From: an uncultured Flavobacteriales bacterium
Lineage (GTDB): Bacteria > Bacteroidota > Bacteroidia > Flavobacteriales_D > Crocinitomicaceae
DNA: 64,000 nt
NCBI GenBank assembly: GCA_905480145.1
Contig: CAJQPA010000003.1
Coordinates: forward strand, 1-64,000
Direction: 5' to 3'
The translations under genes were made by a program, and so were the position numbers. The notes beneath the pieces were generated by a model that saw only the letters and a list, made by a program, of their open reading frames with translations, had not been told where the DNA came from and searched no databases. Shown here one piece after another: positions 1 to 64,000 of the stretch (its first letter is position 1; every line of letters begins with the position of its first letter).

Positions 1-884
1 TGTTTCCAAGATACTCCAGCATCATCAGAGCGATACATACCACTCAATTTTTTGTCTTCTGACTCCACAACAGAGTATAGGATTGATGAGTTTGATGGAG
101 CTACTGCCAATGCAATTCTTCCTAATTTTCCTTTTGGAAAACCATTGTGAATCTTAGTCCAAGACTTTCCTCCATCGACACTTTTATATAAAGCACAATT
201 CTCTCCACCAGAACTAAAAGACCAACCTGTTCTTCTATGTTCCCAAAATGAAGCATACAAAATTTTTGAGTTCTTGGGATCCATCACCAATTCTGAGCAA
301 CCTGTGTTCTCATCTATGTAAAATATTTTCTCCCAGGTAGCACCGCCATCAATAGTTTTATAGACACCTCTTTCTTCATTAGGACCCCATAATGCACCTT
401 GTACTCCAACAAATATCTCATTTGAATTGTTGGGATTGATTTGAATTGAACTTATTCTATCGGACTTTTCCAAGCCCATTTTCTTAAAAGTTTTCCCTCC
501 GTTGGTTGACTTATATATTCCATCACCAACAGAAGTGCTATTTCTGGTCCAAACTTCTCCTGTACCCACCCAAATAGTTTTATCAGGGTCGTTCGGATCA
601 ATCTCAACACACCCGATAGATTGGCAATACTTGTCGAATATTGGATTAAACATTACACCACCATCTTGCGACTTCCAAACACCACCTCCAGCTGTACCAA
701 TGTATATGACTTTATTATCCGTTGGATGTCCGGTAACATCACTCACACGACCTGACATCAATGCAGGTCCAATATGTCTCGCCTCAATATCTCCAAAAAG
801 AGCATCCCCATTTAAATTTTCAATTCCTTGTCCGGATGCAAATAAAGAGGCTCCGATAAATACTACTGCACTTATGATTTTCAT
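1..884 (-). CDS. Sortilin/VPS10-like BNR-repeat protein, N-terminal part (truncated by window edge)
   Basis: The reading frame starts at an ATG at 884 and runs off the left edge, leaving about 294 residues. A signal peptide (MKIISAVVFIGASLFASGQ) is followed by repeated beta-propeller blades of the BNR/Asp-box type. Typical motifs are GGVWKSQDGG, GIYKSTNGGKTF, GVYKTIDGGATW and ALYKSVDGGKSW, each spaced about 50 residues apart. Exported proteins with this architecture in Bacteroidota are usually annotated as glycosyl hydrolase or VPS10/sortilin-domain proteins and are about 900-1100 residues long. The substrate is unknown and glycosidase activity is not implied by the blades alone. The start lies only about 25 bases beyond the terminator of the next gene upstream. 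Confidence 0.85.
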   Translation of the reverse strand, partial: MKIISAVVFIGASLFASGQGIENLNGDALFGDIEARHIGPALMSGRVSDVTGHPTDNKVIYIGTAGGGVWKSQDGGVMFNPIFDKYCQSIGCVEIDPNDPDKTIWVGTGEVWTRNSTSVGDGIYKSTNGGKTFKKMGLEKSDRISSIQINPNNSNEIFVGVQGALWGPNEERGVYKTIDGGATWEKIFYIDENTGCSELVMDPKNSKILYASFWEHRRTGWSFSSGGENCALYKSVDGGKSWTKIHNGFPKGKLGRIALAVAPSNSSILYSVVESEDKKLSGMYRSDDAGVSWK

Positions 885-906
885 GTTTTACGATTTGGTT
901 TAAACT

Positions 907-938
907 AAAATATGCGACCAAAATTTGATCGCATATTT
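907..938 (-). terminator. Rho-independent terminator of the LolA-like gene
   Basis: An 11-bp inverted repeat (AAAATATGCGA / TCGCATATTTT) with a short AT-rich loop lies just downstream of the minus-strand gene ending at 968. It also sits immediately upstream of the next minus-strand start codon at 884. The T-rich tail is short, so termination strength is uncertain. Confidence 0.6.
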
Positions 939-967
939 TGATATAATATTAAATATTGTGCCTAGAA

Positions 968-1714
968 TTACTCAGGAAAGTTGAACAGTTCATCTTCAAC
1001 TTCTGGGTTGATTACCACTGATTCAATTACAATTTCCTGTCCTCCCATACCTTCAACTTGCTGTGTTAAAGAAAACGGGAAATACAATCCATCAACTTCT
1101 TGATAGTCACTAAAAACTGTTTGAGAAACATTCCCTTTCATTGGACCTGCATGAATTTCCTGTTCTTGCATTATAGGTATAAAACTTTCTTTGTCCATGA
1201 AGTAATAAATAACTTGCTCAACTTCTTCACCATCGATAATTTGATTTTTTTTAGTCATTTTCAATTTATAACATTCAACACCTTCCTTAGTGTCTTCGCC
1301 ATCCATTTCACATGTGTAACCTAATTCATCATATGTTAAAAGATCTCCTGGGAATTCTCCTACATTTCTTTTCAGATTTTCAGTGTCTTCTGACTCGCTC
1401 TTCTCAGCTTCCATTGTCATCTGATTCGTACCCCAAAGAACTTCTCCATCAAACATTCCTTGATAAAAAGTCATTCCTTGGAAGCTAGCAACTGTTGCAG
1501 TTCTTCCGTCTTTAAGTTGGGTCATCGTCAATGGAATTTCCATCCCTTGCATGCTAATCTTTGCTTCCATTTCAACGCCAACGACAGCAGACCATGCCTC
1601 TTCACCACCAATGTTCTCAGTGTAATTTTTTATAATTGTTTCAACGTCCATGTCTTGTGCGTTCGCAACAAACATTCCTGACATAAATAATAATGCAATA
1701 GCTATTTTTTTCAT
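968..1714 (-). CDS. LolA-like outer-membrane lipoprotein-sorting protein family
   Basis: This 248-residue protein has a signal peptide ending near NAQ (residue 19). The mature part begins with a helix (MDVETIIKNYTENIGGEEAW) and continues with beta strands rich in Met, Glu and aromatic residues. That pattern matches the half-barrel LolA/LolB-like periplasmic proteins that many Flavobacteriia carry in several paralogues. The family fold binds acyl chains, but these paralogues are not shown to be true LolA and the cargo here is unknown. It is a single gene, bounded by terminators at 907-938 and 1822-1855. Confidence 0.65.
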   Translation of the reverse strand: MKKIAIALLFMSGMFVANAQDMDVETIIKNYTENIGGEEAWSAVVGVEMEAKISMQGMEIPLTMTQLKDGRTATVASFQGMTFYQGMFDGEVLWGTNQMTMEAEKSESEDTENLKRNVGEFPGDLLTYDELGYTCEMDGEDTKEGVECYKLKMTKKNQIIDGEEVEQVIYYFMDKESFIPIMQEQEIHAGPMKGNVSQTVFSDYQEVDGLYFPFSLTQQVEGMGGQEIVIESVVINPEVEDELFNFPE

Positions 1715-1821
1715 TTCCTTAAATTTTATTGTGTTGTGAATTTACGATTTTAAAGTTAAGTCAAATGATTTATTTGATGAACGGGGATTAAACACAGACA
1801 AGCGAATATTTTTATCAATAA

Positions 1822-1855
1822 AAAAAGTCCCTCATCAATTGATGAAGGACTTTTC
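1822..1855 (-). terminator. Terminator downstream of metK
   Basis: A long hairpin (AAGTCC-C-TCATCAA / TTGATGA-A-GGACTT) is followed on the minus strand by seven T residues. It begins about 25 bases after the metK stop codon. The shape is that of a strong intrinsic terminator. Confidence 0.85.
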
Positions 1856-1878
1856 TAAATTTCTATTATTCCGAATTA

Positions 1879-3135
1879 CTATAATCCAAAAGCAGTTTTT
1901 ACTTTGTCAACGTAATCTAACGCTTCCCAAGTAAACAATTCAACTTCTTTTGTCATTACAGATCCATCTGGAGATGTAAATGATTTTGTAACTACTTCAT
2001 TCTTTCTTCCCATATGCCCAAAAGCTGCTGTTTCAGAATAAATAGGATTTCTTAATTTCAATCGTTGTTCGATAAAGTAAGGACGCATGTCAAAAATCTC
2101 AGAGATTTTATCAGCCATATCTCCATCGGACATTTCAACTTTAGATGTTCCGTATGTATCAATAAATAATCCACATGGCTCAGCCACACCAATTGCATAA
2201 GAAACTTGGACTAAAACCTCATCACATAATCCTGCTGCAACCATATTTTTAGCAATATGTCTTGTCGCGTATGCTGCTGATCTATCTACTTTAGATGGAT
2301 CTTTTCCAGAGAATGCACCACCACCGTGAGCACCTTTTCCTCCGTATGTATCAACGATAATTTTACGACCTGTTAATCCAGTATCTCCATGAGGCCCTCC
2401 AATTACGAAGATTCCTGTTGGGTTGATGTGGTATTGAATTTTATCTGTAAACAACGCTTGAATAGACTCAGGTAAAGATGCCTTTACTCTTGCTATAACA
2501 ATGTTAACGATGTCTTGTTTAATTTTCGCAAGCATTACTGATTCAGTATCAAAATCGTCGTGTTGTGTAGAAACGACAATCGTGTCAATTCTTTGTGGAA
2601 CATTATCATCAGAATACTCAATTGTCACCTGCGACTTAGCATCTGGACGTAAATAAGCGATTAATTCTGGGTGATTATTTCTAACGTTTGATAATTCTTG
2701 AAGAATCTTATGCGCTAAATCTAAAGCCAACGGCATGAAGTTTTCAGTTTCTCTGGTTGCATAACCGAACATCATTCCTTGATCTCCTGCTCCCTGATCT
2801 TCAGGATTGCTTCTTTCAACACCTTGATTGATATCTTCTGATTGATCGTGAATGGCAGATAAGATACCACAAGAGTTAGCATCAAACATATATTCAGATT
2901 TTGTATACCCGATACGAGAGATAGTTTCTCTCGCTATTTTCTGTACATCCAAATAAGTATTTGTTTTTACTTCCCCTGCAAGAACAACTTGACCTGTTGT
3001 AACCAACGTTTCACAAGCTACTTTTGATTCAGGATCAAAAGCCATGAAGTTATCAATTAAGGCATCAGAAATTTGATCTGCTACTTTATCTGGATGTCCT
3101 TCTGAAACCGATTCAGATGTAAATAAATATGACAT
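1879..3135 (-). CDS. metK: S-adenosylmethionine synthase
   Basis: It catalyses formation of S-adenosylmethionine from methionine and ATP in the cytoplasm. The 418-residue protein shows the family signatures: GHPDK near residue 14 (ATP/metal site), [12 protein letters not shown] near 115-126, the glycine-rich [19 protein letters not shown] loop near 270-290, and [12 protein letters not shown]. It is somewhat longer than the E. coli enzyme (about 384), as is usual in Bacteroidota because of an insertion in the central domain. It is monocistronic, with its own terminator. In this window SAM would feed the methyltransferase at 19.5 kb and QueA, which uses SAM as a ribosyl donor. Confidence 0.98.
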
Positions 3136-3201
3136 AATATTCTCTTTAATTTATTGCGAAAACAAAAATAGTAAATTAATTGTAACAGATTGTTGTAAAC
3201 A

Positions 3202-3232
3202 AAGAAAGCAGTCGTTAATTGACTGCTTTCTT
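3202..3232 (-). terminator. Terminator of the metal-uptake operon
   Basis: A perfect 12-bp stem (AAGAAAGCAGTC / GACTGCTTTCTT) with a 7-base loop lies about 50 bases after the stop codon of the HMA-domain gene. It is followed by a T-rich stretch on the minus strand. Confidence 0.8.
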
Positions 3233-3280
3233 GACTTACTTTTATTTTGTATTGGCCCTTTGTAAAAGTAGTTTACTCTA

Positions 3281-3631
3281 TTAATGCCCTCCTGGTTGAC
3301 AACATTTAGGCAAAGCGTTCATAGATTTTTTATTCGCCTCAAGACCATCAGCTGAATAACCTAGGTTCGAAATAACTTTTTTAACTTCCGCCAATGTTAT
3401 TTTGTTAGGTGAGAATTTAACCAAAACTTTTTTCGTTATTAAATCCAATTCTGCAAATTTAACTCCTTTCGTGTAATTCAATTTGTTTTCAATTCTTGTT
3501 TTACAAGATCCACATTGTGCAGAAGTTTGAATATTAGCAATTCCTGGCTTTGATTTGGCCTCCGTTTTTGTTTGGGCATTTACGCTAAAACTTGCAAATA
3601 GCACACTCATAATAATTACTAAATTTTTCAT
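3281..3631 (-). CDS. Periplasmic heavy-metal-associated (HMA) domain protein
   Basis: The 116-residue product has a signal peptide (to about residue 20, VNAQ) and then a single HMA fold. Its metal-binding motif is QCGSCKTRIE, with Cys40 and Cys43 as the CxxC pair. The domain ends in the typical ISNLGYSADG segment, and a second Cys pair lies in the C-terminal tail (CCQPGGH). HMA domains bind soft metals such as Cu(I) or Zn(II). It is the last gene of an operon with a TonB receptor and a Cys-rich protein, so a periplasmic metal carrier is the likely role. The metal itself cannot be read from the sequence; copper is the favoured guess. Confidence 0.85.
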   Translation of the reverse strand: MKNLVIIMSVLFASFSVNAQTKTEAKSKPGIANIQTSAQCGSCKTRIENKLNYTKGVKFAELDLITKKVLVKFSPNKITLAEVKKVISNLGYSADGLEANKKSMNALPKCCQPGGH

Positions 3632-3679
3632 CTTTTCTATTTTATTAATTTTGATCGTGACCTGTGTGGTTTTGATCCT

Positions 3680-3739
3680 TTAATCATTGTGACCATGACT
3701 TTCATGGTCTTCAATTCTTTCTATAACATTACTCTTCAT
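3680..3739 (-). CDS. Possible 19-residue His/Asp-rich peptide (weak)
   Basis: The ATG lies inside the last codons of the TonB receptor gene (nine-base overlap, shifted frame). The frame encodes 19 residues ending ERIEDHESHGHND before TAA. The acidic, histidine-containing tail resembles metal-binding stretches, and the position between two metal-uptake genes is suggestive. The same bases form a hairpin at 3691-3709 (GACCATGA / TCATGGTC), so an RNA structure may explain the pattern instead. No family is recognised. Confidence 0.25.
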   Translation of the reverse strand: MKSNVIERIEDHESHGHND

Positions 3740-5942
3740 TATCTCTTTCAATTGTGAACCGCACTCCCGCATATACATTCGCTCCAACAATTGGGCCCCA
3801 AATTCGTGTTGCATTAAATGTACTGCTGAATGGGTTCTCCGCATCAATAATTGCATCAGGTTGTTTATAGTTGAGAATATTTTCTCCTCCAACATAAAAG
3901 TCAAATTTTCTATATACGTGTGTAATTTGCGCATTAATTAAAGGATATGCTAAACTTCTATTTTTAGTTGTAAGTTCTCCACTAGGCAAATTCACTTGAG
4001 GCAATCTGGATTCACCAAAAATTGATGTAGTCAAATCATATTCCCATCTTTTGTTTCGTGTTTTATAACCAATATTAAAAAGTCCCCGATGTTCTGGGAC
4101 CAACACTTGTTGTTGCATCACCCCATTATATTCAGCTTTAACATCTAGGTATTTGTAAGCAAATCTTAATTCCAATGTTTTTAAAGGGTTAATAGCCAAC
4201 TCCACTTGTAAACTGTTAGAATAAGATTTCCCTTCGAGGTTTGTAAATTTGATTGCATTGATATTTTCTTCTCGATCAACAATCAATTGGTTCTCAAATC
4301 GCGTGTGATAGAAATCAACTGTTAATGAGCCATTTTGCTTGAACATTTTAAATTCTTGCATAACACTTCCGCCAATGTTCCAAGATATTTCTGGTTTGGT
4401 TTCAGATGGAGCAATCCATTGTTTAGATGAACTCATTAACGAAACATTATCAATCATATAGTTTGGAACTCTCCAACCCTTTCCAACCGTAAAACGAAGG
4501 TCTGTTATTTCCGTTAAAATGTATTTTAAATGTAATCGGGGTGAAAATTGGAACCCATATAAGTTATGGTAATCTCCTCTCACTCCCAGTACTGAAGATA
4601 ATCTTGAACCTGTATACGTGTATTCTCCGAATGCTCCTGGAACAATCTCTAATCTATCATCAGAAAGAGAATCTACAGATTGTGTAATGTCAGAATATAC
4701 TCCACTTACCCCTACTTTAATTTTATGGTCGGTGTTTCCAAAGTACCCATCGTAAATAGCATTGATATACCCTCTTTTTTCCTCCCCATCAAAGAATCTA
4801 TTTCCGAAGTTGGTTTGCAATGATTGATACTTTAAGTTATAAACGACACCTATTGAAGTGCTCGGTTTCTTTAAAAAGAAACCTGTTTTGGCATAAAAAT
4901 CAACATGCTTAGAGTCTAAATTGACATCAAAAAAGCTACTAGGGTTTGTTTTTCGAATATTGCTCATCTGTCCACCATTCCTTCTATCCCAATATGCATT
5001 ATAACCGAACTGTGCTTCCATTTTATTCCCTTGATAATGATATCGATTCATGAGTGCCACATTGGTTCCAATCATTTGATCTCGAAATCCATCATTATTT
5101 CTATCATTCTCCATTAACTGAGTAGAGGCATGACCAAGCCATCCAGAACTCCATTTATCATTCAGATTGAACCCAGTATTAAAGTTTAACTCCATCCTTC
5201 CCATTGCATTTCCATACACATTAAGATAAACTTTCTCCATGTTTTGTGGTTTTTTAACCTCGAGATTGACTAGACCTGCCATAGATTCATATCCGTTAAC
5301 AACATTTCCAGTTCCCTTTGTTATTTGCATTGACTGAATCCAAGTTCCAGACATCGAGTTCAAACCAAAAGAAGTTTCCAACCCTCTTAAATAGGGGATG
5401 TTTTCCAATTGAATCTGAGTATAGACGCCATCTAGGCCCATCATTTGAATTTTCTTTGCTCCAGAAACAGCATCTGTTACATTTACATCAACCGAAGCGT
5501 TGGTTTCAAATGACTCCGATAGATTACAACACGCAGCTTTTCGCAATTCACCTGCATCAATATTCTCAACATGCAATGTGTTTAAGCGTGAAATTGAATG
5601 TGTTCCTTTTTTATACGAAGCTATTACTTCAGGCAGAAGAACATCCGAATAGAGTGTGACAGAATAAGAGATAAATCGATCGTTTTTAGTAACAACTATT
5701 GTGTCAGGGTTATACCCTCTTGCACTGAACACCATTGTGTCTGGTAAATTCTTCGGAAGCCTTATTTCAAACTTACCGTCCTCATCTGTGAGAACATTAA
5801 GATTTGCATTAATTATGTGAATTCTAGCTCCGAAAATGGCTTTTTTAGAATTACTGGTTTTGCCGTAGACAATCCCTTTTACTTGACTATATGATTCATT
5901 TACTCCGAATAGAAGTAAAATCATCAATAATATATGTTTCAT
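3729..5942 (-). CDS. TonB-dependent outer-membrane receptor, putative metal uptake
   Basis: It is a 737-residue outer-membrane active transporter. It begins with a signal peptide (residues 1-19), then a carboxypeptidase-regulatory-like beta-sandwich (about 21-100). The plug domain (about 115-235) contains the Cys-Cys pair at 138-139 in KAACCNLSESFETN, followed by VSGAKKIQMMGLDGVYTQ, and a beta-barrel fills the rest. The ACCNLSESFETN plug is typical of a receptor subgroup found beside HMA-domain and HYC_CC_PP genes in Bacteroidota, which suggests copper or another soft metal as the substrate. The upstream neighbour starts 50 bases away and the downstream HMA gene follows after about 100 bases. 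Energy would come from TonB-ExbBD, and an ExbBD set lies at 38.8-41.5 kb. Confidence 0.9.
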   Translation of the reverse strand: MKHILLMILLLFGVNESYSQVKGIVYGKTSNSKKAIFGARIHIINANLNVLTDEDGKFEIRLPKNLPDTMVFSARGYNPDTIVVTKNDRFISYSVTLYSDVLLPEVIASYKKGTHSISRLNTLHVENIDAGELRKAACCNLSESFETNASVDVNVTDAVSGAKKIQMMGLDGVYTQIQLENIPYLRGLETSFGLNSMSGTWIQSMQITKGTGNVVNGYESMAGLVNLEVKKPQNMEKVYLNVYGNAMGRMELNFNTGFNLNDKWSSGWLGHASTQLMENDRNNDGFRDQMIGTNVALMNRYHYQGNKMEAQFGYNAYWDRRNGGQMSNIRKTNPSSFFDVNLDSKHVDFYAKTGFFLKKPSTSIGVVYNLKYQSLQTNFGNRFFDGEEKRGYINAIYDGYFGNTDHKIKVGVSGVYSDITQSVDSLSDDRLEIVPGAFGEYTYTGSRLSSVLGVRGDYHNLYGFQFSPRLHLKYILTEITDLRFTVGKGWRVPNYMIDNVSLMSSSKQWIAPSETKPEISWNIGGSVMQEFKMFKQNGSLTVDFYHTRFENQLIVDREENINAIKFTNLEGKSYSNSLQVELAINPLKTLELRFAYKYLDVKAEYNGVMQQQVLVPEHRGLFNIGYKTRNKRWEYDLTTSIFGESRLPQVNLPSGELTTKNRSLAYPLINAQITHVYRKFDFYVGGENILNYKQPDAIIDAENPFSSTFNATRIWGPIVGANVYAGVRFTIERDNEE

Positions 5943-5991
5943 TATTGTTTTATTTATTGATTTTTAACCAGTTGAACTCAATCAACCGATA

Positions 5992-6459
5992 TCAAACAAT
6001 AAATACCTGCTGTAAAGACCTTCTTTCGGAAGATTTTAGTGGAGGTGGATTCGGCTGTAACGCAAACGTTACGACCCTTTTTTCAAAATTTCTTTTCGCT
6101 AAAATAAAATCAACTGATGGAAGTTCATCAAAAATTAATGTTGGCCTTAAATCAGAATACTCATTTGCATAATCCAAATCAAGATGAACATGAATTATTT
6201 CATCCTCACAACAACCTTCTTCTGAGTTCTGCTCTTTTTCACAACAAATTTCTACTGGCTCCTGTTCTTCTACGCAACAACCTTGGTCATTACTTGGCTT
6301 CTGAGCACCAAAACAATGATCTTCATCAGGAGTAATATATGAATAACTTGTTGTTCGATCTACTTTACAAAAATGTTCAAATACATCCAAGCCAACTGTA
6401 TTCCCTATAAATAGAGCCATACTAAAGCCAATGATAAATATTGAACGTAACTGTTTCAT
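5992..6459 (-). CDS. Cys-rich HYC_CC_PP-like exported protein
   Basis: This 155-residue protein has an N-terminal hydrophobic signal or anchor (to about residue 23). It then has a single Cys (EHFCKV), a DHCFG motif, and three Cys-Cys pairs in acidic surroundings (GCCVEE, ICCEKE, GCCEDE). The C-terminal part contains NPPPLKSSERRSLQQVFIV. The CC and PP signatures resemble the small HYC_CC_PP family that commonly precedes TonB receptors in Bacteroidota. The function is not established. Its place as first gene in a TonB-receptor/HMA operon, together with the cysteine clusters, points to metal binding at the cell surface or in the periplasm. Confidence 0.65.
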   Translation of the reverse strand: MKQLRSIFIIGFSMALFIGNTVGLDVFEHFCKVDRTTSYSYITPDEDHCFGAQKPSNDQGCCVEEQEPVEICCEKEQNSEEGCCEDEIIHVHLDLDYANEYSDLRPTLIFDELPSVDFILAKRNFEKRVVTFALQPNPPPLKSSERRSLQQVFIV

Positions 6460-6464
6460 TAGTA

Positions 6465-6472
6465 CAAATATA
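6465..6472 (-). promoter_or_regulatory. Candidate -7 element for the metal-uptake operon
   Basis: On the minus strand the sequence is TATATTTG, a match to the Bacteroidota TAnnTTTG -7 element, a few bases upstream of the start codon at 6459. The nearest TTTG-like -33 element is 26 bases away, beyond the usual spacing, so only the -7 box is well supported. Confidence 0.4.
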
Positions 6473-6528
6473 AGTGTTAATCGTAGAATAAAAAATCACA
6501 AAACAGCCTATTCTTGAATTCTTTACGC

Positions 6529-6536
6529 TAATTTTG
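6529..6536 (+). promoter_or_regulatory. Candidate -7 element for the nfu-like gene
   Basis: TAATTTTG fits the TAnnTTTG consensus and lies 15 bases upstream of the ATG at 6552. The nearest upstream TTG is only 12 bases away, so the -33 element is unclear. The site is divergent from the metal-operon promoter about 60 bases away. Confidence 0.45.
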
Positions 6537-6551
6537 ACAAAAATAAGAAGA

Positions 6552-7151
6552 ATGAAAATCCCAGTTACGATATATACAGAAGTCACTCCTAATCCTTCAA
6601 CAATGAAGTTTGTTGCAAACAAGCATCTTTTAGGAGCTGGTGATTCTGCAGAATTTAATTCACAATCAGAAGCGAAAGGATATTCTCCATTAGCGGCAGA
6701 ATTATTCAATTTACCTTTTGTCAAAGGTGTTTTTATCGCTTCTAATTTTATTACAATTACAAAAACAGATAATCTTTCATGGGATTTCATTACAATGGAA
6801 TTGCGCGAATTTATCCGTGAATGGATTTCAAATGGCAATGAAGTTTTAATTGCGATGCCATCGAAAATTGCGGTTGTTGAAGATGGTTCTAATGAACCCA
6901 AAAAAGTTTACGCTGCATCAGAATACGACGATGCTATTTCTGATTTATTAGATCAATATGTTCGTCCTGCTGTTGCTGGAGATGGAGGAGCGATTGATTT
7001 TAGAGGTTATAAAGATGGAGTTGTAACTGTTTTATTAAGAGGTTCTTGCGCTGGATGCCCTTCGAGCACAGCGACGCTTAAAGGTGGAATTGAAAGTTTG
7101 CTAAAAGAGCACCTTCCAGACGTTAAAGAGGTGGTTGCTGAGAACGAATAA
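6552..7151 (+). CDS. NifU/Nfu-type Fe-S cluster carrier protein
   Basis: It carries assembled Fe-S clusters to target proteins in the cytoplasm. The first ATG (6552) is preferred over an in-frame TTG at 6534, because the TTG falls inside the -7 promoter element; this gives 199 residues. The N-terminal half (about 1-90) is the Nfu scaffold domain, recognisable by EVTPNPSTMKFVANK and a second block ending NGNEVLIAM. The C-terminal half (about 120-195) is the NifU domain with VAGDGGAIDF and the cluster-binding motif SCAGCPSS. It is likely transcribed alone or with the lipoprotein gene that follows eight bases later. Confidence 0.93.
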   Translation: MKIPVTIYTEVTPNPSTMKFVANKHLLGAGDSAEFNSQSEAKGYSPLAAELFNLPFVKGVFIASNFITITKTDNLSWDFITMELREFIREWISNGNEVLIAMPSKIAVVEDGSNEPKKVYAASEYDDAISDLLDQYVRPAVAGDGGAIDFRGYKDGVVTVLLRGSCAGCPSSTATLKGGIESLLKEHLPDVKEVVAENE

Positions 7152-7159
7152 TACTAATT

Positions 7160-7453
7160 ATGAAGTCAATTGTTCTTATTCTCTCATTAACTTTCTCGGT
7201 CGGATTAATTTCTTCTTGCGGTAAATTCGGAAACAAAATGGAGATCGTAAAAGACTGCACAGGCATTTATCTTCAAAAGGACAATGTAGATTATAAAGTT
7301 TGTAATGAAGAAATACTTGATGGTTATTCTGCCGGAGACAAAATAAAGGTTGAATATGATCTATTAACAGAATGTTTCGGACTCATAGGAGAGCCTGTTT
7401 GCATGTTGTTTCATCCATATGAAAGCAACATTGAAATCACCAAGATTAAGTAA
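7160..7453 (+). CDS. Small lipoprotein of unknown function
   Basis: This 97-residue product has a lipoprotein signal with lipobox LISSC (Cys near residue 20). The mature part of about 77 residues contains four further cysteines (DCTG, VCNEE, ECFG, VCML) and a small beta-rich domain (GDKIKVEYDLL). It is not recognised as a named family. It starts eight bases after the nfu-like gene and its stop codon abuts that of the convergent GLPGLI gene. Confidence 0.7.
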   Translation: MKSIVLILSLTFSVGLISSCGKFGNKMEIVKDCTGIYLQKDNVDYKVCNEEILDGYSAGDKIKVEYDLLTECFGLIGEPVCMLFHPYESNIEITKIK

Positions 7454-8200
7454 TTATAGCCAACTAAACATGGCGTCTAGATCTTTAGGTTTCACCCATT
7501 GACTCATGTTTTTTTCAAGACTTTCTCTTAATTCTGCTTTCGTGTAAACATCGTTTTTTCCGATTTCTCGCACGAGTTTAATAGGATCAGGTTTCTCTAT
7601 CGTAACTTCTTTTGCAAAATAGATGACTCCACCGTCTTCAGTTGCTAAACCAAGAATTGCTCCTGGTAATCCTCCAAAGCCTTCCGGTCCTATAGAAGGG
7701 ACTATGTCCACAGAAAACCAAGCGTAAATTCGAGTAGAATCATTCATGTACCAAATTGCCTTTCTACAATCATAAGAACCAATATTCCGTTTGCTTTCTG
7801 TTACTTTCCATTCCTTTTTAGCTATTGGGTCTTTTATATAGGTGTCTTCTCCTCCAAAGTCCAATATCGTAAGCTTTTCATTCTTACTTAGGTCCATATA
7901 GACATGGTTTTGACTTGTCAAATATCGCGACATCCAACCCCCTTCCTCTTCATCGTCAGAAACGATAGGAATAAAAGCAGACATTGTATCGTTGAAAATC
8001 AGTTCAAATTTTTCGACTTTTGATTTTGTGTCCTTGTTAATAAAGCGCTTCATTCTTTCATCGCCTGCGAATTTCTTCTGAAGATTTGTTTTTCTTTCGA
8101 ACACTATTCTCCCAGATGTTACTTGCGTATATGAAACCGTTGACACTAATGTCAAGGCGATTGCAACTAATAAGTTTTTAATGCATCCCTTTGAAATCAT
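7454..8200 (-). CDS. GLPGLI family exported protein
   Basis: This 248-residue exported protein has a signal peptide ending near SYTQ. It carries the family hallmark GFGGLPGAILGL around residue 190, preceded by WFSVDIVPSIGPEG. The family is restricted to Bacteroidota and its biochemical role is unknown. Members are often encoded directly behind TonB-receptor-like barrels, as here: the start codon overlaps the end of the upstream barrel gene by 23 bases, implying translational coupling. It probably acts in the periplasm or at the outer membrane together with that barrel. Confidence 0.92.
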   Translation of the reverse strand: MISKGCIKNLLVAIALTLVSTVSYTQVTSGRIVFERKTNLQKKFAGDERMKRFINKDTKSKVEKFELIFNDTMSAFIPIVSDDEEEGGWMSRYLTSQNHVYMDLSKNEKLTILDFGGEDTYIKDPIAKKEWKVTESKRNIGSYDCRKAIWYMNDSTRIYAWFSVDIVPSIGPEGFGGLPGAILGLATEDGGVIYFAKEVTIEKPDPIKLVREIGKNDVYTKAELRESLEKNMSQWVKPKDLDAMFSWL

Positions 8201-10949
8201 TTTCTTCTGCTTTTCTATTGTTAAATCTTAAAGTCACTTTTAATAAAAAGTAACGTGATATGATTGTTGTTCTATAATCTGTAATAATGTTTCCATTTAC
8301 CTGTCGCGAAGCATTAATGTTTTGATTCAATAAATCTTTACCAACTAATGCAACAACTAAGTTGTTCGTCTTCAAAAAGGATTTACTTACTTCAGCATTC
8401 CATACAAAGTACTCAAGATTATAGAATCCTTTCCCTTCCTGTGTGTTCTTTGTATAAGTACCTTCAGAGGCAATAACAAAGCCTTTTGGCATTCTCCATT
8501 TGAATCCAATTTCATATTCTTGCGTTGAAAAAGGTGAGTTAGAAACACTACTTAATGAGCTCGTAGGATTGTTGTATGACCAATTGTTTTTGATTCCAAT
8601 CTCTAAAGAATCAAATTCAATTTGAAAATTAATATTACCACCAACAGAAATATTATCCGTTTTGTTTTCTGCGTCTTGAATAAAGCTTACGTTCCGATTA
8701 AATGAAGAATTTAATCCTGGTCGCAGTGTTAACTTTCTGCTGAAAAAAGGGAAACTACCCCAAGCATATAGTCCAGAGTTTATGTTTCCATCAACATTTA
8801 CAGTTTTAGAAATTGTTCTTCCGAGTAAATCATACTCCGTTGAATTACCAAATGCATTATCAACAAAATTAATGTTCGCTCTTCCTCCAAAATACTGTCC
8901 TTTCATTGCTTTAAACGAACCGAATCCGAGTGTAAGTGAATGCGTATAGTTCGGAACTAAATCTGGGTTTCCTTCTTGAATTCTATTCGGATTGGTGTTG
9001 TCAGTGACCGGAGCCAAGGCATTGATAGACGGTTGACTAGAGCTTGTTCTATAATTCAATGTAATGTTAGACACCTTACTAGGGCTAAATTCATATCTGA
9101 ATCTAGGCAACACATTCGTAAAGTTTTGATGTATTTCAGATCCATTTATCTTATTCACATTAAGGATGTCAATATTACGAACTCTTGCACCAAAATCTAA
9201 ACTGTGCTTCCTTGTTCCAAAAAGAAGTCTTAATCCTGCCCGATGCTGCTGACGAGTATTTTCAAATACATTTGATAAATCTGCTCTATAGCCGGTATAT
9301 GCTCCGTTAATTTCATCGTATGCCTCCTTGTCTTGTTGGCTGAAACCATTTTCGTAAAGGTATTCAACCTCCAATCGTAAAGATTTTGACAAGGGCTCGA
9401 TATATACCAAATTTCCATAATGACTTATTGAAGAATTATCATTTATCTTTTCTTGGTCCGTTATAGAATCGTTCAGAGTGTTAGCAATAGTTCTCGAATC
9501 GAGTTTCTCATCCGTTGCATTATCGGAAAGTGCGACATTGTATCTAAGCTCTAATTCCCTCTTTTTCTTTTTGAATTTTCTCTTCAATTTTACTGAACCA
9601 TCTAGACTGTAACCTTCTGAATCCGTTGAGTTATCAATCTGTGTTCTCAAAGATTCAACCCCATCAAATCCTATAAATTTATTCACTTCTGTATTATCTT
9701 GTTTGCCTAAATCATATCTGAAGGCCGGTTTAATTTCAAGTGTCGTTAATGAATCAAGCGGTGTTACAAATTTGATGTTAAAGCGGTGTGATTCATCCCT
9801 AGAAAAATTTCGTGTAGAATCATCCGTGAAATACGTTGTGTCTCTCAAGAAATATTCTGATCTACTTGATGAAATTGCTTCCAATTGAGTATTGTAATAC
9901 GAATAATTGGCATTAAATTTCATTCGTTTTTTCTTTCCAATTTTATCACTGAAATAGATTCCGGCTTTAAAGGTTTGAGGAATACCACTTGTGTTACTCG
10001 TTCCGTCTTCCCAAAATCTTCGACCCGCTCCATCCTCATTGTTTAATCCAAACTTCCTCATATCACCGCCAGCAAAATTTGATGTTGGTGTATTAGATCC
10101 TAATGCAAATACGGATATTTTCTTCGAGCCATCAAATTTATTCAAAAGCATTTCTCCTTCAAAAAATGGATTGGTTCCAATTTCTCCATCTATTGGTGTC
10201 AGCGCAAAATCTGATGCACCAGAGATTCTTCCAAAGTATCCTTTTTTAGCACTCTTTTTTAATCGAAGATCAAGAACCTTAATTTTTTCATCGTCCCCAC
10301 CTATTGCATCCTCATTCTCCTTTTCGTATACCTGCACCGTTTCGACTCCATCAGCACCAAGGTTTTTTGTAGCCACTGTTGGGTCAGTTCCAAAAAACTC
10401 ATCCCCATCAACCAAAACTTGGTCAATATCTTGCCCTTGCGATGTTATTTTACCCTCTTTATCGATATCTAACCCAGGTAATTTCTTTAGTAAATCTTCT
10501 ACTACTGCTCCTTCCCAAACTTTAAACGAGTCTGCCACATACACAAGAGTGTCACCTCGATAAAAAATTGGATTTTGGTTTGCGTAAATAATCACCTCTT
10601 CAAGTTCTTGCGATTTTCCTGGCATTTTAATGCTTGGAATAATGATCTCATTATTCTCTGCATGACCAAACATGTAATAGGTTTTCTCATCAAAAGAAGG
10701 ATGATCTATAATCAAAGAAAAAGTGTCGACTGCAAAGCCGTCCAATGTAAAAGTACCATCATGAGAAGATCTGGTAAAACCCAAAAGCAAAGAATCTTTC
10801 ATTCTCACGGCCATGACCATTGCATTTTTAATTGGTCGAGCACCGGTTGTGTCATAAACAGTTCCTTTCACAGACATTTCCTGTGAAAAACCAAGAGTGC
10901 TAAAACATAAAAACATTAGGCCTATCACCCAACTATTGAAGTTCATCAT
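8178..10949 (-). CDS. TonB-dependent receptor-like outer-membrane barrel
   Basis: The ATG at 10949 is preferred to the upstream in-frame TTG; another ATG follows directly at 10946. The product has about 923 residues. It contains a signal peptide ending GFSQ, then a carboxypeptidase-regulatory-like domain (VKGTVYDTTGARPIKNA). A plug-like region follows with DLLKKLPGLDIDKEG, QVLVDGDEFFGTDP and GVETVQVYEKENE. A long beta-barrel fills the rest and ends in alternating aromatic strands. This is the large receptor-like barrel subgroup that is usually paired with GLPGLI proteins. The transported substrate is unknown, and I see no polysaccharide-utilisation genes nearby. Confidence 0.88.
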   Translation of the reverse strand: MMNFNSWVIGLMFLCFSTLGFSQEMSVKGTVYDTTGARPIKNAMVMAVRMKDSLLLGFTRSSHDGTFTLDGFAVDTFSLIIDHPSFDEKTYYMFGHAENNEIIIPSIKMPGKSQELEEVIIYANQNPIFYRGDTLVYVADSFKVWEGAVVEDLLKKLPGLDIDKEGKITSQGQDIDQVLVDGDEFFGTDPTVATKNLGADGVETVQVYEKENEDAIGGDDEKIKVLDLRLKKSAKKGYFGRISGASDFALTPIDGEIGTNPFFEGEMLLNKFDGSKKISVFALGSNTPTSNFAGGDMRKFGLNNEDGAGRRFWEDGTSNTSGIPQTFKAGIYFSDKIGKKKRMKFNANYSYYNTQLEAISSSRSEYFLRDTTYFTDDSTRNFSRDESHRFNIKFVTPLDSLTTLEIKPAFRYDLGKQDNTEVNKFIGFDGVESLRTQIDNSTDSEGYSLDGSVKLKRKFKKKKRELELRYNVALSDNATDEKLDSRTIANTLNDSITDQEKINDNSSISHYGNLVYIEPLSKSLRLEVEYLYENGFSQQDKEAYDEINGAYTGYRADLSNVFENTRQQHRAGLRLLFGTRKHSLDFGARVRNIDILNVNKINGSEIHQNFTNVLPRFRYEFSPSKVSNITLNYRTSSSQPSINALAPVTDNTNPNRIQEGNPDLVPNYTHSLTLGFGSFKAMKGQYFGGRANINFVDNAFGNSTEYDLLGRTISKTVNVDGNINSGLYAWGSFPFFSRKLTLRPGLNSSFNRNVSFIQDAENKTDNISVGGNINFQIEFDSLEIGIKNNWSYNNPTSSLSSVSNSPFSTQEYEIGFKWRMPKGFVIASEGTYTKNTQEGKGFYNLEYFVWNAEVSKSFLKTNNLVVALVGKDLLNQNINASRQVNGNIITDYRTTIISRYFLLKVTLRFNNRKAEENDFKGMH

Positions 10950-11039
10950 AATTTGAATATTAATCAATTACAATGATATAGAATTAAACCGGGATGAACA
11001 TATGAAATTTGCTCAAAGGTTTAATATGAATTTGAGCGG

Positions 11040-11825
11040 TTATTTTTTACTCACCGACATAAGAATTTGGTAAACATAACCTTGGGCCCCATTCAAAGTT
11101 TCGTAATCAACGCTAAGCTGTGTGCCCATCATTTCTTCCTGATTGTTTTGCAGTTTTTTAATTAGCGGTGTCATCAATTGAACGACTAGAGAAGAATAAT
11201 ACCCTCCCGGTTTATTTTCACCTACAATCATATATAAGTATGGTTTTTCTTCAATGAAACCCTGAAAAGTAGTCTCAAACTGTCCTGTTTGATTGAGAAT
11301 TTCTAACGGTTTTTTGTAACTCAAGGCTTGTTTATCTACGATCGAAAATTGCTCGTAGTCTAAATTGTCTTCATATGGAGCAACTCTCCTTTTCGTAACA
11401 ATTGGTTTTTCATTGGTATCATAATATGTTTTGCGCTCTACAAAATGTCCGTTTTCAACTGTGCCTTCTTCGAATAACTCTTTTGAGGCAATCATTACAC
11501 CATCATTAAAATGATATGTGTTAGAAGAAAGACTTGGACCATTCGGTAAAGTATATTCATGGTATATTTTTACAGTCACATTCGAATCGTTCACAAAAAC
11601 GGTCACTTCTTCTGTTGCTCCGTCATCTCTGGTATAGAATAGACTTTTCCCTTCTCTTAGCGACTCATCCGTATCAATGGCCTCGATTATTACTTCGAAC
11701 TCTGTTTCTTGTTCACTTGAGCTATCCATCAATTCAGAATTCACATGTTCTACAATTTCGTCATTCTCCCCACAACTGTATAATCCGATTGCTAAAATCC
11801 CGATAATTAAAAAGTTAAGTTTCAT
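11040..11825 (-). CDS. Lipoprotein of unknown function
   Basis: A 261-residue product with a lipoprotein signal (lipobox LYSC, Cys near residue 18) and an acidic, low-complexity linker (about residues 20-50). A globular domain follows, rich in beta strands (SLFYTRDDGATEEVTVF, TVKIYHEYTLPNG, GQFETTFQGFIEEKPYLYM). It is not recognised as a named family. It is a single gene between the TonB-like barrel and the initiator tRNA. A TACTTTTG -7-like element occurs at 11865-11872 on the minus strand. Confidence 0.75.
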   Translation of the reverse strand: MKLNFLIIGILAIGLYSCGENDEIVEHVNSELMDSSSEQETEFEVIIEAIDTDESLREGKSLFYTRDDGATEEVTVFVNDSNVTVKIYHEYTLPNGPSLSSNTYHFNDGVMIASKELFEEGTVENGHFVERKTYYDTNEKPIVTKRRVAPYEDNLDYEQFSIVDKQALSYKKPLEILNQTGQFETTFQGFIEEKPYLYMIVGENKPGGYYSSLVVQLMTPLIKKLQNNQEEMMGTQLSVDYETLNGAQGYVYQILMSVSKK

Positions 11826-11914
11826 AAAAAATGGTTTTGTTTAAATTGAGAATACATCTTAACACAAAAGTAACAAGAATAAAAAAACATTTTTAAATTT
11901 ATTTGAGTAAACAC

Positions 11915-11944
11915 TTGTCTTTTTGAGAAAATGCGGTATCTTTG
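11915..11944 (+). promoter_or_regulatory. Promoter of the initiator tRNA gene
   Basis: TTG at 11915-11917 and TATCTTTG at 11937-11944 are separated by 19 bases. This is a textbook match to the Bacteroidota -33/-7 promoter, about 30 bases upstream of the mature tRNA 5' end. Confidence 0.8.
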
Positions 11945-11972
11945 CACCGCTGTTAGCAATAACAGATTATAT

Positions 11973-12045
<73 letters not shown>

Positions 12046-12050
12046 CACAG

Positions 12051-12082
12051 AAAGCCTTTCCATTTTGGAGAGGCTTTTTTTA
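12051..12082 (+). terminator. Terminator of the initiator tRNA gene
   Basis: The hairpin AAGCCT-T-TCC / GGA-G-AGGCTT is followed by a run of T residues, starting six bases after the tRNA. Confidence 0.85.
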
Positions 12083-12100
12083 TTGCAACAAAAACCCATT

Positions 12101-12496
12101 CTACCGAACAACTTTAATATCTCCACTTATTTTACACACCACATTCAAGGTATTATAAATAGTTCCAAATTTTTGAATGTTTCTGAGCAAAAGGTCTTTG
12201 TTTAATTTTGAATCAGAACTGTTAATCTCAATTTCATATGTAATTACGTTTATCATAGGTGGTTTGTCTTGTCTCTCGGCATTTACAATTATTTCCGCAT
12301 GATTATATTCAAACTTCATCATCTCAGAAAAGCGCTCTATATTCTTTAAACAACACGCCGCGAAAGCTGCTACTAAAAGTTCTGCTGGACTTGGTAATTC
12401 AGATTGTTTGGTCACTCCAAATTTAATGTTATTCGCCCCTATTTGAGTATCACCTTGTGATACAGCGGATGACTTTGACACCAATCTATATTTCAT
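12101..12496 (-). CDS. OsmC-family peroxiredoxin-like protein
   Basis: The ATG at 12496 is preferred over an upstream in-frame TTG, giving 131 residues. The protein fits the OsmC/Ohr fold: the motif PSPAELLVAAFAACCLKNIE carries the first reactive Cys, and NVVCKISGD near the C terminus carries the second. OsmC-type proteins reduce organic hydroperoxides with paired cysteines. The subgroup and preferred substrate cannot be read here. It stands alone between the tRNA and a secreted protein gene. Confidence 0.88.
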   Translation of the reverse strand: MKYRLVSKSSAVSQGDTQIGANNIKFGVTKQSELPSPAELLVAAFAACCLKNIERFSEMMKFEYNHAEIIVNAERQDKPPMINVITYEIEINSSDSKLNKDLLLRNIQKFGTIYNTLNVVCKISGDIKVVR

Positions 12497-12743
12497 AAAA
12501 TCCCTTTTAAACAATATCGCAATTATACTTGAGTATTACAATCAATAAAGTTGAATAAAGAAGTATGCACCATTTTATTATGATCGCTAGGTAACGTATG
12601 CTACTTGATGGATAAAATTCTTGTGAAATTTGGAGTCAAGGAAGGTGACACGATTTACTCTATCTAGCTTTAAATAGATGTGACAATTTCAACTGTTTTT
12701 CTATCATAAATTATTTTAACTTTATGAATCAAAGAATATTAGC

Positions 12744-13160
12744 ATGAAATATAATCTATTACTCCTTTTAACTCTCCTTACTCAGATAAGTTTTTCTCAA
12801 GAAAAGACCTCTATTTTTGAGAATTATGAAGACTCTACCTCCTATAAAATTGTTTTTCGTGTTGAGAAAAATGATGGAGATAGGTATATCGCTCTAGATA
12901 ATTTGACAATTAGGGCAAAAGGAAATGATACCAAAGTATACTATATGCGCTATGGTGATGGACTAGTATCTAGTCTAATGATTCCCGAATTAATATTGCA
13001 AGACATCAAGGATTTTGAGCAAAAAATATATGACAATAAATGTGGCGAAAATTGTGAACTAAGTGTTCTCATTGAATTTGGCGTGAAAAAAATTCGCATT
13101 CCGATTGATCTTCTTCAAGAAGAAATTGCAACAAATTTCATGTTGTTTTTGGAACAATAA
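12744..13160 (+). CDS. Small secreted protein of unknown function
   Basis: A 138-residue product with a clear signal peptide (MKYNLLLLLTLLTQISFSQ). The mature domain has a Cys pair, KCGENCELSVLIEFG, and an amphipathic C terminus. No family is recognised. The upstream gap (12497-12743) holds a TAACTTTA box close to the start, a weak promoter candidate. Its stop codon abuts the convergent dehydrogenase gene. Confidence 0.7.
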   Translation: MKYNLLLLLTLLTQISFSQEKTSIFENYEDSTSYKIVFRVEKNDGDRYIALDNLTIRAKGNDTKVYYMRYGDGLVSSLMIPELILQDIKDFEQKIYDNKCGENCELSVLIEFGVKKIRIPIDLLQEEIATNFMLFLEQ

Positions 13161-13161
13161 T

Positions 13162-16083
13162 TTACTTCAAAGCATTCCATAGGATCTCAACAGGATGCAA
13201 GGCATCTCTGTCTGTTCCGTCTTTAATTTGGTGACGACAAGATGTTCCTGCAGCAGCAATAATTGAATCGTTAGGCTCTTTTCTTATTGATGGAAATAAG
13301 ACTAGTTCTCCCATTTTCATAGAAATATCATAATGTTCCTTTTCATATCCAAAAGAACCTGCCATACCGCAACATCCACTTGGGATATTCAAAACTTTGT
13401 AGTTCTTGGGAAGTGACAACATTTTCTTTGGGGCAACCAGCGTCGAAAGTGCTTTTTGATGACAATGGCCATGTAAACGAACAGTTTTATTTTCATCTGT
13501 AAATAACGTTGAATCAATGTTTCCTTTGTCTAGTTCTGACGCTAGAAATTCTTCAATTAAGAATGAGTTCTCAGCAAGATTCTCAGCTTTGGCTTTTAAA
13601 TCATCATTGACTAAATCTAAATACTCATCTCTCAAAGTTAAAATAGCTGATGGTTCAATTCCGACAATAGGACAGTTTTCAGAAACTACTTTTGACAGTG
13701 ATTTTACATTTTCAATGGCCAAATTTTTTGCTTCTTTCAATAATCCTTTTGAGAGATATGTCCTCCCACTTTCGTTGTGCTCAGGTATCACAACTTGATA
13801 ACCCAGTTTGTTTAGAAGTTTAATTGAAGTAATTCCAATTAGGACATCATTGTAATTCGTGAATTCATCATTGAACAAATGCACTTTTCCATGCTTAAAA
13901 GGTCCTTCTTGGTGGTGCTTTTTAAACCACGCATCCAATGTGTATTTATATAACAATGGAAGTTTTCTTTCTTTGGCAACTCCCAATACTGACTTTATGA
14001 TCCTAGAAGTTAATGCATTCTTCATCATGAAGTTATAGACACCTGGGGTTTTAGATGCGAGTTGATTTGATTTGGTAACGGTAGCAAAACGTTTGGTTCT
14101 TCTCGATACTTTATTCGTTTGATAATATTGATGCGTGAACTCCGCCTTCAATTTTGCCATGTCAACATTCGAAGGACATTCAGATTTACAACCTTTGCAA
14201 GAAATACAAAGATCCATCACCTCTTTCACTTCTTCACTATCGAATTTGTTCAACTTAGGGTTGGTCGTTAGCACTTCTCTAAGAATATTAGCCCTTGCGC
14301 GAGTAGTATGCTTCTCTTCCTTTGTAGCCATATAAGATGGACACATTGTTCCACCACTTAACTCTGTTTTTCTGCAATCTCCAGATCCATTGCAACTTTC
14401 AGCTGCTCGAAGAATACCATCGTTTTTATCGAAGTTGAATTCTGTTTTGAACTCAACATTTTCGTAACCAGGCATGTATCTTAAGAAGGTATCCATTGGA
14501 GGTGTATCGACAATTTTACCTGGATTAAAAACAAGATTCGGATCCCAACTTGCTTTAATTTTCTTGCATAATTCGTAATTATGCTCGCCAATCATTAAGG
14601 GAATAAACTCTCCTCTCAAACGACCGTCTCCGTGCTCTCCGCTCAAGGAACCTTTGTATTTTTTCACTAAATGGGCAATATCCGTTGCTATAGTTCGGAA
14701 CATTTTATTCCCCTCTTGCGTTTTTAAATCTATTATTGGTCTCAAATGTAATTCACCTGTTGCGGCGTGTGCATAATGAACACAATACAAATCGCGTTCT
14801 TTGAGAATAGCATTAAATTCTTGAATGAACTCAGGTAAATCTTGCACATCGACTGCTGTATCTTCAATAACAGCAACTGCTTTTGCATCACCTGGAATAT
14901 TTGATAACAAACCGAGTCCAGCTTTACGAAGCGTCCATACTTTTGCGACATCGGAGCCATAAACCAATGGGAAATGATAACCCAAATTCAACGAGCGCAT
15001 TGCTGCTTCTATTTCTTTGGCAACCTCTAGTACCTCATCTTTTGTGTTTCTTGCAATCTCAACGACTAATATTGCCTTTGGGTCGCCCTGAACGAAAAAA
15101 CGATTCGCCCTTTGTTCAATATTATCCTTTGTACACTCTAGGATATAATGGTCCATTAACTCGCAAGCCGTTGGCCCAAATTTTAACGCCTCTAAATTTC
15201 CTTTTAAGGCTTCGTTGATTGAGTCAAAATGTATACAAACTACTCCGACAGCCGGCGGTAAAACCGGCACTAAATTCAATTTCAATTCTGTGATAAACGC
15301 CAATGTTCCTTCAGATCCTGCAATTAATTTGCAGAAATTAAATTCTTCTTCCCCATCCTTAAAAGGAGCCATATTACCTAGAATGTCTAGCGCATATCCT
15401 GTATTCCTTCGTGGAATTGAACTTTTCGGAAACTTGTCCTCTATTTCTTGTTGATTCTTAGCATCACTAAAAATGTGTTTTGTTGCTTTATATATTTGAG
15501 TCTCAAGGTCACTTACTGTTCCTATTCCTGCAGCTTTCGCATTGAATTCTTCCGTAGAAATTTTCTTAAATGTTGTTTCTGAACCATCTGCTAAAATTGC
15601 TTTCACCTCTAATAAATGTTCTCTCGCAGAACCATAAATAAGGGATCTAGATCCACATGAATTATTTCCTACCATTCCAGCAATCATACATCTGTTTGAT
15701 GTTGAAGTTTCCGGTCCATAGAATAGGTCAAATTGTTTTAAATGAAGGTTCAATTCATCACGGATTACACCAGGTTGAACCCAAACAGAGGAGTCTTTTT
15801 CGTCTACCGATAAAATCTGAGTGAAGTGTTTAGAGATATCCACTACAATTCCATTTCCAACCACTTGCCCGGCTAAAGAGGTGCCGGCTGCACGAGGAAT
15901 TATACTCGTTTTATTGTCTCTAGCAAACTCGATTAGTCGTAATAAATCGTCCTTGCAAGAAGGAATAGCTACAGCTAATGGTAATTCACGATAAGCACTT
16001 GCATCCGTTGCATATAACTTACGCATTGTATCATCAAAATACAATTGCCCTTTTATACTTTTTGCGAGTGATTGAAGATTCAT
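13162..16083 (-). CDS. FAD/Fe-S D-2-hydroxyacid dehydrogenase, YdiJ-like
   Basis: This 973-residue enzyme has three parts. The FAD-binding PCMH domain (about 30-270) carries PRAAGTSLAGQ and GNNSCGSRS. The FAD-oxidase C domain (about 270-530) has SGEHGDGRLRGEF. The third is an Fe-S region, with CNGSGDCRK...MCPSY and CISCKGCKSECP, plus CCG-type motifs (HGHCHQKAL, SGCCGMAGSFGY). The layout matches YdiJ/GlcD-type quinone-linked dehydrogenases. E. coli YdiJ oxidises D-2-hydroxyglutarate; D-lactate or glycolate are alternatives. The gene follows the fused SerB-SerA gene by 11 bases and is very probably cotranscribed. This context favours D-2-hydroxyglutarate as the substrate. Confidence 0.88.
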   Translation of the reverse strand: MNLQSLAKSIKGQLYFDDTMRKLYATDASAYRELPLAVAIPSCKDDLLRLIEFARDNKTSIIPRAAGTSLAGQVVGNGIVVDISKHFTQILSVDEKDSSVWVQPGVIRDELNLHLKQFDLFYGPETSTSNRCMIAGMVGNNSCGSRSLIYGSAREHLLEVKAILADGSETTFKKISTEEFNAKAAGIGTVSDLETQIYKATKHIFSDAKNQQEIEDKFPKSSIPRRNTGYALDILGNMAPFKDGEEEFNFCKLIAGSEGTLAFITELKLNLVPVLPPAVGVVCIHFDSINEALKGNLEALKFGPTACELMDHYILECTKDNIEQRANRFFVQGDPKAILVVEIARNTKDEVLEVAKEIEAAMRSLNLGYHFPLVYGSDVAKVWTLRKAGLGLLSNIPGDAKAVAVIEDTAVDVQDLPEFIQEFNAILKERDLYCVHYAHAATGELHLRPIIDLKTQEGNKMFRTIATDIAHLVKKYKGSLSGEHGDGRLRGEFIPLMIGEHNYELCKKIKASWDPNLVFNPGKIVDTPPMDTFLRYMPGYENVEFKTEFNFDKNDGILRAAESCNGSGDCRKTELSGGTMCPSYMATKEEKHTTRARANILREVLTTNPKLNKFDSEEVKEVMDLCISCKGCKSECPSNVDMAKLKAEFTHQYYQTNKVSRRTKRFATVTKSNQLASKTPGVYNFMMKNALTSRIIKSVLGVAKERKLPLLYKYTLDAWFKKHHQEGPFKHGKVHLFNDEFTNYNDVLIGITSIKLLNKLGYQVVIPEHNESGRTYLSKGLLKEAKNLAIENVKSLSKVVSENCPIVGIEPSAILTLRDEYLDLVNDDLKAKAENLAENSFLIEEFLASELDKGNIDSTLFTDENKTVRLHGHCHQKALSTLVAPKKMLSLPKNYKVLNIPSGCCGMAGSFGYEKEHYDISMKMGELVLFPSIRKEPNDSIIAAAGTSCRHQIKDGTDRDALHPVEILWNALK

Positions 16084-16094
16084 TTCCTTAAATT

Positions 16095-17990
16095 CTAATA
16101 TAAGATACGATATCGTAAAGTATTTGGTATTTCTCTTAATTTTCGTTCCAATTCAACATTGTGAAAGTTATCAATATCTGTGATAACATACCCCATGTTT
16201 TCATTCGTTTTTAAATATTGACCCAATATATTATTATCATACTCCAGTAAAATATTATTGATCTGCGCTAAGACACCTTTCACATTCTCATGGATATGCA
16301 TTATTCGATGAGCCCTTTGTAATTCAGGAAGTTGTATTTGGGGAAGATTCACACTTCCATGAGTAGATCCCGTGTTTATATATTGAATAATTTTTTTTGC
16401 AACACTATTACCAATATCCAATTGTGCTTCTTCGGTACTTCCTCCGATATGTGGCGTTAGTATCACATTTTCAAACCCTTTTAATTCAGAAATAAATGGT
16501 TGCGAATTCGTTCCTGGCTCCTCAGGAAAAACATCAACTGCTGCGCCTCTAATCTTTCCACTTTTCAAATTTTCAATCATCGCTTCGATATCTACCACAT
16601 GACCTCTAGAAAGATTTAAGAATACCACTCCGTCTTTCATTTCTTCGAATGCTCGTTTATCGATGATATTCGCATTTGATTCTCTGCCGTCAACGTGCAA
16701 CGATACAATATCAGAAACCGCAAGTAATTCTTTTAAAGAAGAACACTTTTTTGCATTTCCCAATGCCAATCGATCAACGACATCATAAAAGTATACTTCC
16801 ATCCCTAAAGATTCTGCAATGATAGAAAGTTGAGAGCCGATAGATCCATAGCCTACAATTCCCAATTTCTTTCCCCTGATTTCAACACTTCCGTTTGCGG
16901 ATTTATCCCATTTGCCATTGTGCATTTTGACACTTTTCGGGAAAATATTTCTCAAAAGCATAATCATTTCACCTATAGCAAGCTCCACAACGGACCTTGT
17001 ATTACTGTACGGCGCATTAAAAACTGCAACACCTTTATGACAACAATCGTCTAGGTTCACTTGGTTGGTTCCAATGCAAAACGTTCCAACAGAATGCAAT
17101 TTGTTGGCGCATTCTAGTACCTTTTCAGTGACATGTGTTTTAGAACGGATTCCAAGAATTGAAACATCTTTTATTCTTTCACAAAGTTCATCTTCTGTCA
17201 AGGCACCACTCAAGGTCTCAACACTATATCCTTCATGCTCGAACACTTTCTTTGCATCGGTATGAATGTTCTCTAATAAAAGTACTTTTATTCTATTCTT
17301 AGGATAAGAAACCGATGCTTTGTAAGATAAATCATATAAAATCTCATCCAAAGATGGGGCGACCCTATCTGCTTTCTCAAGCACTACTTTTCTACTCACA
17401 TTCTCCGTATACGCATAAAATTTTGAGACGACTCCTTCTTCAATTGTTTCATAGTCCGTGTAACCATCACCAATCATTATTACATCTCCCCCTAATTCTA
17501 AGCCTTTGATTTTATGGACCTTTCCTTTGTTCTCACATAATTCGTCTTTCTCATCGAAACCAATGATATTTCCATCGTGATCAAATTTAAAAGTATTCGC
17601 TAAAACATTCTCTGGCTTGATACCATACTCTTGCACAATTGGAATAATTATTTCTTTAAAACCGTTTGATATTATATAGATATCGTCTTTGTGTTGCTTA
17701 AAGAATGTGCGATTTCTTATTACAGAAGGAGAAACTTTGTTCTTCAGCAACTGAATAGTGTCACCTAAATGATCTCGATTCGCTTTTAACAATTGAATGC
17801 GTTTAGTCAATGATTCTTTGAGTGACAATTTTCCTTCCATGCCCATGTCTGTCAATGATTGTATTTCGGAAAGAATTTGTGCACCAGCCGCGCTATCATG
17901 GTAAATAACATCACACAGAATATCGAGTGCTTCTACTCTGATAAATGTACTGTCAAAATCAAAAATGAAGGTCTCTTTTTTTAATTGCAT
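16095..17990 (-). CDS. serA: Phosphoserine phosphatase-phosphoglycerate dehydrogenase fusion
   Basis: The 631-residue protein joins two serine-pathway enzymes. Residues 1-225 form a HAD phosphatase with all motifs intact: DFDST (Asp11, Asp13), SNGF near 108, Lys in ENKGK near 155, and GDGYTD (Asp175, Asp179). Residues about 235-550 are a D-3-phosphoglycerate dehydrogenase with the NAD-binding GYGSIG (380-385), VDVFPEEP, and the catalytic His in PHIGGST. The C terminus (about 555-631) resembles an ACT domain, which in SerA binds serine for feedback control. The fusion covers steps 1 and 3 but not the SerC transamination. SerA enzymes can also reduce 2-oxoglutarate to D-2-hydroxyglutarate. Confidence 0.9.
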   Translation of the reverse strand: MQLKKETFIFDFDSTFIRVEALDILCDVIYHDSAAGAQILSEIQSLTDMGMEGKLSLKESLTKRIQLLKANRDHLGDTIQLLKNKVSPSVIRNRTFFKQHKDDIYIISNGFKEIIIPIVQEYGIKPENVLANTFKFDHDGNIIGFDEKDELCENKGKVHKIKGLELGGDVIMIGDGYTDYETIEEGVVSKFYAYTENVSRKVVLEKADRVAPSLDEILYDLSYKASVSYPKNRIKVLLLENIHTDAKKVFEHEGYSVETLSGALTEDELCERIKDVSILGIRSKTHVTEKVLECANKLHSVGTFCIGTNQVNLDDCCHKGVAVFNAPYSNTRSVVELAIGEMIMLLRNIFPKSVKMHNGKWDKSANGSVEIRGKKLGIVGYGSIGSQLSIIAESLGMEVYFYDVVDRLALGNAKKCSSLKELLAVSDIVSLHVDGRESNANIIDKRAFEEMKDGVVFLNLSRGHVVDIEAMIENLKSGKIRGAAVDVFPEEPGTNSQPFISELKGFENVILTPHIGGSTEEAQLDIGNSVAKKIIQYINTGSTHGSVNLPQIQLPELQRAHRIMHIHENVKGVLAQINNILLEYDNNILGQYLKTNENMGYVITDIDNFHNVELERKLREIPNTLRYRILY

Positions 17991-18069
17991 CGGTTACTGA
18001 TTTTAGTATTCGTAATAGATAGACTTGAGCGATACGGTCATTTCAACATTTTTCCTATTACAAAAGAAC

Positions 18070-18876
18070 TTAATTCATTTGTAAATTTAGGTCTGTACTT
18101 TCAAATATTTTATTTGCCGAGTCTGCATGAAACCCCATAAACATTTCTCCTTTTTCGTTTTCAAATCTTCTAGCGAATTCATAAAAACAGGTAGGAATAG
18201 AATAACTCCCTTCTTCAAAGTTCATTTCTTGTATATCGGCTAATGTACTCGACTGCTCCAACAATAGCTCAGCAGAGCCTTTTACTTCTCCACCAGAAAT
18301 ATTTAATGGGTATCCTGAATCTTTAACAAATTCATTCACATCTTGAATAGTTTCGAATTGTTCTAACGAGTTAACAAATACCGTAAAATGATTAACACGA
18401 ACACCATAAGCATAAGTCCAAGCTGCATATTCAGACTCAGCACGAAGGGTTTGATAAAGTTCATATGAAACATTCTCCCATAACCTTCCCATAGTGGCTA
18501 GATTAGTTCTAAATATGGATGGGTCAACAGAGTTTAAAGCATTATTAATGATGCATTCCAATTGAGTTGAGCACTGCTCCAACATCAACTGACTGATAAA
18601 AACCAATGGTGCATTGTCATCATTTTTATTTTGATAGTGCTTTGCTTCCAATTTTTTCTCAGGAAACTCATAGGTCATTACTTCCTCATAACCACAGTCA
18701 ATAAAAGAAGCTGCAACTGCATCTATACAAATTCTAGGATCGTTAAATGTTCGCAAAGCGATATGATCATTTTTTAATTTCCCATGGGTAGAAAATAAGT
18801 CATGAATCGTTTGAGCCGAAGGTGTAATTTTCGTATACTCATCCCAAAGAGTGTCAATTAAAGCTGTTGTTTTCAT
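18070..18876 (-). CDS. DUF1338 / HglS-like 2-oxoadipate dioxygenase-decarboxylase family
   Basis: The ATG at 18876 is chosen over an upstream in-frame TTG, giving 268 residues. The protein matches the DUF1338 family of the vicinal-oxygen-chelate fold. Expected iron ligands are in place: His38 in NDHIALRTF, His163 in VNHFTVFV and Glu233 in CFYEFARRF, with Arg42 as the substrate-binding residue. In Pseudomonas putida HglS the equivalents are His70, His226, Glu294 and Arg74. HglS converts 2-oxoadipate to D-2-hydroxyglutarate in lysine catabolism. This protein is of the shorter family type, so its substrate is inferred. The downstream fusion gene begins 79 bases later. Confidence 0.85.
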   Translation of the reverse strand: MKTTALIDTLWDEYTKITPSAQTIHDLFSTHGKLKNDHIALRTFNDPRICIDAVAASFIDCGYEEVMTYEFPEKKLEAKHYQNKNDDNAPLVFISQLMLEQCSTQLECIINNALNSVDPSIFRTNLATMGRLWENVSYELYQTLRAESEYAAWTYAYGVRVNHFTVFVNSLEQFETIQDVNEFVKDSGYPLNISGGEVKGSAELLLEQSSTLADIQEMNFEEGSYSIPTCFYEFARRFENEKGEMFMGFHADSANKIFESTDLNLQMN

Positions 18877-18897
18877 TATTATTATTTTTATACAGTG

Positions 18898-18931
18898 CAA
18901 AATTAACTCAACTGACTCAACTTAAAGACAA
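18898..18931 (-). promoter_or_regulatory. Promoter candidate for the DUF1338 operon
   Basis: On the minus strand TTG and TAATTTTG are separated by 23 bases, the upper limit of the usual spacing, and lie about 22 bases upstream of the start codon at 18876. The region is shared with the divergent Lrp/AsnC gene and is the likely site of regulation. Confidence 0.5.
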
Positions 18932-19027
18932 AAAAAACATACTTTAACTTCAAAATAGTGTTTTTGTGTTATTTTGATTAATTTAACAGTAGATAAAGTA
19001 GCATTTAATTATTTCACCTGTATTTTT

Positions 19028-19498
19028 ATGATTCTAAATAATCAACTTGATTTTATTGACGAAGAAATTCTAAACTTACTACAGAAGGATTCTCGAATTT
19101 CATTCTTGAGAATTGCCGATAAATTAAAGGTGTCAAACTCTTTAGTTCATCAACGAATATCCAAATTAAAAGCAAGGGGTATTATCGAAAATTTTGGAAT
19201 TAGAATCAATCAACAAGCTTTAGGGTATACAACTGGCGTATACATGGGAATTGTTCTTAAAGAAGCACGAATTTCAGATTTTGTCACCAAAGAACTGGAG
19301 AAAATCCCTGAGATAATAGAATGTGATTTAGTTTCTGGACAATACGCGATTTTCGTAAAGATTGTCGCTATGAACAACGAGCATCTTCGAACAATCATTT
19401 ACGACAAGGTACATGTTATAAAAGGTGTGGGCAGCACGAATACTTTTTTCTCATTCAACAAAGAATTTCAAAGAAGTGCGCCAATTCGACTGAAGTAA
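19028..19498 (+). CDS. Lrp/AsnC family transcriptional regulator
   Basis: The ATG at 19028 is preferred over a TTG at 18974, giving 156 residues. An N-terminal winged helix (about 5-60; FIDEEILNLLQKDSRIS, IADKLKVSNSLVHQRISKLKARG) is followed by the RAM effector-binding domain (about 70-145; GYTTGVYMGIVL, SGQYAIFVKI). Members of this family sense amino acids such as leucine, lysine or asparagine as octamers. The gene is divergent from the DUF1338/SerA-SerB/dehydrogenase operon with 151 bases between starts, so it probably controls that operon and itself. The ligand is unknown; lysine is a reasonable guess. Confidence 0.9.
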   Translation: MILNNQLDFIDEEILNLLQKDSRISFLRIADKLKVSNSLVHQRISKLKARGIIENFGIRINQQALGYTTGVYMGIVLKEARISDFVTKELEKIPEIIECDLVSGQYAIFVKIVAMNNEHLRTIIYDKVHVIKGVGSTNTFFSFNKEFQRSAPIRLK

Positions 19499-19509
19499 AA
19501 TTGAGGATA

Positions 19510-20280
19510 CTATTTTTCAGCGATGTAAAACAAATCGATGCATTCATCATTTGCTTCGGCCACAAAGTAGTCCTCTAATTTAATGTGAGCACCACTATCG
19601 CTTAACTTATTTCTATTTCTTCTATTCAAAATATCGTAAGGTACTTGTAACATCCAACGGGGCAGATTATACTGAAGATTTAAGACATCAAAACGCATAA
19701 TTTTGCGCACTGATGCTTTGTTCTCCGCATAATACTTCATTGCAATATCGTTTCCAAAAACACCATTTTTTTGAACGCTTGAAAAGTCTACCAATAATAA
19801 ATCATTCAATTCAGAAACAGTATACTCTCTTATGTGCCATGGGTTTCTTGTCAAAGACATTTTCTTATTCGGTGTGGTATGAATAAACTTACCTCCTGGT
19901 TTCAGAACACGATGTATTTCTTTCACGAATACATCATCTTTCTGAATATGCTCAATTACTTGAAAAGATACTACAAAGTCAAAATGATTATCTGGCAAGT
20001 CAGTCAATGGTGGAACATTCATTTGTCGGAACTCCACATTCTCAATTTCTTTTGCTGCTTTCGCACCCACTTGAGATTCAAATTTATCGATTGTTAAAAA
20101 TGAATCGGCTTGATTGCTGAGTAATTCAATGCCATAACCACTTCCAGTTCCAATTTCTAAAACTTTTCCTGACACCAGCTTAGCTGCCTCGACATAGGCA
20201 AGATAACTTCGCTGAAACACAAAATTATCAGAAACATCTGATTGCGAAACACGTTCCGCAGTTTGAATTTTATTACTCAT
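19510..20280 (-). CDS. Class I SAM-dependent methyltransferase
   Basis: This 256-residue cytoplasmic protein has a Rossmann methyltransferase core: motif I LEIGTGSGYGIELL (about 41-54), the acidic motif LTIDKFES, and VSFQVIEHIQKDD followed by EIHRVLKPGGKFIHTTPN. The core resembles UbiE/Bioc-like methyltransferases of the Methyltransf_11 type. The substrate is not identifiable. It is convergent with the Lrp gene and lies upstream of nothing obviously functionally linked. A TATTTTTG -7-like box lies at 20311-20318. Confidence 0.85.
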   Translation of the reverse strand: MSNKIQTAERVSQSDVSDNFVFQRSYLAYVEAAKLVSGKVLEIGTGSGYGIELLSNQADSFLTIDKFESQVGAKAAKEIENVEFRQMNVPPLTDLPDNHFDFVVSFQVIEHIQKDDVFVKEIHRVLKPGGKFIHTTPNKKMSLTRNPWHIREYTVSELNDLLLVDFSSVQKNGVFGNDIAMKYYAENKASVRKIMRFDVLNLQYNLPRWMLQVPYDILNRRNRNKLSDSGAHIKLEDYFVAEANDECIDLFYIAEK

Positions 20281-20341
20281 AATTTAAAAGCTTAATTCTT
20301 TCAACCTCCACAAAAATAGTAAGATTTGGTTTAGTAATGCA

Positions 20342-21604
20342 TTAATGTGAGACCCAAAGCGTAGGATTAAGACACGTTACTGCACTTCCCGTTACCTTGT
20401 GCAATTCGAAGTGTACCAATGACATGTTTTGCTTGTCTACAGAAAGCAGAGAACCAATAACTTTTTTGGTGCCTACATTGTCTCCTTTCTCAATGTATAC
20501 ATCCTTGAGGTTGCTATAGACTGTTCGGTAGTTACCATGCTTCAAAATAACTACTTTTCCTGCTCCAGGAATATTTAAAATACTGGTTACTTCACCATCA
20601 AAAACTGCTCTTACTTGTGCGTTTTTAGGAGTACTGATATCAATACCTCTATTGTTCGTAAATACATTCTTTAAAGTAGGGTGTGGATTCTTTCCAAACT
20701 TCTCGGTGATACTTCCTTTATCAACTGGCCAGGGCAATTTACCTTTATTTCCTTCAAATGATGCACTCAACCTTAATGACTCTTTTGTCAATGCAAAATT
20801 CGGTGCCTTTGCCTCTGATGCTGTTTTGGGTTCATTCTTTCTTCGTGCTTCCTCAGCTCTTTTTCTTCTCGCTTCTGCTTCAGCGATTTCTCTTTGAATT
20901 GCAGCGCTAATTTTATTTCGTAATATCGTCTTTCTTTTCTCTTCTGCCTTCAGTTGAGCAACAAGATCTTGTTCTTGACTTTTAAACTTTAGGTATACTT
21001 TTTCCTGTTCAATCTTATCCTGTTGAATCGCTGCCCGCTCTTTACTTTTTTCGGTAACTATGACTTTTTTATACGCTTTTTCACTTTCAATGGCTTTTAT
21101 TTCTTCCTTAATTAATGCTTGATTTTGTTTAATCACCAAAAACTGCTTTTGTTGTATTTCAGTAATTCGATCAAGATATTTTTTCCTCTTTATCGCTTCA
21201 TAATAACTATCTGAAGAAACAATAGACATCATTTTTCCATACTTGTTGCGGTGCTTATAAGAATAAAGAAGTAACTTCTTATATTGCAATTTCAATGTCT
21301 CAATAAGAGCATGTAAGTCTTTAATTTCTTGCCCTTTTTTTTCAATTGTTAGCTCAGCACTTCGAATTTGATTGTCGTAATTTTTAAGTAAGCGTTCGCG
21401 ATAAATGATTTGATTTTCAATAACTTTCAATTCGCTCAATGAAGTCTTTGTATTTGTTTTAGACTTATTCAGCAAAGATTTTGTGTCAGCAATTTTGCGC
21501 TCAAGCCTAGCTTGATCTTTTTTCAATTTATCACTCGTAGATTGTCCCTGAACACAAAAAGTGAACAGCAATAAAAACACAAGAAGGCTACTTACATTCT
21601 TCAT
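20342..21604 (-). CDS. EnvC-like murein hydrolase activator with degenerate LytM domain
   Basis: A 420-residue periplasmic protein: signal peptide (to about 20), a long coiled coil (about 22-270, rich in Lys, Glu and Gln), then a C-terminal M23/LytM domain (about 290-420). The zinc ligands appear lost. The usual HxGxD reads NRGID, the YxH motif reads YSN, and the last HxH reads LVH in front of FELH. This pattern matches E. coli EnvC-type activators, which switch on amidases rather than cleave peptidoglycan themselves. The gene overlaps the end of the DUF4292 gene upstream by 17 bases, so they are translationally coupled. Confidence 0.85.
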   Translation of the reverse strand: MKNVSSLLVFLLLFTFCVQGQSTSDKLKKDQARLERKIADTKSLLNKSKTNTKTSLSELKVIENQIIYRERLLKNYDNQIRSAELTIEKKGQEIKDLHALIETLKLQYKKLLLYSYKHRNKYGKMMSIVSSDSYYEAIKRKKYLDRITEIQQKQFLVIKQNQALIKEEIKAIESEKAYKKVIVTEKSKERAAIQQDKIEQEKVYLKFKSQEQDLVAQLKAEEKRKTILRNKISAAIQREIAEAEARRKRAEEARRKNEPKTASEAKAPNFALTKESLRLSASFEGNKGKLPWPVDKGSITEKFGKNPHPTLKNVFTNNRGIDISTPKNAQVRAVFDGEVTSILNIPGAGKVVILKHGNYRTVYSNLKDVYIEKGDNVGTKKVIGSLLSVDKQNMSLVHFELHKVTGSAVTCLNPTLWVSH

Positions 21605-22388
21605 AACTCTCCGGAACTACAAAATGAATTGTTTCGTTTTCATTGATTCGAATTTTCTTGTAATCTAATAAAACTTTTATCTCCTGCTTTGGAGTAATAA
21701 TAGTTACTTCAACTATTTTGGGCATCAAAATACCTTCTATCAATTGTCTTGAATTATAATCAATAAAAATGACTGTAGAATCTTCCGGGCTTTCAATTTT
21801 TTGATGCTTCAAAGACTTAAGGTCCTCACTTAACGAATAATAATTAAGGATTTCCCTTTGCTCTTTTCTTTCGTTCTTTTTGATCTCCCTTTTTCGATGA
21901 GAGCAAAGCGTATAAGAGAATGGGTCATTGACTCGAAAATATTTTTTAGCCTTTTCAAAAGCCACCGGCCCTCCAAAAATCATTTCTTCAACATTTTTAA
22001 ACGCAACATCAATTGCAAATTTCTCTTTCAAATAATTCAAACTTTCAGAGACCACACATTTTTCTCTTTTATCCATCAATATAATGGAGTCTTTGGTTAG
22101 GAGTGAGCTATATACTGGAATGCGCGCATAAGTGATTAACGAATGAACTACACTATCTTTTTGCATTCTAACCGAAGTTTTAAAGGAAACATTTTGAGCA
22201 GAATCTGAATACTTCGTGGCAATTTTAGCATAGAATGAGTCAAACGTAATTCCGGCAATACTATCCATTGATTGACGAAGCTGAATCGTTGTTGTTTTTG
22301 GCAACTTAATCAATTCATTTGACTTTCTTGTAGCACAAGAAACAAGAACACTCATTATTAATACTATGACAAAATTTAAGCTCCTCAT
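21588..22388 (-). CDS. DUF4292 lipoprotein
   Basis: This 266-residue lipoprotein (lipobox LVSCA, Cys about residue 18) matches the DUF4292 family, a Bacteroidota group with a LolA/LolB-like half-barrel fold. Visible features are the N-terminal MDSIAGITFDSFYAKIATKY and a long central strand region ending VTIITPKQEIKVLLDYKKI. Its function is unknown. It follows a TPR lipoprotein after seven bases and precedes the EnvC-like gene with overlapping ends. This suggests a role in outer-membrane or cell-wall assembly. Confidence 0.8.
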   Translation of the reverse strand: MRSLNFVIVLIMSVLVSCATRKSNELIKLPKTTTIQLRQSMDSIAGITFDSFYAKIATKYSDSAQNVSFKTSVRMQKDSVVHSLITYARIPVYSSLLTKDSIILMDKREKCVVSESLNYLKEKFAIDVAFKNVEEMIFGGPVAFEKAKKYFRVNDPFSYTLCSHRKREIKKNERKEQREILNYYSLSEDLKSLKHQKIESPEDSTVIFIDYNSRQLIEGILMPKIVEVTIITPKQEIKVLLDYKKIRINENETIHFVVPESYEECK

Positions 22389-22395
22389 TATCTTA

Positions 22396-24093
22396 CTAAT
22401 TATTGGCTATTTTTAATTTCAATTGTTCGTTATTCTTGTCAATCTCTAGCGCTTTCTCCCACCATTCTTTGGCTAAATCAGGGCTTCCTAGTTGCAACTC
22501 TGTGTCACCTAAATGCTCTAATATCAAGTTATCATTTTGGTCCAAATCATAAGCCTTTAAAAATTGGGCTTTTGCTTTATTGAATTCTTCATTTTGTAGG
22601 AGAGTAAATCCATAAGTGTCTATAAACTGTGCTTGATTTGGTGCCATCGTAGTCACTTTTAATGCCAATTGTTTCGCTAATTCCAAATCAATTTTTTCTT
22701 TAGCCAATCTATACGCGAAATTATTTGTTATCAATGCACTTTGTGGATCCGTGCTCATTGCTTTTTGATACTTTTTTTTGGCCAACTCGTAGTCTTTTAA
22801 CCCGAAATAACTATCTCCCAATTGACCATAAAACTCAGCTTTTACTGGATTGTCATTCACAACAAGCTCTACCCCGACAGATAAAACATCGACGGCAACA
22901 TTGTATTTTTTTAATTGATTAGCGCTAACACCATTGAGTAAATAAACCACAGCAATACTAGGATAAAGTAACATACACTCTTTACTGTCGTCAAAAAGCT
23001 CTTCATATTTTTTCGCTTGATACTCCATAATCAATACTTGATTCCATATCGGAAACAAGGTCTCATCATAATTCAGTGCCATTTTGTATGCCTTTAAAGC
23101 AGCCTCTTCCTTATTCGCTCTTAATAAATAATCACCTCGAATAGAATGTGCTTTTGCTTCTTCAGGATGATCAAGAACTAATTCATTGACTAATTCATAA
23201 ACAACAGGATCTATTTTTGATGATGACTCGTGAATTTTGATCAAAATTTTCATCTTCGTATCAATATCTACATCAGAGCATTTAAACGCTAAATCTAATT
23301 GTTTATATGCTTCAGTCTCTTTACGCTGAGAAAGATAAATATCAGCCAGGGCAAGATGAGCTCTTCCATTCATCGGGTCGGCAACGACAAGTTCTTCTAA
23401 CATTGAAACCGCTTTTTGTTCCTCGTTCGTTCTGAAATAATGATCCACATAAGTTGCTATAACCTGTGCGTCTTTTGGATAAGCTTCCTTGGCTAAATCT
23501 AATTCTTCTAGCGCTTTTACAGGATCTTTTTTATCCATGTATAAATTATATTTCTGCACAGACAAACTTGGATTTAATCCTACTTGATCCTCCGTTTTGT
23601 TCAATGCTTCAATTGCCTTATCTAGATCGCCCGTTCGAACCAATGCTTCTGCATAACCATATTGCCATTCAACTTTTCTGGGTTCAATTTCAACAAGTTT
23701 TTCGAAGTTCACCACCGATTCTGGATAGTTCTCTTGCTCGAAATACATGTACGCTAATTCCTGGATGTACCATGTGTTCTTTGGCGATAATTCGTGCGCT
23801 TTAACGATATAAATGGCAGAAGCATCCAAGTTACCTTTTGATAATTCCAATTTGGATAGCGCGTAGTACACGGCATCATCATCTTGTCTAATTAACAAAC
23901 ATTCCTCAAGTTTCTTGATTGCTTCATCAGTTCTACCTTTTGTTTTTAAACGCAGGCCTTGGTGAAATGCGGAAATATACGGGTAATCGTTTTGGCTAAT
24001 TTGATTTTGATCCTCAATAGCCAATTTATTCGTTCCGCATGACGCAAGAATAAAAAATGAAAATATGATATGTATAATTAGTTTATTCATCAA
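22396..24093 (-). CDS. TPR-repeat lipoprotein
   Basis: This 565-residue lipoprotein has a lipobox LASCG (Cys near residue 19). At least twelve tetratricopeptide repeats follow, for example GRTDEAIKKLEECL, ENYPESVVNFEKLVEIEP and PDLAKEWWEKALEIDKNN. TPRs bind partner proteins. The gene overlaps the upstream nucleotidyltransferase gene by 11 bases and is followed by the DUF4292 gene. A scaffold role at the outer membrane is plausible but not demonstrated. Confidence 0.9.
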   Translation of the reverse strand: MMNKLIIHIIFSFFILASCGTNKLAIEDQNQISQNDYPYISAFHQGLRLKTKGRTDEAIKKLEECLLIRQDDDAVYYALSKLELSKGNLDASAIYIVKAHELSPKNTWYIQELAYMYFEQENYPESVVNFEKLVEIEPRKVEWQYGYAEALVRTGDLDKAIEALNKTEDQVGLNPSLSVQKYNLYMDKKDPVKALEELDLAKEAYPKDAQVIATYVDHYFRTNEEQKAVSMLEELVVADPMNGRAHLALADIYLSQRKETEAYKQLDLAFKCSDVDIDTKMKILIKIHESSSKIDPVVYELVNELVLDHPEEAKAHSIRGDYLLRANKEEAALKAYKMALNYDETLFPIWNQVLIMEYQAKKYEELFDDSKECMLLYPSIAVVYLLNGVSANQLKKYNVAVDVLSVGVELVVNDNPVKAEFYGQLGDSYFGLKDYELAKKKYQKAMSTDPQSALITNNFAYRLAKEKIDLELAKQLALKVTTMAPNQAQFIDTYGFTLLQNEEFNKAKAQFLKAYDLDQNDNLILEHLGDTELQLGSPDLAKEWWEKALEIDKNNEQLKLKIANN

Positions 24094-25102
24094 GTTGAGA
24101 ATAATCTCCCAGACTCAAATTACGCGCCAAACCGTTATAATTCGTTTTCGATCCAATCATTGAATCTTTCATCACCAAGTTGCTAATGTTTACTTCGTGT
24201 TGAATAATTGAGTTGGAAATAACTGAACTTGAGATTTTACTGTCATTTCCAATCGACGCATAAGGTCCAACAACAGTATTCGTCAATTCAACATTTTCTC
24301 CAATAAAACAAGGTGGAATAATAATTGAATTAGTGCTTTTAACAGATTTATGAATGTTGTTCACACCTTTTAATTCTTCATTTTTCAGAACTTGTTGATT
24401 CGTCTCAACTGTGACTTTCTTGTTTCCACAATCCATCCATTGATCAACTTGACCCGTTTTAAAGATTTTACCTTTTGCCATCATCCCAAGAATACCATCA
24501 TTGATTTGATATTCTCCACCGTGAATGATGTTCTTGTCTAGCACATTTTGAAGTTCTGTCTTAAGTTCTGCTATTTCTTTAAAGTAATAAATTCCGATAA
24601 CCGCCTGATCACTTACAAATTCAGCCGGCTTTTCAACCAACTCTATTATTTCCTTTCTGTCATTTAATTTAACTACACCGTAGGCTTCAGGCTTATCTAC
24701 TTGTTTTACCCAAATCACAGCATCTGCTGACGGGTCTAATTTAAAATCTGCTTGAATCAATGTGTCAGCATAAGCCACAACTGCTGGTCCTGAAAGAGAT
24801 TCTTTTGCACACATAATAGCATGACCAGTTCCCAAAGGTTCATCTTGGCGATATATTGAAGCTTTTGCCCCTAAATCATTCGATAGTTTAGTTAAGCTTT
24901 CGACAACCTCTTCACCAAAAAACGCAGGGTCGCCCAAAATAAATGCTACTTCTTCTATTTTCTCTCCCACTACCTCAGCAATATCTTTTACTAAACGATG
25001 AACTATTGGTTGACCTGCTACTGGAATTAATGGTTTTGGAACGGTTAAAGAATGAGGTCGTAATCGGCTGCCTCTGCCCGCCATAGGAACTATAATTTTC
25101 AT
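24083..25102 (-). CDS. Sugar-1-phosphate nucleotidyltransferase
   Basis: The 339-residue protein has the nucleotidyltransferase fold with the signature PMAGRGSRLRPHSLTVPKPLIPVAG (glycine-rich NTP loop and the PKPL motif, about residues 6-30). Other marks are QDEPLGTGHAIMCA, VAYADTLI and VEKPAEF. Its C-terminal part (about 245-330) shows hexapeptide-like left-handed beta-helix repeats. It should activate a sugar phosphate, producing an NDP-sugar; the sugar and nucleotide (dTDP, UDP or GDP) cannot be read. It is cotranscribed with dut (19 bases apart) and with the TPR gene. Confidence 0.88.
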   Translation of the reverse strand: MKIIVPMAGRGSRLRPHSLTVPKPLIPVAGQPIVHRLVKDIAEVVGEKIEEVAFILGDPAFFGEEVVESLTKLSNDLGAKASIYRQDEPLGTGHAIMCAKESLSGPAVVAYADTLIQADFKLDPSADAVIWVKQVDKPEAYGVVKLNDRKEIIELVEKPAEFVSDQAVIGIYYFKEIAELKTELQNVLDKNIIHGGEYQINDGILGMMAKGKIFKTGQVDQWMDCGNKKVTVETNQQVLKNEELKGVNNIHKSVKSTNSIIIPPCFIGENVELTNTVVGPYASIGNDSKISSSVISNSIIQHEVNISNLVMKDSMIGSKTNYNGLARNLSLGDYSQLDE

Positions 25103-25121
25103 AATGTCTTAATTTCTTGTT

Positions 25122-25556
25122 CTATTTTACTCCTGTACTGCCAAATCCTCCTGTACCTCGATCTGTTTCTGTTAGCACCTCTACCTGCTGCCATGCCGCT
25201 TGTTCTACTTTCGCAAAAACAAGTTGAGCAATTCTTTCTCCGTTCTCTATGGTAAATGTCTCGTTCGATAAATTAATCAAGATTACTCCAACCTCACCGC
25301 GATAATCTGCATCGATAGTTCCAGGGGAATTCAAAACAGAAATTCCCTTTTTCAAGGCAAGACCGCTTCTTGGACGAACCTGACATTCATAACCTTCTGT
25401 AATTTCCATAAACAATCCTGTCTTCACCAACGTTCTCTCCAAAGGTTTCAACTCGATTACTTCAGTAATATTTGCACGTATGTCAAGACCTGCTGAAGCA
25501 GACGTTTCATACGCCGGAAGATCGTGATTTGATTTATTGATTATTCTTACGTTCAT
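25122..25556 (-). CDS. dut: dUTP diphosphatase
   Basis: Hydrolyses dUTP to dUMP and diphosphate, keeping uracil out of DNA and feeding thymidylate synthesis. The 144-residue trimeric-type protein contains the conserved motifs: [42 protein letters not shown], and the C-terminal arm [10 protein letters not shown]. It is of standard length. The gene sits between the flippase and nucleotidyltransferase genes. Such placement with envelope genes is common in this phylum although no functional link is obvious. Confidence 0.97.
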
Positions 25557-25656
25557 TCTTTTAATTCTATAGATATTCTAACAACTATCAAAAGTAAGAA
25601 AAAGCAACGCCATCTGAAGTATAAAAATATAAGTTACTAACGTTGAATAGTGGATT

Positions 25657-27111
25657 CTAGGCAGAAATAACCTTCTTTGGTTTTTCTAATGTCCAAACTA
25701 TTGCCAGAAGTAGTAAAATAAGACCATTGTGGAAGACGAATTTTCGCATTGTCATTATTTCAGGGTCAATATCGATAATACGAGTAATGAAGAATATCAG
25801 TAACGAAAACCCAAAATAGAGAAAGAACTTGCGAAGGTTATAATTGATTGGATAATATTTTTGTCCAAGAAGATAAGAGGCGATCATTTGAAAGGCATAT
25901 ACAATTAGTGTTGCCCATGCCGCAGCGATGAAACCATACTTAGGTATAAATATTAAATTGACCAAAATAGTGATGATTGCCCCGCCAATAGCAATGTATG
26001 CACCAAAACGTGTTTGCCCGCTCAATTTATACCAAATAGATTGATTCAAATAGATTCCCAAAAAGACGTTCGCGATCAACAGAATTGGAACCACATTCAA
26101 ACCTGCCCAATATTCATCATTTCTTATGAAGTGCTTGAAAATATCAATATTTAAAGCCACGCCTAGGAACACAATACAAACGGCAGCAATGAAATAATTC
26201 ATGATTTTGACATACAGTTTGTTTCTATCCATATTCTTTGACTGGGCAAAGAAGAATGGCTCTGCTGCGTACCTATAGGCCTGCAAGAATATGGTTAAAA
26301 TCATTGCTAACTTATAGCAAGCACTGTAAATTCCAACTTGACCCAAAGCGTATTCTTTTGAATTCCCCGCATTCACTAAAAGCGGTTTCATCATTACACG
26401 GTCAATTGTTTCATTAACCATTCCAGCCAATCCAGCGATTACAAGTGGTAAAGAATATTTTAGCATTTCCTTTGCTAAGACCTTATCGAATTTCATTTTC
26501 AAGCCCGAGAAGTCTTGATGAGTTCCAACAATTTTAACAGCAGAAGACATTAAGTTAGCCAATAGAATTAGCAGAATGGCTTCCATTGGGCGAGCTGGAT
26601 CAAATAAATAATACACAATGATTAAATTCAATCCTATGTTCACTAAAATTGCCGTAAAATGAATGGTTGCAAATTTCTTTGCTTTATTATCCGCTCTTAA
26701 CTTGGCCATTGGCAGTGCTGTAATTGCATCAATAGAAACAATACCTGCCATCAATATTATAAATTCCCGGTGGTCCGGGTATCCAATCCAAGTTGCAATA
26801 CTGTGACTTCCAAAGAATACGGCTAAAAAGAACAAAATACTAAAGCCAAAAACAGTCAAAAAACTATTTCTGAATACCATTTCTTTATCCTCTTTTTCAT
26901 TGATGAATTTAAAAAAGGCAGTCTCCATACCCAAGGGCAGAAGTATGATTAAGAAAGTAACAAAAGCGTATAATTCAGAAAGAACACCGTAATCAGTTGT
27001 CGCAAATCTAGAGGTATAAAGTGGAACTAAAAAGTAATTGAGCAGTCGACCAACAATTGTTGGTAACCCATAGATGGCAGTTTGCCCTAGTAAACTTTTA
27101 AGCGAACTCAA
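25657..27111 (-). CDS. Polysaccharide/oligosaccharide flippase (Wzx-like)
   Basis: An integral membrane protein of 484 residues with about 12-14 transmembrane helices and the N-terminal signature SLLGQTAIYGLPTIVGRLLNYFLVPLYTS typical of polysaccharide biosynthesis (MVF/MATE-like) exporters. It probably flips lipid-linked saccharides across the inner membrane. It lies directly downstream of the enoyl-CoA hydratase gene (three bases) and upstream of dut. The substrate is unknown; only one glycosyltransferase and one sugar nucleotidyltransferase occur nearby in the window. Confidence 0.87.
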   Translation of the reverse strand: MSSLKSLLGQTAIYGLPTIVGRLLNYFLVPLYTSRFATTDYGVLSELYAFVTFLIILLPLGMETAFFKFINEKEDKEMVFRNSFLTVFGFSILFFLAVFFGSHSIATWIGYPDHREFIILMAGIVSIDAITALPMAKLRADNKAKKFATIHFTAILVNIGLNLIIVYYLFDPARPMEAILLILLANLMSSAVKIVGTHQDFSGLKMKFDKVLAKEMLKYSLPLVIAGLAGMVNETIDRVMMKPLLVNAGNSKEYALGQVGIYSACYKLAMILTIFLQAYRYAAEPFFFAQSKNMDRNKLYVKIMNYFIAAVCIVFLGVALNIDIFKHFIRNDEYWAGLNVVPILLIANVFLGIYLNQSIWYKLSGQTRFGAYIAIGGAIITILVNLIFIPKYGFIAAAWATLIVYAFQMIASYLLGQKYYPINYNLRKFFLYFGFSLLIFFITRIIDIDPEIMTMRKFVFHNGLILLLLAIVWTLEKPKKVISA

Positions 27112-27113
27112 AT

Positions 27114-27890
27114 TTAATGTCTAAAATTTGCTTTTCTTTTCTCCATGAACGCCGTTGTTCCTTCTTTGAAATCTGCCGTTCCGAAACACTTCCCGAATTC
27201 TTCGATTTCAACATCGTAGCCATTCACTCCATCACGATCGTGAGCATTGATTGCTTTTATAGCCGAACTAATTGCTGTAGCAGAATTATTTAAAATTTTA
27301 CTTGCTATTTTCTCCGATAAGTCCATTAATTCTTCTGGCTCAACGACATGATTTACAAGACCCCACGATAAGGCATCATCTGCTTTTATCATTCCAGCTG
27401 TAAACACCATTTCATTTGCTTTTCCTTTACCAACTAATTGAGTCAAGCGCTGTGTACCACCATATCCAGGAATCACTCCTAAAGAAACCTCAGGCAATCC
27501 CATTCTAGCATTTGAAGAAGCTACTCGAATATGAGCCGCCATTGCCAATTCTAACCCACCACCTAAAGCAAAACCATTGACGGCAGCAATAACAGGAACA
27601 GATAGGTTTTCGATGACATCAAATAATATCTTCTGACCATTTTGGGCCAACACTCCACCTTCAGCAATTGAAAAATCGGCAAATTCTTTAATATCTGCAC
27701 CTGCAACAAAAGCTTTGTCTCCAGAACCCGTTAAAATAATTACCCCAACATTTGGATCAGCATCCAAGCTTGTAAAAGCCTTATTTAATTCTTCTATTGT
27801 CTCTTTGTTTAGGGCGTTCATTTGCTTTGGACGATTAATCGTTACATAAGCAATTTGACCTTTTTGTTCTGATAATATATTGTTGTACAT
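27114..27890 (-). CDS. Enoyl-CoA hydratase/isomerase family protein
   Basis: This 258-residue crotonase-fold enzyme shows FVAGADIKEF (oxyanion hole), GFALGGGLELAMAAHIRVAS, and PEVSLGVIPGYGGTQRL with catalytic Glu candidates typical of enoyl-CoA hydratases. It hydrates trans-2-enoyl-CoA in fatty-acid or amino-acid breakdown. The exact substrate is not determined; 3-hydroxybutyryl-CoA dehydratase is a common annotation. It is transcribed with the flippase gene three bases downstream. Confidence 0.92.
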   Translation of the reverse strand: MYNNILSEQKGQIAYVTINRPKQMNALNKETIEELNKAFTSLDADPNVGVIILTGSGDKAFVAGADIKEFADFSIAEGGVLAQNGQKILFDVIENLSVPVIAAVNGFALGGGLELAMAAHIRVASSNARMGLPEVSLGVIPGYGGTQRLTQLVGKGKANEMVFTAGMIKADDALSWGLVNHVVEPEELMDLSEKIASKILNNSATAISSAIKAINAHDRDGVNGYDVEIEEFGKCFGTADFKEGTTAFMEKRKANFRH

Positions 27891-27940
27891 GTCTGTTCTA
27901 TTTGATAGGTAAAGGTAATTAAAACGAGTTGAAAATGTTT

Positions 27941-28471
27941 TTATTTTCTCAATCTCTTATACATTTTAATGGCAACCATTAATCCAATCGCAACAGCAAA
28001 GAAACCAATTGTTGCCGAAATCCAATTCAGTGAATTCTTCATGGTCACTAAGAAGACAATTGCCACTAATGCTAGTGTAGCGACTTCATTGAAAACTCTA
28101 AGCCCAGTCGATTTCCATTTAAAAAGGCCTTTCGCCATATTGAATATTGTATTTTGGCAAATGAAATGATACATTAAAAGTAAAGCGACAAAAATCAACT
28201 TAATCTGCATCCATCCTTGATCTAGATATCCGGGACGTTCAATGATCATCCAAGTACCAAAGACCAACGTTAAAATCATTGCTGGGGTAGTAATAATCCA
28301 CCACAGTCGTTTTTCCATAATTTCAAATTGATCAGAAAGTATTTTCTTAGCGACATCATCTTTCTCTTGAGCCTCAAGATGATAAATAAATAAGCGAACG
28401 ATATAGAATAGTCCGGCAAACCAGCTGACCACAAAGATAATATGAAGTGCTTTTATTGTTTCAAAAGTCAT
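27941..28471 (-). CDS. HemJ/CopD-family membrane protein
   Basis: This 176-residue protein has about five transmembrane helices. The first helix carries KALHIIFVVSWFAGLFYI with the conserved His near residue 10, and a charged loop YHLEAQEKDD follows. The pattern resembles HemJ (protoporphyrinogen IX oxidase of the late haem pathway), often annotated as CopD family in Bacteroidota. HemJ acts on protoporphyrinogen in the inner membrane. The assignment is moderate because sequence similarity in this family is low. Confidence 0.65.
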   Translation of the reverse strand: MTFETIKALHIIFVVSWFAGLFYIVRLFIYHLEAQEKDDVAKKILSDQFEIMEKRLWWIITTPAMILTLVFGTWMIIERPGYLDQGWMQIKLIFVALLLMYHFICQNTIFNMAKGLFKWKSTGLRVFNEVATLALVAIVFLVTMKNSLNWISATIGFFAVAIGLMVAIKMYKRLRK

Positions 28472-28558
28472 ACTGTAAAAGTAGTTAAATTGAAGTAAAA
28501 AGAGATGAGTTAGTAGTGAGAAGTTACAAGAATGGGCGCTAGGTTGAAACCAATTGAT

Positions 28559-28566
28559 TATCTTTG
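28559..28566 (+). promoter_or_regulatory. Candidate -7 element for lysS
   Basis: TATCTTTG, an exact TAnnTTTG match, lies 18 bases upstream of the lysS start at 28584. The -33 element is not clear. Confidence 0.5.
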
Positions 28567-28583
28567 CCCCTTAAATATTTTAC

Positions 28584-30293
28584 ATGAGCACAATAGAACT
28601 TTCTGATCAAGAAATTCAACGAAGAGAAAAGTTGAATAAGCTACGAGATCTGGGTATCAACCCTTATCCGGCGGATTTGTTTCCGGTAACTGACTATTCT
28701 ACTGATATAAAACAGAAACTAGAAGAAGGAAAAGAAGTTTGCCTGGCAGGCAGAATGATGTCTCAAAGAGATATGGGAAAAGCTGCTTTTGCAGAACTTT
28801 TAGATTCTTCTGGTAGAATTCAACTGTACATTAATAGAGATGAAATTTGTCCTGGAGAAGATAAAACGCATTACAATCAAGTTTTCAAAAAATTAATTGA
28901 TTTAGGGGATTTTATTGGAATAAAAGGAACCGTATTCGTCACTAAAGTTGGGGAAACTTCCATTAAAGTAAAAGAATTAACATTGTTAAGTAAATCACTT
29001 AAACCGCTTCCCCTTCCGAAAACAGATGCTGATGGGAAGATTCACGATGCCTTTACGGATCCAGAAATGAGATACCGTCAGCGTTATGCTGATTTAGTCG
29101 TGAATCCTCATGTTAAAGAAATATTTGTAAAGCGTTCGAGGTTATATACTGCCATGCGTAATTTCTTCAATGATGCTGGCTACATGGAGGTTGAAACACC
29201 TATTCTTCAGCCAATTGCGGGAGGTGCAGCAGCGAGACCTTTTGCGACACATCATAACTCGTTAGATATTCCATTGTACATGAGAATTGCGAATGAGCTT
29301 TATTTAAAACGACTCATCGTGGGCGGTTTTGATGGCGTATATGAATTTTCTAAGAACTTCAGAAATGAAGGAATGGACAGAACTCATAACCCTGAGTTTA
29401 CTGCGATGGAAATATATGTATCCTACAAGGATTACAATTGGATGATGGATTTTGCAGAGCGCTTATTAGAGCATTGTGCATTAGCCGTTAACGGAACACC
29501 TGAATCAACTTTTGGAGAACATAAAATTAACTTTAAAGCTCCATATAAAAGAGTTACGATGCGCCAATCAATCATCGACTTCACAGGTTATGACATCAAA
29601 GGTCAATCTGAAGATGAATTGAGAGCGGCTGCATTAGGTATGGGTATCGAAGTAAATGATACGATGGGTGTAGGAAAATTAATTGATGAAATTTTTGGGG
29701 AGAAATGTGAAGGGAATTACATTCAGCCAACATTCATCACAGACTACCCTAAAGAAATGTCACCACTTTGTAAAGAACATAGAGAAGATTCTTCTTTAAC
29801 AGAGCGCTTCGAATTAATGGTTTGTGGGAAAGAAATAGCAAACGCTTATTCTGAATTAAATGATCCCATAGATCAAAGAAATCGTTTTGAAGAGCAAGTG
29901 AAATTAGCTCAAAAAGGAGATGATGAGGCCGGTGAGTTTATTGATCAAGATTTCTTGCGTTCTCTAGAGTATGGAATGCCGCCAACAAGTGGAATGGGAA
30001 TCGGGATGGATCGTTTGGTAATGTACTTGACAAATAACCCTTCTATTCAAGAAGTGCTATTCTTCCCTCAAATGAAACCAGAGGTGTTTGGAAAACCAGG
30101 ACCTGATTTGTCAGAAAATGAAAAAATCATTTATGATATTCTAACAAAAGAAGAAACGATTGGTTTGAATGACCTTAAAACGCAATCAGGCTTAAGCAAT
30201 AAGCAGTGGGACAAGGGAATAAAGGGATTAACGAAAAATAACATTGCCAAAGTCACAAAGACGGATGACAATTTGGTTGTTGATTTGGTATAA
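28584..30293 (+). CDS. lysS: Lysyl-tRNA synthetase (class II)
   Basis: Charges tRNA-Lys in the cytoplasm. The 569-residue protein has an N-terminal OB-fold anticodon-binding domain (about 40-170; GRMMSQRDMGKAAFAEL). The class II catalytic core follows: motif 1 FNDAGYMEVETPILQP, motif 2 FRNEGMDRTHNPEFT, and motif 3 GMGIGMDRLVMYLTN. A C-terminal extension of about 70 residues (after about residue 500) resembles a small winged-helix segment (LTKEETIGLNDLKTQSGLSNK). Such an extension is common in Bacteroidota LysRS. It is monocistronic with a clear terminator. Confidence 0.97.
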   Translation: MSTIELSDQEIQRREKLNKLRDLGINPYPADLFPVTDYSTDIKQKLEEGKEVCLAGRMMSQRDMGKAAFAELLDSSGRIQLYINRDEICPGEDKTHYNQVFKKLIDLGDFIGIKGTVFVTKVGETSIKVKELTLLSKSLKPLPLPKTDADGKIHDAFTDPEMRYRQRYADLVVNPHVKEIFVKRSRLYTAMRNFFNDAGYMEVETPILQPIAGGAAARPFATHHNSLDIPLYMRIANELYLKRLIVGGFDGVYEFSKNFRNEGMDRTHNPEFTAMEIYVSYKDYNWMMDFAERLLEHCALAVNGTPESTFGEHKINFKAPYKRVTMRQSIIDFTGYDIKGQSEDELRAAALGMGIEVNDTMGVGKLIDEIFGEKCEGNYIQPTFITDYPKEMSPLCKEHREDSSLTERFELMVCGKEIANAYSELNDPIDQRNRFEEQVKLAQKGDDEAGEFIDQDFLRSLEYGMPPTSGMGIGMDRLVMYLTNNPSIQEVLFFPQMKPEVFGKPGPDLSENEKIIYDILTKEETIGLNDLKTQSGLSNKQWDKGIKGLTKNNIAKVTKTDDNLVVDLV

Positions 30294-30308
30294 TTTTCAA
30301 AAAAACAA

Positions 30309-30338
30309 AAAGGTCAGCTTAATTCGCTGACCTTTTTT
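30309..30338 (+). terminator. Terminator between lysS and the LacI gene
   Basis: AAAAAGGTCAGC / GCTGACCTTTTT forms a strong stem with T-runs on both sides, so it can end transcription from both convergent genes. Confidence 0.88.
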
Positions 30339-30363
30339 TATGCCTTATTTTGAAGAACTGGAA

Positions 30364-31356
30364 TTAATGTGACCCCCTTGAGATAAATTCGCAAGGGAAA
30401 ATAAAATGTTCTCCCGGATCTTTACTTTCTTTTAATCGACTATACATCCTATCGGCTGTTTGCAAACCAATTTTATTAATTGGCTGACGAATGGCACTTA
30501 TTGGAGGATTCAAGTATTCAAACGCCTCACTATCATCAAAAGAAATTATCCTAACATCGCTTGGTACGTTAATGTTGTTTTTCTTCAAAGAAGCCAAAAC
30601 AGGATAAGTACATTGATTGTTTAAAGCGACGAATGAGTCCGTCCCCTTTTTAATTTGGGCTTTGATTGCCTCGTTGATTTCATCTTCGCCATTTGGTAAG
30701 TCAATGTATTCGAAGTCAATGTCATATTTCTCGCAAGCTAACTTAACACCCTCAATTCTATCTTGAATTGTTGAAACATTAGAAGGTGAAGGAACCAAAG
30801 CCGAAACTCGAGTAGGTTTTTTAGAAAATGCTTTTATTAGTTTTTTCCCTTCCGAGATGTTGTCAACTCCAACAAAGTCAGCATCTTTATCTCCAGGTCT
30901 ATCGGTAAAGACAACCGGAATGTGTGTTGAAAGTAATATTGGAATGAGATCTTTTATATCATTACTTGGTGCAATAATCATCCCATCAATACTTCTTTGA
31001 ATCAGCTCATTCATAAGAACCTTTTCCACTTGATTATCATCATTGGTATTGACAATAAACGTATTGTATCCTTGAGCGTATAATTTTTCTTGAATAATTT
31101 TGCAACTTTCAGCGTAAAATGGATTAGAAATGTCCGGTAAAACTAAACCTATTGTTTTCGTTTCTCCCTGTCTTAAGCTCTTAGCGAAGAAATTTGGAAC
31201 ATAAGACAATTCAATTGCTTTTGCTTTAATTAACTCCTGTTTATTCTTGCTGATGTTAAACTGATCCCCTTTGTCATTTAATACAAACGATACCGTAGCT
31301 TTAGAAACACCCAGGGCTTGAGCAATATCATTTAGTGAGGTTCTTTTTTTCTTCAT
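30364..31356 (-). CDS. LacI/GalR-family transcriptional regulator
   Basis: This 330-residue regulator has an N-terminal helix-turn-helix (about 6-60; SLNDIAQALGVSKATVSFVLNDKG) and a periplasmic-binding-protein-like sensor domain. The domain carries KTIGLVLPDISNPFYAESCKII and later SAIRQPINKIG. The effector is presumably a sugar or related metabolite. No sugar-utilisation gene is adjacent, so targets are likely elsewhere. It is monocistronic. Confidence 0.92.
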   Translation of the reverse strand: MKKKRTSLNDIAQALGVSKATVSFVLNDKGDQFNISKNKQELIKAKAIELSYVPNFFAKSLRQGETKTIGLVLPDISNPFYAESCKIIQEKLYAQGYNTFIVNTNDDNQVEKVLMNELIQRSIDGMIIAPSNDIKDLIPILLSTHIPVVFTDRPGDKDADFVGVDNISEGKKLIKAFSKKPTRVSALVPSPSNVSTIQDRIEGVKLACEKYDIDFEYIDLPNGEDEINEAIKAQIKKGTDSFVALNNQCTYPVLASLKKNNINVPSDVRIISFDDSEAFEYLNPPISAIRQPINKIGLQTADRMYSRLKESKDPGEHFIFPCEFISRGSH

Positions 31357-31431
31357 TTGGTTCAGGTCTATCTTAAAAAGTACAAATAATTTATCCTTCG
31401 TATTTAAAGTTAAATTAGATGGGAATGTTAC

Positions 31432-32235
31432 CTACGGTAAAGTAGATAACATTTTTTCAAATTCTGTTTTGTAAGTTTTTCTTCCTGCACAACCATTGGT
31501 TATTGCCAAATTTTGGAAGTTCTCAATTCTATCTCCCGGATCAGGATGAGTACTCAAGAACTCTGGTGTTCGAGCTCCTCCCATTTCTTTAATCTTCATA
31601 AAAAATCCGGCTCCACCATCAGCATTATAGTCTGTTGGACACAAATAATCTACCGATTTTCCATCTGCTTCAGACTCATGTTTTCTTGAAAATTTCAAGC
31701 CAATTAAACCTGAAGTAACCTGTTTCAAAGCAACCATATCACCTGCAATAACATCCAAGCAAACTTGAATTCCAAATTGCGTTGTCATTTGACGAGTAGA
31801 ATGCCTCATGTCTGCATGTGCAATTTCATGACCCAAAACACCAGCAAATTGATCTTCAGAATCTAAAAACTTTAATATTCCTGTATAGATATAGATGTAT
31901 CCTCCTGGAGTACAAAATGCATTTAACGTACTGTCATCTTGAATGATACGTAACCTCCAGTTAAATTCATCTTTATAATCAACCCCACCACTTGCTAATA
32001 TTTTATCACGGACTTTATAGATGTATTCATATGCGGATTTATACTTTACAGAATCCAAAAGAGGATATTGAGCAGGGTTTCCATCAATTTCAGCAGCAAC
32101 TTGCGCTCCGAATTGTTTATCTTGCTCAATCGTAAATAAATTAACTCCTTTTCCTTTGTTCTTTTTATTAACCACACCGCATGATATAACCAATGCTAGC
32201 GTGACTATAAATACAATTAAATTTGATATTTTCAT
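31432..32235 (-). CDS. M48-family metalloprotease, lipoprotein
   Basis: The ATG at 32235 is preferred over the ORF extension upstream because it gives a proper lipoprotein signal (lipobox VISC, Cys19). The 267-residue mature zinc protease has the HExxH motif HEIAH (136-140) and DMRHSTRQM. The third zinc-ligand region is KHESEADGKSVDYLC. M48 lipoproteins of this size (BepA/LoiP-like) act in outer-membrane protein quality control. The gene follows the PAP2-like gene by about 25 bases and ends the asnS-rpoN-PAP2-M48 run. Confidence 0.9.
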   Translation of the reverse strand: MKISNLIVFIVTLALVISCGVVNKKNKGKGVNLFTIEQDKQFGAQVAAEIDGNPAQYPLLDSVKYKSAYEYIYKVRDKILASGGVDYKDEFNWRLRIIQDDSTLNAFCTPGGYIYIYTGILKFLDSEDQFAGVLGHEIAHADMRHSTRQMTTQFGIQVCLDVIAGDMVALKQVTSGLIGLKFSRKHESEADGKSVDYLCPTDYNADGGAGFFMKIKEMGGARTPEFLSTHPDPGDRIENFQNLAITNGCAGRKTYKTEFEKMLSTLP

Positions 32236-32260
32236 TCTCTGTTTTTTACGATTTATTGTT

Positions 32261-32905
32261 CTAAAAAAAGAAACCGATTCCAAAAGTAATAAAACTTCCA
32301 ATACACCAACCAATTACTAATTCGTCTAGGCTATGTTTGCTTAAATATAATCTAGCAGACATAACCAAACCAGAAATAATAAAGGCAAAGGCAATAATCC
32401 ATAATTGATAATCTGTATGACCATCAATATAGCTAAACAAAAACCCAACCAAAATTCCACATCCAGCGGCGTGAATACTTATTTTTTTCCATCTATTTAG
32501 AAAAAAGAATACAAATGTTACAAGAACTCCAGCTAACGGAAGAGTGACAAAATATTTGGGATAAAAAGGCACAAGCTGCGCTCTATAGTAATACAATCCA
32601 AAAAGTAAGAGGGAGTAAAAGAACATGATCGCAATTGGAGCCCTTCTCTCTTTTTGCGTCTCCATTTCTATGGATTGAATCATTTTGTGTCTTTTCATTA
32701 AGTAAAATGATAATGCCGGAGCAAGACCTATAAAAACAGTATAGTGGTAAAGCAATCTCAGCTTCTCTTTTGGATGCAAATTATAAAAGCAATATGTGTT
32801 ATAAAACCCATGATCAGAGGGGACATACATTACTAATATTAGCGCGATAATTGGTAAAACTAAAGGATTAAAAACCCAAGAAATAATATTTGCGGATAAC
32901 CTCAT
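32261..32905 (-). CDS. PAP2-like membrane phosphatase
   Basis: A 214-residue integral membrane protein with about six helices. It shows degenerate but recognisable PAP2 motifs: a KERRAP segment, SIHAAG, and ARLYLSKHSLDELVIG (Arg, His and Asp/Glu in the third motif). Members dephosphorylate lipid phosphates such as undecaprenyl diphosphate or phosphatidate. Its start codon overlaps the rpoN stop codon by one base, so the two are translationally coupled. The exact substrate is unknown. Confidence 0.7.
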   Translation of the reverse strand: MRLSANIISWVFNPLVLPIIALILVMYVPSDHGFYNTYCFYNLHPKEKLRLLYHYTVFIGLAPALSFYLMKRHKMIQSIEMETQKERRAPIAIMFFYSLLLFGLYYYRAQLVPFYPKYFVTLPLAGVLVTFVFFFLNRWKKISIHAAGCGILVGFLFSYIDGHTDYQLWIIAFAFIISGLVMSARLYLSKHSLDELVIGWCIGSFITFGIGFFF

Positions 32906-34341
32906 TAAAGTTCCTTTCTCAATCGTGCCACAGGAATATTTAATTGCTCTCTATACTTTGCTACTGTCCTTCTGGCAATATTATATCCTTTATCTTTCAA
33001 GAGAATTGCCAACTTTTCATCGGTCAAAGGCTTTCTTTTTTCTTCTGCATTAACGGCTTCAGAAAGAATCTTTTTTACTTCACGTGTTGAAACCTCTTCA
33101 CCTGAACTTGTTGAAAGTGATTCAGAAAAGAAATATTTCAAAGAGATAACGCCCTGTTCTGTCTGAACATATTTACTATTTGCAACTCTTGATATTGTTG
33201 AAATATCTAGATTCACAATTTCAGCAATATCCTTTAATATCATTGGCCTAAGTTTCGTCTCATCCCCTGTTAAGAAATATTGTTTCTGATAATTCATGAT
33301 TGCATCCATGGTCAGTAACAAGGTGTTTTGACGTTGTTTGATCGCGTCAATAAACCATTTTGCTCCATCCAGTTTTTGCTTTATAAAAGTTAAAGCCTCT
33401 TTATCTGTCTTTGATGATTTCGCTCCTTCAGCATAACCTCTAAGCATGTTTTTATAAGCTCCACTGACCTTTAATTCAGGAGCGTTTCTTCCATTAATTG
33501 TTAAACTTAATTTCCCGTCATTCTCGGTTACACCAAAATCTGGAACAATTTGCTGATAATTACCTGTAGCTTCTTTTGAGGAGCCTCCTGGTTTTGGATT
33601 TAACTTAACGATCTCATCTATTGCTTCTTTAAGATCTTCATTATTAATCTCCAATTTTTTCATAATCTTTTTGTAGTGCTTCTTTGTAAACTCTTCAAAA
33701 TGATCTTCTAATATTTTTTTTGCTGTAAAACGGGTAATATCACCGTTTTGTCTTCTATCAATTTGCAACAACAAACATTCTCTTAAATCTCTTGCTCCAA
33801 TTCCAGCAGGATCCATTTCCTGAATCAAACTTAATATCTTTTCTACTTCCTCTTCAGTGGCAGAGATATTCATAGAGAATGCTAAATCATCCACTATTGC
33901 TTCTATTTCACGATTTAAATATCCCGATTCATCTAAATTACCTATGAGTGTATCGGCAATAACGAACTGCGTATCGTTCAATTTACGCATTTTCAATTGC
34001 GTCGTCAGTCTCTCTTGGAACGACTTAGAACCAGACAATGGAATTACCTTTTCTTCATCGTCTTTACTTGTATTATTTACTTGCGTTTTGTAATCAGCAT
34101 CATCGGCGAGGTAATCGTCAATGTTAAAATCCTCCTCTTTTTCATCCTCTTCTTGCTCGTCATCAAATTCATCCTCTTCTTTCTCTTCCGCTCCTTCTTC
34201 TAAAGCAGGGTTTTCTTCTATTTCTTGTTTTATACGAGTTTCTAATTCCATCGTAGGCACTTGCAACAATTTCATCAATTGAATCTGTTGGGGAGACAAG
34301 CGCTGCTCCATCTTGTGCGATAAGTATTGTTTTAATGCCAT
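32905..34341 (-). CDS. rpoN: RNA polymerase sigma-54 factor
   Basis: The 478-residue protein has a Gln/Leu-rich region I (QYLSHKMEQRLSPQQIQLMKLLQ) that contacts activators. A very acidic linker (about residues 50-90, mostly Glu and Asp) follows, then the core-binding region. The C-terminal DNA-binding part has the RpoN box ARRTVAKYRE (456-465). Sigma-54 requires AAA+ activators to melt DNA at -24/-12 promoters. No activator is present in the window. The order asnS-rpoN is commonly seen in Flavobacteriia. Confidence 0.97.
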   Translation of the reverse strand: MALKQYLSHKMEQRLSPQQIQLMKLLQVPTMELETRIKQEIEENPALEEGAEEKEEDEFDDEQEEDEKEEDFNIDDYLADDADYKTQVNNTSKDDEEKVIPLSGSKSFQERLTTQLKMRKLNDTQFVIADTLIGNLDESGYLNREIEAIVDDLAFSMNISATEEEVEKILSLIQEMDPAGIGARDLRECLLLQIDRRQNGDITRFTAKKILEDHFEEFTKKHYKKIMKKLEINNEDLKEAIDEIVKLNPKPGGSSKEATGNYQQIVPDFGVTENDGKLSLTINGRNAPELKVSGAYKNMLRGYAEGAKSSKTDKEALTFIKQKLDGAKWFIDAIKQRQNTLLLTMDAIMNYQKQYFLTGDETKLRPMILKDIAEIVNLDISTISRVANSKYVQTEQGVISLKYFFSESLSTSSGEEVSTREVKKILSEAVNAEEKRKPLTDEKLAILLKDKGYNIARRTVAKYREQLNIPVARLRKEL

Positions 34342-34398
34342 AAGCGTGATTAATTATCAGTAAAGTACTTAATAATTGATAAAAACTGTGCTGTTTTA

Positions 34399-35838
34399 TT
34401 AGAATTCTGCGTTTTGTGGTGTTCTCGGGAAAGGAATCACATCCCTAATGTTAGACATTCCTGTAACGAACATAACCATACGCTCAAAACCCAATCCAAA
34501 TCCAGCGTGTGGAACTGTTCCAAATTTTCTGGTATCCAAATACCATTGTAAATCTTCCTCAGGAATATCAAAATCAGCGAACTTAGATTTTAAAACATCT
34601 AACCTCTCTTCTCTTTGAGAGCCACCAACGATTTCTCCAATTCCAGGGAACAGAACATCCATTGCTGCCACAGTTTTACCATCATCATTTTGACGCATGT
34701 AAAATGCCTTTATTTCTGCTGGATAATCCGTTAGAATTACCGGGCATTTATATTTCTTTTCAACTAAATATCTCTCGTGTTCACTATGAAGATCTACTCC
34801 CCATGACACATCGTATTTGAATTTCTTTTTCTTGAATGGTTTTGAATTCCTAAGAACTTCAATAGCTTCAGTATACGTCAATCGAATAAAATCATTCTCG
34901 GTTACAAACTTCAACCGTTCCATCAGTGTCATTTCATTTCTTTCAGCCGCTGGCTTAGACTGTTGTTCTTTTTCTTCTCTATCATTTAAGAATTGGAGGT
35001 CATCAGCACAATTAGTCAAGATATACTCACAGATAAATTTCAAAAAGTCTTCTGTCAAATCCATGTTGTCCTCCAAATCATTGAAAGCAACCTCTGGTTC
35101 AATCATCCAAAATTCAGCTAAATGGCGAGAAGTATTGGAGTTTTCTGCTCTAAAGGTTGGTCCAAAAGTATAAACTTGCCCTAGTGCTAGTGCAGCTAAT
35201 TCAGCTTCTAACTGACCAGAAACTGTCAGGTTTACTGCTTTTCCAAAAAAGTCTTGCTTGAAATCTACATTTCCATCTTCATCTAGAGGAGGATTTTTTG
35301 CATCCAAAGTAGAAACTCTAAACATTTCTCCTGCACCTTCTGCATCTGAACCAGTTACTATTGGTGTGTGAATATAGTTGAATCCTTTGTTGTTAAAATA
35401 GCTATGTATTGCAAAAGAAACGGCATGTCTAATTCTAAAAACAGCACCGAACGTATTTGTTCTAAAGCGAAGATGCGCTTGCTCTCTTAAAAACTCAAGA
35501 CTATGTTTTTTAGGTTGCATAACTGTTTTCTGGACTTCTTCAGGATTTGCATCACCCAAGATTTCTATCGAAATTACTTTTAATTCTACCGCTTGACCGG
35601 CTCCTTGTGATTCTACTAACTCACCAGAAATAGCAACTGCAGAAGCTGTTGTTACCCTTTTCAAAGTTACTTCATCAAAGCTTTCAAAATCAACTACAGC
35701 TTGAATGTTATTTATGGTAGAACCATCATTTACTTGGATGAAACGATTACTTCTAAACGCTCTTACCCAACCTTTGATTAACACTGTATTTCCAACTTGT
35801 GGACTTTGAAGTATATCTGCTATTTTCTCTCTTTTCAT
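34399..35838 (-). CDS. asnS: Asparaginyl-tRNA synthetase
   Basis: The ATG at 35838 is the preferred start, giving 479 residues. An N-terminal OB-fold (about 5-110; [10 protein letters not shown]) precedes the class II core. Motif 2 is [25 protein letters not shown] and motif 3 is [17 protein letters not shown]. The last residues ([10 protein letters not shown]) match the AsnRS C terminus. It ligates asparagine to tRNA-Asn. The upstream ATG would add a hydrophobic stretch not expected for a cytoplasmic enzyme. Confidence 0.97.
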
Positions 35839-35962
35839 TCTCTGCGATTTCTTGATGTCCAAAAATAACAAGAATGTGCCTAAACTCAACGTAATAAAAC
35901 AGAAAAGCACACTCCATAGACGAACTAATTAACAGGGTGATGCTTATCGGATATTTGAAGTG

Positions 35963-36526
35963 TTATTTTCCATTCCAGTTTGTCATGGTTAATTGTAAAC
36001 CAATTGATGAAAACCCTTTGATAAATTCAATCGAGGTGGATGTTCTCTCTGGCAAACTCAAACTCTCTTCTTTACTCCAATCTCCTAAAACATAATTTGA
36101 TTGTTTCCCAGGATTAAATTCACTTCCCACTCCAAATCTCAATCTTGCATATTGACTTGTGCCTAGGACTGCTTGAATATCTTTCAAGCCATTATGTCCG
36201 CCATCAGAACCTTTTCCTTTCATTCTTAATTTACCAAATGGAAGAGCTATATCATCCGTAATAACCAATAAGTTCTCAATCTTAATTTTCTCAGTTTGCA
36301 TCCAATAATTAACTGCTTTACCGGAGAGGTTCATAAATGTATTTGGCTTGGCCAGAATTAATGTTCTACCTTTAAATTTAACCGTTGCGACATCTGCAAG
36401 TTTCTCAGTTGAAAATTCCGCCCCTAACTCTTTAGCAAAAGCATCTAGTACTTTAAAACCAACATTGTGTCGGGTGTTTTCGTATTTTAGACCTGGATTT
36501 CCAAGACCAACGATAAGGTATTTCAT
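35963..36526 (-). CDS. pth: Peptidyl-tRNA hydrolase
   Basis: Rescues peptidyl-tRNA released during abortive translation. The 187-residue protein begins MKYLIVGLGNPGLKYENTRHNVGF, with the conserved Asn and the catalytic His in TRHNVG. It also carries KPNTFMNLSGKAV and RMKGKGSDGGHNGLKDI. Length is typical. It is monocistronic. Confidence 0.97.
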   Translation of the reverse strand: MKYLIVGLGNPGLKYENTRHNVGFKVLDAFAKELGAEFSTEKLADVATVKFKGRTLILAKPNTFMNLSGKAVNYWMQTEKIKIENLLVITDDIALPFGKLRMKGKGSDGGHNGLKDIQAVLGTSQYARLRFGVGSEFNPGKQSNYVLGDWSKEESLSLPERTSTSIEFIKGFSSIGLQLTMTNWNGK

Positions 36527-36582
36527 TTTATCAGAACATTTAGAATTCGAAAATACAATAATTGTACAATGTTAGAAAAGAA

Positions 36583-37611
36583 TTATCCCATATCTGTTCC
36601 TGAAATGTGAAATGATTGCTTGGACGTCTCACTCTTGTTGTTTAAGGTTTTAGATATTACGTTGACCTGAGTCACACCAATTAATTTGTTCAAAACACCC
36701 CATTTAATCTTGTTTTTGATAGTAGAATAAAGCCCATCGATTGGATCCACCCACCACAGTATTAAATTCCGTTTTTCTTCTGCAAGAATACTGTTAAAGA
36801 AATCGTTCAACAAATTCGAACAATTATCTTTAATATAGACACCCTCAGGTATTACAAAAGAGTGTTTTTTAGGACGTATAATTCTATTAATTCCAGGGAT
36901 AAATGGAATCACTTTGGTTAGTGTTTTACCAAATTTACCAGGAAGTCTTTCAATACGCCAGTCTAGATTTGTAATTTTAGCAAAGCATATGATTTCTTCG
37001 GTTTCATTTTTAACAACATAGTACTCACCTTTCATAAATTCTTGAAGAAAGAAATAATCCTTTTTCTGCAATCTACTGATTATAAATTCAGGTATTTCAC
37101 TCCAATCACCAGACCGCACCACATCTATTTTATTCTTTGGCGCGACTCTACTGAATGTTCTTAACTCAATTTCACGAATTGTTTTAAATCCTAATTCTTC
37201 TGTCAACCAAAGACTTTTGACATTTTCAGGGTCCACATAAGCATAAAATTCAGATATTTTCTCACCTTTGAAACCTGTCTTTAGGGCATCCTCAAAAAAA
37301 AGCTTTAGCTCATTCTTAATTTTACTTTTTCCACCTGCCCTAGACTTATGCTTTCCGGTTGACTGAAATATTGATTGAAAAGCAAAATATCGTATGTACC
37401 AATGGCCACTTCTTCTGCAAAAAGTAACGTTTCCTAAAACTTTATCATTACGTTCAAGGGTTAAAAACAATGGATTGTCTAAATCCAAGACTCGAGCTTC
37501 TGTATTTAAGTGTTGATATAATCCACCATTTGAACCAAGTGTTGTCTTTTTGAGGATGTCAATTACACCCTTTGAAGGTTCTGTATTTATTCTAAATAAT
37601 GAGCTTAACAT
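36583..37611 (-). CDS. GNAT-like acetyltransferase-fold protein
   Basis: A 342-residue protein with a GNAT-like core in its first half: VLGNVTFCRRSGHW, then YAYVDPENVKSLWLTEELGFKTIREIEL, which is the usual acetyl-CoA/helix-and-strand end of a GNAT domain. The second half (about 180-340) could be a degenerate second GNAT copy. The substrate is unknown. The gene begins one base after the stop codon of the iron-dependent alcohol dehydrogenase gene, so they form a tight pair. Confidence 0.6.
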   Translation of the reverse strand: MLSSLFRINTEPSKGVIDILKKTTLGSNGGLYQHLNTEARVLDLDNPLFLTLERNDKVLGNVTFCRRSGHWYIRYFAFQSIFQSTGKHKSRAGGKSKIKNELKLFFEDALKTGFKGEKISEFYAYVDPENVKSLWLTEELGFKTIREIELRTFSRVAPKNKIDVVRSGDWSEIPEFIISRLQKKDYFFLQEFMKGEYYVVKNETEEIICFAKITNLDWRIERLPGKFGKTLTKVIPFIPGINRIIRPKKHSFVIPEGVYIKDNCSNLLNDFFNSILAEEKRNLILWWVDPIDGLYSTIKNKIKWGVLNKLIGVTQVNVISKTLNNKSETSKQSFHISGTDMG

Positions 37612-37612
37612 C

Positions 37613-38776
37613 TTAGAACGATGATTGAATTATTGCCGATATATCATCAAGATCAATACTTTTTCTTTCGCCCATTTGTGTCCATCCACGTTCTGAAAAC
37701 AAATCACATATTATTACTTCAGCCCCCTTGAATTCTGAAGTGTATTCTGATAATTTCGTTGACACACCTAGACCATGAAAGAACATCTCTGTTTTTTGAA
37801 TAGCTTCTCTCGCAATTTCTTCATTCGTCCCTTCCAAATTCCAAACACGCTTTCCATATTGAGTAAGTTTCTCTTGCTTATCTGTAAATTTACGCTCCCA
37901 TAAACGAGGAGCGATTATGGCAAGTGTTCTTGCATGGTCAATATCAAATAAAGCTGTTAATTCATGCCCAATCATGTGTGTTGTCCAATCAGTTGGCACA
38001 CCGCAACGGAGGTTGCCATTTAAGGCATGTGTAGCGCAATGCATTAAGTTAGAGGCTAACTTGTAGTCCGAAGGGTGATCAACAACGTTAGCCACTTCAA
38101 TTAACGTAGAAAGTATGCCTTCGGCTTCTCGTTCCTGTAAAAGATTTTCTGTAGGATATGTTATGTATTGTTCCAATGTATGCATGAAGGCGTCAATGAT
38201 TCCATTCGCCAATTGTCTTTTGGGAAGACTTGCAACCAGGCTAGGGTCGCAAAATGAAAACACGGGGAAGAAAAGAGGTCCACCCATTGTTAATTTTGCT
38301 TTCAAAGATTTACGGCTAATCACAGCTCCAGAATTTGCCTCAGAACCCGTTGCCGGCAATGTTAGTATTGTTCCAAACGGCACAGCAGAAGTAAAAACAC
38401 ATCCCTCTTTTCGTTTCAATACATCCCAAGGATTTCCTTTATAATTAATTGCGCCAGACATAAATTTAACACCATCAATGACAGAACCTCCTCCTATTGC
38501 TAAAATGAAATCAATATTCTTTTCTTTTGCTAATTCAGCTCCTTTGATGAGGGTGTCATATTCAGGGTTTGCTTCAACTCCTGGAAATTCAGTTAATTCA
38601 AAATCGACCAACTTTTTTAAAACTTTATCCAGAAGACCAATTTTTTTAACAGAGCCTCCGCCATATACCAAAAGTATGTTTTTTACATTTTGATCTTTTA
38701 ACAGGATTGGTAATCTATCCAATTGATCTTTTCCAAATACTATTCTAGTTGGATTTATTACTTCAAAGTTTTCCAT
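37613..38776 (-). CDS. Iron-containing alcohol dehydrogenase
   Basis: A 387-residue group III alcohol dehydrogenase, closest in style to YqhD/BDH. Nucleotide-binding site: YGGGSVKKIG and GGGSVIDGVKFMSGA. Metal ligands: Asp and His in IIDAFMHTLEQY, and two His in HMIGHELTALFDIDHART. It reduces aldehydes or butanal/diols with NAD(P)H. The natural substrate is unknown, and detoxification of reactive aldehydes is a common role for YqhD. It is followed by the GNAT-like gene. Confidence 0.93.
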   Translation of the reverse strand: MENFEVINPTRIVFGKDQLDRLPILLKDQNVKNILLVYGGGSVKKIGLLDKVLKKLVDFELTEFPGVEANPEYDTLIKGAELAKEKNIDFILAIGGGSVIDGVKFMSGAINYKGNPWDVLKRKEGCVFTSAVPFGTILTLPATGSEANSGAVISRKSLKAKLTMGGPLFFPVFSFCDPSLVASLPKRQLANGIIDAFMHTLEQYITYPTENLLQEREAEGILSTLIEVANVVDHPSDYKLASNLMHCATHALNGNLRCGVPTDWTTHMIGHELTALFDIDHARTLAIIAPRLWERKFTDKQEKLTQYGKRVWNLEGTNEEIAREAIQKTEMFFHGLGVSTKLSEYTSEFKGAEVIICDLFSERGWTQMGERKSIDLDDISAIIQSSF

Positions 38777-38790
38777 ATTGTTTTCAATAA

Positions 38791-38824
38791 AAAACCCCGA
38801 TTAATCTATGATCAATCGGGGTTT
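38791..38824 (-). terminator. Terminator of the ExbB-ExbD operon
   Basis: AAACCCCGATT / AATCGGGGTTT forms a stem with a T-run on the minus strand, about 18 bases after the last exbD stop codon. Confidence 0.87.
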
Positions 38825-38841
38825 GGATAATTATAATTTTC

Positions 38842-39363
38842 CTATTTTTTAATCTCCCCATCTACCGCGTATGCAATAGATAAAGCATCAATTTTTTGCA
38901 ACTCTTTACGAATATCAAAAATAGTACCAGTCGGTGCTCCTTCATCTGCTTTAACACATGTGATTACTGACTCTATTCCTTTCGTAATTTTACTCTTTTT
39001 TGCTTCAAACTTGTCCGACTTCCAGTTTCGAATCGCATTCGTGCTGTATAAGTCATCAGGAGTAGACTGAACTACGTTATCCATAAATAACATATATTCC
39101 ATTCCAATTGATCTATACCTAGCTGCTCTGGCAGCGTTTAATGGTTTACCCAGATATAAAAAGTCAATTTCAGAACGTTGTTTATATGGAGTCATATCAG
39201 CAGCTTCTACACCTGTTGGTTTTACAACCTTCACTGTAGGGTCTGTCTCTTTACTAGTTGTAGCAACCATAAAGAAAAATAACAACATAAATACAATATC
39301 CGGTAAAGATGAAGTGTTAATTCCAGGTGCGGGTTTACCGCCATCTTTTTTAAATTTTGACAT
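38842..39363 (-). CDS. ExbD-family biopolymer transporter (second copy)
   Basis: A 173-residue inner-membrane protein with one N-terminal helix. The conserved Asp22 sits in SSLPDIVFMLLFFFMVAT, the proton-pathway residue of ExbD/TolR. A periplasmic domain follows. With ExbB it uses the proton gradient to energise TonB or Tol-Pal. It lies 12 bases after the other exbD and closes the operon. Two ExbD paralogues next to one ExbB is typical in Bacteroidota. Confidence 0.9.
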   Translation of the reverse strand: MSKFKKDGGKPAPGINTSSLPDIVFMLLFFFMVATTSKETDPTVKVVKPTGVEAADMTPYKQRSEIDFLYLGKPLNAARAARYRSIGMEYMLFMDNVVQSTPDDLYSTNAIRNWKSDKFEAKKSKITKGIESVITCVKADEGAPTGTIFDIRKELQKIDALSIAYAVDGEIKK

Positions 39364-39375
39364 AGCTAATATGTT

Positions 39376-40131
39376 TTAAACTTTTGGTGTAACCTCGATG
39401 ATTCTGTCTGGATACAAAATTTTCAACAAATCAATTTTCTCTTTGTCTTTCAATTTTTCATCCATTGAATATCTGCTTAAGATATTCTTGTATGACTCTC
39501 CAAAGATCTTCATTGAGGAATCGTTACGCAGTTCGTAAATCGCTTCTTCAATCTCCGATTGAATCTTTGCAAACAACTCATATTTCGTTGCTTTCATGAC
39601 TTCAATACGAATGTGAGCTTGAAAATGAATTTCTGGCAACGTTTCTTTACCATACATTTCAATCGCAGTTAATTTCTTTTCCCATTCAGCAACTTGACGC
39701 TGTTTGAACTCAATAATTGTAGCAAGTGCATCCGGTGTGTTTTCAACAGCCTCTGCTTGCTCAATTGCTTGATCCAAAGAAATTTCAATGTCCTTTTTCG
39801 ATATCTTCGAATACATCGGAAATGAATTCAAACCATCGTTTTTAATCTCATTCTTTTGATAGAATTCAACTATTTTTTCAGAGATCTCATCTGGATTTTG
39901 CATGTATTCTCCACGCACCATTAATTGATTTTGAGCATTTGCTTTAATTGCACAAATGTTTCTTGGTTCAATTGGAGGTGGCACATCTTGCGTTGATATT
40001 AACTTAGGAATATTACGTACATACGCTTTATCCTTATCCATTGTTGTCGTTACCAAGAAAAATATTAATAGTAAGAAAGCGATATCCGCCATCGAACCAG
40101 CATTTACTTCAGGTATGTCGCGCTTTGCCAT
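39376..40131 (-). CDS. ExbD-family biopolymer transporter (first copy)
   Basis: A 251-residue protein with a single N-terminal helix containing Asp16 (GSMADIAFLLLIFFLVTTTM). It carries an unusually long periplasmic part (about 35-251) rich in Glu and Lys. It is longer than standard ExbD (about 140), so an extra periplasmic region may contact other envelope proteins. It follows the small membrane protein gene after 12 bases. Confidence 0.9.
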   Translation of the reverse strand: MAKRDIPEVNAGSMADIAFLLLIFFLVTTTMDKDKAYVRNIPKLISTQDVPPPIEPRNICAIKANAQNQLMVRGEYMQNPDEISEKIVEFYQKNEIKNDGLNSFPMYSKISKKDIEISLDQAIEQAEAVENTPDALATIIEFKQRQVAEWEKKLTAIEMYGKETLPEIHFQAHIRIEVMKATKYELFAKIQSEIEEAIYELRNDSSMKIFGESYKNILSRYSMDEKLKDKEKIDLLKILYPDRIIEVTPKV

Positions 40132-40143
40132 ATTAATTTTTTT

Positions 40144-40617
40144 TTATTTCTTAATCATCGCCATTATCGGAGATGCTACTGCTGCAATAACCGCAACAAC
40201 AATTAGAATAATAACTAAATATAATCCCGCTGAAGTCGAGTTGATTGTTCCTTGAGCAACCTGCACATCATCTGCCAATTGTAACGAACTGTTAGAATCA
40301 GATGTTCCCGCTACTAATAAAATTAGATAAAGAACCAATGATGCAACTAATCCAATAATTGACATGACTGTTTTCTTAGGGTTAGAAATTAATTGAAACA
40401 CAAAGAATAACAATATTAATCCAACACCCGCAAACATTAAGAAGCCAGTAAATCCAATTGAGAATCCCATTTTAGCTCCGTCACGAAACGACTCTTGTTC
40501 TTCTACTGTACTGTTCATGTCTGCTCCATTGAAAAGGAATAAACATGCCAATACGCCAATTGCAACTAATGCAATTTTAAGAACACTCATATACAAATTG
40601 AGCTTTTTAGTATCCAT
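40144..40617 (-). CDS. Four-helix membrane protein in the ExbBD operon
   Basis: This 157-residue protein has about four predicted transmembrane helices (residues about 8-30, 52-76, 84-104 and 130-154) and short hydrophilic loops. No family is recognised by eye. It is placed between ExbB and the two ExbD genes, which suggests an accessory or stabilising subunit of the proton channel. Confidence 0.75.
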   Translation of the reverse strand: MDTKKLNLYMSVLKIALVAIGVLACLFLFNGADMNSTVEEQESFRDGAKMGFSIGFTGFLMFAGVGLILLFFVFQLISNPKKTVMSIIGLVASLVLYLILLVAGTSDSNSSLQLADDVQVAQGTINSTSAGLYLVIILIVVAVIAAVASPIMAMIKK

Positions 40618-40662
40618 ACTATTTAATAATTATAGTTAATAAATATAATCTAATGCTCTTGC

Positions 40663-41496
40663 TTAGACTTTAGCAACTTTGTGCTTTAACATCATATCCA
40701 CTAATGAGATTGACGCATCTTCCATTTCGTTTACTATACCATCCACTTTAGACACGATGTAATTGTAAAAAACTTGAAGGATAATTGCTGCAATAAGACC
40801 AAAAACTGTTGTTAAAAGCGATACCTTAATACCACCAGCAACTGTAATTGGAGAAACTTGTCCATCTTCAATAATCTTATCAAAGGCGAAAATCATTCCG
40901 ATTACTGTTCCCAAGAAACCAAGCATAGGTGCCAATGCAATAAACAAAGATAACCAAGTAAGACCCTTTTCTAGAAGTCCCATTTGAACACCACCATATG
41001 ATACAACTGATTTTTCAGCCATTTCAATACCTTCATCAGCTCTATCTAGACCTTGGTAAAAAATAGAAGCAATAGGTCCTCTTGTATTACGACAAACATC
41101 TTTCGCAGCTTCAACACCACCGCTTTTCAACGCTGATTCAACATCCTCTAGAAACTTACTTGTGTTAATAGTAGAAAGGTTTAAGTATACAATTCTTTCT
41201 ATTGATAATGCTAAACCAATAATTAAACAAATTAATACTGGAGTCATCCATAATGGAGCACCTTCAATATACTTTTGCTTTAATGTTTGTACGAAGCTAA
41301 GTTCTTCTTTCTTGTCATCTTCAATAGCTGTAGCCATGTCATCACCTGCATCTTTTGCAGCTTCAGCTGGTGTTTCTATTTCTGTCTCAACTGGAGCAAC
41401 TGCTGATTCGACCTCTGTTGAATCGGCAAAAGAAAAGTTTACTAAACCAAAAATCATTGCCGCTGCAATAACAAATGAACTAAATGTTTTTTTCAT
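40663..41496 (-). CDS. ExbB/TolQ/MotA-family proton channel
   Basis: A 277-residue inner-membrane protein. A signal-like N terminus and an Ala/Glu-rich stretch (about 25-65) precede three transmembrane helices. The conserved APMLGFLGTVIGMIFAF and GGIKVSLLTTVFGLIAAI match the MotA/TolQ/ExbB channel domain. It would form the pentameric proton channel with the ExbD partners downstream. It probably powers TonB-dependent import at the outer membrane, such as the receptors in this window. Confidence 0.92.
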   Translation of the reverse strand: MKKTFSSFVIAAAMIFGLVNFSFADSTEVESAVAPVETEIETPAEAAKDAGDDMATAIEDDKKEELSFVQTLKQKYIEGAPLWMTPVLICLIIGLALSIERIVYLNLSTINTSKFLEDVESALKSGGVEAAKDVCRNTRGPIASIFYQGLDRADEGIEMAEKSVVSYGGVQMGLLEKGLTWLSLFIALAPMLGFLGTVIGMIFAFDKIIEDGQVSPITVAGGIKVSLLTTVFGLIAAIILQVFYNYIVSKVDGIVNEMEDASISLVDMMLKHKVAKV

Positions 41497-41540
41497 GTTC
41501 TAAAAGATTAATTAATCGTGTTCTAAGTTTATAATTTAGC

Positions 41541-41548
41541 CAAATTTA
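41541..41548 (-). promoter_or_regulatory. Candidate -7 element of the exbB operon
   Basis: The minus strand reads TAAATTTG, matching TAnnTTTG, about 45 bases upstream of the exbB start. The nearest -33-like TTG is 15 or 25 bases away, outside ideal spacing. Confidence 0.4.
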
Positions 41549-41680
41549 ATAAAAAATATTTCACAACACCACTCAATGTTAAATAATGAAGTAATCCATG
41601 CACATTATTGAGTGAACGGAAAACTGAGAATTGAATTTTAATCGTAAATTCATACTCAAAATATTTAGGACAACCACTAT

Positions 41681-42694
41681 ATGATAAACGATCATCAAGC
41701 AACTATTTTCGCGCTAATTAAACAGAACATGAATCCGAAAGACTCTCTTGGACAGGTTGTTGGAGAAGTTTTAAGTCTTAGTTCTGATGCTGTTTACCGA
41801 AGATATAGAGGCGAGACACATTTGACTATTTTTGAATTAGAAAAGTTGTCCAAAGCCTTTTCTTTCTCTTTGGATTCTATTTTTGGAATGAATAAAAATA
41901 TGGTTTTGTTTAACTTTAAACCTCTTGATGAATATGATTTCAGCATGGATATTTACCTTCAAGACATGTTGGATAATGTCAAATTACTCAAAGCTCAAAA
42001 AAATCCTGAACTAATTTTAACCATTGACAACACACCTTTTCTCCAACTCCTAAATTACCCTCATTTAATCCGATTCAAGCTGTTTTTTTGGGCAAAAACG
42101 TACTTACGCCTTAAAGAGTATGAAAACATAGATTTTGGGTATGAGAAAATCTCATCTAAAACTTTCGATACTGGTTTAGAACTATTGAAGACATACAATT
42201 CTATTCCATCAAAAGAAATCTATGATCCTGAACTATTGAGAGGGTTCGCTCGGGAAATCTATTACTACTATCACTCTCGTTTAATTAAAGATGCTGAATA
42301 CGCTCTTTATCTATTGGAAGTATTAGATCGTTTTCTGGATCACTTAAAAGCACAAGCCGTTGTTGGAAAGAAATTCGTCTCTAAATCGACTCCGCCTGCT
42401 TATGGAAATGATTTTGAGATGTACTTCAATGAAACAAACAACGGAAATAGCTCTATTTTTTACAGATCAGATGCAGGTCAAGGATTGTACATCTCTCACA
42501 ATATGTTGAATTACGTGCACACTACCGACAAAACTTATCTTGATGACAGTAATAATTTCATTAAAAAGCAATTGAACAATTCAAGTATCATGAGCACAAC
42601 GAATGAAAAAGATAGAAATAATTATTTTTTCCAAGTAAAAAAAATGATTGATGGCATACGTAAGAAAATTGAAACTGAATCAAGTGAGGCATAG
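41681..42694 (+). CDS. Helix-turn-helix protein of unknown function
   Basis: A 337-residue protein. Residues about 1-70 look like a cro/BetR-like helix-turn-helix (IKQNMNPKDSLGQVVGEVLSLSSDAVYRRYRGETHLTI). The rest is a mostly helical domain with no visible catalytic motif. It could be a regulator with a ligand-binding or TPR-like C-terminal domain. It is a single gene on the plus strand, divergent from the exbB operon. Confidence 0.6.
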   Translation: MINDHQATIFALIKQNMNPKDSLGQVVGEVLSLSSDAVYRRYRGETHLTIFELEKLSKAFSFSLDSIFGMNKNMVLFNFKPLDEYDFSMDIYLQDMLDNVKLLKAQKNPELILTIDNTPFLQLLNYPHLIRFKLFFWAKTYLRLKEYENIDFGYEKISSKTFDTGLELLKTYNSIPSKEIYDPELLRGFAREIYYYYHSRLIKDAEYALYLLEVLDRFLDHLKAQAVVGKKFVSKSTPPAYGNDFEMYFNETNNGNSSIFYRSDAGQGLYISHNMLNYVHTTDKTYLDDSNNFIKKQLNNSSIMSTTNEKDRNNYFFQVKKMIDGIRKKIETESSEA

Positions 42695-42770
42695 TTTTTC
42701 CTATCATTTTTGCTAACTCAACATCTTAAACTTCTTGGTTTTCACCCAGTGATTTAACATTGCATTGAAT

Positions 42771-42804
42771 AAAAAATGCCGGACCAATAAGCCCAGCATT
42801 TTTT
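42771..42804. terminator. Bidirectional terminator between HTH and PorP/SprF genes
   Basis: An inverted repeat AAAAAATGC-CGG / CC-CA-GCATTTTTT carries A/T runs on both sides between two convergent genes. Confidence 0.75.
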
Positions 42805-42841
42805 CATATTTATTGTTTTGAACTAGATCGACTTCAAGAAT

Positions 42842-43756
42842 TTAATTCATTGAAGCTCTGTTTTTCTTTTTAGAAGGAATTGCATATTTGACCATCACTT
42901 CATGTGAACCGTTAGAATATTTAGCAACGTTTGACAATGTGAAATCAAAAGCATAACCAATTGTTACAACATCTTCGTACGAATATTGAAGATACACAGA
43001 AGCAAAACCTAAAGATTTATAACCGAGCCCTAGTCCTATGATTTTTTTATACGTGGCCATCACGTTTATATCTCCCTGAGGATTAATGTGCTGCGTATAT
43101 TTACCCAGAACATTTGCTTGAAGATCAAAATCTTTGTTCAATTCAAATGTATATCCTGCATTCAAATAGTAGTTAGAAACTGTTGATGACAAGTCTTGTG
43201 AAGAAATACCCATTGGACTTTCGTTATTAAACGATAAAATTCGAGGAACAGAAATACCAACATGATATTTTTCTGTATAATAATGAACCCCAACTCCTAG
43301 TCTCGGAAGAGCCACGGTTCTTTTTTGATCATCAAACATAACATCTCCATCCCAGTATGTCAGTCGACTATAATCTGTTGTGTAAATATCAGCTCCAGCA
43401 TCAATACCAAACGCAAGCTTATGATTTTCATTCAATTTCAAGCTGTAGCTATAATTAACAGCTAAACTATTCATTGTTGTGGCTCCAATTTGGTCCATAA
43501 AAACATAACCTCCTAATCCCATATTCAATTCTTTTAAAGAATTCTCATAAAGAATACCCCCCGTTAATGGAGAGCCCTCAAAACCTGCCCACTGTTTTCT
43601 GAACAAAGCAGTAATGTTTTGTGTCCCTTCGGTTCCTGTCGCTGCAGGATTATAAAATGAATTCGCTTCAAAATAATTAGTAAACGAGTATTCTTGTTGT
43701 GCTATAGCACTCAATCCAATTATAGAAATAATTGTTGTTAGTATTAAACTTTTCAT
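42842..43756 (-). CDS. PorP/SprF-family type IX secretion membrane protein
   Basis: This 304-residue outer-membrane barrel protein has a signal peptide and the family motif NSFYNPAATGTEG. It continues with strands containing LFRKQWAGFEGSP and ending in MVKYAIPSKKKN. PorP/SprF proteins work with the type IX secretion system, and each tends to sit behind a large surface protein that it helps display. Here the giant SprB-repeat gene is directly upstream (two bases), so the two are expected partners. Confidence 0.93.
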   Translation of the reverse strand: MKSLILTTIISIIGLSAIAQQEYSFTNYFEANSFYNPAATGTEGTQNITALFRKQWAGFEGSPLTGGILYENSLKELNMGLGGYVFMDQIGATTMNSLAVNYSYSLKLNENHKLAFGIDAGADIYTTDYSRLTYWDGDVMFDDQKRTVALPRLGVGVHYYTEKYHVGISVPRILSFNNESPMGISSQDLSSTVSNYYLNAGYTFELNKDFDLQANVLGKYTQHINPQGDINVMATYKKIIGLGLGYKSLGFASVYLQYSYEDVVTIGYAFDFTLSNVAKYSNGSHEVMVKYAIPSKKKNRASMN

Positions 43757-43758
43757 AA

Positions 43759-46700
43759 TTAGTGTTTTTTAATGTGAACGTATGTTGATCTTTCAATTTC
43801 TCCTCCGTTGATTTCTAACAAAACAAAATATACGGCATCAGGAATTACTTCCCCATTCATGTTTTCTCCTCCCCAAGTATTATTATAACCTGTAGTTTCA
43901 TAAACGATGTTACCCCATCTATTATAGACCTGAAATGTATTGTCAGGATAGGCGTCTATTCCACGAATTAAGTATGTGTCATTGGAGAAATCATTGTTTG
44001 GTGAAAAAGCTGATGGTAATTCCAAATTTAAAGGTTGCGTCAATTCAATAGAAGCATTAGCAAGACAACCCAAAGCATCTTCAACCGTTAATGTGTAAGT
44101 AACATCTCCAGCCAAACCGTCTATGTCTTCTGTCACATCTCCATTCGACCAAGAATAGCTATAGGATTGCGTACCCCCTTGAACCGTAGCATCTATACTC
44201 CCATCATTTTCACCAAATAATGTAATGTTATGATTATGGAAATTCACCGGGGATTCTAAAGTTATTATTAAAGAATCTGGTTCTGTCAAAGTATAAGTGC
44301 CATATTGAGCACAACCATTTTCATCAATAATCCCAACGGTATAGATTCCATCGGTTAATCCATTAATGTCTTGAGTTGTTTCAGAAGTTGACCAATTATA
44401 ATTATATGGTTCAGAACCTCCTGTTAACTCAACATCAATTGAGCCATTATCAAAATTAAAACATGAAGCATCGGTAATAACACTCGACAACATTAAAGAA
44501 TCTGGCTCATTTAGTATGATCGAATGGGTTGTTTTACACCCATTGACGTGCGTAACTATAACCGTATAAGTCCCAGCAATTAAATTTGACAAATCTTCTG
44601 TATCATTATTATCTCCCGTTCCATCGTTGTCCCAATCAAAAGTATAATCAGTAGAACCTCCAGCTATATTATAATCAATTGATCCATTATTGAAGCCGAA
44701 ACAACTAATTTCATCCCCAGAAGAGTAAACGGAAGTTGTGTATGACTGAACAGCTGTAATTGGCTCTGTAAGAGTTATCGTTTCAGAAACGAAACAACCA
44801 TTAATATCTGTAGCAGTAACGTTATAAGTTCCCGCTGTCAAATTTTCTTGATCTTCATTACCGTTAACGATACCACTTCCATCAGCTGAAGTCCAATCGA
44901 AAACGTATCCTCCGGACCCACCTCCAACTGTATATTCAATTGAGCCATCATCGTATCCAAAACATGTGATATTATCTCCTGAAGGATAAACAAAAGGAGT
45001 GTTTGATTGCGTAAGAGCTGTTGGCTCTGTTAAAGTAATTGAAGATGATAATTTACATCCGTTCAAATCCGTTGCAAGAACATCATATGTTCCAGCCGAT
45101 AAACCTGACTGATCTTCAGCAGAAGCTGAAAGACCCGAACCATCAACCGTAGACCATGCGTATACGTATCCAGGTGAACCAGCACCGAATGAATAATCAA
45201 TTGAACCGTTACTCAATCCATTACAGCTAATGTTATCTCCAGAAGCATACGTGAATGGAGTATTAGATTGCGTAAGAGCTGTTGGCTCTGTTAAAGTAAT
45301 TGAAGATGATAATGTACATCCGTTCAAATCCGTTGCAAGAACATCATATGTTCCAGCCGATAAACCTGACTGATCTTCAGCAGAAGCTGAAAGACCTGAA
45401 CCATCAACCGTAGACCATTCGTATACGTATCCAGGTGAACCAGCACTGAATGAATAATCAATTGAACCATTACTCAATCCATTACAGCTAATGTTATCTC
45501 CTGAAGCATAAGCTGCAGTTGTAAATGATTGCGTTAACGCAGTAGGCTCTGTCAATGTGACATTATCAACTATTTGACAACCTGCTGCATCTTCTACAGT
45601 TACTGAATAACTTGTAGCTGATAAACCACCATTCATAGGAGTTATAGTTCCGTCATTCCATAAATAAGAATATACTCCAGTTCCACCACTGGCAGTTGCT
45701 GTTGCCTCACCATCAGTGAATCCATTACAAGAAATGTCTTCTCCATTATAATTACTTGTTATAGTTGCACTTGCTGCAAAAACATCCGGTAAAACAATGG
45801 CATAAGCCTCTGATAAACATCCCTTAGTATCTTGAGCAACTATTTGATATGAAGTGTTTATTGGCAATAAAGCTGAATAAACCCCTGACAAACCAAAAGA
45901 AACTCCATTATCTGTTGAAATTAAATAGTCCGCTGTTCCGCCGCTAACATTAACTGATATTGTTTCATCAGTATCACCTACTCCATAACAAACATTAAAT
46001 GTAACATCATCAATTACCAAGGATGGATCTATCGAAATAGGATATGTTTGAGAAAGACATCCATTTATATCTTTTACAACAATATCATAATTTTGATTAA
46101 TATTCAATAATAAGGAGTAATCCCCATATGCTCCATAAAGAGTTCCTCCATCAGTTGAAATTGCATAATTACCATTCCCACCGTTTGGTATAACATCAAC
46201 CTGAGTTTGAGTATCCCCAGGAACTGGACAATTAATAACAATATCATCCGCCACAACTAAAGTTGGTTCTGAAACAAGAATTGTCATTGGATTTGAAAGT
46301 CCACAAGAATTGCCGTCAGTCACACTTAAAATATAACCTCCAACATCGATCCCAGACAAATCTTCGCTAACCGCTCCATTAGACCAATCATAAGAATACG
46401 TCTGAGTTCCACCGGTTACTGTAATATCAATAGCAGCATCAGTTCCTTCGAAGCATGTTACATGACTTACTACATAAGTTACTTTAACAGTGTCCGGGTC
46501 CGTTAATAATATACTATTAGATTCAGAACATCCATTGACATCTTGAATAGTTACTGAATAAGAACCTTCGGGTAAATTAATTAAATCTTCTGTGCTCTGG
46601 CCGTTACTCCATAAGTAAGAAACATATGGGTAAGTACCTCCATTTATTGTCATATCAATTGTTCCATTGTCAAAACCTGTGCATGTGCTTGGTGATTCAG

Positions 46701-49062
46701 CAAATCCAATTGACAAAGGTGATGGCTCAGAAATTCCGTAATTCATAAACGTATAACACCCTTGCGCATCCGTTACTTCAACCGTATGAATCATAGCCGA
46801 CAAGCCTGTTATAGACATCACATCATTTTCACCTGTGCTCCAATCAATTGAATAAGGTCCGACACCATTGTTTATTGTTAGGTTTGCTTCCCCTGTTAAA
46901 TCCCCACTGCACAATGGTGAAACAGTATTAACCAAAATCATAAACTGATCACATGGTGGCTCATTTATGAGAACACTGTCCATTAAAATGCATCCGTTGT
47001 CGTCCTCAGCAGTTAAAATATACCAACCCGCCATTAAATTAGTTAACGAAGGTGTTATTTCTAAGTTGGACCAGCTGTAATCAGGTGTTCCAAACCCTCC
47101 AGATATATTTGATTGTGCCGTTCCATTTGATCCCCCTTCGACAGTGACATCCGTGTGAAGCATAGTATTGATCAATGCGTCTGGTTCAAAAACAGAAGCA
47201 GTTTGTAAGGCAACACATCCATTACCATCTGTAACAACCACCTCATAAATCCCGGCTGGTAAATTAGACGCAACAAGTGTCGATTGAGTGTTATAGTCAT
47301 TCCAAGCTATTCCATAGGGTCCTGTTCCACCAACAGTAGAAATTGTGGCAGTACCTGTACTGTCAGAATTACATAAGACATCTGTAGATGAAGAATTAAG
47401 AATAAAGCCTAGACATTGAGGTTCGTTGACAACGACACTTTGTTCATGAACGCAACCATTGTCATCTGTAACAACTACATCGTATACACCATAGACCAAG
47501 CCAGTTTCTGTCGAGTTCGTTCCGCTGTTACTCCACAAATAATTATAAGGCGATGAACCTCCTGAAGCAAGAACAGTTGCTGTCCCGTCAGCACCACCAT
47601 TCGTTGTAGTCGGAGTACTTGACAATGTTAAATCAATTTCAGAGGGGGAAGTAATTGTGATTATATCCATAGATTCACACCCATTATCATCAATAATCGA
47701 TAAAGAATATGTTCCTATTCCCAATGTATTATTAGAAGTAATGGTTCCATCAGACCAAGCGTAAGAAAACGGAGCTAAACCACCTGATACAACTGGTGTA
47801 AATATTTGTTCCCCACCATAACAGCCAAGAACAGCATCTGTAAGATCCGTCGATATAGTGTCAATATAAAATAATTGAACATCATCAGAGTCATCAACAC
47901 AACTGCTTCCTGCTCCAACAGAGGTATATGTGAGGATTACAAAACCTGCGTTAATTTCAGCTGCAGTTGGTAAATAAGTAATTATTGAATCCGAAGCTGA
48001 AGGAGAATATGTTCCATTTCCTCCCGTCCAGTTTCCTCCTGTAGCATATTCTACGGAAGCTGATAAACTAGCAAGAGGAGCATCCGCACATAAAATTTGA
48101 TCCAAACCTGCCGAAACAATCGGTGGATTCGTTTCTTGGACAGTAATCGAAGCTGATACTCCTTCGCAGTAGCTCATTTCATAATTTCCATCTCTTGCTT
48201 CGACAGTATAAGTTCCAGCAACAGAAACATTTAGTATTGGATCAGTTCCAACTACATTAAGTGACCCATCATACCAAGTGTAAGAATAATTTCCATCTCC
48301 ACCTGTCGCTAAAGCCGTAATGTCTACATTACCAGAAACGCAAAATGAAGGGTTTGTTGGTAAAATACTGACTAAGAGTGAGTCTTGTATCGTAAACAAT
48401 ACGGTATCGCAAAAAATCAAATTACCTAAACAGTTATCCAAAATTGGATATCCACAAACTTTGTACTCAATATTTGTTGGAACAAGAGGATTTGGAGAAA
48501 AAATTGGATCTCCACAATCAGTGCAACTTAATAAATAATCATATTCCCCTGGCGTTCCTGGAGAAATTGATTGCCAGGTAATTGAATTTTCATCTACTCC
48601 AGCTGAGAATACAGGCTGAACACAATTTAATGGAACTTCTTGGTCTTCTGGAAAAGTTGGTTTAGATACACTAATCAGTGTATAATTTCCACTATCTGTT
48701 CCTGGTTTGCAAAACGTTAATTTGAATGGGCCTGTATCAGACACACAAATTGTATCATTTAAATTATTCAATGGTCCACAATCTAGTTGCCAGTTTAAGC
48801 TACCAAAAGCTCCAGCACCATCATAATCAAAGAAAATACCCGCTGCATTTGGATGAAGGGTAATTTCAAATTGAATACAATTCTCATTTGGATCAACAGT
48901 GCAACATAGACCTTCTCTATCAAGAGCATCCTCTTCAAATAACACCCACGTGGTATCTGGATTCGCCGAAAGATCAATAATGTACAAGGGTACATTTGCA
49001 TCACATTGAGCGAAGCCAAACATTGGCAGAACAAGCAAGCAAATAAATAATATTTTTTTCAT
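43759..49062 (-). CDS. Giant SprB-repeat surface protein, type IX secretion cargo
   Basis: The ATG at 49062 is preferred over an upstream TTG, giving 1767 residues. A signal peptide (to about residue 20, FGFAQ) is followed by a unique N-terminal region (about 20-400). About sixteen SprB-type repeats of 70-90 residues follow, each ending in a VTDxNGC-like strand. The C-terminal gliding-motility/type B sorting domain has the FSPNNDFSNDTYLIRGI and VYNRWGNIVYET motifs. It is probably exported by the type IX system and attached to the surface for adhesion or gliding. Two repeat units are almost identical in DNA. It is cotranscribed with the PorP/SprF gene. Confidence 0.93.
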   Translation of the reverse strand: MKKILFICLLVLPMFGFAQCDANVPLYIIDLSANPDTTWVLFEEDALDREGLCCTVDPNENCIQFEITLHPNAAGIFFDYDGAGAFGSLNWQLDCGPLNNLNDTICVSDTGPFKLTFCKPGTDSGNYTLISVSKPTFPEDQEVPLNCVQPVFSAGVDENSITWQSISPGTPGEYDYLLSCTDCGDPIFSPNPLVPTNIEYKVCGYPILDNCLGNLIFCDTVLFTIQDSLLVSILPTNPSFCVSGNVDITALATGGDGNYSYTWYDGSLNVVGTDPILNVSVAGTYTVEARDGNYEMSYCEGVSASITVQETNPPIVSAGLDQILCADAPLASLSASVEYATGGNWTGGNGTYSPSASDSIITYLPTAAEINAGFVILTYTSVGAGSSCVDDSDDVQLFYIDTISTDLTDAVLGCYGGEQIFTPVVSGGLAPFSYAWSDGTITSNNTLGIGTYSLSIIDDNGCESMDIITITSPSEIDLTLSSTPTTTNGGADGTATVLASGGSSPYNYLWSNSGTNSTETGLVYGVYDVVVTDDNGCVHEQSVVVNEPQCLGFILNSSSTDVLCNSDSTGTATISTVGGTGPYGIAWNDYNTQSTLVASNLPAGIYEVVVTDGNGCVALQTASVFEPDALINTMLHTDVTVEGGSNGTAQSNISGGFGTPDYSWSNLEITPSLTNLMAGWYILTAEDDNGCILMDSVLINEPPCDQFMILVNTVSPLCSGDLTGEANLTINNGVGPYSIDWSTGENDVMSITGLSAMIHTVEVTDAQGCYTFMNYGISEPSPLSIGFAESPSTCTGFDNGTIDMTINGGTYPYVSYLWSNGQSTEDLINLPEGSYSVTIQDVNGCSESNSILLTDPDTVKVTYVVSHVTCFEGTDAAIDITVTGGTQTYSYDWSNGAVSEDLSGIDVGGYILSVTDGNSCGLSNPMTILVSEPTLVVADDIVINCPVPGDTQTQVDVIPNGGNGNYAISTDGGTLYGAYGDYSLLLNINQNYDIVVKDINGCLSQTYPISIDPSLVIDDVTFNVCYGVGDTDETISVNVSGGTADYLISTDNGVSFGLSGVYSALLPINTSYQIVAQDTKGCLSEAYAIVLPDVFAASATITSNYNGEDISCNGFTDGEATATASGGTGVYSYLWNDGTITPMNGGLSATSYSVTVEDAAGCQIVDNVTLTEPTALTQSFTTAAYASGDNISCNGLSNGSIDYSFSAGSPGYVYEWSTVDGSGLSASAEDQSGLSAGTYDVLATDLNGCTLSSSITLTEPTALTQSNTPFTYASGDNISCNGLSNGSIDYSFGAGSPGYVYAWSTVDGSGLSASAEDQSGLSAGTYDVLATDLNGCKLSSSITLTEPTALTQSNTPFVYPSGDNITCFGYDDGSIEYTVGGGSGGYVFDWTSADGSGIVNGNEDQENLTAGTYNVTATDINGCFVSETITLTEPITAVQSYTTSVYSSGDEISCFGFNNGSIDYNIAGGSTDYTFDWDNDGTGDNNDTEDLSNLIAGTYTVIVTHVNGCKTTHSIILNEPDSLMLSSVITDASCFNFDNGSIDVELTGGSEPYNYNWSTSETTQDINGLTDGIYTVGIIDENGCAQYGTYTLTEPDSLIITLESPVNFHNHNITLFGENDGSIDATVQGGTQSYSYSWSNGDVTEDIDGLAGDVTYTLTVEDALGCLANASIELTQPLNLELPSAFSPNNDFSNDTYLIRGIDAYPDNTFQVYNRWGNIVYETTGYNNTWGGENMNGEVIPDAVYFVLLEINGGEIERSTYVHIKKH
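45005..45526 (-). repeat. Two tandem 261-bp near-identical SprB repeat units
   Basis: The units 45005-45265 and 45266-45526 each code for 87 residues. By eye they differ at about six positions in the first 240 bases and diverge at the last 16 or so. Other repeats in the gene are much more divergent, so this pair is likely a recent tandem duplication. Confidence 0.9.
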
Positions 49063-49480
49063 GTTTAAAATATTTTCGTTTAACAAAATGAAATATTAAC
49101 AAATTAAACTCCGGCCAAACTCATCAGAAGGACTATAATTTTTTAATAATTCTTTTATTCCCTCTCTTTAGGGATTTTAAATTTAACGGCAAAAATAACA
49201 ACTTAATCGATAAATTACCATGTTTCGTCTACAAAATATTATTTAGCGTCTTTGAGTGAATATTTGTGCATTTACAGATCGGAAACCCGTATTTGTATCT
49301 TTGAATTTCATTTTTAACTCTTTGTGAGTTGCCGCACCATTAACCATATTCCTTGTTTAAATGTAAACACAAAAATAGGTGATAACCGTACTTCATAACA
49401 TGACATTAGTCATAATAAAAAAAGATATTCGTCATGAAAGATGATGTGAAAAAAGAAATAAATCTACTAATTGACAAACT
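49063..49480. other. Intergenic stretch without a clear gene
   Basis: This AT-rich gap lies between the giant adhesin start and the tRNA-Ser terminator. It holds a TATCTTTG box on the plus strand at 49296-49303, small hairpins (AACTC-TTTGT-GAGTT near 49315) and a 23-codon frame starting at 49434. There is no recognisable long gene. It could carry the adhesin promoter or a small RNA, but nothing is proven. Confidence 0.4.
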
Positions 49481-49523
49481 AAAAAACACACATAATAGCT
49501 TCTGATTATGTGTGTTTTTTTTT
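49481..49523 (-). terminator. Terminator downstream of tRNA-Ser
   Basis: ACACACATAAT / ATTATGTGTGT forms an 11-bp stem flanked by a T-run on the minus strand and by nine T residues on the plus strand. It could therefore terminate in both directions. Confidence 0.8.
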
Positions 49524-49535
49524 ATCTTTTACTTG

Positions 49536-49620
49536 CGGAAAGAGGGGGATTCGAACCCCCGTTACATTTCTGTAAACACGCTTTCCAAGCGTGCGCGTTC
49601 AGCCACTCTGCCACCTTTCC
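49536..49620 (-). tRNA. tRNA-Ser (GGA)
   Basis: The 85-base minus-strand cloverleaf has anticodon GGA in the loop CTTGGAAAG. It carries the long variable arm of class II tRNAs, a GGGGG-TTCGAAT-CCCCC T-arm and a fully paired GGAAAGG acceptor stem. The CCA end is not encoded. Confidence 0.95.
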
Positions 49621-49682
49621 TAACTATAATTAATTACAATTCACCATTAAAAAAAAGAGCCAATTCTTGTAATTAGTGGGGG

Positions 49683-49690
49683 CAAAACTA
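49683..49690 (-). promoter_or_regulatory. Candidate -7 element for tRNA-Ser
   Basis: TAGTTTTG on the minus strand, about 62 bases before the tRNA 5' end. No clear -33 element was found. Confidence 0.35.
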
Positions 49691-49726
49691 CATAAAGTTT
49701 ATTGAATAATGACCCTATAAAATTAT

Positions 49727-50752
49727 TTATATTGACATTTCTCCCCTCAAATTTGACGAGAGTAATTCATTAATTGATAAACTTGATGAAACCATGTCCA
49801 ATGACAACATTAGCTTAGTTATAGCAGCTTCGTAGGTCATGTCAGCACCACTAATAACTCCTAAATCATTAAATTGAGAACTCGTTTTGTAAAGGCCTTG
49901 TCTGACTGACCCGGAACTGCATTGGGTTAAATTAAGTACAACTCCACCCTCATTCATGAATTTTGATAATAATTCTTTAAATACTCTTGAAGAAGGAGCG
50001 TTGCCAGCACCAAATGTCTCAAGAAGAATACCATCAACTTTATCTCTATTAAAAAAAGTCTTATATAGCTCAAAATTCATTCCTGGGAATAGTTTTAAAC
50101 TAACGACTTTCGAATTAAAACTCGTATTCAAACTTAATTTTTCACTCCTTGAACGATATAACTTAACATAGTTATACTTAATCTCAACTCCAGCCGTGCA
50201 CAAAACATCATAATTTGGAGATTTGAATGCCTCAAAATTTTCAGCGGAATGTTTTGTACTTCGATTCCCCCGGAACAATTGATAATCAAAATAAACCGCA
50301 ACTTCTTGAATTAATGGCTCTCCATCCTTTTCTGAAGTTGACGCAATTTCTATTGCTGTTATCAAATTCTCTTTGCCATCCGTTCGAATGACTCCAATCG
50401 GTAATTGAGATCCAGTAAGAACAATCGGTTTTCTAAGACCGTCGAACATAAAACTCAAAGCTGATGCTGTATAGGACATTGTATCCGAACCATGCAGAAC
50501 CACAAACCCATTATAACTATCATAACTTGATTGAATCAACTTTGCTAAGTCAATCCAGTTTTTTGGTTGAATTTCCGAAGAATCGATTGGCTCATTAAGA
50601 CTCATTGTATCAAGTTCTACATTCAGTCTTTTTAATTCTGGAACATGATCATATATTAAATTAAAGTCGACGTTCGATAAATGACCAGATACCGGATCCT
50701 TTATCATTCCTATTGTACCTCCTGTATATATGACTAGTATTCTTGGTTTCAT
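49727..50752 (-). CDS. ansA: Type I L-asparaginase
   Basis: Hydrolyses asparagine to aspartate and ammonia in the cytoplasm. The 341-residue protein contains the nucleophile motif YTGGTIGM (Thr near residue 12) and LHGSDTMSYTASALSFM, where the usual Thr of HGTDT is replaced by Ser, which keeps the hydroxyl group. LTGSQLPIGVIRTDGKEN follows. Length fits the cytoplasmic type I enzymes. Its start overlaps the end of the TatD-like gene by four bases (ATGA), so the two are translationally coupled. Confidence 0.93.
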   Translation of the reverse strand: MKPRILVIYTGGTIGMIKDPVSGHLSNVDFNLIYDHVPELKRLNVELDTMSLNEPIDSSEIQPKNWIDLAKLIQSSYDSYNGFVVLHGSDTMSYTASALSFMFDGLRKPIVLTGSQLPIGVIRTDGKENLITAIEIASTSEKDGEPLIQEVAVYFDYQLFRGNRSTKHSAENFEAFKSPNYDVLCTAGVEIKYNYVKLYRSRSEKLSLNTSFNSKVVSLKLFPGMNFELYKTFFNRDKVDGILLETFGAGNAPSSRVFKELLSKFMNEGGVVLNLTQCSSGSVRQGLYKTSSQFNDLGVISGADMTYEAAITKLMLSLDMVSSSLSINELLSSNLRGEMSI

Positions 50753-51516
50753 AACGAGAATAATTCTTTAGCATTACTTGTAGTTACCTTTTCTACATCT
50801 TTCAATTTCAACACCTTTACATCAGCCAGTTTTTCTGCAACATGCAATAAATATGAAGACTCATTTCTTTTTCCCCTAAAAGGAACTGGAGGTAAATATG
50901 GTGAGTCAGTTTCTAGTATTAAATGCTCTAAATCAACATCCTTTATGACTTCATCTAGTTTGGAATTTTTAAATGTAATAACTCCACCTATCCCCAATTT
51001 AAAGCCACCATAACTCAAAATTTTCTCAACGTCTTCTTTAGAACCGGTGAAACAATGAAAAACACCTCGTAAAGAATCATCATTGAGTTCATCTAAAACC
51101 TCATAGATTTCTGTAAAAGCTTCTCTTGCATGAATAACTATGGGTAAATTTAATTCTTTTGCCCATTGCGCCTGCATCGAAAAAGCTTCTCGTTGAGCAC
51201 TCACAAAGGTTTTATCCCAATACAAGTCCATACCAATTTCACCAACTGCTATGTATTTGTTCTCAAATAAATCCTTACGTATTATTTCGAGATTCTCTTT
51301 CCAATTTTCATCAATTGACCCAGGGTGAAGCCCCATCATTGGAATACAATTATCTGGAAATTCACTGACCAATTCCTTCATTGGTTGAATTGAAGCAACA
51401 TCAATGTTTGGAAGTAAACATAATTCAACTCCTGCATCTATTGCCTTTTGAACAATTTCTGTTCTATCTTCATTGAATGATTCACTGAACAAATGTGTAT
51501 GAGTATCGATAAACAT
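50749..51516 (-). CDS. TatD-family metal-dependent hydrolase (deoxyribonuclease)
   Basis: A 255-residue TIM-barrel hydrolase with the expected metal ligands: DTHTHL near residue 5, GEIGMDLYW, IVIHAREAF, HCFTGS, and LETDSPYLPP. TatD proteins are 3'-5' exodeoxyribonucleases, thought to act in DNA repair or degradation. It starts the coupled pair with ansA and follows the outer-membrane protein gene by about ten bases. Confidence 0.93.
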   Translation of the reverse strand: MFIDTHTHLFSESFNEDRTEIVQKAIDAGVELCLLPNIDVASIQPMKELVSEFPDNCIPMMGLHPGSIDENWKENLEIIRKDLFENKYIAVGEIGMDLYWDKTFVSAQREAFSMQAQWAKELNLPIVIHAREAFTEIYEVLDELNDDSLRGVFHCFTGSKEDVEKILSYGGFKLGIGGVITFKNSKLDEVIKDVDLEHLILETDSPYLPPVPFRGKRNESSYLLHVAEKLADVKVLKLKDVEKVTTSNAKELFSL

Positions 51517-51526
51517 GTATATGCGA

Positions 51527-52276
51527 TTAGAATAAAGAAATACTCAATCCGAATTGGATTAAATTTAATTGTGTACTCTCTTTGTTTAGAAAGATTGAAT
51601 TTAAATTATAACTAGCGTAAAGCGCCCAGTTTCTTAATCCAAACCTAACATGTGTCGAATAAATTAATTTGCTGTTATTGGGGAAGCCATGTCTCCTATA
51701 CACTACTTTATGACCATCATATTTTCCAACGGTTTTTTCTGTCAATCTCAATTGATACCCAATTTTACCACCCAAATGTACTTTCAAATGTTTCCAGCTT
51801 TTCTTTCTAAACCTAACTTCCAAAGGAACGGAAAAACTGTTTCCCACTAAACTTCTTTTTTTGGGAGAGAAACCAGTAGATGCAATTGGTATCAGAATAG
51901 TTGTCTTACTGCCGTCATCACTAACTAGCATTTCGTCGTGTCTAATGTTAAATATTTGATGAGAAATTCCCCATCCGAATGCAATCGTGTTCCCTTTCAC
52001 CAAAGGAACATCAAACATTAAATTCGTATTTAGACCTAAAGACAATGGTGGGTTTTTAAAAGGATCTCTATCCCCAATCCAATCGTTATAAGTAATGTCG
52101 AAAATCAATCGATCGTACTTATTAGGTTTTCCTGGTTTAGCTGGTCTCATGCCTGTATAGAACCACATCACACCCGGTCTAAAACGAGAAATTTCGTTCT
52201 CTCCTTCTCCATCATATTGAGAAAGTGAGTTAAAACTAATTCCAAGTAATCCAAGAAATATTATTAGCCTAATCAT
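51527..52276 (-). CDS. Outer-membrane beta-barrel protein of unknown function
   Basis: This 249-residue protein has a signal peptide (to about 20, NSLSQ) and alternating aromatic/polar strands ending in QFGLSISLF, typical of an outer-membrane barrel of about 10-12 strands. No named family is recognised, although it resembles PorT-like barrels in general style. It overlaps the end of galE by eight bases and is probably cotranscribed with galE and the TatD-like gene. Confidence 0.7.
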   Translation of the reverse strand: MIRLIIFLGLLGISFNSLSQYDGEGENEISRFRPGVMWFYTGMRPAKPGKPNKYDRLIFDITYNDWIGDRDPFKNPPLSLGLNTNLMFDVPLVKGNTIAFGWGISHQIFNIRHDEMLVSDDGSKTTILIPIASTGFSPKKRSLVGNSFSVPLEVRFRKKSWKHLKVHLGGKIGYQLRLTEKTVGKYDGHKVVYRRHGFPNNSKLIYSTHVRFGLRNWALYASYNLNSIFLNKESTQLNLIQFGLSISLF

Positions 52277-53297
52277 TTTTCAATTTTAATTCCCAATTCC
52301 ATGAGTCTATTATTGCATCTCTGGCACTTAAATTGGATTTCCAATTTAGTAAGTTAAAGGATTTTGTAACATCAGCAAAAATTTCAACGACATCACCCGC
52401 TCTGCGCTCCCCAAATTTCCAATTCAATTTTAATCCAGAAATCTCTTCGAATGTTTCAATTACCTCTAAAACACTTGTTCCCTTTCCCGTGCCAATGTTA
52501 ACGTTTTCTACGATCGGGTTCTCTTGCTGAGCAAGCCATTCGACACCTTTCACGTGAGCATTCGCCAGATCTAATACATGAATGTAATCCCTTACACATG
52601 TGCCATCAATTGTATCATAATCATTACCATTAACCGTGATTGATGGGATTTTCCCAATCGCACATTGTGTCACTACTGGAAGTAAGTTATTCGGTTTACC
52701 AATAGGGAGTTCTCCGATTAAGGACGACGCATGAGCTCCAACGGGATTGAAATACCTTAAACATAGGATTTTCATATTTACACCACTGGAAATAACATCT
52801 TCAATAATTTCTTCCCCTATTCTTTTCGTATTTCCATAGGGTGAATTTGCGGGTTGTATTGGAGTATTTTCAGTCACAACTTTAGAATCCGTTGGCTCTC
52901 CATAAACAGTGCAAGAAGAAGAAAAAACAAAATTCGAAACATTAAATTCAATAGAAAGCTCCAAGACATTTATTAATCCAACTATATTATTACGATAATA
53001 AGAAAGTGGAGAATCAACAGACTCGCCGACTGCCTTATAAGCTGCAAAATGTATAATACCCGAGAATGAAAACTCTTCAAATACTTTTTTTAACGCGACT
53101 CTGTCACATACATCAATTTCTCTTACCTCGATAGATCTGCCAATAATTTCCTCTATTCCCGAAACACTCGATTTTTGAGCATTTCTAAAATCATCTACAA
53201 TTATTGGATTAAATCCATTTTGAATTAAATCGACAACTGTATGAGAACCGATATACCCGGCACCTCCTGTCACTAAGATATTTTTGGAATTATTCAT
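52269..53297 (-). CDS. galE: UDP-glucose 4-epimerase
   Basis: Interconverts UDP-glucose and UDP-galactose using tightly bound NAD. The 342-residue short-chain dehydrogenase begins VTGGAGYIGSHTVVDL (nucleotide-binding GxxGxxG). The catalytic Ser and YxxxK are in FSSSCTVYGEP and SPYGNTKRIGEE. RDYIHVLDLANAH is the typical C-terminal block. It supplies nucleotide sugars for envelope glycans. The start codon lies four bases from a -7-like TAACTTTG box. Confidence 0.96.
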   Translation of the reverse strand: MNNSKNILVTGGAGYIGSHTVVDLIQNGFNPIIVDDFRNAQKSSVSGIEEIIGRSIEVREIDVCDRVALKKVFEEFSFSGIIHFAAYKAVGESVDSPLSYYRNNIVGLINVLELSIEFNVSNFVFSSSCTVYGEPTDSKVVTENTPIQPANSPYGNTKRIGEEIIEDVISSGVNMKILCLRYFNPVGAHASSLIGELPIGKPNNLLPVVTQCAIGKIPSITVNGNDYDTIDGTCVRDYIHVLDLANAHVKGVEWLAQQENPIVENVNIGTGKGTSVLEVIETFEEISGLKLNWKFGERRAGDVVEIFADVTKSFNLLNWKSNLSARDAIIDSWNWELKLKND

Positions 53298-53301
53298 TCA
53301 A

Positions 53302-53309
53302 CAAAGTTA
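53302..53309 (-). promoter_or_regulatory. Candidate -7 element for galE, very close to the start codon
   Basis: TAACTTTG on the minus strand ends four bases before the galE ATG at 53297. If used, the transcript would be almost leaderless. No good -33 element is present. Confidence 0.4.
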
Positions 53310-53353
53310 AGAGAATTAGTGTTTAAACTTAAATACCGATTCTAATTATTTCC

Positions 53354-53361
53354 TAATTTTG
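53354..53361 (+). promoter_or_regulatory. Candidate -7 element for the 68-residue protein gene
   Basis: TAATTTTG, an exact TAnnTTTG match, ends four bases before the ATG at 53366, mirroring the galE side. Confidence 0.4.
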
Positions 53362-53365
53362 ATCC

Positions 53366-53572
53366 ATGGAAGAAAAAAAACAGATTGATTTCAAGAAATT
53401 CACATCTCCTTCTAGTTCAAAAATGTACCTATTGAAGATTGCATTCTATATAATCGTACTTGGCGGGCTAATCTATTTGATGAAATCAAAATTCAATCCA
53501 AAAACTAAAACAATAGATGACTCAACCAATGAGATTCAAAATATTACTATCGACACTTCAAATACGCTTTAA
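53366..53572 (+). CDS. Small single-pass membrane protein
   Basis: A 68-residue protein with a charged N terminus, one transmembrane helix (about 21-40, LLKIAFYIIVLGGLIYLM) and a hydrophilic C-terminal tail. No family is recognised. It is divergent from galE with 68 bases between starts and ends in a strong bidirectional terminator. It may encode a small membrane modulator, but function is unknown. Confidence 0.6.
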   Translation: MEEKKQIDFKKFTSPSSSKMYLLKIAFYIIVLGGLIYLMKSKFNPKTKTIDDSTNEIQNITIDTSNTL

Positions 53573-53576
53573 AATT

Positions 53577-53613
53577 AAAAAGCCTCCGTTTCAATTGAAA
53601 TGGAGGCTTTTTA
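53577..53613. terminator. Bidirectional terminator between the small membrane protein and the lipoprotein gene
   Basis: AAAAAGCCTCC / GGAGGCTTTTT with an internal TTTCAATTGAAA loop palindrome sits between two convergent genes with A/T runs on both sides. Confidence 0.9.
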
Positions 53614-53631
53614 ATTTTTATGGTTTATTAT

Positions 53632-54171
53632 TTAAACCTTCATTCCTTTAACAACACGATCTTTACGCTTCGTTTTCTGCAATTTTTTCCTAACTACTTG
53701 TAAGTATGCTGTCCCACTGCTTGGAGTAGCAAGATACATTTCGTTTGCATAATTAATTGTCCCTCCATTTTGGCCATTGTTCCAGTCTGCTGACAAATAG
53801 TATTTATTTGATGGCGACGAAGCATTTCTTTGAACAAATGTTAAAGTCCTTCCTGTTCCATTTTCAAACCTCACAATCAATGAATTGTTTTCTCCATATC
53901 CTACAAAAATACATTCTGTTCCTAGTGGAATAATAATACGGTCTTGTTCTTTATTTGACGAAGAAACCAATGTTCCATCTGAATCTGTACCAAGGTCACC
54001 TGACTGCTTATTTTGTTCTAAAATAATCGTTGCAGATGTTATGAACTGTACTTTTTTCATCGTTTGCTCAGAGTTCAATCCAAACTCATCTCTTACTTGA
54101 TTATTGTATGGTACTTTTGTCCCACAACTCGCTAATAATATCCCAACAAAGGCAACTAATACGTATTTCAT
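53632..54171 (-). CDS. Lipoprotein of unknown function
   Basis: A 179-residue lipoprotein (lipobox LASC, Cys about residue 16) with a beta-rich domain containing IIIPLGTECIFVGYGENN and a basic C terminus (LQKTKRKDRVVKGMKV). No family is recognised. A TATATTTG box occurs upstream at 54186-54193. Confidence 0.75.
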   Translation of the reverse strand: MKYVLVAFVGILLASCGTKVPYNNQVRDEFGLNSEQTMKKVQFITSATIILEQNKQSGDLGTDSDGTLVSSSNKEQDRIIIPLGTECIFVGYGENNSLIVRFENGTGRTLTFVQRNASSPSNKYYLSADWNNGQNGGTINYANEMYLATPSSGTAYLQVVRKKLQKTKRKDRVVKGMKV

Positions 54172-54222
54172 CTTTCTTTTTTTTACAAATATAATGATTC
54201 ATCCTTTCAAAAATAATGCCCT

Positions 54223-54255
54223 TTGTGTTAGAATAGCAAAAACATCCTATTTTTG
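54223..54255 (+). promoter_or_regulatory. Promoter of the MBL hydrolase gene
   Basis: TTG at 54223-54225 and TATTTTTG at 54248-54255 are separated by 22 bases, within the accepted range, and end 14 bases upstream of the ATG at 54270. Confidence 0.65.
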
Positions 54256-54269
54256 TAGAAAAAACATTC

Positions 54270-54914
54270 ATGGCAGTCTCGGTTCAAAAATTCACTTTTA
54301 ATCCATTTCAAGAAAATACTTACATCGTTCACGACGGAGTGAGCTGTGTTATTATTGACCCAGGGTGTTTTGAAAAAAGAGAGCAAGATGAGTTGTTTTC
54401 GTTCATTGAGAACAACTCATTGAAGCCAGTTGCCTTACTTTTGACCCATGCGCATGTCGATCATGTTCTAGGATGCGCATCAGTACTTTCAAAATTCGAT
54501 GTTGATTTTTACATTCATGAAAATGATCTTGAAACTTTAAAAGCTGTACCTAATTACGCTCACGCATATGGTTTTAAAGGCTACCTACCTCCGAAAGAAC
54601 CTAATAAAATCTTAAGAGGTGGCGAACAATTAAGCTTTGGTGATATTAAATTTGATGTCAAATTTACTCCAGGACATTGCGTTGGACATGTCGTTTATTA
54701 TAATCAAGAAAATAATTTTGTGATTAATGGAGATGTTCTTTTTGCTGGTAGTTTTGGGCGCGTGGATTTGCCCGGTGGGAGCATGAATGTTTTGAAAGAA
54801 TCAATTTTCAATGTGATGTTCAACCTTCCTGATGAAACTCTTGTTTATTGCGGACATGGCGCAGAAACAACAATAGCAGAAGAAAAGCGCTCTAATTACA
54901 TCTTGCAGTTTTAA
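54270..54914 (+). CDS. Metallo-beta-lactamase-fold hydrolase (glyoxalase II-like)
   Basis: A 214-residue cytoplasmic hydrolase with the zinc motif THAHVDHV near residue 58. Further metal ligands are in HCVGHV and NGDVLFAGSFGRVD, with CGHGAETT near the C terminus. Such proteins hydrolyse thioesters, for example S-lactoylglutathione-like substrates, although Bacteroidota rarely make glutathione, so the substrate is uncertain. It precedes a glycosyltransferase gene by two bases. Confidence 0.9.
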   Translation: MAVSVQKFTFNPFQENTYIVHDGVSCVIIDPGCFEKREQDELFSFIENNSLKPVALLLTHAHVDHVLGCASVLSKFDVDFYIHENDLETLKAVPNYAHAYGFKGYLPPKEPNKILRGGEQLSFGDIKFDVKFTPGHCVGHVVYYNQENNFVINGDVLFAGSFGRVDLPGGSMNVLKESIFNVMFNLPDETLVYCGHGAETTIAEEKRSNYILQF

Positions 54915-54916
54915 GA

Positions 54917-56041
54917 ATGAGAATTGGCATAAATACTCGTTTTTTACTTTCAAATAAAATGGAAGGTTTTGGTTGGTACACCTATGAAATTGTTCGTAGA
55001 ATAGTAAAAAATCATCCGGAACATGAATTTGTATTCTTCTTCGATCGACCTTACGATGAAAAATTTATTTTTAGTGACAATGTAACGCCAATAGTATTAT
55101 CCCCTCAAGCTAGACATCCATTTTTATTCTATATTTGGTTTGAATTTGCCATTAAAAGAGCCTTAAAAAAGCATAAAATTGATTTGTTTTTCTCGCCTGA
55201 TGGTTATTTATCTCTTTCTTCTAAAATTGATCAAATTGGAGTAATCCATGATATTAATTTTGAACATAATCCGAAAGATGTAAAGTGGCTAGCTAGAAAA
55301 TACTACCATTACTTTTTTCCCCGTTTTGCAAAAAAAGCAAAACACATTATAACAGTTAGCGAATACTCCAAAGCTGATATTTCTGAGACCTATGGTATTC
55401 ACACTTCTAAAATTACTTCAATTTGGAATGGAGCATCCGATTTATTCAAACCAATGGATAATACATCTGAAATTCAATTGAAATTTGCTAATGGCAAACC
55501 CTATTTTCTATTTGTAGGAGCACTCTCACCGCGTAAAAATCTTAAACGACTTATAGAAGCATTTGAAATATTCAAAACGAATAACCCTAAAAGTAATTAC
55601 CAATTAGTTATTGTTGGAAAGGAACTTTGGAAGAATTCGAATACAGGCATCACAATTTCAAAGTCGATCCAAGAGCAAATTCATTTCACTGGACATGTTG
55701 CTTTGAATGAATTGGTCGAAATTATGGGAGCAGCTTCTGTGTTTACTTTTGTGCCTTATTTCGAAGGCTTTGGAATACCTTTAGTGGAAGCTATGAAGTG
55801 CGGCACGCCAATTCTTTCAGGAGATAAAACATCATTGCCAGAGGTTGCTGGAAATGCAGCGCTATACTGTGACCCATTGAACACCAATGATATTGCAGAA
55901 AAACTTACGATTCTTGCACTTGATAATGAACTCCAAAAGGAACTTTCTAAAAAAGGCATTGAACGGGGAGAAATGTTTTCTTGGGATAAAGCTGCAGAAG
56001 CGACGTGGGAAGTAATTGAATCTGCTTTACTTAAAGATTAA
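54917..56041 (+). CDS. GT4-family glycosyltransferase
   Basis: A 374-residue glycosyltransferase with the GT-B fold. The GT4 signatures VGALSPRKNLKRLIEAF and VPYFEGFGIPLVEAMKCGTP (donor-binding, retaining type) are clear. An N-terminal acceptor domain begins MRIGINTRFLLSNKMEGFG. It transfers an unknown sugar, probably in surface polysaccharide or lipid glycosylation. Its 3' end overlaps the convergent lipoprotein gene by 15 bases. Confidence 0.92.
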   Translation: MRIGINTRFLLSNKMEGFGWYTYEIVRRIVKNHPEHEFVFFFDRPYDEKFIFSDNVTPIVLSPQARHPFLFYIWFEFAIKRALKKHKIDLFFSPDGYLSLSSKIDQIGVIHDINFEHNPKDVKWLARKYYHYFFPRFAKKAKHIITVSEYSKADISETYGIHTSKITSIWNGASDLFKPMDNTSEIQLKFANGKPYFLFVGALSPRKNLKRLIEAFEIFKTNNPKSNYQLVIVGKELWKNSNTGITISKSIQEQIHFTGHVALNELVEIMGAASVFTFVPYFEGFGIPLVEAMKCGTPILSGDKTSLPEVAGNAALYCDPLNTNDIAEKLTILALDNELQKELSKKGIERGEMFSWDKAAEATWEVIESALLKD

Positions 56042-56605
56042 ATCAATATAAGGAATTGCGAAATCTATTAAAGGACCACCGTTCTGATAGAAGTTTGTCG
56101 TTGAAATAGTCATTCCATTCATCGAATATGGAAAACTCATACTGTCTTTTCTTACTACCCGTCCTATAGTGTTGCCAATGTTGGTTCCCCAGTCTGTTTG
56201 AGTTCGACGAACGGAATAATCCACTCCTGCTTGAAAATAAACAGGCGTGGCTGGAAGAATGTATGAAGTTTCCGTTGAAGAAAAAGTCTTCGAATCTCCA
56301 TAAATAATAGTGTTCGTTGAAAGATCAATTATTTGCATCAAATAAGGCGTTGATTCCATCCCAGAAACAGACCGATAACCGACCATACATAACTCTTGAG
56401 GATTCGATAAATTAAAGGTGTATTCATGAACTTCAGTGTCCATTGTCACCTCGTCAGAATATCCTGAAGCGAGAGTAGCAGTAAAAATGTTTTTAAACTC
56501 TGAGTAATTCGGATCACACTCCATTAATTCGTCTTTTTCCTGTGTGCAAGATAGAGCGTAGATTCCGATACTAGAAATGATAAAAATAAATTTAAGAATT
56601 CTCAT
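56027..56605 (-). CDS. Lipoprotein of unknown function
   Basis: This 192-residue lipoprotein has lipobox ALSC (Cys about residue 20). The mature domain is beta-rich (TVHEYTFNLSN-like strands, STETSYILPATPVYF). No family is recognised. It is convergent with the glycosyltransferase gene. Confidence 0.75.
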   Translation of the reverse strand: MRILKFIFIISSIGIYALSCTQEKDELMECDPNYSEFKNIFTATLASGYSDEVTMDTEVHEYTFNLSNPQELCMVGYRSVSGMESTPYLMQIIDLSTNTIIYGDSKTFSSTETSYILPATPVYFQAGVDYSVRRTQTDWGTNIGNTIGRVVRKDSMSFPYSMNGMTISTTNFYQNGGPLIDFAIPYIDLIFK

Positions 56606-56680
56606 TTGTCAATAGTTCTAAGTCTAAACCCATAACGAATAAGATCAAAAAAAGGTTGAGTTTGAATAGAAGTTTATTCC

Positions 56681-57211
56681 CTAAACGTAGTATGGCGCAA
56701 TCATCCAATAAACAACGACACCAGTAACGGCAACATACATCCATAAAGGCCAAGCAAATCTGGTCCATTTTTTATGACGTTCAAAATCTCCTTGCCAAGC
56801 AAATAAATAAGTAAACAAAACTATTGGAATAATAATGACACTCAGTAAAATATGAGACGTCAAAATAAAATAGTATACCATTTTGGCTTCTCCTCCGTAT
56901 GACGTTGAATCAGAAGTTATATGATAAGCAACATATGTCAATAAAAATATTGCACTTAAAATAAAAGCGAATTGTATTAAACGCTGATGTAGCATTTTAT
57001 TTTTTGATTTAATTGCCAATAAGGCTCCAACCAATACAACGGCTGTTAACGCATTTATTGACGCATAAAATGGTGGAAGAAAAGAAAAATCTACCCCCTC
57101 TATTTTTACTCCAAACAATAGTGCTACCGCTAAAGGGATTACGATTGAAAAAATATAAATCAATCGTTTAACCTTTTTTAATTTATTTAACTCCATCGAT
57201 TCCATATTCAT
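56681..57211 (-). CDS. DUF420-family membrane protein
   Basis: A 176-residue integral membrane protein with about five helices. It matches the DUF420 pattern of small proteins encoded at the end of cytochrome oxidase clusters, including DFSFLPPFYASINALTAV and SHILLSVIIIPIVLFTYL. Its function is unknown. It overlaps the end of the SCO gene by 29 bases and closes the oxidase cluster. Confidence 0.8.
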   Translation of the reverse strand: MNMESMELNKLKKVKRLIYIFSIVIPLAVALLFGVKIEGVDFSFLPPFYASINALTAVVLVGALLAIKSKNKMLHQRLIQFAFILSAIFLLTYVAYHITSDSTSYGGEAKMVYYFILTSHILLSVIIIPIVLFTYLFAWQGDFERHKKWTRFAWPLWMYVAVTGVVVYWMIAPYYV

Positions 57212-57851
57212 CTTTTAATAGTTTTCTAATGTCATTGTCTAAAACATCCATCTGTTCTATGGAGGTACCTTGATATATTCCTCTAACGTGACCTTCCTTA
57301 TCCACTAAGGCAAAGTATTCTGTATGTCCAAATCCACCGTCTGCCTCAGAATTTCTCTCAGCGCCATTAAAGAAACTCTTTGCTAATAGATGTGTAGCAT
57401 CTTCATCACCAGTCATGAAATGCCAGTTAGTGGCCTTTATATCTCTTCTTTCTATATAACGTCGTAAGTTTGAAGGAGTATCTCTCATTGGGTCAATAGA
57501 AAAAGATAAAAACTGAACATGATCACTAAGGTCTATCGTCGCTTGGGCTAATGCATCCATATTAGAAGTCATTGGCGGACAAATAGTAGGACAATTCGTA
57601 AAGAAAAAATCTGCAACCCATATCTTTTCTTTAATGTCTTCGGACCTAATTAATAGTGAATCTTGATTTAAATATTCAAACTCAGGAACAACATGATACA
57701 AGGTATCTGCTATTTCTTTACCGTCAATGATAACATATTCGACGTCTCTTTCACCAAGAATAGGCAATGGGTTAACAATTTCATCCGTCTCACAAGAAAA
57801 CGCAACAATTAAACCGAAACAGATGAATATATTATTTATTGCGTGCTTCAT
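57183..57851 (-). CDS. SCO-family copper chaperone
   Basis: The ATG at 57851 is preferred, giving 222 residues with lipobox AFSC (Cys20). The thioredoxin-like domain contains the copper motif TNCPTICPPM (Cys87 and Cys91) and the distal His176 in GFGHTEYF, so the full copper site is present. SCO proteins deliver copper to the CuA site of cytochrome c oxidase. It overlaps the 3' end of the upstream SCO-like gene by 20 bases. Confidence 0.92.
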   Translation of the reverse strand: MKHAINNIFICFGLIVAFSCETDEIVNPLPILGERDVEYVIIDGKEIADTLYHVVPEFEYLNQDSLLIRSEDIKEKIWVADFFFTNCPTICPPMTSNMDALAQATIDLSDHVQFLSFSIDPMRDTPSNLRRYIERRDIKATNWHFMTGDEDATHLLAKSFFNGAERNSEADGGFGHTEYFALVDKEGHVRGIYQGTSIEQMDVLDNDIRKLLKDEYGIDGVK

Positions 57852-58503
57852 TCTTGTCATATTCCTTTTGTAATAGACCGACATGTTGATTCATTCTTCG
57901 AATCATACCCTCCGTTTTTCCAGAAAGGACCATTCTTAAATGATTTTCTCTATCCAATAAAAGCATTAATTCTTGATAAGCTTGATTTCCAAAAAACTCG
58001 TCACCTTCACGCAGTAATTTCTCATCGTTTCGCTCAAAATCGTATAGCTTCTTTGGGTCACCAGATGCCAGAATCCAAATTTCCGGATCATAATCCTCTA
58101 CTCTATCATAAAGCATGGCTTCTACCGAAGATAAGTCTTTCAATGGTTCCCCTTTACCATCAGTAACGAAAGAAATAATTCTAACACCACCTTTCTCTTT
58201 CTTTTTCCGCAGTTTTTGATACACCAATTGGTCCAAATGCCACATTGAAACAGCACAGTTTCCAGGGCAAGAAGGTTGAAGAGTAGTTACAAGCATCACT
58301 TGATCACTATAGTCTTTATAAGAATGTTCATTCCCTTTTACATCGGTGAAAGTATAATTAGTAGCTACTCCAAAATCATCGAGCTGTTTAAACTGATGGG
58401 AGCAACCCCGAGTGCTAATAAATACCAAAATAAAAGCCGGACTAAACAAAAGTACTATTACAAGTAGCTTTTGTTTTAATCCGGCAGTCTTCTTTGCAGA
58501 CAT
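57832..58503 (-). CDS. SCO-like protein lacking the copper-ligand histidine
   Basis: A 223-residue protein with an N-terminal membrane anchor (about 12-31). Its thioredoxin-like domain has the Cys pair in PSCPGNCAVS (Cys79 and Cys83). In the region aligned with the SCO distal His (GHTEY in the neighbour), this protein reads GNQAY, so the histidine is absent. The CxxxC spacing is that of SCO, but a redox or scaffolding role is more likely than copper delivery. It lies between COX4 and the true SCO gene. Confidence 0.75.
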   Translation of the reverse strand: MSAKKTAGLKQKLLVIVLLFSPAFILVFISTRGCSHQFKQLDDFGVATNYTFTDVKGNEHSYKDYSDQVMLVTTLQPSCPGNCAVSMWHLDQLVYQKLRKKKEKGGVRIISFVTDGKGEPLKDLSSVEAMLYDRVEDYDPEIWILASGDPKKLYDFERNDEKLLREGDEFFGNQAYQELMLLLDRENHLRMVLSGKTEGMIRRMNQHVGLLQKEYDKNEARNK

Positions 58504-58517
58504 GTGTCTAAGTAAAT

Positions 58518-58886
58518 TTAATTTGCTACCTCTGAAAGGGCACCAAAAATTGCTGTTCCTTCATTAAGAAGGATGAAAATAAGATAAGCTGCAAAAACGA
58601 AATATGGCAATAAAATAACATACTTTAATCCTTTTCTTTCATCACCAAGGTGCATGAATGAAAGAACAATGTATCCTGCTTTAACTATTGTTAAAACAAT
58701 AAAAATCCATTTAATAATTTGCCAATAATCACTAGACTGCTTAATCATAGATCCTAAAGCAACTTCCACCGCTGTAATAGCAGTCAATAAAAAAGTTACC
58801 TTCCATATTGTCTTGCGAAGTTCAACTCCTTTCTCTTCACTGTGATGAGCGTCTAAAGAATACTCAATAATATCATCTCTTAACAT
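58518..58886 (-). CDS. Cytochrome c oxidase subunit IV-like protein
   Basis: This 122-residue membrane protein has three predicted transmembrane helices (about 30-50, 61-82, 90-113), as in the small prokaryotic subunit IV (COX4 pro) encoded behind COX3 genes. It is an accessory subunit of the terminal oxidase. It follows the second COX3 gene after 18 bases. Confidence 0.8.
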   Translation of the reverse strand: MLRDDIIEYSLDAHHSEEKGVELRKTIWKVTFLLTAITAVEVALGSMIKQSSDYWQIIKWIFIVLTIVKAGYIVLSFMHLGDERKGLKYVILLPYFVFAAYLIFILLNEGTAIFGALSEVAN

Positions 58887-58904
58887 AATGCTAATTTTTA
58901 CTTA

Positions 58905-59930
58905 TTATACTAGATAGAAGAATGTAAATACAAATACCCAAACTAAATCGACAAAATGCCAGTAAAGTCCTGTTTTTTCAACCATTTCGTAATGGCCTCT
59001 TGCATGGTAAGTACCTTTAATTACTCCTAACAAAATCAGAATGTTAATCATAACTCCTGAAAATACGTGAAAACCGTGAAACCCAGTAATAAAGAAAAAG
59101 AACTGACCGTAATGCTGAGGACCGTATTCATTCTGCTTCATGTTCGCACCATAAATCACTCTATTTGCTTCTCCAGAATTTACAGCTTCTTCATACATTG
59201 CTATGGCTTCAGCTCCTTCAATTTCAGAACCAATTTCATGGTCACCACCAAATTCTTTGACGATTAATGTCATGTCTGAATTGGCCATTTTGTTAACTTT
59301 CGCCTTAGATCCGTCGTGTAATGTGATAATTCCATTATGAAGATGACCATCTGCAATTGCATGTTGATATTCGTGCTTTAAGTCTTCTGTAACTTTATCT
59401 CCTACCATATGGTGATGACCGGCTACTGTTACTTCAAAACTTTCTATCTCTCCAAAGTTTCCTTTAACGATGGCCAAAGAACCATCTGCCAATTCAACTT
59501 TTCCAAAATCAGAACCATGAATAAAATGCGACCACTCCCAAGCTTGAGAACCAACGAAGAAGAAACCACCAATAATAGTAGCAATCATCCATTTTGTCAC
59601 TCCTTTCCTGTCCATTCTGTGACCAGCTTCTACTGCGAGTACCATCGTTACAGATGACACAATCAGAATAAAGGTCATCAAGGCAACATATATCAAAGGG
59701 TAATTACCCTCCAACAAAGGAAGTGAGTGAAATGTCTCCTCACCAATTGGCCATGAGCCTAAATAATCGTGTCTTGTAAACCCGTATGAAATAAGTAGTC
59801 CTGTGAAAGTCAAGGCATCAGATACCAAGAAAAACCACATCATTAACTTTCCGTAACTCGTGCTAAATGGAGAGATCTTTCCTCCCCACAAGGTTTTTGA
59901 GTCAATTTCTTTAGAAGCGTGTCCTGCCAT
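58905..59930 (-). CDS. Cytochrome c oxidase subunit III with periplasmic insertion
   Basis: The 341-residue protein has the subunit III core: helices before about residue 138, then GQFFFFITGFHGFHVFSGV and YWHFVDLVWVFVF. A soluble insertion of about 128 residues (139-266) interrupts it after WEWSHFIHG. The insert is rich in Gly, His and Asp (HHHMVGDKV, GHLHNG) and may fold on the periplasmic side. Subunit III is a structural subunit of the proton-pumping terminal oxidase. It is cotranscribed with the other COX3 and COX4. Confidence 0.85.
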   Translation of the reverse strand: MAGHASKEIDSKTLWGGKISPFSTSYGKLMMWFFLVSDALTFTGLLISYGFTRHDYLGSWPIGEETFHSLPLLEGNYPLIYVALMTFILIVSSVTMVLAVEAGHRMDRKGVTKWMIATIIGGFFFVGSQAWEWSHFIHGSDFGKVELADGSLAIVKGNFGEIESFEVTVAGHHHMVGDKVTEDLKHEYQHAIADGHLHNGIITLHDGSKAKVNKMANSDMTLIVKEFGGDHEIGSEIEGAEAIAMYEEAVNSGEANRVIYGANMKQNEYGPQHYGQFFFFITGFHGFHVFSGVMINILILLGVIKGTYHARGHYEMVEKTGLYWHFVDLVWVFVFTFFYLV

Positions 59931-59954
59931 TCTATATAAATTTTAAGTGCAAGT

Positions 59955-61025
59955 TTAATGAATAAAAAGCAAAAATAGTAATAAAAAGACCCATAAAAAG
60001 CCTAAAAAGTGCCAGAATGCTGCTCCCATTCTGATCCGTAATACATTTTCTTCCGTGATTCCCCCTGTAAATGAACGAATTACAACTCTCATTAAATAAA
60101 AGAGTGTTCCGAAAATATGTAATAAGTGCATAAAGGTAATTATGTATAAATACGATGAAGCAGTATCTGCCGACTCCATTGATTTAATTTGAAGGTGATT
60201 TGTTAACTTTTTACCGTCAAGTATTAACTCTCTATCCTCATATCCTAATTCTTTTCCTTTATAATAAATATGGAAATCCTTTCCTACTTCTCCTTTAATA
60301 TAAAAATCGCCTCTTAAATCTCGAACATTAATTGCCAATTGTGACAAGCGTAATCGGTCTAAATACTGAATGTCATTATCTTCCTCCGTTTTCAATTCTC
60401 CATTAACCAATAATAAAGGTGAATTCTCAAAATAAATTTCAAAGTCATTCCCATACTTTTTCACTTTAAAAGTTTCACTTTCACTTACCTTCTCGAACTG
60501 AGACATAAACGATTGATATTCTTTTAACTGAACATCATTCATCTTTTTACCCTTTAGCAAGTAATCATTGCCATTTATTTCTATAAAGTCTCCTTTATAT
60601 TTTACTTCATAATAATCTCCGTATTTACCTTCCGTCACCAAAATATAATTACGTCCGGCATGCACTCCATTGTCCACTAATTCTCCATATCCTTTAAATT
60701 GGAAGTAAACAAAAAGAACCCCCAAGATAAATGAAACGAGAAGAGTAAGTTTAACCAGTTTTGACTTGGCTTGTTTAGAAAATCTAACCGCAGCTATCAA
60801 ACAGGCACTACTTAGGATAATCATTGCCGTACTCATCCAAAAAGGTGTCGGTAGTTGGAACTTTAGCCAGAATGAATCACCCATTGACACGATGTACCCA
60901 GAAGTCAAACCTCCAAACAACATACAAACGCTCAACATACTCACATAAACAATGTTTAATCTAGCTTTATCTTTCTTCGCTCTGTCGTCTGCAGCCGCGG
61001 AATCTTGCTTCAACTGTTCGCTCAT
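59955..61025 (-). CDS. Second cytochrome c oxidase subunit III-like protein with large insertion
   Basis: A 356-residue membrane protein of the subunit III family. The N-terminal helices (about 23-112) are followed by a soluble insertion of about 170 residues (118-288), then the helices with ITFMHLLHIFGTLFYLM and FWHFLGFLWVFLL. The insertion has repeated strands (DFIEINGNDYLLKGKK, DFYIKG, DFHIYYKGKEL). Flavobacterial clusters usually have a short second COX3 of about 190-200 residues, so this insert is unusual. The gene's start overlaps ctaB's stop by four bases. Confidence 0.8.
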   Translation of the reverse strand: MSEQLKQDSAAADDRAKKDKARLNIVYVSMLSVCMLFGGLTSGYIVSMGDSFWLKFQLPTPFWMSTAMIILSSACLIAAVRFSKQAKSKLVKLTLLVSFILGVLFVYFQFKGYGELVDNGVHAGRNYILVTEGKYGDYYEVKYKGDFIEINGNDYLLKGKKMNDVQLKEYQSFMSQFEKVSESETFKVKKYGNDFEIYFENSPLLLVNGELKTEEDNDIQYLDRLRLSQLAINVRDLRGDFYIKGEVGKDFHIYYKGKELGYEDRELILDGKKLTNHLQIKSMESADTASSYLYIITFMHLLHIFGTLFYLMRVVIRSFTGGITEENVLRIRMGAAFWHFLGFLWVFLLLFLLFIH

Positions 61026-61927
61026 AGTCCTAATAATTTGAGAATTTCTTCATCTACACGATCAAAAACGTAGACAAATTGGATAATTGGTAAATATATG
61101 AATGAAGCAAACATTAGACGCTTCGCATCCTTTACTTCTAGAGATAAATAAAGACGATAGGCTAGGATGAAAAAACCTATTCCAAAAACAATTGCAAAAA
61201 CAAATGAATAACCTCCAGTAATTCCCATTATCCATGGTAAAAGACTAAAAGGTATTAATGCTAAAGAATAAACAACAATTTGAAATGCTGACCCCTTTGT
61301 TTTCCCTTCTTTTGAAGGAAGTAAAGAGAATCCGCCTGCCTTATAGTCATCATACATCACCCAAGCAATTGCCCAAAAATGAGGAAACTGCCATGTAAAC
61401 TGAACAAAAAATAAGATTCCAGGAATCAATCCAAACTCTCCTGTGTGAGCTATCGCACCCAATAAAGGTGGTATAGCCCCTGGTATGGCGCCCACAAATA
61501 CCGCCCAAGGTGTTTTTCTTTTTAATGGCGTATATACAAATACATATAAAAAATAGGCCAAAAGCCCCAATAATGCAGAATACAAATTAATCATGTAAAG
61601 AAGTGCCGTTCCGGAAATCAAGCATATAGCAACAACTGCAAAGCCTTCATTAACCGACATCAACCCTTGAGGCAAAGGTCGGTTTTGAGTTCTCTTCATT
61701 AACTTATCCAGTTCACGTTCCCAAATTTGATTCGTTCCGTTAGATGCAGCTGTAACAAGCATTCCACCAACAAGTAAGTAAAGAATAATAGTACTGTCCG
61801 ACCCTCCAACAAAAAGATAACTAGCCAAAGCTGAAACAACCACTAAAGCAGAAAGGCGAAACTTCATGAAAACGAAGTATTCCTTTATTTTTTGCATTAT
61901 TGTTTGTTTTACGACTGAACTTTCCAT
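61022..61927 (-). CDS. ctaB: Protoheme IX farnesyltransferase
   Basis: Attaches a farnesyl group to haem b, making haem O for the terminal oxidase, in the inner membrane. The 301-residue protein has about seven to nine helices and the polyprenyl-diphosphate binding motif NQIWERELDKLMKRTQNRPLP, plus the second motif YDDYKAGGFSLLP. It begins the oxidase cluster ctaB-COX3-COX3-COX4-SCO-SCO-DUF420. COX1 and COX2 are not present in this window. Confidence 0.95.
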   Translation of the reverse strand: MESSVVKQTIMQKIKEYFVFMKFRLSALVVVSALASYLFVGGSDSTIILYLLVGGMLVTAASNGTNQIWERELDKLMKRTQNRPLPQGLMSVNEGFAVVAICLISGTALLYMINLYSALLGLLAYFLYVFVYTPLKRKTPWAVFVGAIPGAIPPLLGAIAHTGEFGLIPGILFFVQFTWQFPHFWAIAWVMYDDYKAGGFSLLPSKEGKTKGSAFQIVVYSLALIPFSLLPWIMGITGGYSFVFAIVFGIGFFILAYRLYLSLEVKDAKRLMFASFIYLPIIQFVYVFDRVDEEILKLLGL

Positions 61928-61944
61928 AGTGTCTTTTTGCGGTA

Positions 61945-61952
61945 CAAAAGTA
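61945..61952 (-). promoter_or_regulatory. Candidate -7 element of the cytochrome oxidase operon
   Basis: The minus strand reads TACTTTTG, a TAnnTTTG match, 17 bases upstream of the ctaB start. The -33 element is not visible at normal spacing. Confidence 0.4.
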
Positions 61953-62242
61953 ACTATTTTTTTACTGCTATAGAAAGAAAAAGACGGTACAGTTTAGGAA
62001 TCAGAAATGCAATAAACGAATCAAAACACAAAAGTTCTTCTTTTCGATATTGTAAATGTATTGATCCAAGATACGATTTCCGATGTGTGTTTTTTCAAGT
62101 AAACCAATTTCGATCAGATGCAAATGAAAAATTACAGCATTGAACTTTAAAGAATTTTTAATATTGATTTGACTACCAGAAACATCAACTCTACAATCCT
62201 AATCATAGATTGGGATTCGCAATCTTAGAAGTATTTGTATGC

Positions 62243-62273
62243 AAAGAAAGGTGAATTTTATTCACCTTTCTTA
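62243..62273 (-). terminator. Probable terminator downstream of queA
   Basis: GAAAGGTGAAT / ATTCACCTTTC forms an 11-bp stem with a three-base loop and a T-rich stretch on both sides, about 70 bases after the queA stop codon. Confidence 0.6.
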
Positions 62274-62344
62274 ATAATATTGTAAAATGGAATCTTCATT
62301 TTAGTTCGTTTATGATTTCAAACTGAAACAAAATAGGGTCATAA

Positions 62345-63403
62345 TTAAATGATCATCATGGCATCACCGTATGAGTAGAACCTATACTTCTCCTTCACAG
62401 CTTCCTCATATGCGCTCATCATTAGTTCATGACCACCAAATGCAGAAATCATCATTAATAACGTTGAAAGCGGTGTGTGAAAGTTTGTAATTAAAACATC
62501 CGCAATACTAAAATCATATGGAGGGAAAATAAACTTATTGGTCCACCCTTGGTAAGGTTTTAACATTCCTTCTGTAGAAACTGAAGTTTCAACTGCTCTC
62601 ATAGCAGTAGAACCAACTGCAATAATTTTCTTCTTTTTTCTCTTCGCTGCATTAACAATGTCAGCGCATTCTTGTGTAATAAATGCTTGCTCTGAATCCA
62701 TTTTATGCTTTGTCAAATCCTCCACTTCAACTGGTCGAAATGTTCCAAGACCAATGTGCAAAGTGACTTTTGCAAAATCAACTCCTTTCAATTCTAAACG
62801 CTTCATCAATTGACGAGAAAAATGCAGTCCCGCAGTTGGTGCCGCTACAGCTCCTTCTTCAGATGCATAAATAGTTTGATATCTTTCCTCATCACTTTCT
62901 TCAACATCTCTTTTGATATATTTTGGAAGTGGTGTTTCACCTAATTCAGTGATTTTAGCCTTAAACTCTTCGTACGTCCCTTCAAAAAGGAAACGTAAAG
63001 TTCTACCCCGAGATGTGGTGTTATCGATTACTTCGGCAACTAAAGAATCGTCATCACCGAAAAATAATTTATTTCCTATTCTGATTTTTCTCGCTGGATC
63101 AACTAAAACATCCCACAAAAGACTTTCACGATTCAATTCTCTCAACAAGAAAACTTCGATTTTCGCGCCAGTTTTTTCTTTGTTCCCATACATACGAGCA
63201 GGGAAAACTTTCGTGTTATTCATTACCATTACATCTTCTTCATCAATGTAATCGATAACATCTTTAAACATTTTGTGTTCGATCTCTCCCGTATCCTTGT
63301 GCACCACCATTAAACGTGATTCATCTCTATTTTCTACTGGGTATTCTGCAATTAATTCTTCAGGTAAATCGAAGTTAAATTGCGAAAGTTTCATCTTATT
63401 CAT
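62345..63403 (-). CDS. queA: tRNA preQ1 ribosyltransferase-isomerase
   Basis: Transfers the ribosyl part of S-adenosylmethionine to preQ1 at tRNA position 34, forming epoxyqueuosine. The 352-residue protein shows family motifs [43 protein letters not shown], and [15 protein letters not shown]. Length matches the family. An in-frame ATG at 63394 is an alternative start, since homologues usually begin at MKLS. It is monocistronic. Confidence 0.96.
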
Positions 63404-63441
63404 AACAATCTATGTTTTTGACACTCCCAAAAATGGGAACG

Positions 63442-63449
63442 CAAAGGTA
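63442..63449 (-). promoter_or_regulatory. Candidate -7 element of queA
   Basis: TACCTTTG on the minus strand, a good match to TAnnTTTG, lies 38 bases upstream of the start at 63403. The nearest TTG lies 26 bases away, longer than ideal. Confidence 0.5.
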
Positions 63450-63604
63450 AAAAAAATAAATAGTATACGTTCGATCAATGATTCGTTAAATTTTGACTCT
63501 TTTTTTACGCCTAAAATTGATATTTGTTTCAATAATTAGAAATGAAATTTAGCCTTAACATTTCAGTCGAATTATTATAATCCAATTAACACCATTTTTA
63601 TTCT

Positions 63605-63612
63605 TAGTTTTG
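63605..63612 (+). promoter_or_regulatory. Candidate -7 element of the cysH-like gene
   Basis: TAGTTTTG, a TAnnTTTG match, ends 21 bases upstream of the ATG at 63634. No clear -33 element is visible. Confidence 0.45.
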
Positions 63613-63633
63613 AACTCACAAACATTATTAATA

Positions 63634-64000
63634 ATGAGTTCAGTAGTATCCAAGCCGAGTGTTATAGAGCCAAAAGACATTGATAAACTGAACATCAAGT
63701 ATCGCTCTTTATCAATTGAAAATAGAGTTCTTGAATTATACAAGGATTTTAACATGCATGATGTAATGCTTACTTCTTCTTTTGCAGCTACTTCAGCTCT
63801 TCTTTTGAAGTTATTCTCTGATCATAAAAAAGACCAAATTATTCACTTTATTGATACCGGATTTCATTTTAAAGAAACTTTAATCTATAAAGAATACTTA
63901 ACACAGCTTTATGACTTGAAGGTGAAAAGTGTAACCGCCGAAGATTGGAAGCATGAATTCACAATAACTGACGAAACATGGAGTAAAGATCCAGATTTAT
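63634..64000 (+). CDS. cysH: Phosphoadenosine phosphosulfate reductase-like protein, N-terminal part (cut by window edge)
   Basis: The frame starts at ATG 63634 and runs past the right edge, leaving 122 residues. It matches the adenylyl/phosphoadenylyl sulfate reductase (PAPS reductase) fold: the P-loop-like TSSFAATSALLLKLF replaces the usual TSFGAQSAV, and HFIDTGFHFKETLIYKEYL is typical. The enzyme reduces APS or PAPS to sulfite in assimilatory sulfate reduction. The catalytic Cys lies beyond the window, so APS versus PAPS use cannot be decided. Confidence 0.85.
   Translation, partial: MSSVVSKPSVIEPKDIDKLNIKYRSLSIENRVLELYKDFNMHDVMLTSSFAATSALLLKLFSDHKKDQIIHFIDTGFHFKETLIYKEYLTQLYDLKVKSVTAEDWKHEFTITDETWSKDPDL

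Follow-up and report, generated by a model that had tools for sequence, protein, structure and literature searches.

The window analysed here is a stretch of 64,000 nucleotides from an uncultured Flavobacteriales bacterium. It contains a block of three genes on the minus strand and a divergent regulator gene, with the following features:

13162..16083, minus strand: YdiJ-like FAD/4Fe-4S dehydrogenase, predicted D-2-hydroxyglutarate dehydrogenase (ORF of 973 aa)
16095..17990, minus strand: SerB-SerA fusion (ORF of 631 aa)
18070..18900, minus strand: HglS-like DUF1338 protein, predicted 2-oxoadipate dioxygenase/decarboxylase (276 aa from TTG; probable ATG start at 18876)
18877..19027, no strand: HglS-Lrp intergenic region, 151 bp when both genes are read from their probable ATG (14 other loci served for comparison)
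18898..18905, minus strand: TAATTTTG, a promoter element of the consensus TAnnTTTG (begins 29 bp upstream of the probable HglS start codon)
18974..19498, plus strand: Lrp/AsnC-family regulator, divergent from HglS (from TTG; probable ATG start at 19028)

According to the ORF analysis, the intergenic gaps are 11 bp (YdiJ-like/SerB-SerA) and 79 bp (SerB-SerA/HglS), and the coordinates match the initial annotation, which had described three minus-strand genes with these gaps and a divergent Lrp gene. Neither gap contains a terminator-like site; the three such sites in the region 12000-20400 all lie outside the gaps. The three genes are predicted to be co-transcribed. The gene identities proposed earlier are supported by Pfam matches for HglS, the domains of the fusion, the FAD/Fe-S enzyme and Lrp.

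D-2-Hydroxyglutarate (D-2-HG) is best known as an oncometabolite in humans; in bacteria it arises as a side product when serine is made, or as an intermediate when lysine is broken down. The HglS-like protein matches the Pfam family HGLS (PF07063) with an E-value of 6.9e-25 and 88.6 bits (cut-off 25), and its relatives of known structure, identified by sequence, are 3lho (E 6.6e-74) and 6w1k (FLO7, E 1.2e-32). A search for HglS equivalogs in NCBIfam did not yield a match to any family at E 0.001. The HHE metal triad and the substrate arginine, said to be intact in the initial annotation, align with FLO7 and 3lho and are invariant in all 23 HglS rows compared. Counted from the TTG, the residues are His46, Arg50, His171 and Glu241 (previously numbered His38, Arg42, His163 and Glu233). 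Judging from its sequence, the protein should produce D-2-HG from lysine-derived 2-oxoadipate.

The fusion comprises a HAD phosphoserine-phosphatase-like part (residues ~1-220), a type II PGDH part (~225-550) and an ACT domain (563-625), with the Pfam domains HAD, 2-Hacid_dh, 2-Hacid_dh_C and ACT. The type II assignment is based on the 2-Hacid_dh domains together with ACT and on the NCBIfam match to PRK11790 (636 bits, cut-off 404), and the SerA part aligns over the whole length of E. coli SerA (1yba). For the phosphatase part, the score with the SerB equivalog TIGR00338 is 63.2 bits, under the cut-off of 144.15, and the score with the HAD-IB family TIGR01488 is 66.9 bits (cut-off 45). This part thus belongs to the HAD-IB family and has the DxDST, Ser and GDGxxD motifs of SerB. 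The phosphatase motif residues D11, D13, S108, D175 and D179 are conserved in all 27 rows. Overall, 11 of the 12 tested positions of the fusion are invariant in 27/27 rows, the exception being position 155, tested for SerB motif III, which varies. Stand-alone SerB is uninformative as a marker: five fusion-less genomes of the same genus also lack a TIGR00338 match at 1e-8.

Elsewhere in the genome, serC is accompanied by a gene for a short SerA of type III, which lacks the ACT domain. The fusion is thus a second PGDH, of type II, and the possibility that it is the sole PGDH of the organism can be dismissed. Among PGDHs examined in a published study, those of type II are reported to make D-2-HG and those of types I and III are not, and 2-oxoglutarate reductase activity is described there as common to type II (PMC9504171). 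The SerA part of the fusion is expected to yield D-2-HG as a by-product.

The dehydrogenase combines a FAD (GlcD-like) half and an Fe-S (GlpC-like) half within a single chain, with the Pfam domains FAD_binding_4, FAD-oxidase_C and Fer4_17/8. It shares 30.7% identity with YdiJ of E. coli (942 aligned positions), and YdiJ is reported to be a D2HGDH (PMC9504171). The best NCBIfam match, in two stretches, is 2HglutDHaseYdiJ (NF049975), with 591.8 bits. As this is far under the equivalog cut-off of 1350, the protein is named YdiJ-like only. In view of the 31% identity and the score, we infer the substrate: the enzyme would be expected to recycle D-2-HG. Alternatively, its substrate could be a different D-2-hydroxy acid, for instance D-lactate or glycolate, in which case the common D-2-HG theme would be wrong. 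The distance from YdiJ would fit this alternative, and so would the solved relatives of the FAD half, among which glycolate oxidase and D-lactate dehydrogenases are closest by sequence, followed by D-2-HG dehydrogenase. We nevertheless regard it as improbable, because YdiJ is the best NCBIfam match, in two stretches, and because YdiJ is associated with HglS and with type-II-like SerA over 395 genomes. In counts that ignore relatedness, YdiJ occurs in 14/19 genomes with HglS (no match in the other 5) versus 42/376 others, and in 35/86 genomes with type-II-like SerA (no match in 51) versus 21/309 others.

The order HglS-SerBA-YdiJ on one strand is retained at 14 of the 24 loci with the fusion that were fetched in a genome scan, in agreement with the operon-like layout noted earlier. 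The divergent Lrp gene is present at 13 of these 14 loci, which occupy at least five different surroundings. The conserved order and the varied flanks rule out that the trio is a chance or sequence artefact. The expectation that the trio would be conserved in other genomes holds for these loci, but not for the genus: none of the three genes had a match in the 18 listed same-genus genomes (E 0.001 for HglS, 1e-60 for the fusion and the YdiJ-like protein), and a trio general to the genus is therefore excluded. The distribution of the trio is sporadic, and L030, L031, L042, L043, L045 and L051 hold only parts of the block. The fusion is widespread in Bacteroidia, occurring as one nearly full-length piece in 53/395 genomes. 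The other Bacteroidia fusions share the fused architecture, mostly at 51-60% identity, but differ in their neighbourhood, since HglS or YdiJ was found nearby in none of 40 regions from the 52 other fusion-bearing genomes.

The HglS of the window shares only 48-53% identity with the trio copies compared, whereas identities among those copies are 68-87%; for Lrp, the corresponding values are 47-49% and 64-77%. In the HglS tree, the window copy groups with L154 and L155, apart from the other trio copies, which suggests that the operon of the window was assembled independently. With L156 included, the AU test for HglS gives p 0.0005, or 0.0136 once L152 and L153 are admitted to the clade. Independent assembly is not upheld when the long branch L156 is removed (p 0.22, with support for the group of the window, L154 and L155 still at 94/99), or for Lrp (p 0.38).

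The link to lysine made in the initial annotation is supported by gene neighbourhoods. Of 20 other HglS regions from Bacteroidia, 13 have genes for lysine catabolism or for a D-2-HG dehydrogenase close to HglS. A piperidine-6-carboxylate dehydrogenase homologue is present in 9 of the 20 (the one scanned reached 829.8 bits with NF050084, cut-off 730), YdiJ is adjacent or one gene off in 3, and a GlcD-type FAD enzyme and a Lys1-like LKR with saccharopine dehydrogenase are found in 1 each. In one relative, G069, the gene after the trio encodes saccharopine dehydrogenase and lies 109 bp past ydiJ. The genome of the window encodes a piperidine-6-carboxylate dehydrogenase (800.6 bits) and has a saccharopine-dehydrogenase-like gene; piperidine-6-carboxylate and saccharopine dehydrogenases are also present in genomes that lack the trio.

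These neighbourhoods could mean that the operon is primarily lysine-catabolic, with HglS and the YdiJ-like enzyme catalyzing the last two lysine steps. SerBA would not be mainly for serine, because the genome already has serC and an ACT-less serA, but would mainly be an NAD-dependent D-2-HG/2-oxoglutarate enzyme, which converts D-2-HG to 2-oxoglutarate and NADH, or runs in reverse as an outlet for NADH. The oxidative direction has a precedent in an assay that uses the NADH formed by SerA from D-2-HG (PMC8651671). We consider a primarily lysine-centred operon unlikely. The HAD nucleophile and acid positions and the serine-binding ACT residues are conserved in 27/27 rows, and in L051 a SerC-like gene comes next after SerBA, both of which point toward serine synthesis.

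Conversely, the block might serve serine synthesis, with the dehydrogenase there for detoxification; HglS would then be a passenger or use 2-oxoadipate leaked from other pathways. SerBA-YdiJ pairs without HglS in view (L031, and L030, which is cut upstream) agree with this idea, and SerA is listed among the common d2hgdh neighbours (PMC8651671). We do not expect it to be correct, since HglS is retained in the 14 trio loci, lies near YdiJ or lysine/D-2-HG genes also in regions without adjacent SerBA, and recurs with Lrp as a divergent pair by itself (L152-L155).

We favour, with a probability of roughly 55%, the interpretation that the locus is a D-2-HG junction, in which D-2-HG formed from lysine and during serine synthesis drains into a common sink, the YdiJ-like enzyme. 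HglS would use Fe(II) and O2 to convert lysine-derived 2-oxoadipate to D-2-HG, with release of CO2. In the fusion, the type II SerA part would oxidise 3-phosphoglycerate and discharge the NADH by reducing 2-oxoglutarate to D-2-HG. The YdiJ-like flavo-iron-sulphur enzyme would return D-2-HG from both sources to 2-oxoglutarate, with the electrons probably passing to quinone. SerC, encoded elsewhere, would form phosphoserine, from which the SerB part of the fusion would free serine. Through the HglS and YdiJ-like steps, lysine carbon would end as 2-oxoglutarate/glutamate, able to feed the SerC transamination, and the serine pathway would be pulled forward. This interpretation is favoured by the retained gene order in varied surroundings, the lysine and D-2-HG genes around HglS and the co-occurrence of YdiJ with HglS and type-II-like SerA. 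Against it count the lack of matches in the 18 same-genus genomes, the many fusions and partial loci without the full trio, the genomes with HglS or type-II-like SerA that have no YdiJ match, the divergence of the window's HglS and Lrp from the trio copies, the missing TGTCA motif, the lack of such motifs before two lysine genes in trio genomes, the presence of those lysine genes in trio-less genomes and the Achromobacter deletion results described below. The arrangement of the block thus suggests a single clean-up step for both pathways. The initial interpretation is partly supported: the D-2-HG theme stands, with the amendments that the fusion is common without HglS or YdiJ nearby and that here it is a second PGDH.

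Each half of this scheme is already known, and the combination is the new part; among the literature matches listed, no description of the combined HglS-SerBA-YdiJ arrangement was found. In Pseudomonas stutzeri, type II SerA makes D-2-HG and a FAD dehydrogenase restores 2-oxoglutarate, and the same source describes YdiJ of both E. coli and Pantoea (PMC9504171). In contrast, SerA is here fused to a SerB-like domain and adjoins the YdiJ-like gene, with HglS added. The lysine route of P. putida likewise runs from 2-oxoadipate to D-2-HG by HglS and on to 2-oxoglutarate (PMC7286885), whereas the window has a short, 3lho-like HglS, clustered with SerBA and the YdiJ-like gene beside Lrp. In published d2hgdh neighbourhoods (serA, gntR, etf, cdaR, lldP, glcF), serA also adjoins the D-2-HG dehydrogenase gene, but the regulator is of GntR type and HglS is not named in the available text (PMC8651671). 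The same text reports that Achromobacter denitrificans SerA makes D-2-HG in vitro, and that deletion of serA and/or d2hgdh left D-2-HG levels and serine growth unchanged, so that SerA activity need not equal flux.

If our interpretation is true, a conserved operon would join both D-2-HG sources to one sink, which would show that the pathways are run together. The trio genomes, which also carry a short ACT-less SerA, would make it possible to ask in a natural setting whether type II SerA requires a D-2-HG dehydrogenase. Cultured Flavobacterium species, among them the trio carrier Flavobacterium granuli, allow the prediction to be put to a direct test.

The block also offers a candidate regulator. 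The divergent protein has an AsnC-type HTH and an AsnC_trans_reg ligand domain in Pfam, as expected for the Lrp/AsnC family, and would control the block via the shared promoter region. TAATTTTG is one of 96 TAnnTTTG matches in the window, where 86 are expected by chance. The element occurs in 13 of the 14 other intergenic regions, in 12 of which it lies 29-47 bp ahead of the first gene, and runs into GTCA in 10 of the 15 regions. The promoter-GTCA arrangement is conserved in relatives; in the window, the intergenic region contains just the promoter element and lacks the TGTCA motif. We tentatively propose, with somewhat less than even confidence, that some flavobacteria carry this operon atop ordinary serine genes, and that SerB-SerA and HglS feed one YdiJ-like enzyme, with one metabolite and one Lrp switch at the promoter-GTCA sites linking lysine respiration to serine synthesis. 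A wider Lrp regulon over lysine genes was considered and rejected, as neither TAnnTTTGnGTCA nor TGTCAAA is present upstream of piperidine-6-carboxylate dehydrogenase in 13 regions of trio genomes (one of only 102 bp), or upstream of saccharopine dehydrogenase in 12. As a separate observation, TAnnTTTGnGTCA is present before the piperidine-6-carboxylate dehydrogenase gene of G058, which has Lrp-SerBA only.

The initial annotation had described three minus-strand genes in a row and one divergent gene, and an open reading frame check finds them exactly there:

13162-16083, minus strand, YdiJ-like dehydrogenase
16095-17990, minus strand, SerB-SerA fusion (SerBA)
18070-18900, minus strand, HglS (DUF1338 protein)
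18974-19498, plus strand, Lrp/AsnC regulator, divergent from HglS

Pfam and NCBIfam agree with all four proposed identities (HGLS/DUF1338, SerB-SerA fusion, YdiJ-like, Lrp/AsnC). They resolve the fusion into HAD phosphatase, phosphoglycerate dehydrogenase (PGDH) and ACT domains, and the dehydrogenase into FAD and 4Fe-4S parts, with YdiJ as the top NCBIfam match. The D-2-hydroxyglutarate (D-2-HG) dehydrogenase of P. putida is an FAD/4Fe-4S protein of the same kind. The gaps of 79 and 11 bp are also as described, and none of the three terminator-like sites found nearby lies inside either of them. Over its length, the DUF1338 protein can be aligned to 3lho (E 6.6e-74) and to 6w1k, a hydroxyglutarate synthase (E 1.2e-32); the iron ligands and substrate arginine that had been read from its sequence are invariant in 23/23 HglS rows. 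Twelve fusion positions, mapped by alignment to E. coli SerA (1yba) and presumably serving PGDH catalysis, serine binding by ACT and the HAD reaction, were compared in 27 rows. Eleven are invariant in 27/27; position 155, chosen as HAD motif III, is not.

The arrangement recurs in other genomes. In a family sample of 150 genomes (thresholds E 0.001 for HglS, E 1e-60 for the fusion and the YdiJ-like protein), 4 have HglS, 7 have the fusion and 6 have the YdiJ-like protein, and all four HglS genomes hold the trio in the same order; in genome G087, a contig end falls within ydiJ. The 18 same-genus genomes listed have no match to any of the three at these thresholds. With one genome taken per species, a scan limited to fusions that contain either of two exact peptide patterns yielded 24 loci. 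The initial annotation had tied its operon to conservation in relatives, and in other genomes this holds: HglS, SerBA and YdiJ are ordered on one strand in 14/24 loci, with a divergent Lrp gene in 13 of the 14 (L035 has no Lrp match). Ten of the 14 are labelled Flavobacterium (aquicola, taihuense, aquariorum, laiguense, davisii, granuli and four other species). L034 has all four genes in permuted order, L030 and L031 have SerBA-YdiJ (the L030 region begins just 393 bp before SerBA, so that further genes are possible), and L042 and L043 have Lrp-SerBA. The fusion stands without the others in L045, L048, L051 and L052, of which L048 and L052 are truncated by contig ends, and L053 is a distant SerA. 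Three genomes carry two handles (L035 is G069, L037 is G087, L038 is G095). Five loci (L035, L038, L043, L042, L045) come from g10, a genus group within the family of the window, and have conflicting labels, Chryseobacterium gleum versus Flavobacteriales bacterium.

The trio has at least five different kinds of surroundings: those of the window; those of G069/G095, with two more distant genes in common; those of seven Flavobacterium loci, with common trpS-side neighbours; those of L046, L049 and L050; and those of L047. One enoyl-CoA-hydratase-like family recurs some kb off the trio at three of the loci (L039, L040 and the window). Within the trio, the gaps measure anything between a few bp and roughly 330 bp, and L049 has about 1.5 kb, small ORFs included, between HglS and SerBA, so that a single transcript is not certain at every locus. 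In L047 (6927-14803), a metagenome-assembled genome labelled Limnohabitans, the trio and Lrp lie beside a DDE transposase (PF01609) in a bin labelled betaproteobacterium, which is either a mis-binned contig or a mobile block. In L049 (Flavobacterium davisii, genome G156), the YdiJ match is split over two frames and SerC is in three pieces, one containing stops, owing either to gene decay or to assembly errors.

The absence of the trio from the same genus and its presence in other groups suggest transfer or repeated loss. Pairwise identities, computed for part of the trio loci, place the window's proteins at 73-80% (SerBA), 48-53% (HglS), 47-49% (Lrp) and 65-66% (YdiJ) to the other copies, versus 73-96%, 68-87%, 64-77% and 73-96% among those copies. 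Trees put the window's HglS near L154/L155, and with the longest branch removed, tree tests did not reject a common origin. The Lrp-HglS half may have been replaced or may have evolved fast.

PF07063, the HglS family, is present in 19/395 Bacteroidia genomes, and YdiJ-like proteins in 56/395 at E 1e-100. With genomes treated as independent, which they are not, YdiJ-like proteins occur in 14/19 HglS genomes versus 42/376 others (Fisher p 2e-9) and in 35/86 genomes with type-II-like SerA, unfused SerA included, versus 21/309 others (p 5e-13); type-II-like SerA occurs in 12/19 HglS genomes versus 74/376 others (p 8e-5). Removal of the window's own genome changes these values to 1e-8, 1.5e-12 and 2e-4, respectively. 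The SerA tests set aside 15/101 genomes whose match spans only residues 3-334; with these restored, the YdiJ-like counts are 39/101 versus 17/294. Five HglS genomes lack YdiJ, three of them 69-84% complete.

On the lysine side, 20 HglS neighbourhoods from 18 genomes other than the window's own were compared. In 13/20, HglS has a lysine-catabolic or D-2-HG gene nearby; among the neighbouring genes that were compared, the other seven (L138-L141, L153, L155, L156) show none. A piperidine-6-carboxylate dehydrogenase homologue is found in 9/20 regions (five from one genus), six of which add a saccharopine-dehydrogenase-like gene between or beside; for each of the two counts, one member was profile-scanned. 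YdiJ is adjacent to HglS or one gene off in three (L137, L143, L144), a GlcD-type FAD enzyme is near in one (L154), and one (L148) combines saccharopine dehydrogenase with a lysine-ketoglutarate reductase of Lys1-like type (3ugk, E 8.2e-94). Lrp stands divergent beside HglS with SerBA not adjacent in L152-L155; piperidine-6-carboxylate dehydrogenase comes next in L152. A gap of 109 bp separates ydiJ of G069 from a saccharopine dehydrogenase gene downstream. Both piperidine-6-carboxylate dehydrogenase (800.6 bits against a cut-off of 730) and a saccharopine-dehydrogenase-like gene occur in the window's own genome. Since these are present in 24/24 and 23/24 compared genomes, trio or not, they are no marker of the trio, and HglS would form an additional branch. 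L154 (7370-10204) runs Lrp, HglS, GlcD-type FAD dehydrogenase, a similar layout with another class of candidate D-2-HG dehydrogenase. L137 (8363-13345), with a long HglS (NF049974, 693 bits, cut-off 550), then Lrp and YdiJ-like on one strand, is another way to assemble a similar gene set. L145, L146 and L150, all of one genus, carry serB and serA as distinct genes with only a few bp between them, the fusion in split form; roughly 6.6-8.2 kb away is a cluster of HglS, a saccharopine-dehydrogenase-like gene and piperidine-6-carboxylate dehydrogenase.

On the serine side, the fusion is an additional PGDH. SerC is matched in 24/24 genomes tested (fragmentary in G087, G095 and G156), and a short D-2-hydroxyacid dehydrogenase adjoins it at 20/24 SerC loci (in two pieces in G156). 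In the window's own genome, contig C5 holds SerC (28157-29206) and a SerA match (29536-30099) with two 2-Hacid domains only and no ACT domain, type III in the scheme of the accessible text of PMC6300728; a third, unassigned match (312 aa) is on contig C11. The fusion is a type II PGDH. According to the accessible text of PMC9504171, reduction of 2-ketoglutarate to D-2-HG is apparently common to type II enzymes and absent from the type I/III enzymes examined so far, which fits a YdiJ-like enzyme that is partnered by the fusion rather than by the short SerA. Fusion matches occur in 101/395 Bacteroidia genomes, nearly full-length in one piece in 53. Apart from the window's, there are 52 full-length fusions; in the regions compared around 40 of them (four regions are below 14 kb owing to contig ends), neither HglS nor YdiJ was found (0/40). 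Six regions have a SerC-like gene, one a partial GlcD-like match and one a weak aldehyde-dehydrogenase match. L051 has a SerC-like gene (3ffr, E 2.5e-110) immediately after the fusion. We infer that the ancestral role of the fusion is serine synthesis. Fourteen genomes of family f42 and G172 have open frames of 424-501 aa, 40-45% identical to the fusion, that match it only from residues 3-6 to 327-334; they combine a HAD domain with a C-terminal part that is partial or different.

Judged by homology, from which we infer all catalytic steps, HglS would most likely make D-2-HG from 2-oxoadipate and the SerA domain from 2-oxoglutarate and NADH, and the YdiJ-like enzyme would convert it back to 2-oxoglutarate and pass the electrons on. 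Because serine synthesis begins with a strongly uphill step (+33.0 kJ/mol is quoted in the accessible text of PMC9504171), coupling to respiration through D-2-HG would pull that step; lysine breakdown would leave by the same exit and provide glutamate for SerC. The weakest link is the YdiJ activity, because the protein is 31% identical to E. coli YdiJ and scores below the equivalog cut-off. The accessible text of PMC8651671 calls for caution: Achromobacter denitrificans SerA reduces 2-ketoglutarate in vitro, yet serA and d2hgdh deletions leave D-2-HG levels and growth without serine unchanged, which lowers confidence in the reading above to a moderate level. Both halves of the system have precedents. 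For the serine half these are SerA-D2HGDH coupling and the placing of serA next to d2hgdh (PMC9504171, PMC8651671); for the lysine half, P. putida uses HglS and then converts D-2-HG to 2-oxoglutarate (PMC7286885). The combination of both in one operon was not found in the literature searched, a set that leaves out most subscription papers. The system is therefore taken to be a variant of known ones.

The intergenic control region, which in the window lies between HglS and Lrp, was compared in 15 of 22 loci, after six near copies and L137 (630 bp) were dropped. TAnnTTTG, which we take to be a promoter element, lies upstream of the first gene in 14/15 (shuffles: mean 3, largest 7) and runs directly into GTCA (TAnnTTTGnGTCA) in 10/15 (0 in 300 shuffles), and TGTCAAA/TTTGACA is present in 13/15 (18 sites versus 1.3 expected); the shuffles overstate the case, since the patterns were picked after viewing the sequences, and since the loci are relatives of one another. 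In the window, TAATTTTG sits at the expected position, but TGTCA is absent from this region; the window's Lrp is only 47-49% identical to the compared copies, so that its site may differ. Sites of these kinds were not found before two lysine genes (piperidine-6-carboxylate dehydrogenase and saccharopine dehydrogenase) in trio genomes, and the regulator is therefore probably local.

Elsewhere in the window, the minus strand encodes a 1775-aa protein (43759-49086), likely a surface adhesin; it contains six stretches of SprB repeats and, for type IX secretion, a CHU_C signal.
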